From: Oscillospiraceae bacterium
GTDB taxonomy: Bacteria; Bacillota; Clostridia; Oscillospirales; Ruminococcaceae
Reading direction: 5' to 3'
Assembly: GCA_014799385.1 (NCBI GenBank)
Contig: JAAVIC010000004.1
Location: forward strand, 1 to 35,378
DNA length: 35,378 bases
Positions within the stretch are counted from its first letter, which is position 1, and each line of letters opens with the position of its first letter. The notes under the pieces are model-generated. The model was not told the origin of the DNA, made no database searches, and worked only from the letters and a program-made list of their open reading frames with translations. This document shows, one piece after another, positions 1-35,378 of this stretch. The position numbers and the translations under genes are program-made.

Positions 1-125
1 TCGAAAAAAATTCTCATTCGGCGGTCAGCTTTGCTATACTCATTTTTCAATCCTAAAATTCAAAAAAATTTTTTAATTTTTTTCATTTTAGGGGTTGACT
101 TTTGTTAGCAGGTCTTTCACTATGT

Positions 126-205
126 ATTATACCATACTTGGATATATTTGTCAATATTCTTTTCGAATGCCTTGCGCAAGATGTATAAATCCTGCGTGAA
201 ATGTA
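126..205 (-). promoter_or_regulatory. Leftward promoter with tandem operator (regulon copy A)
   Basis: Read on the minus strand, TTGACA (149-154) and TATAAT (126-131) are 17 bp apart with an extended -10 (TGG). Upstream lie two direct repeats exactly 20 bp apart, TACATTTCACGCA (193-205) and TACATCTTGCGCA (173-185), ending 18 bp before the -35. The conserved block extends to about 252. The gene it serves starts beyond the left edge; only a 9-codon reading frame (MSIAKLTAE) fits inside the window and it has no convincing ribosome-binding site. Near-identical elements are at 10954-11079 and 16962-17088. Confidence 0.85.
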
Positions 206-270
206 AGAAAATTAGAGTTTTACCTAAAAATACAGTGCCATTTTTGTGCAATAATACCAGACAATGTAAA

Positions 271-310
271 TTGGCGGCTCTCCCCGCCATACAGAAAGGA
301 GAACCGCCAA
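271..310. repeat. Imperfect hairpin in an otherwise gene-free stretch (253-528)
   Basis: GGCGGCTCTCC and GGAGAACCGCC form a stem with 10 of 11 pairs around a short loop. Between the conserved promoter block ending near 252 and the terminator at 529-556 I see no credible gene: the open frame 148-558 runs across the promoter and its operator repeats and has no ribosome-binding site. The hairpin could be a terminator or the base of a small RNA; nothing in the sequence decides this. Confidence 0.4.
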
Positions 311-528
311 ACAGTCTGAAATTAAAGGCTTACATTTTATCCGCAAGCGCTGCCGCTTGTTTGCAGCCATCGGTTTTCTCAATATCACAAACGTTCATCA
401 CACCTGGAAAAGGAATATCCGCAGGTGCCGCCAAAGGTGGAGTACAGTCTTACCGAAAGAGGCAAAACTCTTATCCCGATTCTGGATTTAATGTGCGATT
501 GGGGGGAGAAAAATCGACTGTAAACCGC

Positions 529-556
529 AAAAATCCCCCGATTTTATTCGGGGGAT
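529..556 (-). terminator. Intrinsic terminator of the G5/3D gene
   Basis: ATCCCCCGA (533-541) pairs perfectly with TCGGGGGAT (548-556). On the minus strand the stem is followed by TTTTT. It lies 12 bp after the stop codon of the leftward G5/3D gene. Confidence 0.8.
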
Positions 557-567
557 AAATTTTGTAA

Positions 568-1632
568 TCAGCCGTTGCCTTCCGACAGCACATAAATGTC
601 TACGTAATGAACTCCCCAGCGGCAGGAATCCGCGTAGCTGCCCATAAACAAGTCGATCGTGGTTCTGCCGTCCATCAGACCCAGACCGGTATCGGCGGCA
701 ATTGCGTAGCCGTAGACCGTTCCGTCCGGGGAAACGATGTAAAGCTCGCTTCCATATGGAATCACGTTGGGATTAACAGCCACCGTGCCTACTACCGCGT
801 AGCGTCCGCTGGCGGTTCTTGCGCCTGCGCGTGCGCTGTACGCAGTGGACTTGCCCGAGATTACGCGTGTATATTGTTCGGGTATACCGTTCACCAACTT
901 CAGTTTGGTGGGGTCTTCCATTTTCGCATACGGAACATTGATTGCCGTGCCGCGCTCCACAACCTGTGTTACCGGCTGCTTGGAGATCGTCTCGGAGAGC
1001 TGCTTTGTATCGGAGAGCTTGCCGTCAATGTAGGTTTCCTTGACCGTGACGGTGTGCTTTCCGTTTTCGCCCTCGGTGATGACCGTCTCATCTCCGATTT
1101 TGCGGTTGGAGTTGTCGATATATTCCGTGTCATACGGAATTTCGCTCTCTTCGGTTTTGGTTACATATTTAACACGTGTAACGATGATTTCCATACCGGC
1201 CGTAACTTTGTCCTCGCGGCGGCAGTTCAGGCGGTCGTCCTCGCCGAGCGTGATCCCGATATTTTCAAGAGCCTCGACAACCGTTCCGTCCGTTGCGGGA
1301 AAAGTATTCGTTTCGCCGTCCGCGGTGACTGTGATGTCGAACGCGCGGTGGATAATGATATGCTCGGAGTTGTTTTCGTCCTTGGTGCAGCTTATGCGGT
1401 CATTGATACCCAACTCGTAATCCTCGGAACGCAGTATCGCGTAGATGTCGGTTTCGTTGGTCTTGATTTCGCGGGTAATTCCGTTATCGGTTACATACAC
1501 GGTGTTTTTGAAATACAGCAAACCGGTAAGGGTCACCATCATCGCCAAAGCCGCCGCGAATATGCCGAGCTTTACGATTCTGCCCTTTAAGAGCATTCGG
1601 TTCATTTTAAGATTCACTATCTGTGGTTTCAT
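568..1632 (-). CDS. YabE-like cell-wall protein: DUF348, G5 and 3D domains
   Basis: A 354-residue wall-associated protein of the YabE/YocH type, whose 3D domain is related to lytic transglycosylases (MltA/RpfB-like) and probably cleaves peptidoglycan outside the cell. A membrane anchor spans about residues 20-41. Two DUF348 ubiquitin-like modules follow (about 44-125), then a G5 domain (about 160-236) and a C-terminal 3D domain (about 262-350). The three aspartates that name 3D are visible: D314 (ADTG), D321 and D327 (TTID). An upstream in-frame extension exists, but ATG 1632 is preceded by GGAGGCGTT, a clear ribosome-binding site, so I start there. It is transcribed alone from the promoter at 1736-1764 and ends in the terminator at 529-556. 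Family assignment is firm; the enzymatic activity is inferred from the family. Confidence 0.9.
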   Translation of the reverse strand: MKPQIVNLKMNRMLLKGRIVKLGIFAAALAMMVTLTGLLYFKNTVYVTDNGITREIKTNETDIYAILRSEDYELGINDRISCTKDENNSEHIIIHRAFDITVTADGETNTFPATDGTVVEALENIGITLGEDDRLNCRREDKVTAGMEIIVTRVKYVTKTEESEIPYDTEYIDNSNRKIGDETVITEGENGKHTVTVKETYIDGKLSDTKQLSETISKQPVTQVVERGTAINVPYAKMEDPTKLKLVNGIPEQYTRVISGKSTAYSARAGARTASGRYAVVGTVAVNPNVIPYGSELYIVSPDGTVYGYAIAADTGLGLMDGRTTIDLFMGSYADSCRWGVHYVDIYVLSEGNG

Positions 1633-1735
1633 AACGCCTCCATCGGTCAATTGTACATTGCCAATTGATTTTGCCATTTTCTTTGTCTGTAATAAATTTG
1701 TTTCTATATAGTCCCTTCCGTTTGGGATTAATGCT

Positions 1736-1764
1736 ATTATAACGCTTTTTTTTGTAAATGTCAA
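1736..1764 (-). promoter_or_regulatory. Sigma-A promoter of the G5/3D gene
   Basis: On the minus strand TTGACA (1759-1764), a 17-bp spacer and TATAAT (1736-1741) match consensus at all twelve positions. The leader to the start codon at 1632 is about 100 nt. The stretch 1765-1990 behind it is AT-rich and holds nothing else I can recognise. Confidence 0.9.
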
Positions 1765-1989
1765 ACATAGCAAGAGCGTGGAATTTGTGCATTTTTCACA
1801 AAAATGATTTGTAACCTTTTTGTAACCTTTTGAAATTTGAAGTGAAAAATGGAATATCCTGTAAATATTTTTCGCTTTTGTTGTAAATTTAACTAAATAT
1901 CCGCATAATTATGTTTTTGTTATATTTGCATAAAAATTTTACTGAAATTCACCGTACAATTGTAGAAAATACCCGTAAGATATGCACAA

Positions 1990-2023
1990 AAAACGGCTCC
2001 CCTACAAAATGTAGGGAAGCCGT
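1990..2023 (-). terminator. Intrinsic terminator of the HPr-like genes
   Basis: ACGGCTcCCCTAC (from 1993) pairs with GTAGGGaAGCCGT (to 2023) around a short A/T loop. On the minus strand the stem runs into TTTTTT. It sits 18 bp after the stop of the downstream HPr-like gene. Confidence 0.85.
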
Positions 2024-2041
2024 CTTGGTTTTTCGGCAAAA

Positions 2042-2272
2042 TCAGTCTACGATGTAGTCCTTGATTTCATCAAGAAAATCGCCGCAGTCATCGCTGTGGA
2101 TTCTCAGTTCGAGGTCCTTAGACAGGTCGAGGCTGAAGATACCCATGATCGACTTTGCGTCGATTGCGTATCTGCCGCTGATGATGTCTACATCATAGTC
2201 CACTCTCGTTACCAAAGCAACGAAATTCTTTACATCATCGATTGCGTTTATACGGATTTTTGCGTTTGTCAT
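2042..2272 (-). CDS. HPr-like protein lacking the active-site histidine (copy 1)
   Basis: A 76-residue protein with the HPr fold signature. The segment around the regulatory serine, AKSIMGIFSLDL, matches the HPr Ser46 region (KSIMGVMSL) closely. The segment that carries His15 in HPr (GIHARPA) is replaced by IDDVKNF, so it cannot take part in PTS phosphotransfer through His15. Bacillus Crh is a precedent: an HPr relative with Gln at position 15 that acts only through Ser46 and CcpA. Here the whole ARPA motif is gone. The start at 2272 follows AGGAAGATTTATT; a longer in-frame start at 2338 has no ribosome-binding site. A second copy lies upstream at 2403-2639. A role in catabolite regulation is inference. 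Confidence 0.75.
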   Translation of the reverse strand: MTNAKIRINAIDDVKNFVALVTRVDYDVDIISGRYAIDAKSIMGIFSLDLSKDLELRIHSDDCGDFLDEIKDYIVD

Positions 2273-2351
2273 AATAAATCTTCCTTTCGTTTGTGGGGTT
2301 CCCACTTTTTCCCAAGGCCGCCCGATTCGGACTGCCATACCTACTACTTAT

Positions 2352-2381
2352 AATTTACCACATTTATCCCCCGTTTGTCAA
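2352..2381 (-). promoter_or_regulatory. Probable internal promoter for HPr-like copy 1
   Basis: On the minus strand TTGACA (2376-2381) is followed after 18 bp by TAAATT (2352-2357), with TGTGG just before it. The -35 is perfect and the -10 is weak. It would let copy 1 be expressed apart from copy 2. Confidence 0.55.
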
Positions 2382-2402
2382 GGGGCTTTTTGTAAAAATT
2401 TG

Positions 2403-2639
2403 TTAAGCGACAACAAATTTTTTCACATCGTCAAGGAAATTTTCAGCGTCCTCGCCGTCCGAATGGACTTTCATTTCCAGCGTCTTGCCCAAATCAAGGC
2501 TGAATATTCCCATGATCGACTTTGCGTCCACCGAGTACCGTCCCGACTGAAGATCCACCTCAAATGTGTATCCGCAGACGATCCCCACGAACTCCTTTAC
2601 ATCGCTGATTGAATCAAGCTTGATCTTACACTCTCTCAT
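2403..2639 (-). CDS. HPr-like protein lacking the active-site histidine (copy 2)
   Basis: A 78-residue paralogue of the gene at 2042-2272, on the same strand and upstream of it. It keeps DAKSIMGIFSLDLGK around the Ser46 equivalent but has ISDVKEF where HPr has the His15 loop. The start follows a GGGGG ribosome-binding site 6 bp away. Its likely promoter is at 2988-3016, giving a leader of about 340 nt that contains the hairpin repeat at 2663-2739. Two serine-only HPr homologues side by side suggest a regulatory function and not sugar transport; the sequence gives no partner. Confidence 0.75.
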   Translation of the reverse strand: MRECKIKLDSISDVKEFVGIVCGYTFEVDLQSGRYSVDAKSIMGIFSLDLGKTLEMKVHSDGEDAENFLDDVKKFVVA

Positions 2640-2662
2640 AATTTACCCCCTTAATTTAGATA

Positions 2663-2739
2663 GCAAATTGCGAACCGTGCAGATGAGCTGCGCTCATCTG
2701 CACTAGCCGAGCGCCGCGCCGCTCGCTTTCGCAATTTGC
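2663..2739. repeat. Hairpin-rich inverted-repeat element R1
   Basis: A perfect 12-bp inverted repeat GCAAATTGCGAA (2663-2674) / TTCGCAATTTGC (2728-2739) encloses a perfect 12-bp hairpin GTGCAGATGAGC (2677-2688) / GCTCATCTGCAC (2692-2703). From 2740 to about 2950 diverged pieces of the same GC-rich material recur (GCACTAAACcCGCGCC occurs twice). The architecture matches the elements at 4603-4705 and 8722-8865. Confidence 0.7.
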
Positions 2740-2987
2740 ATTGCACCCCTATATGCTGCTTTGGATTACAGCGCACTAAACCCGCGCCGCTCGCGTTTTG
2801 AATTTGCATGCGCCACCAATATGTTGTTGCGAGTTATAATGTGCTAAACTCGCGCCCCGCAGCATTGCGCGTAGTTAATTGATTTGAAAATCGTGCACAT
2901 CTGAGGTGCGCCGCTTGCATTTCTGATTTGTAATGCACACCTTAGGATTGACGCTGACGAAACAGTTTTATTCGTCCCCCTAGAAAT

Positions 2988-3052
2988 AATATAACAATAT
3001 TTTGAAAAAATGTCAATAGCATATTGCAAATTTCGTAATTTTAAGGTATAAT
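2988..3052. promoter_or_regulatory. Back-to-back promoters for the HPr-like genes and mtaB
   Basis: Leftward: TTGACA (3011-3016), 17 bp, TATATT (2988-2993). Rightward: TTGCAA (3024-3029), 17 bp, TATAAT (3047-3052). The two -35 boxes are 7 bp apart, so one bound regulator could affect both directions. Confidence 0.75.
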
Positions 3053-3158
3053 AGAGTGGTAAAGCAAAAATTGTTTGGTGAAATTGCATATATTCTATAT
3101 TTAACGGAATGTATTATTGCAAAGAGTTTTGCCTGATGGTATAAAAGGCGGTGACTTG

Positions 3159-4436
3159 ATGACCTTTGAAATAATAACGCTCGGCTGCAAGCTCAACTAT
3201 TGCGAGAGCGCGGCGATTGAGAAAGCCTTCCTCGCGGACGGATTCACTGCTCCCGGCGATGGTGAAAAAGCGGACGTATACATTATAAACTCCTGTGCGG
3301 TAACCGGCACGGCGGTTACTAAAGCGCGCCACGAGCTGTCGAAATGCCGCCGTGCGAATCCCGATTGCGTGGCTGTGCTGTGCGGGTGCTTTCCGCAGAG
3401 CTACCCCGAAGAGGCGGGGCTGAAATCCAACGCGGACATAGTTGTCGGCAACGCGGACAAAAGCCGGCTTCCCGAATTGGTACGCTCGTATCTTCAAAGC
3501 CGCGTAAAGACAGTCAAAATCTCCCCTCTGTCGCGGGAGTATGACACTAATTCCGCTGTCCCCGATGAGGACAGGACACGCGCGTTTATCAAAATCGAGG
3601 ACGGCTGCGACCGTTTCTGCGCGTATTGCATAATACCCACGGCGCGCGGAAGAGTGCGCTCTCTGCCGCTTGATTTGATTACCGAACAGGCGGTTCAATG
3701 CGTGGAAAACGGACATCACGAGATCGTCCTTACGGGAATCAACCTCGGCTGTTACGGTCAGGATATGGGATTGACGCTCGGGGACGCGGTAAAAGCCGCC
3801 GCGCGTTCGGGTGTGGAACGTGTGCGGTTAAGCTCTCTCGAACCCGAGATGATTACCGATGAGGAAATCGAGAAGTTCCGGAGTGTGGAAACGCTCTGTC
3901 CGCATTTTCATCTGTCGCTCCAGTCGGGCAGCGATACGGTGCTGAAACGTATGAACCGCAAATACACGGTTTCGCAGTACCGCGAAACGGCGGACAAGCT
4001 CCGCGCGGCATTCCCGGGGTGTTCTATCACCACGGATATTATTGTGGGATTCCCCGGCGAAACGGACGAGGAGTTTATTGAAACGGTGGACTTCGCGCGG
4101 GAAATCGGGTTCGCGAAAATCCACGTGTTCCCGTATTCCATACGCAAGGGAACGGTTGCCGCGGAAATGCCGCAGCTCCCGCCGTCTGTCAAGACCGACC
4201 GCGTGCAGATGCTTACCGCCGCCGCCAAGGAAATCGAACAGAAGTTCTATGAGTCGCGGATCGGCACGGTTCACACGGTGTTAATTGAAAAGCAGCAGTC
4301 CCCCGAGTATTCTCACGGGTTTACGGAGAGTTATATTCATGTCAGAATATACGGAGCGAATATCCCGAGACACACCCTTGCAAAGGTTCAAATCACGGGA
4401 TACCGTGACAGCTACTGCATAGGGCAACTTATATAG
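3159..4436 (+). CDS. mtaB: tRNA t6A37 methylthiotransferase MtaB (radical SAM)
   Basis: MtaB adds a methylthio group to N6-threonylcarbamoyladenosine-37 of tRNAs reading ANN codons. The 425-residue protein has the full MiaB-family layout. An N-terminal UPF0004 domain binds one 4Fe-4S cluster through C10 (TLGCK), C46 (NSCAV) and C77 (CGCF). The radical SAM domain has C150-x3-C154-x2-C157 (CDRFCAYC). A C-terminal TRAM domain for tRNA binding covers about residues 365-425. I choose ATG 3159, preceded by AAAGGCGGTGA, over the longer frame from 3117. The MtaB subfamily call, as opposed to MiaB or RimO, rests on the N-terminal style (ITLGCKLNYCES) and overall length. It has its own promoter and stands alone. 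Confidence 0.92.
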   Translation: MTFEIITLGCKLNYCESAAIEKAFLADGFTAPGDGEKADVYIINSCAVTGTAVTKARHELSKCRRANPDCVAVLCGCFPQSYPEEAGLKSNADIVVGNADKSRLPELVRSYLQSRVKTVKISPLSREYDTNSAVPDEDRTRAFIKIEDGCDRFCAYCIIPTARGRVRSLPLDLITEQAVQCVENGHHEIVLTGINLGCYGQDMGLTLGDAVKAAARSGVERVRLSSLEPEMITDEEIEKFRSVETLCPHFHLSLQSGSDTVLKRMNRKYTVSQYRETADKLRAAFPGCSITTDIIVGFPGETDEEFIETVDFAREIGFAKIHVFPYSIRKGTVAAEMPQLPPSVKTDRVQMLTAAAKEIEQKFYESRIGTVHTVLIEKQQSPEYSHGFTESYIHVRIYGANIPRHTLAKVQITGYRDSYCIGQLI

Positions 4437-4602
4437 TGGTTAAAGAATAGTTTTTGTTGTTGGTTGTTCGGGTTGTAAACATAATCTGCTATTCGGGGTG
4501 AAGTTTTAGCATGTTATAACCCAAAACAAGTTATTGGCGAATAATGCAAATCCGAAATGCGAGCGGCGCGCTATTACCAAAAACAAGTTTCCGGTGATTA
4601 GT

Positions 4603-4705
4603 GCAAATTCAAAACGCGCCTGTTGCATTACACCGCAAAGCGGTGTAATGCAACAGGCAGGCGAGCAAAGACGAGCAAAGCTCGTCTTTGCGGTTTTGAA
4701 TTTGC
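4603..4705. repeat. Hairpin-rich inverted-repeat element R2 upstream of purL
   Basis: Outer inverted repeats GCAAATTCAAAA (4603-4614) and TTTTGAATTTGC (4694-4705) enclose two perfect hairpins, each with an AAA loop: a 19-bp stem at 4618-4636/4640-4658 and a 12-bp stem at 4665-4676/4680-4691. It ends 20 bp before the purL start codon. From 4437 to 4602 there is only a diverged partial copy (CAAGTTATTGGCGAATAATG) and no gene. The same outer repeats bound element R3 at 8722-8865. Confidence 0.85.
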
Positions 4706-4725
4706 TATTAAAATAGGAGGATAAA

Positions 4726-7700
4726 ATGGTTTATCGAGTTTATGTGGAGAAAAAGAAAGAGTATGCCGTGGACGGAAAAGCCGTCCTGGAGGACTTGAAT
4801 GTTGCGTTGGGAATGAAGTCCGCGCAGCGCGTTCGGGTGATTAATCGGTATGACGTGGAAGGGCTTTCCGAGGAGGATTTTCGTAAGGCGCTGCCGACCG
4901 TGTTCTCCGAGCCGCCCGTGGACGAGGTGTATTTCGAGCTTCCCTCTCTCGGGGAGAATGAGCGTATGTTCGCGGTGGAGTTTCTTCCCGGGCAGTTCGA
5001 CCAGCGCGCGGATTCGGCGGCGCAGTGCATTCAGATGCTCTGTAAAGGAGAGCGTCCCGATGTTAAATACGCGAAGATATATATTATAAAAGGTGATATT
5101 TCCGAGGACGAGTTCAACCGCGTCAAGCATTATCTGATAAACGCGGTGGAGTCGCGCGAGTGCGGCTTTGAGAAAAAGGACACGCTCAAGGTTACTTATA
5201 CGATTCCGACCGAGGTGGAAACGCTGGACGGATTTATCGGGAAGTCCGACGCGGAGCTTGCGGAGTTTGTCAAGCATTACGGTCTGGCGATGGATAATGA
5301 TGATATCAAGTTCTGTCAGGAGTATTTTAAGGGCGAAAAGCGAAATCCCACAATCACCGAGATTCGTATGATAGATACTTATTGGAGCGACCACTGCCGC
5401 CATACCACATTCGGCACGATTATCGACAAGGCGGACATCAAGCCGCCGTATATCGAAAAGACCTATGCCGAATACCGCGCCGACCGCGAGGAGCTTGGAC
5501 GCGGGAATAAGCCTATATGCCTTATGGATATTGCAACGCTCGCGGCGAAAAAGCTCAAAAAGGACGGTCTGCTGCCCGATTTGGACGAGAGCGAGGAGAT
5601 AAACGCCTGCTCGGTAAAAATCACCGTGGACGTTGACGGCAAGGACGAGGAATGGCTGTTGATGTTCAAAAACGAAACTCACAACCACCCGACCGAGATA
5701 GAGCCTTTCGGCGGCGCGGCTACCTGTCTGGGCGGCGCGATTCGCGACCCGCTTTCGGGGCGGAGCTATGTGTATCAGGCAATGCGCGTGACGGGCGCGT
5801 CAGACCCGCTGCTCCCCGTGGAGAAAACTCTGGCGGGCAAGCTGCCGCCGCGTAAAATCACCACTACCGCCGCCGCGGGATATTCCTCCTACGGAAATCA
5901 GATCGGACTTGCTACGGGTCACGTTGCGGAGATTTACCACCCCGGATATATGGCTAAGCGTATGGAGATAGGCGCGGTTGTCGGCGCGGCTCCGATTGAG
6001 AATGTCCGCCGTGAAAGACCCGCTCCCGGCGATGTTATCATTCTGCTCGGCGGCAGAACGGGACGTGACGGCTGCGGCGGCGCAACAGGCTCGTCAAAGG
6101 CTCACTCGGCGCAGTCGCTGGATAGCTGCGGCGCAGAGGTTCAGAAGGGCAACGCTCCCGAGGAAAGAAAGCTCCAGCGTTTGTTCCGCAATCCCGAGGC
6201 TACGCGGCTTATTAAACGCTGCAACGATTTCGGCGCGGGCGGTGTTTCCGTGGCGATCGGAGAACTGGCGGACGGTCTGGAAATCGACCTCAACGCCGTT
6301 CCCAAGAAGTATGACGGACTGGACGGCACGGAGCTTGCAATTTCCGAATCGCAGGAGAGAATGGCTGTGGTTGTCGCGCCCGAGGACGCGGAAAAATTCC
6401 GCGCGCTGGCGTCGACCGAGAATCTTGAATCCACCGTTGTGGCAACGGTCAAGGAAGAACCGCGCCTTAAAATGATGTGGAACGGCAAGACCATTGTGGA
6501 CATTTCGCGCGAGTTTCTGAACTCCAACGGCGCGGAAAAGCACACCGAGGTATCCGTACCCGAGGTGAATGTTTCCTACTCCAACGGCAGAAGAAACACT
6601 CCCGAGGATTGGGAGAATCTCGTAACCGATTTGAACGTATGCTCGCAGCGCGGATTGGTTCAGCGGTTTGACAGCACTATTGGCGGCGGAACGGTATTAA
6701 TGCCGTTCTCGGGGCGCACTCAGCAGACACCCGTTCAGGCAATGGCGGCGAAAATCCCCGTGCTGGGCGGCTCTACCTCTACCGCGTCCGTTATGGGCTG
6801 GGGATTCAATCCCGCTGTTTCATCGCAGTCCCCGTATCACGGAGCGGCTTGCGCGGTGGTTGAGAGTATTGCCAAGGTAGTCGCGGCGGGCGGAACTTAT
6901 GAGAAGTGTTGGCTGACGTTCCAGGAGTACTTCGAGCGCACACTCGGTAAGGCGGAGCGTTGGGGCAAGCCGTTCTCAGCATTGCTCGGCGCGTATAAGG
7001 CGCAGAAAGCGATGGGCTGCGCGGCAATCGGCGGCAAGGATAGTATGAGCGGAACATTCGGCGAGGCTGGCGGAGATTTGATTGACGTACCGCCTACGCT
7101 CGTTTCGTTCGCGGTTTCCACGGCGAAAACCGACAACATCATCTCCGCGGAGTTTAAGTGTCCGTACAGCTCTCTCGGCTATATCGCGCCTCTCTACGAC
7201 AAGGACGGCTTGCCCGATTTCGAGGACGTAAAGCGCGTATTCAAAACGGTGGAGCGTCTTATCGCCGAGAAAAAGGCAATTTCCGTGTGGAGTGTTGCCA
7301 ACGGCGGTATTGCCGAGGGCGTGTTCAAGATGGGCTTGGGCAACCGAATCGGCGCGAAACTGGTTTCTCTCTCCGATGAGGAGCTGTTCACACCCGTTTA
7401 CGGCGCGTTCGTACTCGAATTGGAGGGCGAGTGTCCCGATGTTCGTATAATAGGCGAAACGATTCCCGAATATGAGATCATCTGCGGAGAAACACGAGTT
7501 GATTCGGCAAAGCTCGAAGATAAGTGGAACGGAGTTCTCGAACCCGTATTCAAGCAAAAGACGAGCTGTCAGCCCGCCCCCGAAAAGGTGGAATACAAGT
7601 GTGAACAGCCGTTTAGTCGCACATCTCCGAAAATTGCAAGTCCGCGCGTGCTTATCCCCGTATTCCCGGGAACGAACTGCGAGTACGACACCGCCGCCGC

Positions 7701-8436
7701 GTTTGAGCGTTACGGCGCAAAGAGCGAGATTTTCGTTATCAAGAATCTGTCGGCGGCGGACATCGAGGAATCCGTAAACAAGTTTGCGGAACTTATCGAC
7801 AACGCGCAGATCATCGCGATTCCGGGCGGATTCAGCGGCGGTGACGAGCCGGAGGGTTCGGCGAAGTTCATCAACGCGTTCTTCCGCAACCCGAGGATAA
7901 CCGAGGGCGTGGAGAATATGCTCCACAAGCGGGACGGTCTGATGATCGGTATCTGCAACGGATTCCAGGCGTTGATAAAGCTCGGGCTGGTTCCGTTCGG
8001 GCATATTTCGCCGCTTACCGAGGAATCGCCCACGCTCACTTACAATGAAATCGGACGTCACCAGTCGCAGCTCGTCTACACGCGTATCTGCACCGATAAA
8101 TCTCCGTGGCTGGCGAATTGCAAGGTCGGGGATATTCACGCGATTCCGATTTCTCACGGCGAGGGAAGATTCGTTGCTCCCGGAGATGTTCTCCGCAAGC
8201 TTATCGACAACGGGCAGATACTCACTCAATATGTGGACTTAAAGGGCGAACCGTCTATGGAAACCACGTTTAATCCAAACGGTTCGATGTGCGCGGTGGA
8301 GGGTATAATCTCTCCCGATGGACGCGTCCTCGGCAAAATGGGGCACACCGAGCGTCTTACGGATTCCGTGGCGAAAAACGTCGACGGAAACAAGGAGCAG
8401 CTTTTGTTCAAGAGCGGCGTGGAATACTTTGCGTAA
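4726..8436 (+). CDS. purL: Phosphoribosylformylglycinamidine synthase, single-chain
   Basis: Catalyses step four of purine synthesis: FGAR + glutamine + ATP to FGAM. At 1236 residues this is the long single-chain form known from Clostridia (FGAM synthase clade II), with PurS-like, PurL and PurQ parts in one protein, unlike the three separate subunits of Bacillus. The N-terminal PurS-like region (about 1-150) is followed by the two-lobed synthase with the signature ETHNHPTEIEPFGG starting at residue 317. The C-terminal class I glutaminase (about 975-1236) has its nucleophile C1077 in GICNGFQ, and SHGEGRF later. ATG 4726 follows AGGAGG. No other pur gene is nearby, and the gene is flanked by hairpin-rich repeats, so it seems to be a lone transcription unit. 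Confidence 0.97.
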   Translation: MVYRVYVEKKKEYAVDGKAVLEDLNVALGMKSAQRVRVINRYDVEGLSEEDFRKALPTVFSEPPVDEVYFELPSLGENERMFAVEFLPGQFDQRADSAAQCIQMLCKGERPDVKYAKIYIIKGDISEDEFNRVKHYLINAVESRECGFEKKDTLKVTYTIPTEVETLDGFIGKSDAELAEFVKHYGLAMDNDDIKFCQEYFKGEKRNPTITEIRMIDTYWSDHCRHTTFGTIIDKADIKPPYIEKTYAEYRADREELGRGNKPICLMDIATLAAKKLKKDGLLPDLDESEEINACSVKITVDVDGKDEEWLLMFKNETHNHPTEIEPFGGAATCLGGAIRDPLSGRSYVYQAMRVTGASDPLLPVEKTLAGKLPPRKITTTAAAGYSSYGNQIGLATGHVAEIYHPGYMAKRMEIGAVVGAAPIENVRRERPAPGDVIILLGGRTGRDGCGGATGSSKAHSAQSLDSCGAEVQKGNAPEERKLQRLFRNPEATRLIKRCNDFGAGGVSVAIGELADGLEIDLNAVPKKYDGLDGTELAISESQERMAVVVAPEDAEKFRALASTENLESTVVATVKEEPRLKMMWNGKTIVDISREFLNSNGAEKHTEVSVPEVNVSYSNGRRNTPEDWENLVTDLNVCSQRGLVQRFDSTIGGGTVLMPFSGRTQQTPVQAMAAKIPVLGGSTSTASVMGWGFNPAVSSQSPYHGAACAVVESIAKVVAAGGTYEKCWLTFQEYFERTLGKAERWGKPFSALLGAYKAQKAMGCAAIGGKDSMSGTFGEAGGDLIDVPPTLVSFAVSTAKTDNIISAEFKCPYSSLGYIAPLYDKDGLPDFEDVKRVFKTVERLIAEKKAISVWSVANGGIAEGVFKMGLGNRIGAKLVSLSDEELFTPVYGAFVLELEGECPDVRIIGETIPEYEIICGETRVDSAKLEDKWNGVLEPVFKQKTSCQPAPEKVEYKCEQPFSRTSPKIASPRVLIPVFPGTNCEYDTAAAFERYGAKSEIFVIKNLSAADIEESVNKFAELIDNAQIIAIPGGFSGGDEPEGSAKFINAFFRNPRITEGVENMLHKRDGLMIGICNGFQALIKLGLVPFGHISPLTEESPTLTYNEIGRHQSQLVYTRICTDKSPWLANCKVGDIHAIPISHGEGRFVAPGDVLRKLIDNGQILTQYVDLKGEPSMETTFNPNGSMCAVEGIISPDGRVLGKMGHTERLTDSVAKNVDGNKEQLLFKSGVEYFA

Positions 8437-8464
8437 ACGTTTTTCGGTTTTTTGAAAATTGGGG

Positions 8465-8493
8465 TTGACAAATCAAGGCGGATATGATATAAT
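8465..8493 (+). promoter_or_regulatory. Consensus promoter of a short structured RNA
   Basis: TTGACA (8465-8470), a 17-bp spacer and TATAAT (8488-8493). It lies 28 bp after the purL stop and points right, toward the structured region at 8500-8613. Confidence 0.9.
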
Positions 8494-8499
8494 AAAAGT

Positions 8500-8613
8500 G
8501 GCGAGGAGAGTTCGCTTTTCCGCCGATGATTAAGTGCGAGGGTAACACTTTCAAAAAAAGAAAGCCCGGTAGATGACTCTTATCCCGATGCGTTTTTGCG
8601 TGTCGGGATTTTT
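8500..8613 (+). ncRNA. Structured small RNA or riboswitch-like leader, class unknown
   Basis: From the consensus promoter, transcription would start near 8500. The RNA begins with a stem of about 10 bp, GGCG-A-GGAGAG / CUUUUCCGCC, capped by a UUCG tetraloop. A second stem AAGUG/CACUU and a third CUUUC/GAAAG follow. It ends in a 9-bp terminator stem (8584-8592 / 8599-8607) followed by AUUUUU. No open reading frame is present. The next gene is the cation/proton antiporter at 8888, so a riboswitch-controlled attenuator or a stand-alone sRNA are both possible. I compared it from memory with fluoride, c-di-AMP (ydaO), ZTP and THF classes and found no good match. Confidence 0.65.
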
Positions 8614-8721
8614 ACAGAGGCGCACGCTGCGGAGCGCGAGTTTGGCGCGTTATGTACCAAAACAGCGTGACGGGTTGTAATTAAAGTGCGTCCAATCCAA
8701 AGCAACCTATTGGCGACCAGT

Positions 8722-8865
8722 GCAAATTCAAAACGCAAGCTATAGCGACTGCCTTAATTGCGCAGCGTCCGTGCTGCGCTTTGGGCAGTCGCCGGCAACA
8801 TCGTGTTGCGGGTCGCTTGGCGAACACAGACGAGCGTAAGCTCGTCTGTGTGGTTTTGAATTTGC
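8722..8865. repeat. Hairpin-rich inverted-repeat element R3 upstream of the antiporter gene
   Basis: The outer repeats GCAAATTCAAAA (8722-8733) and TTTTGAATTTGC (8854-8865) are identical to those of R2. Inside are a stem GCGACTGCC/GGCAGTCGC containing GCGCAGC/GCTGCGC, a small GCAACA/TGTTGC hairpin, and an 11-bp hairpin (8825-8835 / 8840-8850) that shares AGACGAGC with R2. The element ends 22 bp before the TTG start of the antiporter gene, and the flank GCTATTAAAATA is the same as at purL. Confidence 0.85.
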
Positions 8866-8887
8866 TATTAAAATAAGGGGTGAGACT

Positions 8888-10582
8888 TTGCCTGTTGTGG
8901 TTCTCTTGACGGCAGTTGTTCTTCTGCTGTGCGTGTTCTCCGACCGAATCTCGGGGAAAATCGGCGTGCCTACGCTGCTTATATTTATCGGAATCGGTAT
9001 CTTTTTCGGCTGTGACGGATTGGTGCGAATTCCGTTCGAGAATTACTCGTTCGCGTCGAATTTGTGCGAATGCGCGCTGATAATTATAATGTTTACGGGC
9101 GGATTTTCAATGAGCTGGGACGCCGCCCGCCCTGTGATGGTAAAGGCGGGCGCGCTGGCAACGCTCGGAGTGGCGGTCACCGCGGGTGTGACTTGCGCGT
9201 TCTGTTATTTTATATTGAGATTCCCATTTGCGGAGAGTTTGCTGCTGGGGTCTGTTATCAGCTCCACGGACGCGGCTTCGGTGTTCTCGGTGCTGCGCTC
9301 CAAAAAACTGAACCTCAAAAACGGAATCGCGCCGCTGTTGGAGGCGGAAAGCGGCAGTAACGACCCGTTTTCGTATATGCTGACGGTGGTTTCGCTGTCA
9401 TTGTTTACCCAAAGCGAGGGGCAAGGCGCTATCATTGTGATGATGGTGAAACAGCTTGTGTTCGGCGCGGTGTTCGGCGTGGTCGTGGGAGTATTGGGCG
9501 CAGTCATCGCAAAACAGTTCAAAACGCAGACCAAGGAATTTGAGTGCATTATGTATCTCGCGTTTGCGCTGATGGCATACGGATTCCCCGCGCTGGTCGG
9601 CGGAAACGGGTATTTGTCGGTGTACATCGCCGGAATAATCATCGGAAACGTCAAATCTCCGCGTCATAAATACGGCGGAGAGAATCACGTTAAGCGGTTT
9701 ATCCGCAACACACTGGGTGTCACTATTGCCAAATCCGGAGCGAAAATCGCGCCGCCCGAGGCGGTCGTGTTCCTTAACGGCACTACGGGCATATGCCAAA
9801 TTGCGGTTTTCTTCCTGTTGGGACTGCTCTGCACGCCCTCTCAGCTTGTAACGGGCATATTGCCCGCGATTGGCGTGTTCCTCTGTCTGACGCTGATTTC
9901 ACGCCCGCTTGCCGTGGTGATTTTCGGCGGAAAATCGCCGATTCGCGACAGACTGTTTATCTCGTTCTGCGGACTTCGCGGAGCGTCCTCGATCGTATTC
10001 GCGATTATGGCGACCGTCAGCGGAATCGAAACCGAACACAACATCTTCAATATCGTGTTCTGCGTGTGTTTGATGTCCATGACAATCCAAGGGACGCTGC
10101 TCCCCGCTGCGGCGAAACGTCTGCGGCTTATCGACAGCGACGCAAACGTTCTCAAGACGTTCAACGACTACAAGGAAGAGTCCGCGATTACGATGATGAG
10201 AATGTACATACCCGAAAATCACAACTGGGACGGCAGACAAATCAGCGAGATTTCCGTGCCCACGGGTTCGCTTATCGTAATGGTCAAGCGCGAGGGGGAA
10301 ACAATAATCCCGCGCGGAGATACGGTGATTCACGCGGGCGACAGCGTGATTTTGTCCGTGCCGCCGTATGAGAGCGACAAAAGCAGTCTGCCGCTGCGCG
10401 AAGTTCCGATAAGTGACAAGCACATCTGGCTCAATAAGAGGATTCGCGACCTCAACCTCCCGCAGCGATTGCTTATTGTGATGGTTCAGCGCGGTGAACA
10501 GCGCATTATCCCCTCGGGCGCGACCGAAATCAAGCGTGGGGACGTGGTGGTTATTACCGACACTCTGGAGAGCGCGGAGTGA
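8888..10582 (+). CDS. K+/H+ antiporter of the NhaP2/CvrA type with two RCK_C domains
   Basis: A 564-residue inner-membrane cation/proton antiporter of the CPA1 superfamily. About 12 hydrophobic segments fill residues 1-400. The exchange-site motif is visible as ESGSNDP with N158-D159, preceded by SSTDAA (about 125-130). Two regulatory RCK_C (TrkA_C) domains follow, about 420-478 and 490-562. In Firmicutes such domains bind c-di-AMP (for example CpaA), so control by that nucleotide is plausible. The TTG start at 8888 follows AAGGGGTGAG. Potassium and not sodium as the substrate is inferred from the NhaP2-like RCK_C arrangement. A structured RNA at 8500-8613 may belong to its leader. Confidence 0.88.
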   Translation: MPVVVLLTAVVLLLCVFSDRISGKIGVPTLLIFIGIGIFFGCDGLVRIPFENYSFASNLCECALIIIMFTGGFSMSWDAARPVMVKAGALATLGVAVTAGVTCAFCYFILRFPFAESLLLGSVISSTDAASVFSVLRSKKLNLKNGIAPLLEAESGSNDPFSYMLTVVSLSLFTQSEGQGAIIVMMVKQLVFGAVFGVVVGVLGAVIAKQFKTQTKEFECIMYLAFALMAYGFPALVGGNGYLSVYIAGIIIGNVKSPRHKYGGENHVKRFIRNTLGVTIAKSGAKIAPPEAVVFLNGTTGICQIAVFFLLGLLCTPSQLVTGILPAIGVFLCLTLISRPLAVVIFGGKSPIRDRLFISFCGLRGASSIVFAIMATVSGIETEHNIFNIVFCVCLMSMTIQGTLLPAAAKRLRLIDSDANVLKTFNDYKEESAITMMRMYIPENHNWDGRQISEISVPTGSLIVMVKREGETIIPRGDTVIHAGDSVILSVPPYESDKSSLPLREVPISDKHIWLNKRIRDLNLPQRLLIVMVQRGEQRIIPSGATEIKRGDVVVITDTLESAE

Positions 10583-10589
10583 TTCGGAT

Positions 10590-10640
10590 ATAAATTTGCG
10601 GTTCTTTTCGTCAACCCGGCGGAGAGAACCGCAAATTTAT
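10590..10640 (+). terminator. Strong hairpin after the antiporter gene
   Basis: ATAAATTTGCGGTTCT (10590-10605) pairs perfectly with AGAACCGCAAATTTAT (10625-10640): a 16-bp stem starting 8 bp after the stop. No U-tract follows directly, so termination efficiency is uncertain. Confidence 0.6.
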
Positions 10641-10846
10641 GTGCAGTCTTAACAATTTTTGCGCTGTGAATTTGGCTATTCCTACAAAATTTCAAAAATG
10701 ATGTAACGTTTTACAAATAAAAACGCTTTATATAAGTAGAGGGTGAAATTTTGTCTGTCAACGAATGCTTGGTCATTAAAATTGGTTTCCGAAACCCATA
10801 GGTTTTGGAGGTGATTATATTATAATTATATAAGGAGGACACCACA

Positions 10847-10897
10847 ATGAAAAACATACTTTGGCACTTACGGCATTGGCTCTTTCTTAACAGATAA
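10847..10897 (+). pseudogene. Remnant of a lipoprotein gene start, frameshifted
   Basis: AAGGAGGACACCACA followed by ATG repeats the ribosome-binding site and start of the three lipoprotein genes at 12131, 13134 and 14053. The next 40 bases match their signal peptides, but one A is missing from the A-run, so the frame reads MKNILWHLRHWL and stops at 10897. Restoring the base gives MKKHTLALTALALS and then a stop, so little more than the signal peptide survives. It appears to be a decayed fourth copy stranded upstream of the present operon. Confidence 0.75.
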
Positions 10898-10953
10898 CCT
10901 TAGTCAATACCATAAATTGGCGGTCTTTAGAAGAGTGTTCAAACGTATGTGAA

Positions 10954-11079
10954 ATTGCACAAAAACCCGCATTGTATTTTGGTGAAAGCTCCAAATTTCT
11001 TACATTTCAGGAAGGATTTCTACATCTTGCGCAAAGCGAACAAAAAAGTATTGACAGATTTTCCTGAGTTTGATATACT
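10954..11079 (+). promoter_or_regulatory. Promoter of the C39-lipoprotein operon (regulon copy B)
   Basis: TTGACA (11051-11056), a 17-bp spacer and TATACT (11074-11079). Upstream are two repeats 20 bp apart: TACATTTCAGGAA (11001-11013) and TACATCTTGCGCA (11021-11033), 17 bp before the -35. The whole block from ATTGCACAAAAA onward matches copy A (252 to 126, minus strand) and copy C (16962-17088). The leader of about 90 nt to the peptidase gene shares GTAAAATCGTTCAA with copy C. The segment 10641-10846 before the remnant gene holds nothing I can name. Confidence 0.85.
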
Positions 11080-11172
11080 TAATGAGTAAAATCGTTCAAC
11101 GGTGGATAATCATAATATTATCAATAGCCGATTGGATAATTTTGTTATGGTAACTTTTTAGGAGGACTTGTT

Positions 11173-12117
11173 ATGAACAACAAACTTATTAAAGGCATTT
11201 CGTCTTGTGCATTGGCGGCTATGCTTTTAAGCACTGGGGCGGCGGCACAGACGGCAACACAGGACAATGCGGCTGTCAGCACGGAGAACATAAGTTTTTC
11301 CGGCTGCGTAGAAAAAATCAGAAGCGTTTACACCGAAAGATACCCTGAGCAGATTGATATTGTCAATGGTGTTATTGATGATGTTACATCGGATAAGACG
11401 TTTTCGGAGTATTATGAGTATGAGGGCAAAACTGCGTTCCGTATTCTTGAGGACACGCTGATGGACGCGCTTACGCCAGCGATAGAACCTTATAATTATG
11501 ACGGTCAGGTGGCTTGGACTTCATATACAGTTCCGGTATTAACACAGATGAATGATTATTATTGTGGTCCTGCGGCTGTTCAAATGGCTTTGATTGGAAA
11601 CGGTTTTTGGTCAAATACTTCTGAAAACAGGGAAAACAAAAAACAACAGGAAATTGCAAAAGAACTATCAACAAGTTCAAGTGGAGGAACATATCTTTTC
11701 AAAATAACTGAGTATATGCAAGGTTTCATTTCCAGCGAAACAATCACATATAAATCTAAGTTGTTTACACGTAATACATATGACACAATATTTGGTTTGT
11801 TTTCAACTTCTTTGCGATCTAACAAAGTAATAATTTTGAATATTCCGGACACATCATATCTTGGCTATTACAACGGGAAACGGTATTCTGATGACGGACA
11901 CTATGTAATCATCAAGAAGTTTGATGAAACAAAACGTAAACTCACTGTCGTTGACCCATTCCATTTGAACAAGGTAGACACTGCAACTAACAAGTATTTG
12001 AACAACGAACACGAAATTTCTCTTGATGATTTAATTTCTCTGGCAAAAGACAAGAATTTCTGGGCATCGGTTTATACATACACGGAAGATGACAGCATTA
12101 AATCATATGTATTTTGA
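11173..12117 (+). CDS. Secreted C39-like cysteine peptidase
   Basis: A 314-residue exported protein. A signal peptide covers about residues 1-25 and is cut near AAA-QTA. A Peptidase_C39_2-like papain-fold domain fills about residues 115-275: the nucleophile is C131 in NDYYCGPAAVQMAL, the histidine is H243 in DDGHYVII, and D261 in VVDP completes the triad. The region 40-110 is unassigned. Unlike C39 peptidases of bacteriocin exporters it has no ABC-transporter part. ATG 11173 follows AGGAGGACTTGTT. It is the first gene of an operon with three lipoproteins, starting 13 bp before the first one, and is driven by the tandem-operator promoter at 11051-11079. Its substrate is unknown. Confidence 0.8.
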   Translation: MNNKLIKGISSCALAAMLLSTGAAAQTATQDNAAVSTENISFSGCVEKIRSVYTERYPEQIDIVNGVIDDVTSDKTFSEYYEYEGKTAFRILEDTLMDALTPAIEPYNYDGQVAWTSYTVPVLTQMNDYYCGPAAVQMALIGNGFWSNTSENRENKKQQEIAKELSTSSSGGTYLFKITEYMQGFISSETITYKSKLFTRNTYDTIFGLFSTSLRSNKVIILNIPDTSYLGYYNGKRYSDDGHYVIIKKFDETKRKLTVVDPFHLNKVDTATNKYLNNEHEISLDDLISLAKDKNFWASVYTYTEDDSIKSYVF

Positions 12118-12130
12118 GGAGGACACCACA

Positions 12131-13105
12131 ATGAAAAAGTACACTTTGGCACTCACAGCATTGACACTTACAGCATCTCTTTTGGCAGGCTGCTCAAACA
12201 CAACGAACACACCGAATCCCGCTCAGGGCGGCGATTCAACTACAACGCAGTCTGCAAGCACTACAACCGAATCTACGGAATCAACGGAATCCACCACAGG
12301 CGAAAGTACTCCCGAAATCATTGAAAGGGAGAGGTTTACCTATGGCGAAAAGGAGATTCCCGATATAATTTATTCCCAATATCAACAAGATGATGGCAGA
12401 GCGGTTTTACACAGCGGTGGATTAAATCCCGATTCGCTTGACAGTATGGTGTTTGAAACACACGAGTTCAGCGATTACACGATTCGTATGGTTGGCTATG
12501 ATGTCAGAACCGACAAGAAGCACTTCCCCGGAATCATATACGCAGGCGACCTGCGTTTTGAGGTCGAGAAAAACGGAGTGACGCTATATGAGGTCGACAA
12601 GAACGGAGAAAGAATCTCACCGTCCCGCGAGTACTACACCATAGTTGATGAGTACGGCGAGAGAAGCTATAAATATCCCGAGGGCACAGGTTTTTATGGT
12701 CCATACGGAGAGCAATTCAGCCCGGAACTTCTGATTTTTGAAGACCAAATCGGCAATTATATTGATGTTTATGATATGAAACACCCCGTAATAGCTATTC
12801 GTTATTTCAATGCTGATAACTTTGACGAACCGATTAGAAAGCTTGTTCATTTTGCGTGGATTGAAGATGATTTGGTCGTTGCACGTTTCTTTGGGGATTT
12901 CGCCGAGAACACCGGGGTCGTTGCCGGGGCAAGCGAGTTTCCGAGTTTCACAAAAAGCGGTCAATTTGCCGTTTTCTCCGCGGACGAGTTCAAGGTTGAG
13001 AACGAAAACACACTGGTTGACGAAACAGCGGGAATCAAGTACATCTTCGACTTCGACAAAACAGACGATACGGGTCATTATTTTTCCACCGAGAAAATCC
13101 AATAA
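12131..13105 (+). CDS. Tandem lipoprotein 1
   Basis: A 324-residue lipoprotein of unknown function. The signal peptide ends in LLAGC, so lipidation is expected at Cys-21. A low-complexity Ser/Thr/Glu linker (about 30-60) would hold the domain away from the membrane. The globular part shares with the next two genes the blocks MVFETHEFSDYT, VRTDKKHFPG, EDQIGNYIDVYD and KVENENTLVDETAG. Its start lies 13 bp after the peptidase stop and uses the ribosome-binding site AGGAGGACACCACA, the same in all copies. I recognise no known fold or motif; an exposed binding or immunity role is only a guess. Confidence 0.85.
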   Translation: MKKYTLALTALTLTASLLAGCSNTTNTPNPAQGGDSTTTQSASTTTESTESTESTTGESTPEIIERERFTYGEKEIPDIIYSQYQQDDGRAVLHSGGLNPDSLDSMVFETHEFSDYTIRMVGYDVRTDKKHFPGIIYAGDLRFEVEKNGVTLYEVDKNGERISPSREYYTIVDEYGERSYKYPEGTGFYGPYGEQFSPELLIFEDQIGNYIDVYDMKHPVIAIRYFNADNFDEPIRKLVHFAWIEDDLVVARFFGDFAENTGVVAGASEFPSFTKSGQFAVFSADEFKVENENTLVDETAGIKYIFDFDKTDDTGHYFSTEKIQ

Positions 13106-13133
13106 TTTTCCGAATAAGTAGGAGGACACCACA

Positions 13134-14024
13134 ATGAAAAAACAAATCACAGTAATTACGGCATTAACTCTCGCAGCGGCTCTTCTTGTGGGCTGCTCAA
13201 ACACAACGAACACACCGAATCCCGCTCAGAGCGGCGATTCAACCACAACGCAGTCCACAAGCACCACGACCGAATCCACCACAGAATCTACAATAAGTGA
13301 ATCCATCCTGGAAACTGTTGAAAAGGGACGTTTCGTTTATGGAGAAAAGGAAATTCCCGATATAACTTACCCCGAATACAAGGAAACCGATGGCAGATAT
13401 ATCGCGCCTATGGCGGAGGGCAGAGCCCATGGTCTTGAAAGTATGGTTTTTGAAACACATACCTTCAAGGATTATACAGTCAGCTTGGTTGGCAGTTATG
13501 TTCGTACTGATAAAGAACACTTCCCGGGTACAATCTTCACACAAGAACTCCACATTGAAATTGAAAAGGACGGAAAACGTCTTAGTGACGAGTTCACGAA
13601 CAGTGTAAATTACACACATCCGTATGGCGGAATGGACACTCGCGAGTTCCTGATTTATGAAGACCAAATCGGAGATTACCTGGACATATACGATATGAAA
13701 AATCCCGTAATCGCCATGCGTTATTTTGGGCATGAGGATTTGGAGGAATCGTTCAGAAAAATCGTTGAATTCACATGGATTGAGAACAATACATTTGTTG
13801 GTGGATTCCTAGGGAATTTCGTTGAAAACACAGGAGCGATCGTAGGAGGCGGTGATTCGCTCCAATTCTACTCAGGAGGTCAATACGCGATTTTCGCTGC
13901 GGACGAGTTTAAGGTCGAGAACGAAAATACTCTTGTTGACGAAACAGCGGGAATCAAGTACATCTTCGATTTCGACAAGACAGACGATACGGGGCATTAT
14001 TTTTCTACCGAAAGAATCCAATAA
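13134..14024 (+). CDS. Tandem lipoprotein 2
   Basis: A 296-residue paralogue of the preceding gene, with lipobox LLVGC and a shorter Ser/Thr linker. Its last 45 codons and the following spacer, including AATTTTCCGAATAAGTAGG, are almost identical in DNA to those of lipoprotein 1, which points to recent duplication or gene conversion at the 3' ends. The middle of the protein differs more. It sits 28 bp after gene 1. Function unknown. Confidence 0.85.
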   Translation: MKKQITVITALTLAAALLVGCSNTTNTPNPAQSGDSTTTQSTSTTTESTTESTISESILETVEKGRFVYGEKEIPDITYPEYKETDGRYIAPMAEGRAHGLESMVFETHTFKDYTVSLVGSYVRTDKEHFPGTIFTQELHIEIEKDGKRLSDEFTNSVNYTHPYGGMDTREFLIYEDQIGDYLDIYDMKNPVIAMRYFGHEDLEESFRKIVEFTWIENNTFVGGFLGNFVENTGAIVGGGDSLQFYSGGQYAIFAADEFKVENENTLVDETAGIKYIFDFDKTDDTGHYFSTERIQ

Positions 14025-14052
14025 TTTTCCGAATAAGTAGGAGGACACCACA

Positions 14053-15006
14053 ATGAAAAAACATACTTTGACACTTACAGTATTGACACTTACAGCAGCT
14101 CTTCTTGCGGGCTGCTCAAAAACACCGAACACACCGAATCCCGCTCAGGGCGGCGATTCAACCACAACGCAGTCTGTAAGCACCACGACCGAATCCACGG
14201 AATCAACCGAATCCACCACGGAATCAATACCAATCGCAAGTCTTCCCGATGCGTTTGAAGAGGGGCGTTTCATTTACGGCGAGAAAGAAATCCCCGATTT
14301 GGTGTTTGAAAGCGGCGAATATATCAAAGGCACACATCTCAACGCTCGGCCGGACGGCAGAATGGATCTCAACGGACATGGAAACCCGCATTACGATAAC
14401 CGCCTGCTGGATAGTATGGTGTTTGAAACGCACACCTTCGGCGACTATACGATAAACCTCGTAGGCGATTATGTGAGAACCGACAAAGAACACTTTCCCG
14501 GCAGAATCTTCATGCAAAATCTTCACATTGAAGTTGAGAAAAACGGCGTGAAACTTCCCGCAGAACACGGCGATTGGTTTGGGATGGGATACCAATACCT
14601 CGAAATGTATGCCGTCGGAGACTATCATGGCGAGGAGATGCTTTGTGAAGACCAAATCGGCAGTTATATCGATGTGTACGGCTTAAAAAATCCTGTAATC
14701 GCAATGCGGTATATTTACGGCTATGATTACAACGAGTCCGTGCAGAAAGCCGTTTCCTTTGCAAGAATCGAGAATGACCAAATTGTCGGCGAATACTTCA
14801 GGGATTTTGCGGAGAATACGGGTGTTTTCATTTCCGGCGGTCCAGAGCTTTCAAAAGGTGGTTTCTACGCTGTATATTCCGAAGACAAGTTTAAGGTTGA
14901 AAACGAAAATACGCTGATTGATGAAACAGCAGGAATCAGGTACATTTTTGATTTCGACAGCGCAGACGATGTTGAGAATCATTCGTTCACCGAGAAGATC
15001 GGGTGA
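14053..15006 (+). CDS. Tandem lipoprotein 3
   Basis: A 317-residue paralogue, with lipobox LLAGC followed by a Ser/Thr-rich linker. It keeps the shared blocks (MVFETHTFGDYT, VRTDKEHFPGRI, EDQIGSYIDVYG, FAENTG) but has an insertion near residues 80-115 and a C-terminus that differs from copies 1 and 2, so it is the most diverged of the three. It ends the operon; a terminator hairpin follows at 15022-15046. Function unknown. Confidence 0.85.
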   Translation: MKKHTLTLTVLTLTAALLAGCSKTPNTPNPAQGGDSTTTQSVSTTTESTESTESTTESIPIASLPDAFEEGRFIYGEKEIPDLVFESGEYIKGTHLNARPDGRMDLNGHGNPHYDNRLLDSMVFETHTFGDYTINLVGDYVRTDKEHFPGRIFMQNLHIEVEKNGVKLPAEHGDWFGMGYQYLEMYAVGDYHGEEMLCEDQIGSYIDVYGLKNPVIAMRYIYGYDYNESVQKAVSFARIENDQIVGEYFRDFAENTGVFISGGPELSKGGFYAVYSEDKFKVENENTLIDETAGIRYIFDFDSADDVENHSFTEKIG

Positions 15007-15021
15007 ATTAATCTTCTTGTT

Positions 15022-15055
15022 CCGCGGAAACCAAAGCATTCCGCGGGATATTTTT
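15022..15055 (+). terminator. Terminator of the lipoprotein operon
   Basis: CCGCGGAA (15022-15029) pairs with TTCCGCGG (15039-15046), followed by GATATTTTT. It lies just after the stop of the third lipoprotein gene. Confidence 0.7.
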
Positions 15056-15065
15056 CAAAAACCCC

Positions 15066-15173
15066 TTGACAAACCGTTATTTTTGTGGTATAATATAAAT
15101 AATGTTATAACCGTACAGCGAAAACGTCTGATTGAAATAAACGTTTCATTGGGAACTGAAAATATGGTATAAT
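15066..15173 (+). promoter_or_regulatory. Promoters of tRNA-Ala
   Basis: The first is TTGACA (15066-15071), 17 bp, TATAAT (15089-15094) with extended -10 TGG. A second -10, TATGG-TATAAT at 15168-15173, has only a weak -35 (TTCATT, 15145-15150) but lies at a better distance from the tRNA start at 15205. Confidence 0.75.
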
Positions 15174-15204
15174 GTTATCGTTGATGGAATACCGTCAGCA
15201 GTCC

Positions 15205-15280
15205 GGGGGTATAGCTCAGTTGGGAGAGCGCTTGCTTCGCATGTAAGAGGTCAGGGGTTCGAATCCCCTTATCTCCACCA
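15205..15280 (+). tRNA. tRNA-Ala (anticodon CGC)
   Basis: A 76-nt cloverleaf with encoded CCA. The acceptor stem GGGGGTA pairs with TATCTCC (some G-U pairs). The D-loop is AGCTCAGTTGGGAGAGC. The anticodon stem CTTGC/GTAAG carries the loop TTCGCAT, giving CGC, and the T-arm is AGGGGTTCGAATCCCCT. The last 17 bases are the attachment site of the element to the right and are repeated at 35201-35217; the tRNA is intact because the element supplies the same 3' end. Confidence 0.95.
15264..15280 (+). repeat. attL: left attachment core of the element
   Basis: The 17 bases TCCCCTTATCTCCACCA at the tRNA-Ala 3' end recur exactly at 35201-35217. The bases on both sides of the repeat differ between the two copies, so the identity segment is exactly 17 bp. 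Confidence 0.92.
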
Positions 15281-15287
15281 AATAACC

Positions 15288-15321
15288 AATAAACCGCATT
15301 GTTGTGCGGTTTATTTCTTTT
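15288..15321 (+). terminator. Terminator behind tRNA-Ala, inside the element
   Basis: AATAAACCGCA (15288-15298) pairs perfectly with TGCGGTTTATT (15305-15315), and TCTTTTT follows. It would end the tRNA transcript and shield the oppositely oriented integrase. Confidence 0.8.
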
Positions 15322-15322
15322 T

Positions 15323-15341
15323 ATCCCCGAAAAATCCCCGA
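15323..15341 (+). repeat. Candidate integrase arm-type sites, left end
   Basis: ATCCCCGA occurs at 15323-15330 and 15334-15341, 11 bp apart. The same pair with the same 11-bp spacing is at 35055-35062 and 35066-35073 near the other end. Paired short direct repeats inside both ends are the usual form of arm sites bound by the integrase N-terminal domain. Confidence 0.6.
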
Positions 15342-15356
15342 TTTTTGAGTAAAAAA

Positions 15357-16493
15357 TTATTTTGGGACTATTTTGTCGAGAATCTTCACAGCTCTTTCTT
15401 CCTCGCGCGAGTACAAATGACTGTAAGTATTCAAAGTCATTTTTATATCGGCATGACCAAGTCGCCTTGCGATTTCTTGAATGTTTACGCCCTCGTTCAC
15501 CAATACAGAAACGTGAGAGTGCCTGAAATCGTGGATTCGTATATGTGGAAGTCCTGCGGCTTTCGCAAATGCTGTATTCTTCTTTTCAATCGTTGTATCG
15601 GGCAGCGGACGTTCACCGCCACAGATACGGAAATCCTCGCTGAATAGGTGCGTAGCCGCTCGTTGTCGTTCTTTATGCTCTGCCAGAATGTCAAGCAACG
15701 GCTGTGGAGCTTGTATATCGCGAACGCTGCTCGGATTTTTAGGCGGCGTTTCCACTATGTCTTCACCCTTGATTTTCTGCGTGATACTGCGCCTTATGTG
15801 AATAATATTCCCCTCGATGTCCGACCACTTCAAAGCATTGATCTCGCCCTTACGCGCTCCCGTATAGAACGCAACTGCAAAGAAAACATAATATCCCCAG
15901 TCACTAACGTTGTGTGTGTTCTCTTTTGCAATTGCAAGAAAATCAACGAACTGCGCTGCTGTGTAATACTGTATTTTCTCGGCAGGCTTGTCAAAGCGGT
16001 TAGCGTCCTTGAATGTTCTCAAAGCGGAGAGCGGATTTTTCGGCAAGTAATCCAGCTTCACGGCATAGTTGAGCATTGAGTTAAATGCTTGGTAGATGTT
16101 CTTCTTTGTGACTATCGACAAGTCTTGAGCCGCGATGCTGTTCTTCCAGTCCGCAAGCCGTTCCTTTGAGAGTCTGTCAAGTCTGCAATCTGCCATATTC
16201 GGCAAAACGTGTGTTCTCAATATCTGCATTGCCTTGTTATGAGATGATTGACGCGTTTCGTGAGAGTGATACACCTCATATTCGTTGAAAAGCTCTTGAA
16301 TGGTTTTCCGTACAATGACTGTCTGCTTGTCCTTGTATTCTGCAATAAGCTGTTTCTCAAGCAGATTAGCCTCAGCAAGCCCGTAAGCGGTACGCTCAAT
16401 CTGTTTGGGATTTCCGTTCATATCTGTATAATTGATTCGCACACGATAGCCCTGCAATCCGTTTTTCTTCTTATCAATCTTGTTTATTGGCAT
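15357..16493 (-). CDS. Tyrosine recombinase (integrase) of the element
   Basis: This 378-residue phage/ICE-type integrase catalyses site-specific recombination at the tRNA-Ala attachment site. An N-terminal arm-binding domain (about 1-60) precedes a SAM-like core-binding domain (about 62-165) and a C-terminal catalytic domain (about 175-370). The catalytic residues are present: R214 (TGARKGE), K252, H321 and R324 (HDFRHSH), H347 (LGHADI) and Y357 (NTYSHL). The start follows GGGGGTGTTACG and the promoter is at 16517-16545. Its 3' end faces the tRNA and the attachment site is 77 bp beyond its stop. No excisionase is obvious next to it. Confidence 0.95.
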   Translation of the reverse strand: MPINKIDKKKNGLQGYRVRINYTDMNGNPKQIERTAYGLAEANLLEKQLIAEYKDKQTVIVRKTIQELFNEYEVYHSHETRQSSHNKAMQILRTHVLPNMADCRLDRLSKERLADWKNSIAAQDLSIVTKKNIYQAFNSMLNYAVKLDYLPKNPLSALRTFKDANRFDKPAEKIQYYTAAQFVDFLAIAKENTHNVSDWGYYVFFAVAFYTGARKGEINALKWSDIEGNIIHIRRSITQKIKGEDIVETPPKNPSSVRDIQAPQPLLDILAEHKERQRAATHLFSEDFRICGGERPLPDTTIEKKNTAFAKAAGLPHIRIHDFRHSHVSVLVNEGVNIQEIARRLGHADIKMTLNTYSHLYSREEERAVKILDKIVPK

Positions 16494-16516
16494 CGTAACA
16501 CCCCCTTCTGACTCCC

Positions 16517-16545
16517 ATTATATCATATTCAGGTCAAGAATGCAA
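16517..16545 (-). promoter_or_regulatory. Integrase promoter
   Basis: On the minus strand TTGCAT (16540-16545), a 17-bp spacer and TATAAT (16517-16522), 24 bp from the integrase start codon. Confidence 0.8.
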
Positions 16546-16961
16546 GTGAAAATTTCAGTACTGCCCGCACAATATAAGCCGTCTCTCGTTGCATATATAC
16601 GTTTATAAAGTGACAACTTTTTGTAAAAATCAGGGCTTATACTGTGTTTTTAAAGGGTAAATCAGTGTAATTTTGTCGTGCTGTCCGGTAAGAGTGGACA
16701 GCATATTACTTCCAATCGCAACCAGACTATCCACACTTCACATTATTTAAGGTACTCCTTAAAATGGTGTATACTTCAAAACCTGCCTGTATGTATATTC
16801 CGAGCGAATTATACAATTGGTTAATAAAATCCTTGTTTTATATCGCCATGTCTGAGTTGATTTCAATTTCAGTTACTATACCAAATAGATAATAGTTATG
16901 GGCAGTTTTCCATGTAGAAAAGTTTAAAAGTGAGATGGAGATTATGTTCAAGTGTTGTGAA
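16546..16961. other. Gene-free stretch
   Basis: No supportable gene. A perfect 8-bp hairpin TGCTGTCC (16679-16686) / GGACAGCA (16696-16703) is the only clear structure. The following promoter copy C begins at about 16962. Confidence 0.5.
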
Positions 16962-17088
16962 AATAAACAAAATGTAATCAGATTTTTTGTTGAAAGTTCC
17001 AAAGTTTTTACACGTTGCGCAGGATTTTGACATCTTGCGCAAAGCTTGTGAAAAGGGTATTGACGAATGGGCGAAGGTATACTATAAT
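16962..17088 (+). promoter_or_regulatory. Promoter with tandem operator inside the element (regulon copy C)
   Basis: TTGACG (17060-17065), a 17-bp spacer and TATAAT (17083-17088). Two repeats exactly 20 bp apart, TACACGTTGCGCA (17009-17021) and GACATCTTGCGCA (17029-17041), end 18 bp before the -35. Of the three copies this one has the best-matched repeat pair (11 of 13 positions). It matches the chromosomal copies at 126-252 (minus strand) and 10954-11079, including the transcribed GTAAAATTGTCCAA. Confidence 0.85.
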
Positions 17089-17128
17089 AATTATAGGTAA
17101 AATTGTCCAATAATAAGGAGTATTGATA

Positions 17129-17788
17129 ATGATAAACCTATTAATAGATTCCTTTATATCTCAAAGGGAAAAAATGTCAACAAGAGCGAGAAAATATCTT
17201 TTTTTATCTATATCACTTATTGTAGTATCGTTCGTTGTCTTTTTAATATTTATTACAAATGTTAATTGGACATGGTGTGGGGTTATCTCGATAATCACTG
17301 CTATTGCTTATCTTGGGGTGTTGGCTAAATGGGAAAATGTAAATCGAAAAGATGTTAGTACAAGGTTCTCTAACTACAACAATAGATTAGATGGTTTAAG
17401 AGATACCCTTATTAATTTTCAATATCAGAAAGGAAATGAAAATATAAATTGGTACTCAAAGAACAAAATTCAGTATTTGATTGATATGTGTAATGAATTG
17501 GTAGGGGAACTCTCGTCTCCTAAAATAAAGTATACTGAATTTCTAAAGCTTACCATACTTCCCATTGTTTCTTTTTCTGCTGGTGTATTGGCTGATAAAG
17601 CTTCCTTAGAAATTTCATTATCAATTGCGATTCTTGCGATTCTTTTTGTTATCTTTATTTGGGAAATAAAACAACTTTATGTATTTGTTATAAATTTTAT
17701 TTTTAAAAGTTCTTCTACAGATGAATTGAAGAATTTAACTTATGCTTTGAATGATTTATTAATTAGGGATTTTGGCGAATCAGAATAA
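17129..17788 (+). CDS. Four-helix membrane protein, unknown function
   Basis: A 219-residue AT-rich protein with two membrane segments near the N-terminus (about residues 22-43 and 48-68), a soluble central part with a predicted helical stretch (about 80-130), and two more segments near the C-terminus (about 137-155 and 160-195). I start at ATG 17129, eight bases after AAGGAG; the TTG at 17123 is less well placed. It is a single-gene unit under the tandem-operator promoter shared with the chromosome. That link would fit an immunity, sensing or effector role tied to the host regulon, but there is no homologue I recognise. Confidence 0.75.
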   Translation: MINLLIDSFISQREKMSTRARKYLFLSISLIVVSFVVFLIFITNVNWTWCGVISIITAIAYLGVLAKWENVNRKDVSTRFSNYNNRLDGLRDTLINFQYQKGNENINWYSKNKIQYLIDMCNELVGELSSPKIKYTEFLKLTILPIVSFSAGVLADKASLEISLSIAILAILFVIFIWEIKQLYVFVINFIFKSSSTDELKNLTYALNDLLIRDFGESE

Positions 17789-17825
17789 AACCGTGAATCA
17801 TCTGTCGGAATCTGAACCTCTACGT

Positions 17826-17864
17826 TTGTTGACAAATTTTATTATACCGTTGTTGACAAATTTT
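17826..17864 (+). repeat. Two 15-bp direct repeats, 24 bp apart
   Basis: TTGTTGACAAATTTT occurs at 17826-17840 and 17850-17864. Each contains a -35-like TTGACA without a matching -10. The rest of 17789-18216 shows no gene. Confidence 0.6.
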
Positions 17865-18216
17865 TGTTCTTTATCGTCTACAAGCTCCCTAGGATTTCCT
17901 GTAATCAATTTTAATATGCCAAGGATCACCTCTCCCTTACTTAATATCTAATGTTCCTTAAAACGCAAAATGAGCGCAAATAGAGCTGTTGTGAAATTCG
18001 CTCTCCCGCCGCTCCAAACGTTATCAATCAGTTATAAGACGTACAAATTTGTGAAAAACTATCTATGTTATTGGTTTTTGATGCAATAAATTTTTGTATG
18101 ATTTCGTCTTGTGATAAAACTATAACCGGAGCTCAATTTTATCCGTTACACATTGGTTTTACAAATTTGTTTGTTGTCACGGAGACTTTTTGCGTTCAAA
18201 GTTCACAAAAAACTCA

Positions 18217-18245
18217 TTGACTTTTGTCGTGTTTTGGTGTATAAT
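18217..18245 (+). promoter_or_regulatory. Promoter of the DUF262 gene
   Basis: TTGACT (18217-18222), a 17-bp spacer and TATAAT (18240-18245), about 55 bp before the expected translation start. Confidence 0.85.
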
Positions 18246-18307
18246 GTCAATAGCGAAGTAAAATATGTATAATATGTCTAAACAGACATGAACTATGAGG
18301 TGAAAAA

Positions 18308-20092
18308 ATGAACGCAAAATACAAAATTGAAACCTTTAGCTTTAGAAAATTGCGTGAGTGTATACGTATTCCAACATTTCAAAGGAATGTTGTTTGGAAC
18401 GATGATAAGCGAAAAGAGTATATGGATACTGTTCTTAAAGGATTTCCGTTTGGTTCTTTACTGTTGTATAAAGAAACTCCTGAAACATACTTGTTGGTAG
18501 ATGGACTTCAAAGATATACTACATTGAAGGACTTCTTAAAATATCCTCAAAACTACATAAATATTGAAAAGAACTGCAAATCGGAAATAAACGATATTAT
18601 AGAATTGTTGAAAGAGTCAGGGGTTCAAACAAATTACTCCGTAATCAGAACAGATACTATTAACAGTATCAAGCAAAATTTTTCGCTTACCAAAGAATTA
18701 GGCGAAATGGTTGATGCAATCGCAAATGATGTTTCTGTGTTGCAACAAAACACAAAGTGCCTTACACAATTGATTGCTATGCTTCAAAAGTTGCAGTTGC
18801 AATATAATATTCTTGATATTGAAATTCCTTTGATAATCTATCAAGGCGACTATGATGATTTGCCGTCAATATTTGAAAAGGTAAACGCTAACGGAACTCA
18901 ATTAAGCAGATATGATATATATGCTGCAGCATGGAGTCGAGTTGAATTTGATTATAATGATATATCCATTCTTGAATTGGTTGACTCTAAGTATACCGAT
19001 ATGATTGAGCGTACAGGTGTGGAGATTTCAAATTACTCTCCGGGACAAGTAATGAAAGAACAGCGTATCAATCTTTTTGAGTTTTGTTTTGCGTTTGGAA
19101 AGCAATTAAAAAAAGAATGTCCTCATATTTTTTTGACTAAAAGAACCGAGTCCTCAGATGTTGATTCAGTCGGATTTTTGTTGCTAAGCGCAATTCTTAA
19201 CAATAGCATTAAGTCATTAGACGGTATAAAAAGGTATTTCGAGAATGTCGAAAGTGACTTCACAAATGGTTTAATCAACTTAAAAACAAAAATATTAGAA
19301 TGTGCTAAAAAAGTAGAAGACATCCTTGGCAAATACATTATGACAATTGATGGGAAAAATCTGGCTAAGGCAATCGATTCACAGATAATTACCATCGTCG
19401 CTTCGCTTTTCAAGATTAAGTACTCATTGAAACCGAACTCTTTTGAGGTAACACCTAATACCAACTGTAAAAAGATAGTTTCTACTTTTGAGCTGTGTAT
19501 GCCCAAACGGTATCTGTACGATATAATCAGGGGATATTGGTCGGGTTCAGGAGATACTAAAGCAACAGATGAGCTTTCTAAGCCGTTAGAAAATAATATT
19601 TACCTACTTCCCATACAGAAGGATTCATGGGAAACAACCCTTATGGATTGGATGACAGATCAAATTCAAAAACCTGCTAAAATGATAACACCGGAAATCA
19701 AATTGTTCCTTAATTATATTATACGTAAGAACATCTCCGAAACACGGTATGCAGGAAAGAAATTTGATTTTGCGCTTATAATTACCAAAAAGCGATTCGC
19801 TGATTGTTTTAGCAACAGACCGGGAATGGCTACAGTTGGAAATGTTTGTATACTGCCGGAATACGAGAACAGAAGTGCTCAAACATACACACTTTACGAA
19901 GATGAAGAACTTAGAAAAACTATCACAAACAGCAACACCAATACATTAAACGATTTTCTTTATCCCGAAAGGTCAGAGTTGTCGTTTACCGCTTCTACCC
20001 AAACAATGACTTATGATCGTTATTTATTCTTTGTAAACAATCGTCATAAATATCTGATTAACATTTTCTTTAAGCTTTATGGTATAAACTAA
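18308..20092 (+). CDS. DUF262 (GmrSD-like) protein, probable defence gene
   Basis: A 594-residue protein with an N-terminal DUF262 domain, the ParB/Srx-fold NTP-binding domain of type IV restriction enzymes such as GmrS and related defence proteins. Visible motifs are IPTFQRNVVW (21-30), GFPFGSLLLYKE, the nucleotide-site motif VDGLQRYTTL with D65-G-L-Q-R69, and IFEKVNANGTQLSRYD (about 190). The C-terminal half has an echo of DUF1524 (VGNVCILPEYENRSAQ), but the HIxP histidine of the HNH nuclease is absent: the corresponding segment reads FDFALIITKKRF. So it may not cut DNA by an HNH mechanism. It is a single gene with its own promoter and terminator, AT-rich like other cargo. A restriction-type defence role is inferred from the family. 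Confidence 0.8.
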   Translation: MNAKYKIETFSFRKLRECIRIPTFQRNVVWNDDKRKEYMDTVLKGFPFGSLLLYKETPETYLLVDGLQRYTTLKDFLKYPQNYINIEKNCKSEINDIIELLKESGVQTNYSVIRTDTINSIKQNFSLTKELGEMVDAIANDVSVLQQNTKCLTQLIAMLQKLQLQYNILDIEIPLIIYQGDYDDLPSIFEKVNANGTQLSRYDIYAAAWSRVEFDYNDISILELVDSKYTDMIERTGVEISNYSPGQVMKEQRINLFEFCFAFGKQLKKECPHIFLTKRTESSDVDSVGFLLLSAILNNSIKSLDGIKRYFENVESDFTNGLINLKTKILECAKKVEDILGKYIMTIDGKNLAKAIDSQIITIVASLFKIKYSLKPNSFEVTPNTNCKKIVSTFELCMPKRYLYDIIRGYWSGSGDTKATDELSKPLENNIYLLPIQKDSWETTLMDWMTDQIQKPAKMITPEIKLFLNYIIRKNISETRYAGKKFDFALIITKKRFADCFSNRPGMATVGNVCILPEYENRSAQTYTLYEDEELRKTITNSNTNTLNDFLYPERSELSFTASTQTMTYDRYLFFVNNRHKYLINIFFKLYGIN

Positions 20093-20127
20093 TAAACGGG
20101 CATATGTAGATTGATATAAATAACCGA

Positions 20128-20161
20128 AAGGGAGTAGCAATACAGCAACTCCCTTTTTTTA
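20128..20161 (+). terminator. Terminator of the DUF262 gene
   Basis: An AGGGAGT/ACTCCCT stem is followed by a run of seven or more T. It begins about 35 bp after the DUF262 stop. Confidence 0.85.
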
Positions 20162-20427
20162 TCGGCAATCATAAAAATCCGCGACTGAAATGTTGGTATC
20201 AACTATCTATATCCCGTAACTGTAAATATTTTCCAAAATGTAAACCTACCCCCGCCGCTCTCTTGCACAGTCGGACGGCTCCCACGCTTCGAATCGCTCC
20301 ATATTAAACGATAGTATGCTAGACATATAACTTACACCACCAACCCATTAAAACGCAACACAGAGCCGCGCACGCTTTAATTTTGGCGGCTTCTGCGGAC
20401 GGTGTAGCCGCTCGATTCCTTTCAAAT
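20162..20427. other. Gene-free stretch
   Basis: No gene, promoter or strong structure that I can support between the DUF262 terminator and the first operator at 20428. Confidence 0.5.
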
Positions 20428-20520
20428 ATACACACGATGCGAATGTATAAAGTGCACAAAAAATACACACAAACTTTGTGTATTTTTGCTATTGACATTC
20501 ACACGAAATAGGTGTATAAT
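20428..20520 (+). promoter_or_regulatory. Repressed promoter with three operators (array 1)
   Basis: Promoter TTGACA (20492-20497), 17 bp, TATAAT (20515-20520). Three 21-bp inverted repeats of the form ATACACAC-N7-GTGTAT lie at 20428-20448 (right half ATGTAT), 20463-20483 (perfect) and 20497-20517 (left half ATTCACAC). The third covers the space between -35 and -10, so binding would block the polymerase. It duplicates array 2 at 21573-21679. A leader hairpin (GTAAGGG / CCCTTAC) follows before the 32-codon gene. Confidence 0.85.
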
Positions 20521-20579
20521 ATAATTACAAGGTAAGGGACGGCAAAAACAAAATCCCCTTACGGAAAGGAGATTCTGAA

Positions 20580-20678
20580 ATGGTCGTTGCTTTAATCGGG
20601 CTAGTGTTTGGGGTTTGCATAGCTACCAATCTGTACAACCTCACCACGGCACACAATGACAACGACAAACGCGACTAA
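20580..20678 (+). CDS. 32-residue hydrophobic peptide, possible type I toxin
   Basis: ATG 20580 follows AGGAG at 20567-20571 with 8 bp spacing. The peptide has about 15 hydrophobic residues at its N-terminus (MVVALIGLVFGVCIA) and a charged tail (HNDNDKRD). This plan resembles small membrane toxins of the Fst type, though no specific family motif is seen. It is the first gene after repressor-controlled promoter 1. A consensus promoter on the opposite strand (20746-20774) points back at its 3' end, as in antisense-controlled type I toxin-antitoxin loci. It could instead be a harmless small membrane protein or a leader. Confidence 0.6.
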   Translation: MVVALIGLVFGVCIATNLYNLTTAHNDNDKRD

Positions 20679-20710
20679 CCAGAATCGCGGAATATGTTAG
20701 GGGTGATGAA

Positions 20711-20728
20711 ACGGCGGAGCGGACTCCG
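20711..20728. repeat. Hairpin between the two converging transcripts
   Basis: GGCGGAG and CTCCGCC form a 7-bp stem with a 4-base loop, flanked by AGGGG and CCCCT that can extend it. It lies in the region transcribed from both strands, downstream of the small peptide gene. Confidence 0.5.
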
Positions 20729-20745
20729 CCAACTCCCCTATACAT

Positions 20746-20774
20746 ATTATACCACATCAACTCGAATTTGTCAA
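20746..20774 (-). promoter_or_regulatory. Antisense promoter facing the 32-residue peptide gene
   Basis: On the minus strand TTGACA (20769-20774), a 17-bp spacer and TATAAT (20746-20751), with extended -10 TGTGG. No gene on that strand follows, so the product is likely an antisense RNA across 20739 to at least 20680. A CGCGA/TCGCG stem followed by a T-rich stretch could end it near 20670. The -35 overlaps the ribosome-binding site of the gene at 20785. Confidence 0.7.
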
Positions 20775-20784
20775 GGAGGAAAAT

Positions 20785-21165
20785 ATGTATTACACATCGA
20801 AAACCCCAAAAATCGGCGCATTGCTTATAGCATTTGAAACCGCCGAAAAGAACGCTACAAGCGAAGAGATGAAAAACGAAGTCAAGGCGGCTTTTCAGGC
20901 AGCTATGAAGTATTTTATCCCTTATAAGCTTGTAGGACTTATTCACGAAGAGGACGGCAGCGCGAAACTTGGTATATTCCAGTCGTCCGATGTTCGTGAC
21001 AAGTGGCTGAGACCCGCAAAGAGAAAAAAGCTCAGAACGGAAAAGGGCAACGGCTACAATCTGCAACCCACTTACCACGCTAATTTCGGCATTGATTACG
21101 ACAAAATCACGGGGAGGGAAATTTCGGACGATTTAACAAGTGTTATTTACACAATTAGCAGATAA
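20785..21165 (+). CDS. Hypothetical protein, 126 residues
   Basis: A soluble, lysine-rich protein with no motif I recognise. ATG 20785 follows AAGGAGGA. The N-terminal half looks helical (about residues 12-50), followed by a region with many basic residues (RPAKRKKLRTEKG, about 75-88) that could touch nucleic acid. It is the second gene after repressor-controlled promoter 1 and lies between the two operator arrays, so it belongs to the early, repressor-controlled set of the element. Confidence 0.7.
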   Translation: MYYTSKTPKIGALLIAFETAEKNATSEEMKNEVKAAFQAAMKYFIPYKLVGLIHEEDGSAKLGIFQSSDVRDKWLRPAKRKKLRTEKGNGYNLQPTYHANFGIDYDKITGREISDDLTSVIYTISR

Positions 21166-21169
21166 CAAA

Positions 21170-21199
21170 AAGGGCGAGAGTTGAGAAGCTCTCGCCCTT
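21170..21199 (-). terminator. Terminator between converging genes
   Basis: AAGGGCGAGAG (21170-21180) pairs perfectly with CTCTCGCCCTT (21189-21199). On the minus strand TTTTTG follows, which fits the end of the repressor transcript; on the plus strand it also follows the gene at 20785 closely. Confidence 0.8.
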
Positions 21200-21317
21200 A
21201 ATCATTGCCAATACAGCAGAGCCGAACCACTGAATTAAAACCGCTCGGCTCTATGTGTTTCGATTTTACGGTCTGAAAGCAGAGAGAACCCAAACACCGC
21301 GCCACCGTTCTCGGTTG

Positions 21318-21548
21318 TCATTCTTCTTTGGGTTTGTCGGTATCATCAGGAATATATTCCAGCAGATCCCCCGGTTGACAATTCAAGAGTTTACAAATTA
21401 AAGCAAGAACATCATAAGAAACGCTCTCTTGATGTCTCAATCTCGATAGAACCCTTTCGCCTAGTAACTTTTCTTGCCTAATCTTATATGAAGAATATCC
21501 AGCCTTTTTTAAGGCTTCCAACACATCAATTTTGTATCTTATAGGCAT
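21318..21548 (-). CDS. XRE-family repressor of the element
   Basis: A 76-residue Cro/C1-type helix-turn-helix protein. The HTH runs about residues 14-60, with the recognition helix around LGERVLSRLRHQ and the usual continuation SYDVLALICKLLNCQPGDLLEY. There is no separate oligomerisation or protease domain. I start at 21548 after GAGGTGATAAT, not at the upstream frame from 21665, because that region holds the promoter and operators. Its promoter (21573-21601) overlaps operator 21587-21607, so it probably represses itself as well as the divergent promoter 21651-21679 and the duplicate promoter 20492-20520. It is the likely master switch between the integrated and active states. Confidence 0.88.
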   Translation of the reverse strand: MPIRYKIDVLEALKKAGYSSYKIRQEKLLGERVLSRLRHQESVSYDVLALICKLLNCQPGDLLEYIPDDTDKPKEE

Positions 21549-21572
21549 ATTATCACCTCTTTCTGTACTCTT

Positions 21573-21679
21573 ATTGTACCACAAATATACACACAAATCA
21601 AGCGTATAAATTGCACAAAAAATACACACAAACTTTGTGCAGTTTGCCAATTGACATTCACACAAAATGGGTGTATAAT
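21573..21679. promoter_or_regulatory. Divergent promoters with three operators (array 2)
   Basis: Leftward, for the repressor: TTGATT (21596-21601), 17 bp, TACAAT (21573-21578). Rightward: TTGACA (21651-21656), 17 bp, TATAAT (21674-21679). Three 21-bp sites with half-site ATACACAC lie at 21587-21607, 21622-21642 and 21656-21676. The first covers the leftward -35 and the third covers the rightward core promoter. Spacing is 34-35 bp in both arrays, and about 95 bp here is nearly identical to 20428-20523. The layout mirrors a lambda-type operator region. Confidence 0.88.
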
Positions 21680-21743
21680 ATAATTACAGAGAGGGAAACA
21701 CAAACCCACTCTGAATAAAACACATTATACAAGGAGGTTCAAT

Positions 21744-22019
21744 ATGAACAAAACAGAACTCACGCAGAAAATCCACCAAATCAAGGAGCTTCAGCGAATG
21801 AGCGAGGAACTCACCGCCGAACTCGAAGCCCTCAAAGACGAGGTTAAGCAGACGATGACCGAGCAGAACACCGATACGCTTGTAATCGACTGCTACAAGG
21901 TTACTTGGAAGTCGGTAACAACCAACCGCATTGACACAACAGCCCTCAAAAAGGAGATGCCCGAAGTCGCGGAGCGGTTCACCAAAACCACCGAAAACCG
22001 CCGCTTCACAATCACCTAA
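21744..22019 (+). CDS. Gp157-like coiled-coil protein
   Basis: A 91-residue protein. Residues 1-45 form a clear coiled coil rich in E, K, L and Q. The C-terminal half (VIDCYKVTWKSVTTNRIDTT, then ALKKEMPEVAERF) resembles the small siphophage Gp157-type proteins that accompany replication or recombination genes; this match is from memory and moderate. ATG 21744 follows AAGGAGG. It is the first gene of the rightward operon from promoter 21651-21679, so it is expressed when the repressor leaves. Confidence 0.65.
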   Translation: MNKTELTQKIHQIKELQRMSEELTAELEALKDEVKQTMTEQNTDTLVIDCYKVTWKSVTTNRIDTTALKKEMPEVAERFTKTTENRRFTIT

Positions 22020-22092
22020 GCGAAAAGCCCTTGCAAGTGCGAATTGCAAAGGCTCTCCCCAAAGTGGTACAGTGTAACCAACTCACAGTTAC
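22020..22092 (-). ncRNA. Candidate small RNA antisense to the gene junction
   Basis: Promoter on the minus strand: TTGACA (22116-22121), 17 bp, TACAAT (22093-22098), extended -10 TGTGG. About 65 nt downstream on that strand, AGCCTTTGCAA pairs with TTGCAAGGGCT and is followed by TTTT, a terminator near 22020-22052. There is no reading frame of note. It lies between the Gp157-like gene and the next gene, antisense to the operon mRNA, and its -35 is 22 bp before the ATG of the next gene. Confidence 0.55.
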
Positions 22093-22121
22093 ATTGTACC
22101 ACAAATCGGGGAAAATGTCAA
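22093..22121 (-). promoter_or_regulatory. Promoter of the small RNA at 22020-22092
   Basis: TTGACA and TACAAT with a 17-bp spacer on the minus strand, in the same context (TGTGG before the -10) as the antisense promoters at 20746-20774 and 25734-25762. Confidence 0.65.
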
Positions 22122-22142
22122 GCCCATAAAGGAGGATTTTTA

Positions 22143-22352
22143 ATGGACACCGAAGAACTCAGGGAATACACCCCGACCGCAGGAGACATTATAGCCGAGG
22201 TTTGCGGAACTCTCGAAGCACTTACAGGCATATTATTTGCAGTGTCAAACAGTGTGACACATGGAGATATACCAAGCGGTAAATGCTTTGATTTTCTCGC
22301 CGCAACAACAAGCGATTGTATGGAAAAGCTTATGCTTTATGCGGAGGATTGA
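22143..22352 (+). CDS. Hypothetical protein, 69 residues
   Basis: A small acidic protein, probably all-helical, with two cysteines in its second half. ATG 22143 follows AAAGGAGGATTTTT; an in-frame upstream start at 22044 is not supported by a ribosome-binding site. It belongs to the repressor-controlled rightward operon. No family recognised. Confidence 0.65.
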   Translation: MDTEELREYTPTAGDIIAEVCGTLEALTGILFAVSNSVTHGDIPSGKCFDFLAATTSDCMEKLMLYAED

Positions 22353-22373
22353 TGACGAAAGGAAGTATTTTTT

Positions 22374-22868
22374 ATGTTTACACTTGATGAAATGATTGAA
22401 GTAAAGGGAGCATCGGCAACGATACGCGGATTTAAGGAACTTTTGCGCGGTATCGATACCGAGGAAAGCCTTGATGACCCTATGAGTGAGGAACTTTACA
22501 TAGCGGCTTGTGAGCTTTTCTCAAAGACAGTTAAGGAAATGCTCCGTTACAAGGTGTTCCTGCTTTGGTCTGAACCCGATTTCGTGAGTGTTCACGTTCT
22601 CGACACGTCCGAGGAGTGCGAAGTGTGGATAAAGGATGCCGAACGCTTGTTTGAAGAAAACCCAATCCCCAGCAGCAACGACCGCGAAATGGACGAGTTT
22701 AAGCGTAATAACCGATTTGTCCGCGAGATCAGTTTTGAGCAGTTTATCGAGCTTGCCGGAGCCGAATTTGATAATCCCGATAATTACTCTGTTTCCGAAA
22801 CTGGTTTGGAGTTTGTTTTCGAGAATCGTACTGCTGTAGTTAATGCAAGAGCCGCAGGGGAACTCTAA
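22374..22868 (+). CDS. Hypothetical acidic protein, distant paralogue of 30398-30781
   Basis: A 164-residue acidic, soluble protein. Its C-terminal part has EISFEQFIELAG followed by YSVSETGLEFVFE, which lines up with EITYDEFIEMANG and YSTLDGDLIFDFD in the protein at 30398-30781. The segment VSVHVLDTSEE also matches WVHIYDTDDQ there. The start follows GAAAGGAAG. It is the last gene of the first rightward operon, ended by the terminator at 22894-22929. The acidic character would fit a nucleic-acid mimic or a protein-binding inhibitor, but that is speculation. Confidence 0.65.
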   Translation: MFTLDEMIEVKGASATIRGFKELLRGIDTEESLDDPMSEELYIAACELFSKTVKEMLRYKVFLLWSEPDFVSVHVLDTSEECEVWIKDAERLFEENPIPSSNDREMDEFKRNNRFVREISFEQFIELAGAEFDNPDNYSVSETGLEFVFENRTAVVNARAAGEL

Positions 22869-22893
22869 ATACGCACCAATACATACTATAGAG

Positions 22894-22929
22894 ATAACGC
22901 TTGACCGTATAGGTTGAGCGTTATTTTTC
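22894..22929 (+). terminator. Terminator of the first rightward operon
   Basis: ATAACGCT and AGCGTTAT form the outer stem, extended inward by TGACC/GGTTG, and TTTT follows. It starts 26 bp after the preceding stop. From 22930 to 23259 I see no gene; the sequence there turns AT-rich toward the cargo module. Confidence 0.8.
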
Positions 22930-23259
22930 TGACCCGAATTAAACTCCGATCAGCCTTACGGCATACGGCAAATCACGCATACCCCTAAAACGCTCATATT
23001 TGCATTGTAAACGCTTTTAAGCTGCAGAGGTCAACTATATTGCCAAGCACCTAAAATCCAATATGGCGCAATCTGAACGCATATAGGCGATGTTACACTT
23101 TTCCTCCGCTCTTCCGAATATGCTTGTTAAATAAAGTCTATGGGATGGAGACTACACATAAACAAGGTTATACTACAATGGAAACGGGATAGGAAATTTC
23201 TATTATATTAAATAATCGCCCAAAGAACAATATATTCTGAAATTTTTTCAACATCTATA

Positions 23260-23288
23260 TTGCTTTTTATTATGTTATGTGGTATAAT
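23260..23288 (+). promoter_or_regulatory. Promoter of the Abi_C/TIR-like pair
   Basis: TTGCTT (23260-23265), a 17-bp spacer and TATAAT (23283-23288) with extended -10 TGTGG. The leader to 23402 is about 105 nt. Confidence 0.75.
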
Positions 23289-23401
23289 TAAGAAAAGCTG
23301 CGGACGATGCAACACTATCTGTAAGTGTGATAGTTAAGATTTGGATAATTGGATAACGATATAGAAGTGGCATTTTAATGACAAATAAACGGAGGATAGC
23401 T

Positions 23402-24346
23402 ATGTTGTTTTCAGAACGATATGCAAACCTTATAGAAGAAAACAAAGGTCAACTGGTTGACCACATTTGTGGGGATGTTGATCTTAAGACAAAAGAATCC
23501 CTTGAGACCGTTATGTATCGGTTTGCCCAACCTCAAATTGAGCATCCAAATAGGTACGATAATTTTGAGGTTAAAATAACAGCTTTAGAAAAGGCAATTA
23601 ATGCGTTTAATAAATCCAAAAACTATCCATATGTTAACACTAGAGATAATATTTTTGACCATTCTGATTATAGACCTTTATCAGCTCAATTTACTCCACA
23701 CCTTTTTGATGTAATTGAGCTGCAGTATGATGAACTTTTGGGAAACGAAAAAATAGTATTTCAGTCTGAAATCAATTCAGTTTTAGAACAAAACGATATA
23801 CCTTGGCTACTACACGACGGAAGAATGATTAAAATTGATTCCGAGCAATTTGAGTTGGACTTAAAAGTTAAAACAATCTCATTGATGCACAGTTTAAAGG
23901 AATGTGAACCGAAATTCCAATCTGCTTATGATGAATTTATGAAAGCATGGGATTTTTATGAAAAGAGCCTTTTTCCCGAAGCTATATCAAACGCAGAAAA
24001 AAGTTATGAAAGTGTGCTGAAAGTAATCGTTGGGGCTACAAAAGGAGATGTTAAAACCCTAACAGCCAAATTTATTTCATCAATAAATCCCAAACTTCCT
24101 GCCACAATTAATCCTGAGGGGTTCAGAGCAAGTGTGATGATGGCATTGCCATATATCCGTAATAACTCTTCATCTGATCACGGGGCAGGAGAGTTTCAAG
24201 TTGTAATTGAAAAATCTTTTGCAAAGCTTTCACTTAACATTGCAGCCGCCTTAAATACATATTTAATAGAAGAATACAAGAAAACATTGCATGATGAACC
24301 GTCTGATGAAAAAATAACAGATGATGAATTAGGAAAGGAAAATTAA
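23402..24346 (+). CDS. Abortive-infection family protein with Abi_C-like C-terminus
   Basis: A 314-residue protein. Its C-terminal third (about residues 195-290) has the features of the Abi_C domain: a helical start AISNAEKSYESVLK, then LPATINPEGFRASVMM and the typical IRNNSSSDHGAG. This domain occurs in many abortive-infection proteins. The N-terminal region beginning MLFSERYANLI resembles the entry segment of the STM4504/CBY_0614-type proteins, from memory. I start at 23402, preceded by CGGAGGATAGCT, not at 23378. It is followed 38 bp later by a TIR-like gene and preceded by its own promoter, so the two form an operon. Low GC marks it as acquired cargo. Its role as sensor or partner of the TIR-like effector is inference. 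Confidence 0.75.
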   Translation: MLFSERYANLIEENKGQLVDHICGDVDLKTKESLETVMYRFAQPQIEHPNRYDNFEVKITALEKAINAFNKSKNYPYVNTRDNIFDHSDYRPLSAQFTPHLFDVIELQYDELLGNEKIVFQSEINSVLEQNDIPWLLHDGRMIKIDSEQFELDLKVKTISLMHSLKECEPKFQSAYDEFMKAWDFYEKSLFPEAISNAEKSYESVLKVIVGATKGDVKTLTAKFISSINPKLPATINPEGFRASVMMALPYIRNNSSSDHGAGEFQVVIEKSFAKLSLNIAAALNTYLIEEYKKTLHDEPSDEKITDDELGKEN

Positions 24347-24384
24347 ACCTTGTTGTATGCGTGAAACTATAGGAGGTATGGTAT

Positions 24385-25176
24385 ATGAACGATTACGATA
24401 AGCTAAAAGCATTGTGTGATGAGGCAGAGAATTTAGCAGCAAGACGCATTTACTGTTCGGAGCCAGAATTTAAGGCATGGAAGACTAAAGTTGAGCGGTT
24501 CTTGATGAATAAATATGGTGAGGAAAGTTTTGAATTTCAAAAATTCAGGAAAACTCACTTCACACTTTCAGTATATTCAAATAGTACACCTGAGAGTAAA
24601 TTTGTTGATGCTTGTGTTAATGGGTTGCTTTCATCAAAAGCAATTTTTGAAACATATCTCCAAGAAATGGAGGAAGATGAGATGGTTTTAACCAGACCTG
24701 TAAATGACAGCATGACAACAGATAGGACAAAAATCTTTATTGTTCACGGACATGATAGTGCCTTAAAAAATGAAGTGGCTCGTCTTATTGAAAAACAACA
24801 GATTGAAGCAATAATTTTGAGCGAACAATCTAATCTCGGAAGAACTATAATTGAGAAGATAGAGAATTACAGTGATGTTGACGCCGCAATTTGTCTTTTT
24901 ACCAATGATGATGTTGGATGTAAAAAAGCTAATAAAGACGAGAACGGCAATTATATTGTTAATCTCCGAGCGAGACAAAATGTTGTCTTTGAAGCAGGAT
25001 ATTTTATAGGCAAGCTAGGTAGGAAGAATGTGATTATTGTAGCTGAACAAGGAATTGAGCTTCCGTCTGATATGCAGGGTGTAGTGTACACGGATAGATC
25101 TGATTATAGATTAGATATTTTAAAAGAACTGTATTCAATGAAATTCTCCGTTGACTTAAACAAAATGCTGAAATAA
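24385..25176 (+). CDS. TIR-like nucleotide-binding effector (PF10137 type)
   Basis: A 263-residue protein. The C-terminal TIR-like domain (about residues 115-245) has the family motifs: KIFIVHGHD (116-124), SNLGRTIIEKIE (149-160), then LRARQNVVFEAGYF (194-207) with the probable catalytic glutamate E203, followed by IGKLGR and a buried strand NVIIVAE. Domains of this type occur as NAD-consuming effectors in CBASS (Cap12-like) and Pycsar systems. The N-terminal 100 residues are helical and may be a sensor or oligomerisation part. ATG 24385 follows AGGAGG. It forms an operon with the Abi_C protein upstream. No cyclase gene is near, so activation by a cyclic nucleotide made within this element is unlikely. 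Confidence 0.85.
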   Translation: MNDYDKLKALCDEAENLAARRIYCSEPEFKAWKTKVERFLMNKYGEESFEFQKFRKTHFTLSVYSNSTPESKFVDACVNGLLSSKAIFETYLQEMEEDEMVLTRPVNDSMTTDRTKIFIVHGHDSALKNEVARLIEKQQIEAIILSEQSNLGRTIIEKIENYSDVDAAICLFTNDDVGCKKANKDENGNYIVNLRARQNVVFEAGYFIGKLGRKNVIIVAEQGIELPSDMQGVVYTDRSDYRLDILKELYSMKFSVDLNKMLK

Positions 25177-25498
25177 CATTGTTTGGATAACTTTTTGGAT
25201 GATATGAAATCTTGCTCTAAAGAAGAGGCTGAATGAATGCTAAAGAAAACAGAACGAATAATTCTAAAGCGGAATAAGTCACATAAGACCGAGAAAGAAC
25301 AGCAAACCGTCGCTCCCCAACTTTCAAGCGACTAGATCACATCTCATTCAAAAAAAAAATTAACGCGATACCTCTGAATTTGCAAGCGTCACACTTATAA
25401 ATTTCCAAAATTTGTCACCTTTAACGGTGTATAACGGGGTACACCTATTATAATATACTCGCGTTCAAATTTTTCGACAAATCACAGCCACATAACTA
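25177..25498. other. Gene-free stretch after the TIR-like gene
   Basis: AT-rich, with no reading frame or promoter that I can support. Confidence 0.5.
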
Positions 25499-25530
25499 AA
25501 GCCGCCCGGTTGTGGAGAACCAGACGGCTT
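25499..25530. terminator. Possible bidirectional terminator
   Basis: AAGCCGCCCGGTT and AACCAGACGGCTT pair at 11 of 13 positions around a 6-base loop. A T-rich CTTTGTT follows on the plus strand. It could end the Abi/TIR transcript or the antisense RNA coming from 25734. Confidence 0.5.
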
Positions 25531-25607
25531 CTTTGTTGGCAAATAAACGAACACGGACAAAGAAAAACAGCGCGAAAAAATTTTTTGAGAAATTTTCGGA
25601 AAACCTA

Positions 25608-25636
25608 TTGACATTTGCTGACGGGTGTGTTATAAT
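25608..25636 (+). promoter_or_regulatory. Promoter of the replication-initiator gene
   Basis: TTGACA (25608-25613), a 17-bp spacer and TATAAT (25631-25636). The leader to the initiator start at 26051 is about 410 nt. AGGCTCAAAA at 25644-25653, the very start of the leader, can pair perfectly with TTTTGAGCCT at 25831-25840. Confidence 0.85.
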
Positions 25637-25642
25637 ATTTCT

Positions 25643-25727
25643 GAGGCTCAAAAACGCGCTTGTATAAACACCCATAGGCTGGACTTGCCTCTCGGCTAAA
25701 CCCAACCATTTTAATGTATATCCTTAT
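25643..25727 (-). ncRNA. Candidate counter-transcribed RNA against the initiator leader
   Basis: A consensus promoter on the minus strand (25734-25762) faces the initiator promoter, so its RNA would be complementary to the first 85 nt of the initiator leader, including the 5' arm of the long-range pair 25644-25653/25831-25840. The RNA may continue left as far as the hairpin at 25499-25530. This is the arrangement of antisense copy-number control in pIP501- and pT181-type plasmids. The 3' end is not determined. Confidence 0.55.
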
Positions 25728-25733
25728 AGTGCT

Positions 25734-25762
25734 ATTATACCACAGATAAGCGCAAATGTCAA
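25734..25762 (-). promoter_or_regulatory. Antisense promoter within the initiator leader
   Basis: On the minus strand TTGACA (25757-25762), 17 bp, TATAAT (25734-25739), extended -10 TGTGG: a full consensus match. Confidence 0.75.
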
Positions 25763-25866
25763 CCAAAATTGTGCACAAATATATGTATTTAATTTGCGAG
25801 TATTTTATGCAAAATCCACAAAGGCGCTAATTTTGAGCCTGAATATGCCATAAAGGAGGATTAAAT

Positions 25867-25970
25867 ATGCGGCAGATCCACGATACGAGTTAAGATTTTT
25901 GAGAGAACTCATTGATAAATTACGGCATCAAGAGCTGCGTAAACTCCGAGAGTTGGTAGCTCAATTATGA
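25867..25970 (+). pseudogene. Short leader reading frame, apparently frameshifted
   Basis: AAAGGAGG is followed by an ATG (25867) that opens only eight codons (MRQIHDTS). Two bases further, the frame from 25869 to 25970 is open for 33 codons and reads like a charged helix (AADPRYELRFLRELIDKL and on). Adding one G after the ATG would join the good ribosome-binding site to this frame. It is either a decayed small gene or a genuine 8-codon leader peptide in the initiator leader. Confidence 0.4.
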
Positions 25971-26050
25971 GAATGAGGTATTTAGTATGCTGAAAACACA
26001 AAAAACACACAAAAACAATTTCAGCAGAATTGTTTTGTGGAGGTTAAATA

Positions 26051-27037
26051 TTGGCAAAAGGCAGGACGGCAAGGAGAGAGGACACAACCGACAAAAAAGA
26101 GCGACAGTCGATTACAGTCCTTGATAAAAGTGATTTTTTAGAAATCAGACAAACACAGGAGTTGAACGAAATGCAGCAAATCGGGATTAAGTGCGGAGAG
26201 CTTAATGAAATTACGGGTAATTATGAAATGGAGCGGGGAGATTACCTTTACCAAATCATAGACTATAACGCGACAAAGAAATTGAGAATGTCTACTCAGC
26301 AGCTATGTCTGGCGATTGTCCGTGAACTCAGCGCAAGAGAGTTTGCAAGCCGAAAAATAGTCCTCGATATAAGGGATTATATGAATTTGCGTGGGTTAAG
26401 CGACTCAAAAGAGGCTCGTCAACAAATGCTTTATGACATCAAGGTGTTGTTCAATTTGGAAGTAATTCACGGGAATTTACACTTCCACATGGTTCAAAAT
26501 TACAACGACAAAAAGCGCGGCATGATACCAATAACGATTGATGAGGATTTTTTCACTCTCCTCAAAGAAAACGGATACTATATGAGTATTCCACCGCAGT
26601 TATTCAGACTTTCGGCAAAGAAAAACCCGAATAGTTTTCACTTCTTGTATAAAATCACGGCAATGAAAAGGGTAAACTTGGGAAGAAAGCGTGAGAACAC
26701 TATAAGAATGGAAACGCTCTTAAATTCTTCCCCGGAATTACCGAGTTATGAGGCAGTAATGGGAACAGATAGAGCAATATCAAGGCGTATAATTGAACCC
26801 ACTGTAAGAGATTTGAATGTTCTTTCAGATACGCTGAAATGGAGTGTTTATGACGACTTCGGAAAACCCGTTGAAAAGTCAGAATTACCGAAAATGCCTT
26901 ATCACAGATTTATAAAGCTGTCGGTACATATTGATTGGAATTATTATCCCGCTTTCAAGACTTTCACTTGTGAAAGTGCGGGTAACAAGCAGAGTAAAAA
27001 GCGCAATAAGAGAAAAGCCGACAGAATTGTAGCGTAA
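26051..27037 (+). CDS. Replication initiator protein, Rep_3-like
   Basis: A 328-residue basic protein that probably binds the iterons just downstream and starts replication of the element. It looks like a two winged-helix initiator: a first unit at about residues 55-165 with MSTQQLCLAIVREL (turn between helices) and MNLRGLSDSKEARQQMLYDI, and a second at about 175-290 with AKKNPNSFHFLYKIT and RISRRIIEP-like spacing. The C-terminus is strongly basic (KQSKKRNKRKADR). The start is TTG 26051 after GGAGG. The Rep_3 assignment rests on layout and context (iterons, primase-helicase next) and not on a decisive motif. It has a long leader with probable antisense control. Confidence 0.7.
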   Translation: MAKGRTARREDTTDKKERQSITVLDKSDFLEIRQTQELNEMQQIGIKCGELNEITGNYEMERGDYLYQIIDYNATKKLRMSTQQLCLAIVRELSAREFASRKIVLDIRDYMNLRGLSDSKEARQQMLYDIKVLFNLEVIHGNLHFHMVQNYNDKKRGMIPITIDEDFFTLLKENGYYMSIPPQLFRLSAKKNPNSFHFLYKITAMKRVNLGRKRENTIRMETLLNSSPELPSYEAVMGTDRAISRRIIEPTVRDLNVLSDTLKWSVYDDFGKPVEKSELPKMPYHRFIKLSVHIDWNYYPAFKTFTCESAGNKQSKKRNKRKADRIVA

Positions 27038-27069
27038 CCCTCAAAAAGCCGCTTTGACACTATATAAAT

Positions 27070-27159
27070 CCCCCATAAATGAAAATAATGGGGGGTAACG
27101 GACAGCGCAAAGTGGGGGTAACATACAGCACAAAGTGGGGGTAACGGACAGCCTGCAAG
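27070..27159 (+). repeat. Iterons: three 23-bp direct repeats
   Basis: GGGGGTAAC-N2-ACAGC recurs at 27091, 27114 and 27137 with an exact 23-bp period; the first two units continue with CAAAGT. An inverted repeat CCCCCAT (27070-27076) / ATGGGGG (27088-27094) leads into the first unit. Repeats of this kind beside an initiator gene are the usual origin of replication of iteron plasmids. Confidence 0.85.
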
Positions 27160-27374
27160 TTTGCGAAGTGGCTCTACAGGCGGTCTTGCAGGGCGTCCTC
27201 TCCCCTAATATATTAATTATATTAATGGGTGCGTCCTCTTTGAGGTCGGACGCCCCCTAACCTTCCGCCTGTAAAAGAAAAGACGCGCAGGTGTCGCCGC
27301 TCTCCCGAAACAGCGTGAGATACGGCAAGGTTTTCTCTTTTACAGGCAATTTTTAAAAAGGAGAATAAATTTTT
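27160..27374. other. Probable rest of the replication origin
   Basis: After the iterons come an AT-only stretch of about 20 bp (CTAATATATTAATTATATTA, from 27205), fit for strand opening, and inverted pairs GGGCGTCC/GGACGCCC around it. A longer inverted pair GCCTGTAAAAGA (about 27267) / TCTTTTACAGGC (about 27337) closes a GC-rich loop. A nicking or single-strand origin is possible, but no relaxase gene supports a transfer origin. No gene is present. Confidence 0.55.
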
Positions 27375-29417
27375 ATGACAAGAGACCAAGCAAGAGAAGA
27401 AATGAAAAGCCGCCTGACGGAATATGTTCAAAGCATAACTAAGCCGAGCTGCGGCGAGAATATGTATGTTTGCCCTCTTTGCGGCAGTGGTGAAGGCAAG
27501 CACAAAACGGGAGCGTTTTCCGTTTATGATAATGGGCAGAAATGGAAGTGTTTCTCCTGTGGTAACGGCGGCGATCTGTTTGAGTTGATAGGGCAGATTG
27601 AGCATATCGGCGATTTCAAGAACCGGATGGACAGAGCAGCGGAAATATTCCACATAACGCTTGACAGTAATGATGAATATAAGAAAGGACATATGATTAT
27701 GGAAAGAACTGAAATAAAGAGTGTGGAAAATGAAACAACAGCCAAGGAAGAACCGGAAGTGGATTATACCGAGAATTTCAACATAGCGAATAGACAGTTG
27801 TTTGACGAAAGGTACAAGGAAGGTCTTGAATATCTGCACAAGCGAGGAATTTCAGACGAAACGGCGCGTAAATTCAATGTGGGTTACGTTCCTTTTTGGC
27901 GGCATCCTAAAGTAACATCGGATAACGTGCCAACTTCACCGAGGATTATCATTCCGACGAGTAAATCAACCTATATGGCGCGTGATATTCGCTCCGATTC
28001 CGAATTGGACATAAGTGCAAAAAGATTTACAAAACAAAAAGTCGGCAAAGTACATATTTTGAACGAGAGTGCGCTTTGGAACTCGGAAACTCCGATTTAC
28101 GTGGTGGAAGGTGAAATTGACTTGATGTCAATTATAGAGGTTGGTGGAAACGGTATAGCTTTGGGATCAACAAATATGGTAGATAAGTTTCTTTCTCTTG
28201 TTAGCAAAAAACCGCCCATTCAGCCGCTCATCGTATCTCTCGACAATGACGAGGACAAGAATAAGGGCGAAAAAGCTGCTCTTGAGTTGATGAAAGGGCT
28301 TGAAGAACAAGGCATACCGTGTATCAAGTATAACCCGTGCGGGAAACACAAAGACCCTAACGAAGCTCTCACAGCCGACCGCTCGACATTCACGGCGGCA
28401 GTCGAGCACGGCAGCACTCTTGACATTCCCCGAAAGATTGTAAACGAAGATGTACCAACCGATAAAGAAAACTATATGCGGCTCTCAAACGGCGGATATT
28501 TTCAAGGTTTCGTAAACAGGATAGCAAATTCGGTAAATGATACGTGCATATCCACGGGCTTTAAGTATCTGGACAATTGCCTCGGCGATGGTTTGCAGCC
28601 GGGTCTTTACCTGATTGGTGCTGTTCCATCATTGGGAAAAACCACTTTTACATTGCAAATCGCGGATAACGCCGCATATTGCGGACACGATGTTATGTTC
28701 TTTTCACTCGAAATGTCGAGGGATGAGCTTATGTCGAAAAGTGTGAGCCGCCACACAGCCACATATCTTGTGGAGAACGGCAAAAACGTCACCGGAGCAA
28801 AATCCACGACCGAAATAATGCGCGGGAAATGTCACCAACACTTCACCGAAGCCGAATCGGTAATGGTAGAGGAAGCAATGAAAAGGTACGCCCAATATGC
28901 TGACCGTATTTTTGTGGAGGAAGGCTGTGGAGACCTGTCCGTCTATAATGTGTGCAAAGCTGTGGAACGGCATATCAAGCTTATGGGCAAAACCCCGCTT
29001 ATTGTAATAGACTATTTACAAATTTTGGCACCATATCCCGGATACGAACGTTCGGCGGAGAGAGTGATTGCTGATAAGACCACAATGGAGCTGAAACGTC
29101 TCGGCCGCGATCTTAAAACTCCCATACTCGTTATATCGAGCTTTAACCGTCAATCTTACAATCAAGAAGTGTCCTTCTCTTCCTTCAAGGAGAGCGGCGG
29201 TTTGGAGTATGGAGCAGACGTTCTGCTTGGCTTGCAATTCGACAGTGTTAATAAGGAAAAGTTCAGTGATGTGAAAGCCAAAAGCGGAGACATATACAAT
29301 ATTGAGTTAATGATATTAAAGCAGCGTAACGGAAAAGTCGGCAATAAGGTAAAATTTGATTTCTTCCCTCGTTGCAACTATTTTATGGAAGCGAAGGGAC
29401 AAGGGCAGAGAAAATGA
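27375..29417 (+). CDS. Primase-helicase (CHC2 zinc finger, Toprim, DnaB-like helicase)
   Basis: A 680-residue bifunctional replication protein of the T7 gp4 type, making primers and unwinding DNA for the element. The N-terminal zinc finger uses C33-x2-C36 and C59-x2-C62 (CPLCG, CFSCG). A Toprim primase core has E245 (VVEGEID) and D290-N-D292. The C-terminal DnaB/RecA helicase has Walker A GAVPSLGKTT (415-424), FFSLEMSRDEL and Walker B with D546 (LIVIDYLQIL). ATG 27375 follows AAGGAG. It lies right after the iteron region and its stop overlaps the next start (ATGA), so it leads the late operon. It is also like primase-helicases of small phages and satellites. Confidence 0.95.
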   Translation: MTRDQAREEMKSRLTEYVQSITKPSCGENMYVCPLCGSGEGKHKTGAFSVYDNGQKWKCFSCGNGGDLFELIGQIEHIGDFKNRMDRAAEIFHITLDSNDEYKKGHMIMERTEIKSVENETTAKEEPEVDYTENFNIANRQLFDERYKEGLEYLHKRGISDETARKFNVGYVPFWRHPKVTSDNVPTSPRIIIPTSKSTYMARDIRSDSELDISAKRFTKQKVGKVHILNESALWNSETPIYVVEGEIDLMSIIEVGGNGIALGSTNMVDKFLSLVSKKPPIQPLIVSLDNDEDKNKGEKAALELMKGLEEQGIPCIKYNPCGKHKDPNEALTADRSTFTAAVEHGSTLDIPRKIVNEDVPTDKENYMRLSNGGYFQGFVNRIANSVNDTCISTGFKYLDNCLGDGLQPGLYLIGAVPSLGKTTFTLQIADNAAYCGHDVMFFSLEMSRDELMSKSVSRHTATYLVENGKNVTGAKSTTEIMRGKCHQHFTEAESVMVEEAMKRYAQYADRIFVEEGCGDLSVYNVCKAVERHIKLMGKTPLIVIDYLQILAPYPGYERSAERVIADKTTMELKRLGRDLKTPILVISSFNRQSYNQEVSFSSFKESGGLEYGADVLLGLQFDSVNKEKFSDVKAKSGDIYNIELMILKQRNGKVGNKVKFDFFPRCNYFMEAKGQGQRK

Positions 29418-29929
29418 ATATAGATTTTTCCCCTTTACGGGCACTGAACAATGGCGGTGCTTCACCCGTTCGCGCCGCCGCTCAGAACACTTTGCCGCAC
29501 TTACAAGCACTATCGGACGAAAACCGCGCCAAGTTGGAAGAAGCCGCTCGAATGCGGACAGAGTATCAAAAAAACATACGACTCTCCGACAGCTTGCGGT
29601 GTGAGATAAACAAAGGCTTGAAATCGGGCGAGGATATATACTCTCTTTTTCTAAAGGCGGCAAAAGCCATCTCGCTAATGACAAGCGACACCATATTTTA
29701 CGATACAGTAAAAAATGATCTGCTTGCAATATACGGCATAGGTTTGGAGAAGCCGCCCGTATTGCAGATTGAATTAAATGAAGTACAAGCGCGTCTGGAT
29801 AGGCTCAGACAAGCGGCAGAGCGCGAACAAGATACAGATGATGTAGCACGAATAGGAACTGCTATACAGTATCACGAAAAGGCAATAGAACGAATAAAGG
29901 ATAAGATTGAGAAATCACAAGGAGGATAA
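29414..29929 (+). CDS. Hypothetical helical protein, 171 residues
   Basis: It starts at ATG 29414, overlapping the primase stop as ATGA, which implies translational coupling. The sequence is helical and charged: about 15-60 is an E/R-rich helix and about 120-171 a coiled coil (ELNEVQARLDRLRQAAERE). No known motif. Coupling to the primase-helicase suggests a replication accessory role, for example a loader or a structural partner, but nothing in the sequence proves it. Confidence 0.7.
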   Translation: MNIDFSPLRALNNGGASPVRAAAQNTLPHLQALSDENRAKLEEAARMRTEYQKNIRLSDSLRCEINKGLKSGEDIYSLFLKAAKAISLMTSDTIFYDTVKNDLLAIYGIGLEKPPVLQIELNEVQARLDRLRQAAEREQDTDDVARIGTAIQYHEKAIERIKDKIEKSQGG

Positions 29930-29934
29930 TTTAT

Positions 29935-30228
29935 ATGACAAACAATCAGAATGTACGAATCCCGCCGATCACTTCATTAAAAACGGCAATAGAATTATAT
30001 TATTCACGGACAGAGTTAGGAAATGCCGATATAGAGGAATTGTTCGGCAAACATTCTACCGCGACAGTTTCAAGACTTAAGCGCAAAGCAAGACAGAAGA
30101 TGGTTGAATTGAATATTCCCTCGTGGAATGGCAACCGCGTAAACACCGAGGCGGCATTTGAATCGTGGGGTCTGAATATCACGGATTTGGAACGCCGATA
30201 TAAAAAGTTGCAAGAACTGTCTGCATAA
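29935..30228 (+). CDS. Small HTH-type protein
   Basis: A 97-residue basic protein with a helix-turn-helix look at about residues 28-55 (LGNADIEELFGKHSTATVSR, then LKRK). This resembles sigma region 4 or small-terminase N-termini, but it is too short and too diverged to choose. It starts 6 bp after the previous stop, behind AAGGAGG. It could bind the origin or regulate the late operon. Confidence 0.6.
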   Translation: MTNNQNVRIPPITSLKTAIELYYSRTELGNADIEELFGKHSTATVSRLKRKARQKMVELNIPSWNGNRVNTEAAFESWGLNITDLERRYKKLQELSA

Positions 30229-30397
30229 GAACAATTTACCTTCGTCTGGGGGGCTTCCTGTATGGCGAAAACGATAAATCACACGTTCTCGCAAAAAGGA
30301 GCACCCTCAAACGGAGCATATTTCCCGACAACTGTTAAACATCAGTTTATAAAGAATACGAGGAGGACACCTCTCAAACCAGAAAGGAACAATATTT

Positions 30398-30781
30398 ATG
30401 GAAGAAAGAAACAAAACCTATGGAGTAATTCAGGGAGCAAGAGTGATCACAAGAACTCTCACAGACAAAGGTGTTCTTGACAGGTTCTTACACAATTTCT
30501 TGCCAACGTATGACGAGATCATGAGAGAGAAAAAGTATTTGTTTATTGAATGTGAAGGATTCCGATGGGTACATATATACGACACCGATGACCAATTGTT
30601 GGAAATGCTTTCAAAGCAAAATTGCCATATTGAAGAAGATGATGAGTGCTATGTGGAGGAAATTTGTAAGGAGATTACCTATGATGAGTTCATTGAAATG
30701 GCAAATGGCGAACAGATGGACTTTGAGAAATATTCCACGCTGGATGGCGATTTGATATTTGACTTCGACGAAGAAATATGA
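30398..30781 (+). CDS. Hypothetical acidic protein, distant paralogue of 22374-22868
   Basis: A 127-residue, strongly acidic protein (many E/D in the last 60 residues). EITYDEFIEMANG and the ending YSTLDGDLIFDFDEE align with the protein at 22374-22868. The start follows AAAGGA at 10 bp. It overlaps nothing real; a competing frame (30262-30480) lacks coding character. The following gene starts 14 bp later. Unknown function. Confidence 0.65.
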   Translation: MEERNKTYGVIQGARVITRTLTDKGVLDRFLHNFLPTYDEIMREKKYLFIECEGFRWVHIYDTDDQLLEMLSKQNCHIEEDDECYVEEICKEITYDEFIEMANGEQMDFEKYSTLDGDLIFDFDEEI

Positions 30782-30794
30782 GGAGTTCGATGTA

Positions 30795-31322
30795 ATGAAA
30801 AGGAAAACAAAGAAATACCCTTCTGCTCCGCTTATTGGGTGTGTACGGTGCGGAGAAAGCAAAGCGGAAACCGAGTTCTACACAAATAGATGGAGCAGGG
30901 TGTACGCTTCTCAAAAGCAAGTACCGCTGTGCAAGGACTGTGTACAAGCGTTATTGGAGGAATATACATACAAATACGGCGAGGAAGCTGCTCTGTTCTT
31001 GATATGCGCGGTTTTGGATATTCCGTATTCAATGGAACGGTATAAACAAATCGCGGAGACAACTCCGCAATTCACATTTGGGCGTTATATTCGTCAATTA
31101 CAAATGAATCAGTTTAGGAATCAATCCTTTGCGGCTTCCGTTACAACAGGGGATTTCCCCGATTTAGGACAAGCAGCTAAAGTGAGTGTAACAAGCGAAC
31201 GCTTAAATAGGCTTCAAAAGGACGTTTCAACGTTGCGCGAGGAATTACTCGATATAAGAGCTAAACTCGCGGAAAGCGGAAATATCCATAAATCAGCCAA
31301 TGATAGTGTTTTAAGAGAGTGA
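30795..31322 (+). CDS. Hypothetical zinc-ribbon protein
   Basis: A 175-residue protein. Two cysteine pairs near the N-terminus (CVRCGE at about 16-21 and CKDC at about 46-49) suggest a zinc ribbon. A helical middle part and a C-terminal coiled coil (LNRLQKDVSTLREELLDIRAKL, split here as LNRLQKDVSTLR and EELLDIRAKL) follow. I start at ATG 30795, ten bases after AGGAG, instead of the in-frame ATG 30759 inside the previous gene. Zinc-ribbon plus coiled-coil proteins of this size are common next to phage packaging genes, but there is no terminase here. Confidence 0.65.
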   Translation: MKRKTKKYPSAPLIGCVRCGESKAETEFYTNRWSRVYASQKQVPLCKDCVQALLEEYTYKYGEEAALFLICAVLDIPYSMERYKQIAETTPQFTFGRYIRQLQMNQFRNQSFAASVTTGDFPDLGQAAKVSVTSERLNRLQKDVSTLREELLDIRAKLAESGNIHKSANDSVLRE

Positions 31323-31332
31323 GGTAAAGTTA

Positions 31333-32640
31333 ATGGCAACGTTAAAAGATATAGCAATAGGAAGTACTGTTCGTGTCCCCTATGACGAGGGCAAAACATG
31401 GGCTTTTAGGGTCGTTTCAAGAAATAGTACACATACATCTTTATTGGCTAGTTCCGGACTCGGCAGTTGTTCATGGAATAACATTGATTCCGAATGCCAA
31501 AGAACAAAAGACAGAATTAAGGTAGATTGTTTATCGGTAAGGGTTCTATCTGTAGATGAGTATAAATCTTTTGCCGACTATGTGCCGGTTTACATAAGTT
31601 TTTGGACTAGCACGTCCGCTACTTCAAGCACAGCCTATTATCACACATCAAGCGGTACTTATATAACTACATCCAAGTCAAACACTAAGGTGTTGTTACC
31701 ACAAATTATGGTGGATAACTCTATTCCAATAAAGGACGGAGATATGCTATCACAGGCTATCACAACAATTCCAATCCCCACAATTTCTCCTACAGGCTAC
31801 ACCTATGATGGTAACTCATATGATCCAACCATTAATTATAACGGAAATGAGAGCTATATTACCACTTCCAAAAGCTATGATGGAAAGCAATCCGCCGTTG
31901 GAGCGTACACCATCGCATTTACATTAAAGGATTCTACTAAATATAACTGGTCAAATCATCCTAAAAATGAACCCCAAGGCGAGTATTCAATTACTTGGTC
32001 GATAACAGCTCCAGCCATTACAAGTGTGCAGAAGCCTACAGTGGAGGGAACAAGTTTTACATATAACGGAAGCCCTCAAGCTCCAAAAATGACTTATGAC
32101 CAAGCCAATGTAGAAGTAATTCTGCCGTCCGATTATACCAATGTAGGACGCTACATGGGGATTTTCCGACTTAAAGACAAAAGCAAAAATCAATGGGTTG
32201 GAGGCGGAACAGATGATGTTTCGTTCATATGGGAAATCAAGGGCATTCCCATTACGACAGGTGAGATTTCTCAAAAAGGAGTGCTTACTTATAACGGCGA
32301 AGAACAAACACCAAGATGGAATAATTATGACAGTAGCAAAATGACGATAGCCGGATGTACAAGTGCAACAAACGCTGGGGACTACATAGCTACCTTCGCT
32401 CCGAAGCCCGGATATACTTGGTCAAATGGAACAACATATGCGATTGAAATCACATGGACAATCAATAAAAAGCCTATACCACCGCCTACACCAAGTTGGA
32501 CTAGTAGGGAGTATAACGGCAAAACACAAATACCCGTTTTTGACTTTCATGGCGAAGGTGATGCTTATACAAGTGCAAAAATATATAATCCCAACGGCGA
32601 ATTTCTTTGTGACATTGATATTCCCAAAGGACACTCTTGA
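31333..32640 (+). CDS. Ig-like (MBG-type) repeat protein without signal peptide
   Basis: A 435-residue protein. Residues 1-125 resemble the DUF6273 type (IGSTVRVPYDEGKTW early, VRVLSVDEYKSFADYVP, then FWTSTSATSS). Then come four MBG/Ig-like repeats of about 75-80 residues with the recurring pattern ysYNG-x-x-Q-x-P: at about 160, 238, 315 and 394 (YTYDGNSYDP, FTYNGSPQAP, LTYNGEEQTP, REYNGKTQIP), each followed by a VGAYT/AGDYIATF-like strand and a YxWS turn. There is no signal peptide, sortase motif or membrane segment. Such proteins are usually surface or phage virion components; without an export signal the virion or host-lysis route is more likely. It ends the late operon. Confidence 0.7.
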   Translation: MATLKDIAIGSTVRVPYDEGKTWAFRVVSRNSTHTSLLASSGLGSCSWNNIDSECQRTKDRIKVDCLSVRVLSVDEYKSFADYVPVYISFWTSTSATSSTAYYHTSSGTYITTSKSNTKVLLPQIMVDNSIPIKDGDMLSQAITTIPIPTISPTGYTYDGNSYDPTINYNGNESYITTSKSYDGKQSAVGAYTIAFTLKDSTKYNWSNHPKNEPQGEYSITWSITAPAITSVQKPTVEGTSFTYNGSPQAPKMTYDQANVEVILPSDYTNVGRYMGIFRLKDKSKNQWVGGGTDDVSFIWEIKGIPITTGEISQKGVLTYNGEEQTPRWNNYDSSKMTIAGCTSATNAGDYIATFAPKPGYTWSNGTTYAIEITWTINKKPIPPPTPSWTSREYNGKTQIPVFDFHGEGDAYTSAKIYNPNGEFLCDIDIPKGHS

Positions 32641-32751
32641 TAACCGTGAACAGATTGATTAAGAACAAGATTTTTGTAACTATTATGCGCTGAGTGCTTC
32701 GACCCCAAAAACTGGTAAATCCACTTTGTAATCCGTATCGGGCAACGCATT

Positions 32752-32818
32752 GAAAAAGGTGTGCTAACGCTGAAAATGTACTGTTAGAGTATGTTTATCG
32801 GCATTTGCACACTTTTTT
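32752..32818 (+). terminator. Possible terminator of the late operon
   Basis: AAAAAGGTGTGC and GCACACTTTTTT pair at 11 of 12 positions, with an inner CTAAC/GTTAG stem, and end in six T. The rest of 32819-33239 is AT-rich with no supportable gene. Confidence 0.5.
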
Positions 32819-33239
32819 GATATATGAAAAAGCACAGAAATCCGTTTCGGTGAACATGTTTGAAAATCCGCTCTGTAACTGTCTTTTCGTGATATTTTTA
32901 AGAGGAAAATTACTTCACTCTGCTAAATTGCGGGAAAGAGCAGTTTCAGAGCGTGTTTTTGGATAATTTATTGCATTAAATTGCTAAAGTATTTCGGCGG
33001 ATTATTTTGTGAGCGGTTGGACGACATAACATAATTTTTGCTCACGTGTTCATTTTGACATCTTAGGTATCAGGTGTTTTTTATTGCAACAATCAAGATT
33101 TCATAAGCTATTAAAAATGAGCCGATAAATCATTTCTATCTATAATGTTTATATTGATGGGACGTTTTTGTGAATTTTGTTTAACTTTTGAGATAATATT
33201 TGGTGAAATCGCTGAATTTTGATCAAAAACAAAAAAATG

Positions 33240-33268
33240 TTGATTTTTCTTCAATAAAATGGTATAAT
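33240..33268 (+). promoter_or_regulatory. Promoter of the RelA/SpoT module
   Basis: TTGATT (33240-33245), a 17-bp spacer and TATAAT (33263-33268) with extended -10 TGG, about 70 bp before the first gene. Confidence 0.8.
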
Positions 33269-33340
33269 ATTATCTAACAGCAATTTGAAAGAAGTACAAG
33301 CATCATTTGTACTTTAAAAACTTTTAGGAAGTTGTCATAA

Positions 33341-34300
33341 ATGGAAGAAAATATAAATAACTTTAATGAAAAGGGATTTGAGAAATTCCTAGACGAATAT
33401 CATATAAGAGAGTATTTTGACAATTCTGACTTAGAATTTGAAACCTTACAACAAATTCGTCAGGATTATCAGTTGAACATTGATGCAGTTGAAAAATGCT
33501 GTGAATTGCTTGAATCGTGTGTCCGTAAGGATTTTTCTTTAAAGAGCATTTCCTATCATTCTTTAAGGTGCAGACCTAAAGATTCGGAGCACCTTATTGA
33601 AAAAATTATTAGGAAAAGGGGAAAGGAACAATCCGCGAAATATAAGAATATTAATGTCAACAACTATAAGGAAATTGTTCGGGATTTAATTGGGCTTCGC
33701 ATTTTGGTTATTAAAAAAGAGGATTGGGAGTCCATCCATAATGAGATCTTACACATTTTTTCGGATGATAAAAATTCTGATTGTTATATAGCAGAGAAAC
33801 CTGTGGCTTATATTAGATACGGTGATCGTAACATTTTTGAAGATAAGATCAAAAAAGAGTATTCTAATAAGGGATACAGGTCTCAGCATTACATAGTGCG
33901 ATTCAACGGCTTTTATTGCGAGATTCAGGTGAGAACCCTTGCAGAGGAAGTATTTGGCGAGTTTGATCACAAGGTTAAATACCCTTATCGTAATGATAAC
34001 AATTTTTTGTTGCGGTATACAAATATGCTTTCAAAGCTTACCGATATGATTGATGAGATGATGTCCACCTGTTTCCAGTTAAACGAACCTGGGTGGAAAA
34101 TGAATGCAGAATTTTTTGAGGAAGATTGTTATGATGATTGGTCTCAAACCTCGCAGAGCGTGATTCCGAATGTTTCGCTTGAGGGAGTTGAACTTTCAGA
34201 CTTTGTTGCTGAATCGCCAATCAACATACAGCAGTATGCAATTGATAAGTTGCTAAGAAAGGAAAATGGTAAAAATGGAAAATCAAACAGTAATCAATAA
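33341..34300 (+). CDS. RelA/SpoT-domain nucleotide pyrophosphokinase, toxSAS-like
   Basis: A 319-residue protein with a single RelA/SpoT synthetase domain (about residues 70-215), which transfers pyrophosphate from ATP to a nucleotide or, in toxic members, to tRNA ends. Motifs are RDLIGLRILV (114-123), GYRSQHYIV (178-186), EIQVRT (194-199) and EFDHKVKY (207-214). The usual hydrolase (HD) domain and the regulatory TGS/ACT domains are absent, as in small alarmone synthetases. The C-terminal 100 residues are unassigned. The start follows AGGAAG. It is the first gene of a three-gene AT-rich operon at the right end of the element. A phage-defence toxin (toxSAS/CapRel-like) is the most likely role; a simple ppGpp synthetase is the alternative. 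Confidence 0.8.
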   Translation: MEENINNFNEKGFEKFLDEYHIREYFDNSDLEFETLQQIRQDYQLNIDAVEKCCELLESCVRKDFSLKSISYHSLRCRPKDSEHLIEKIIRKRGKEQSAKYKNINVNNYKEIVRDLIGLRILVIKKEDWESIHNEILHIFSDDKNSDCYIAEKPVAYIRYGDRNIFEDKIKKEYSNKGYRSQHYIVRFNGFYCEIQVRTLAEEVFGEFDHKVKYPYRNDNNFLLRYTNMLSKLTDMIDEMMSTCFQLNEPGWKMNAEFFEEDCYDDWSQTSQSVIPNVSLEGVELSDFVAESPINIQQYAIDKLLRKENGKNGKSNSNQ

Positions 34301-34511
34301 AATAGGGATTGATACGCTCATTCAAGAAATATTGAGCGGAAAATATCCAAAGGATATTTTGCCTAATTCCGCACTTGGCTTTACCGATGAGCAACAGGCA
34401 CAATATTTCTCGAATTTAAGGAGAAATCTCCAATCGGACATGGCACAAGCTGTTATGACAAATTCTCAGAGTTTAGATGATATGGAACTGCTGAAAAAAA
34501 TAAAGGGGTGA
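34275..34511 (+). CDS. Small protein, possible antitoxin of the RelA/SpoT protein
   Basis: A 78-residue protein, charged and probably helical (IGIDTLIQEILSGKYP, later LSNLRR-type helix). Its start overlaps the 3' end of the RelA/SpoT gene by 26 bp; ATG 34275 sits 11 bases behind AAAGGA, while ATG 34266 is only 3 bases behind it, so 34275 is preferred. Tight coupling and small size fit an antitoxin, but there is no known antitoxin motif. Confidence 0.6.
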   Translation: MENQTVINKIGIDTLIQEILSGKYPKDILPNSALGFTDEQQAQYFSNLRRNLQSDMAQAVMTNSQSLDDMELLKKIKG

Positions 34512-34517
34512 TTTGGT

Positions 34518-35033
34518 TTGGCTGAAAAAAGCGATTACTCGGATTTAATCAACAAATTTGGGATTAAAGAATTCAAAACTCGGTTTGAAGAGATTAGAAA
34601 ATCAGCAGAAGAATTTTTAGAGAAATCGGGATTTGAAAGAACTGTTTATTGTAATGAACGCATTCTATCACAGCTGCTTCTTGATTATTATTCCGATATT
34701 GACCGTTTGAAAGATTTTCACAATATAGAACGCACAAGAACCGAGAAAATCTTTGCATACAAGATTTCGTGGATAATTAGAAGGAAACCGTTGCAGTACA
34801 AAGGCAATTTTTTAGATGAAATTGACGTCTTTGTTAATGAGAGATTTGCGGCGTATTTGCTACTTAACGAATGTTTGTGCTGTGGCAAAGAAACTGTTCC
34901 CCCTAATCATCAAAAAGAACTAAATGAATATATTGATCTGTTGCTCTATTATTTTAAATACCGCGATTGTAATCCACAGGCAATAGAACTAGCTATTTTG
35001 TCATTCAAAATGGGAATTCTTGTATCAGAATAA
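34518..35033 (+). CDS. Hypothetical protein of the RelA/SpoT module
   Basis: A 171-residue, AT-rich, largely helical protein. A cysteine cluster (CLCCGKE, about residue 117-123) could bind a metal. The start is TTG 34518, seven bases behind GGGG(TG). It is 6 bp after the small gene and ends the operon 167 bp before attR. It could be a second antitoxin, a sensor or an unrelated cargo gene; no family recognised. Confidence 0.6.
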   Translation: MAEKSDYSDLINKFGIKEFKTRFEEIRKSAEEFLEKSGFERTVYCNERILSQLLLDYYSDIDRLKDFHNIERTRTEKIFAYKISWIIRRKPLQYKGNFLDEIDVFVNERFAAYLLLNECLCCGKETVPPNHQKELNEYIDLLLYYFKYRDCNPQAIELAILSFKMGILVSE

Positions 35034-35054
35034 CACAAAAAACTTTAGATAAAA

Positions 35055-35073
35055 ATCCCCGATTTATCCCCGA
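35055..35073 (+). repeat. Candidate integrase arm-type sites, right end
   Basis: ATCCCCGA at 35055-35062 and 35066-35073, 11 bp apart, the same pair and spacing as at 15323-15341 on the left. From 35074 to 35200 there is no gene. Confidence 0.6.
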
Positions 35074-35200
35074 AAAAGTTAAAATTTCTCATAAATTCAC
35101 GGATTTTAACTTAAATGAAATCAAAGATAAACCGCATAATAATGAGGACTTAAGAGCATTGTTGATTGGTGGACAAAGGGACTTAAATGGCTCAATCAAC

Positions 35201-35217
35201 TCCCCTTATCTCCACCA
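35201..35217 (+). repeat. attR: right attachment core of the element
   Basis: An exact second copy of the 17-bp tRNA-Ala end TCCCCTTATCTCCACCA. The sequence before it does not continue the tRNA, so this is only the attachment core, not a second tRNA. Confidence 0.92.
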
Positions 35218-35262
35218 GTTTAACAAAATCCCCTCGGCACAGCCGAGGGGATTTTGTTAAAC
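35218..35262 (+). terminator. Chromosomal terminator hairpin next to attR
   Basis: A perfect 21-bp stem (35218-35238 / 35242-35262) with a 3-base loop ACA begins directly after attR; its core is CCCCTCGGC/GCCGAGGGG. It would have terminated tRNA-Ala before the element entered. Beyond it (35263-35378) lie further GC-rich hairpins (GCGTTTGC/GCAAACGC, TTGCGGAC/GTCCGCAA, TTTTGC/GCAAAA) and no gene. Confidence 0.75.
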
Positions 35263-35378
35263 ACAAAGGCGTTTGCGACTCGCCGTTGGCGAACCGCAAA
35301 CGCTCTTTGCTAGCGCACTTTTTCCTTTGCGGACTTCGTCCGCAATTTTGCTTCGCAAAACCGGAAAAACTGCGCGGG

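Follow-up and report, generated by a model that had tools for sequence, protein, structure and literature searches.

Introduction

The promoters controlled by LytTR regulators are described as carrying two 9-bp direct repeats, separated by 11–13 bp and located 4–11 bp upstream of the −35 element (PMC6193735). The repeat period is 20–22 bp (PMC6193735, PMC2714321), and the right repeat is the better conserved of the two in the pln loci (PMC2714321).

Here, we analyzed a stretch of 35,378 nt (contig JAAVIC010000004.1), hereafter called the window, from the 2.69 Mb genome of Oscillospiraceae bacterium GCA_014799385.1, hereafter called the source genome. An earlier note on this DNA had described three copies of a 127-bp operator-promoter block, shared by the chromosome and an integrated element, and had suggested a LytTR-type regulator. 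We report the anatomy and number of these operators, referred to as arrays, the phasing of their promoters, their genomic surroundings, and their co-occurrence with one LytTR-family gene.

Results

Three Copies of an Operator-Promoter in the Window

Inspection of the sequence confirmed the three blocks at the positions given in the earlier note, each with a TACAT-like repeat pair exactly 20 bp apart and a strong, near-consensus core promoter located 17–18 bp downstream (Table 1). The gap between TTGCGCA and the −35 element was 18, 17, and 18 bp in the left, middle, and right copies, respectively, and the distal repeat of the middle copy was degenerate (TACATTTCAGGAA). A blastn comparison of the middle copy with the source genome recovered the other two copies with E-values of 2.3e-19 and 2.6e-9, and four further places.

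The right array seems to sit within an integrated element that starts at a tRNA and a tyrosine integrase gene, and the proposal of an operator-promoter common to host and element genes was borne out. Exact 18-base repeats of the 3′ part of the tRNA, sought on the contig as a mark of the right end of the element, were not found. Pfam and PADLOC family searches assigned no family to the membrane protein encoded after the right array. The left copy had been thought to drive a gene beyond the edge of the window, which was not supported: six bp past its −10 element, the sequence runs into 119 bp that contig C19 also has, without a mismatch, at its end, and this repeat at the contig end hides whatever lies downstream of the left array.

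Table 1. Features of the window and the type A gene of the source genome. Positions are those of the window unless a contig is given; scores in bits for the arrays are from the model search.
Feature	Position	Strand	Details
Repeat with the same sequence as one end of contig C19	1..119		Conceals the gene downstream of the left array
Left core promoter	126..154	−	−35 at 149–154 (TTGACA), −10 at 126–131 (TATAAT), 17-bp spacer
Left array, 90-bp operator	170..259	−	Direct repeats 193–205 and 173–185; 67.1 bits
Middle array	10947..11036	+	Direct repeats 11001–11013 and 11021–11033; 75.5 bits
Middle core promoter	11051..11079	+	−35 at 11051–11056 (TTGACA), −10 at 11074–11079 (TATACT), 17-bp spacer
C39-like peptidase, secreted-looking	11173..12117	+	PF13529, 4.5e-08; first gene of the operon after the middle array
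Three lipoprotein-like genes	12131–13105, 13134–14024, 14053–15006	+	Operon of the C39-like peptidase; no Pfam family
tRNA	15205–15277		Apparent left edge of the element carrying the right array
Tyrosine integrase	15357–16493	−	With the tRNA, apparent left edge of the element carrying the right array
Right array	16955..17044	+	Direct repeats 17009–17021 and 17029–17041; 79.1 bits; behind the integrase of the element
Right core promoter	17060..17088	+	−35 at 17060–17065 (TTGACG), −10 at 17083–17088 (TATAAT), 17-bp spacer
Membrane protein after the right array	17129..17788	+	Weakly SLATT-like: NCBIfam SLATT_1 24.2 bits, cut-off 41
Type A gene, source genome	C6:18247–18930		Orphan response regulator with receiver and LytTR domains

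Number and Distribution of the Arrays

A model of 90 positions, based on the sequence alone and derived from 30 copies, detected 12 arrays in the source genome, all with E ≤ 1e-6. The block described in the earlier note is thus present, but its number, three, was too low. Among 61 genomes searched by blastn, matches were found in 12, all from the genus of the source genome (12 of its 37 genomes, source genome included, and none of the 24 others). When the model was applied to 43 genomes of the genus, at least 37 contained a match at E ≤ 0.01, many of them weak. Ninety-two stretches were fetched, comprising all the matches listed of at least 33 bits outside the window and four weaker ones (G025 C2, G007 C6, G005 C7, and G012 C74), other matches below 33 bits being left unfetched. 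To be counted, an array had to reach 24 bits in a profile search, which excluded G007 C6, G005 C7, and G012 C74. This profile search of the fetched stretches yielded at least 94 strong arrays in 23 of the 43 genomes of the genus, among the matches listed.

In an order-wide sample of 295 genomes searched at E ≤ 1e-6, with stricter filters that lose weak matches, the source genome matched and the 294 others (one, G010, of the same genus, 19 listed as the same family, and 274 unlisted) gave no match. A degenerate pattern retrieved 46 stretches from GTDB contigs, and arrays are present in 37 of these, whose records bear the names Oscillospiraceae, Ruminococcaceae, Ruminococcus, or Clostridia MAGs. 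The nine others, from Alphaproteobacteria or other unrelated records, were rejected as chance matches because of their low scores (at most 17.5 bits, one giving no match) and the lack of the upstream half. An exact pattern gave no match in IMG/VR, which is weak evidence about phage-borne arrays, since this pattern fits only part of the arrays. In the samples searched, the array is restricted to the genus.

Anatomy of the Array and Phasing of the Promoters

A conservation logo was established from 90 copies, four of the 94 arrays, of odd length, being left out. In array numbering, GTNAAATTNNACAAA is conserved at positions 3–17, TTTTGNNNAAA at 31–41, and TTACANNTNNCGCARRATTTYKACATCTTGCGCAA at 54–88. 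The two repeats of the conserved unit had been recognized correctly, but the true unit is longer, as GTNAAATTNNACAAA and TTTTGNNNAAA, located upstream, extend it to about 90 bp. Selected positions within the array exceed 1.5 bits, and conservation ends at the array boundaries, with 0.02–0.33 bits per base in the 15 upstream bases and 0.05–0.22 in the first five downstream bases. The 20-bp repeat period is visible in the ungapped 3′ part of the 90 copies, with the proximal repeat better conserved, and both repeats hold a near palindrome, TTGCGCAA.

Promoters were sought in the 110 bases following the array in 93 copies, one of the 94 having too little downstream sequence. A sigma-70-type promoter with a score of at least 11.5 was detected in 76 of the 93 copies, versus 2.4% of shuffles, and a looser score of at least 10 was reached by 89 copies, versus 25% of shuffles. 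In these 89 copies, the −35 element starts 3–5 bp (45 copies), 13–17 bp (22), 36–38 bp (17), or 43–48 bp (5) after the array, i.e., at roughly whole helical turns, and no copy falls in a two-turn class (−35 at about 25 bp). The best of nine periods tried was 10.5 bp (R 0.89, and 0.83 on 56 non-redundant copies), with 10.75 bp nearly equal; periods of 12 and 8 bp also reached R values of 0.62–0.63, because one class (3–5 bp) dominates. The preferred −35 sequence is TTGAAA in the 3–5 bp class and TTGATT in the 36-bp class, whose copies share a longer sequence. The three copies of the window all belong to a 14–15 bp spacing class, which explains why the gap to the −35 was initially seen as fixed at 17–18 bp; this is true of the trio and its class, but elsewhere the gap is about 10 bp shorter or about 21–30 bp longer. 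Such a phased spacing would be expected of a protein that has to lie on the same side of the helix as the RNA polymerase, and thus points to an activator.

Genes Located behind the Arrays

A set of 72 non-redundant first genes behind arrays (26,935 aa) was compared with 72 randomly chosen genes (19,927 aa). The latter came from 20 stretches in nine genomes, including one, G007, that lacks a strong array. At E ≤ 1e-5, 61 PADLOC families were matched over the array first genes versus 15 over the controls, but these are families, not proteins, and a single Cas3 protein among the array first genes is matched by many of the 61. An N-terminal hydrophobic segment was predicted by a rough rule in 27 array first genes versus 11 controls (72 each). 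Array operons also contain a Thoeris pair, SIR2-STALD with ThsB-TIR (G031), further SIR2 proteins (contig C25 of the source genome, G014, and G029), a protein kinase (G016), an endonuclease/phosphatase-family protein (G034), a metallophosphatase (G033), and a phage-type contractile tail sheath (G006).

In the source genome, the genes after the arrays comprise the C39 peptidase-lipoprotein operon and the gene of the weakly SLATT-like membrane protein, together with those of a SIR2 protein, a cyclase-domain protein, and a HEPN-like protein scoring below cut-off. Others encode a secreted-looking protein, with an ABC ATPase gene next in line, or a small secreted-looking protein accompanied by a lipoprotein-like one, and the rest are unknowns. 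With so mixed a cargo, the view of a mainly secreted-peptidase system could not be upheld. A purely anti-phage defence regulon was also rejected, as most targets are not known defence genes, one of ten proteins behind the source-genome arrays (eight from this genome and two G062 counterparts of C25:21680) had a PADLOC match, and the family count is inflated by Cas3. "Defence regulon" is therefore too narrow, and a fair reading of the targets is that they are conflict and surface genes.

A LytTR Response Regulator as Candidate Activator

LytTR genes in general were rejected as the regulator: with members in 42 of the 43 genomes of the genus, the family as a whole does not discriminate. One clade of orphan response regulators, type A (about 234 aa, with Response_reg receiver and LytTR domains), was found in 19 of the 43 genomes (at least 46% identity). 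On a PurL tree of 42 genomes (G024, which has no PurL, was left out), 17 genomes had both array and type A, six the array only, two type A only, and 17 neither, among the matches listed. The mean number of arrays was 4.5 in the genomes with type A versus 0.39 in those without (phi 0.63, 42 genomes), and none of 5000 Mk simulations of an independently evolving trait gave an association as strong. Type A was chosen after having been seen in array operons, so this co-occurrence test is not wholly blind. Moreover, two candidates were compared, type A and a DUF5085-like gene, and another gene could thus do equally well.

Six genomes carry one or two arrays without type A (G004, G009, G020, G023, G033, and G065), and two carry type A without a strong array among the matches listed (G012 and G015); G004 and G015 form a contrary pair. 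Three array-free sisters of array-bearing species are also devoid of type A (G011 by G027, G064 by G025, and G018 by G016), several genomes being incomplete (69–90%), with G011 86% and G018 73% complete. The type A gene itself belongs to an array-headed operon in G006 and G036, together with genes for a sigma factor, a DUF4367 protein, and a secreted-looking protein (domains tested in G006). In the source genome, no array was found at the type A gene, and none of the three LytTR genes lies on an array-bearing contig. The DNA-binding half of type A showed no extra conservation relative to the receiver (52% vs. 59% mean identity).

The arrays fit LytTR promoters in period and place, but their repeat unit, ACANNTNNCGCA, is longer and only partly like the known 9-bp repeats; it shares some positions with ComE/BlpR sites. 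Compared with the LytTR rule of 4–11 bp, the −35 element lies 3–5 bp after the array in 45 of the 89 copies and about one, three, or four turns further in the other 44. The unit shares no such positions with the TACGTTAAT of PlnC (PMC2714321). Given the architecture, the phased spacing, the phylogenetic co-occurrence with one LytTR clade, and the autoregulatory placement in two genomes, a LytTR-type regulator, as first suggested, is still the best candidate. Type A would most likely be the activator that binds the arrays, and the genes behind them would then be co-expressed.

In the source genome, the type A gene is preceded by a tiny ORF (MKFWDFIARLFGGF) and a DUF5085-like gene (27.9 bits, cut-off 30). 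A second LytTR regulator, accompanied by a GHKL kinase, is encoded divergently from this locus. The DUF5085-like gene is present in 11 of the 43 genomes; an ORF of 13–16 aa rich in Trp/Phe precedes it at 10 of the 11 loci (pattern search, which missed L280), and type A lies on the same contig in eight of the 11 genomes, within 1 kb in seven and at 11 kb in G019. As sole regulator, the DUF5085-like peptide locus was rejected, being found in 11 genomes with a weaker association that 63 of the 5000 simulations reached. Only the neighbourhood (peptide ORF, DUF5085-like gene, and GHKL kinase/LytTR pair) makes quorum control plausible, and a peptide pheromone as the signal would be a guess.

Recombination Features near the Arrays

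A dif-like 18-mer, GGATAATTGTATATTATC, similar to the core of Xer dif sites, was found with at most three mismatches within 300 bases after 20 of the 94 arrays, versus none in a reversed control. It occurs three times in the source genome at no more than two mismatches, twice directly after an array. XerC-like recombinase matches were detected in 10 of 93 fetched loci (528 kb) versus none of 20 control stretches (200 kb). These recombinases are XerC/XerD-like, below the equivalog cut-offs, and in two of the ten loci (L088 and L110) a C-terminal remnant only is left between the array and the operon. Some arrays lie near serine or tyrosine recombinase genes.

On contig C3 of the source genome, a divergent recombinase and an array are accompanied by perfect 41-bp inverted repeats (C3:37829–37869 and 43038–43078), which include a ribosome site and start codon and flank 5.2 kb with two opposed operons. 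Inversion at this single locus could exchange the driven operon. No other inverted pair of at least 17 bases flanking cargo was found in the fetched loci, whose flanks extend to about 6.4 kb at most, and a cross-species comparison gave no proof of the C3 inversion, the other GH77 proteins of the genus being at most 36% identical. It is conceivable, though doubtful, that a peptide-signalled LytTR array, a strong promoter, a dif-like site, and a XerC-like recombinase together form a portable platform capturing or inverting defence, weapon, and secreted genes. Mobile elements would then plug new conflict genes into one host-wide switch, in an integron-like or shufflon-like manner.

Discussion

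The array is real, genus-wide, and well structured, and its mechanism is most likely that of a LytTR-activated array. We consider it probable, with some reserve, that the 127-bp block combines a 90-bp LytTR activator array with a sigma-70-type promoter and acts as a genus-specific regulatory address. From one face of the helix, a type A response regulator would bind both direct repeats, and perhaps also the pair of elements upstream of them, and recruit RNA polymerase, and the distance between array and −35 could shift by about whole turns without loss of function. As host genes and genes of integrated elements both carry the array, defence, competition, and secreted functions may be switched on jointly.

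The binding site could instead belong to another family, an AraC-type regulator or another HTH dimer reading the palindromic TTGCGCAA, with type A merely co-travelling with a true operator. AraC-type sites are also direct repeats of about 20 bp adjoining the −35 element, which counts for this reading, as do the presence of the near palindrome in both repeats, where the profile matches its own reverse complement, and the fact that the co-occurrence comparison covered two candidates, type A and the DUF5085-like gene. However, the type A association lies beyond all 5000 tree simulations, and the type A gene stands in an array-headed operon in two genomes. LytTR promoters moreover agree with the arrays in repeat period and place (PMC6193735, PMC2714321), and we hold a regulator of another family to be possible rather than likely.

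A repressor or silencing site would agree with the many core promoters that are near consensus and could fire unaided; it is nevertheless unlikely, as the arrays lie wholly upstream of the −35 element and keep their phase over several distances, and helical phase is needed by an activator but not by a blocking repressor. We regard as still less probable a dispersed repeat or mobile promoter element having no common regulator. The loci are indeed many and unrelated, some near serine or tyrosine recombinase genes, and the copies of the 36-bp class share a longer sequence. An ordinary repeat does not, however, account for conservation that stops at the array ends and leaves the flanks unconserved, for chosen inner positions above 1.5 bits, or for quantised promoter spacing; likeness over the whole length with defined ends, as in transposable elements, was not seen, except in the 36-bp class. 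Two further candidates were dropped. Rfam detected only the tRNA in the window, and the location of the array upstream of the promoter counts against an RNA element; Spo0A boxes (TTCGACA) did not fit, their C and G being only 64–68% conserved.

That the presence of the array tracks one LytTR-family gene suggests a shared on-switch. If the LytTR-activated array is the correct reading, newly arrived defence or competition genes may bring a standard address along or insert downstream of one, a single response regulator reading it in either case. The analysis names a candidate for this regulator, makes the regulon of any genome in the genus predictable from sequence, and draws attention to a site behind the promoter at which genes might be swapped.

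The closest described systems are the LytTR bacteriocin regulons of Lactobacillus plantarum (PlnC/PlnD, PMC2714321) and Streptococcus mutans (HdrR/BrsR LRS, PMC6193735), which share with the arrays a pair of direct repeats with a period of about two turns, a stronger proximal repeat (pln), and antagonism genes as targets. In these regulons the repeats immediately precede the −35 element, as they do in the 3–5 bp class of the arrays, and the regulator is autoregulated, which the placement of type A in G006 and G036 would parallel. The arrays differ from them by the longer unit ACANNTNNCGCA, two extra conserved upstream elements, several phased promoter distances, and targets that are scattered over the chromosome and mobile elements and include anti-phage genes. 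Common regulators of defence islands of the RptR type likewise place phage-defence genes under one regulator, but RptR is called a repressor (PMC12255303), whereas the arrays probably serve an activator and have scattered targets. The dif-like 18-mer, the XerC-like recombinases, and the one pair of 41-bp inverted repeats resemble features of Xer/dif and invertible-DNA systems, from which the present loci differ by their coupling to a phased activator array, inversion and capture being putative. No description of such a regulon was found in the openly accessible papers, subscription papers and preprints being outside the scope of the search. Compared with all these systems, what is new is the extended and phased operator, along with the scattering of its targets over host and mobile DNA and the recombination site.

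Genes and Repeats Adjoining the Arrays

Contig ends lay at most 600 bases downstream in 9 of the 94 arrays (putative operators), which may reflect repeats or a mixture of orientations there. The first 119 bases of the window are an exact copy of the end of C19, another contig of the same genome, and a stretch similar to window 1-119 was found, likewise 3' of an array, in contig C6 of a second genome of the genus (G034).

On contig C3 of the window's own genome, perfect inverted repeats lie downstream of an array promoter and are adjoined by a XerC-like recombinase; this locus is a possible invertible gene switch. C-terminal remnants of XerC-like recombinases were also observed at two fetched loci (L088 and L110), between the array and the operon that it heads, which encodes a phage-type contractile tail sheath, called by a Pfam test in L088 and assigned by sequence similarity in L110. 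At a further locus, a SIR2 protein predicted to be array-driven (L067:4070-6073) carries a response-regulator receiver domain at its C-terminus.

A small peptide ORF, with a pattern like MxFWDxIxxxIFG, was conserved immediately 5' of a DUF5085-like gene and, in the window's own genome, this locus is divergent from a GHKL kinase and a LytTR regulator.

Coordinates of features in the window and at fetched loci (L numbers)
Feature	Location	Remark
13-16 aa Trp/Phe-rich ORF	5' of L226:8480-8941 (own C6)	Also in L276-L279 and L281-L286
Perfect 41-bp inverted repeats	L080:781-821 and 5990-6030	Own C3:37829-37869 and 43038-43078
GmrSD-like, AbiJ-like, and CAP12-type TIR genes	Window 18308-25176	Downstream of right array
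RelA/SpoT-domain protein	Window 33341-34300	Farther along window contig
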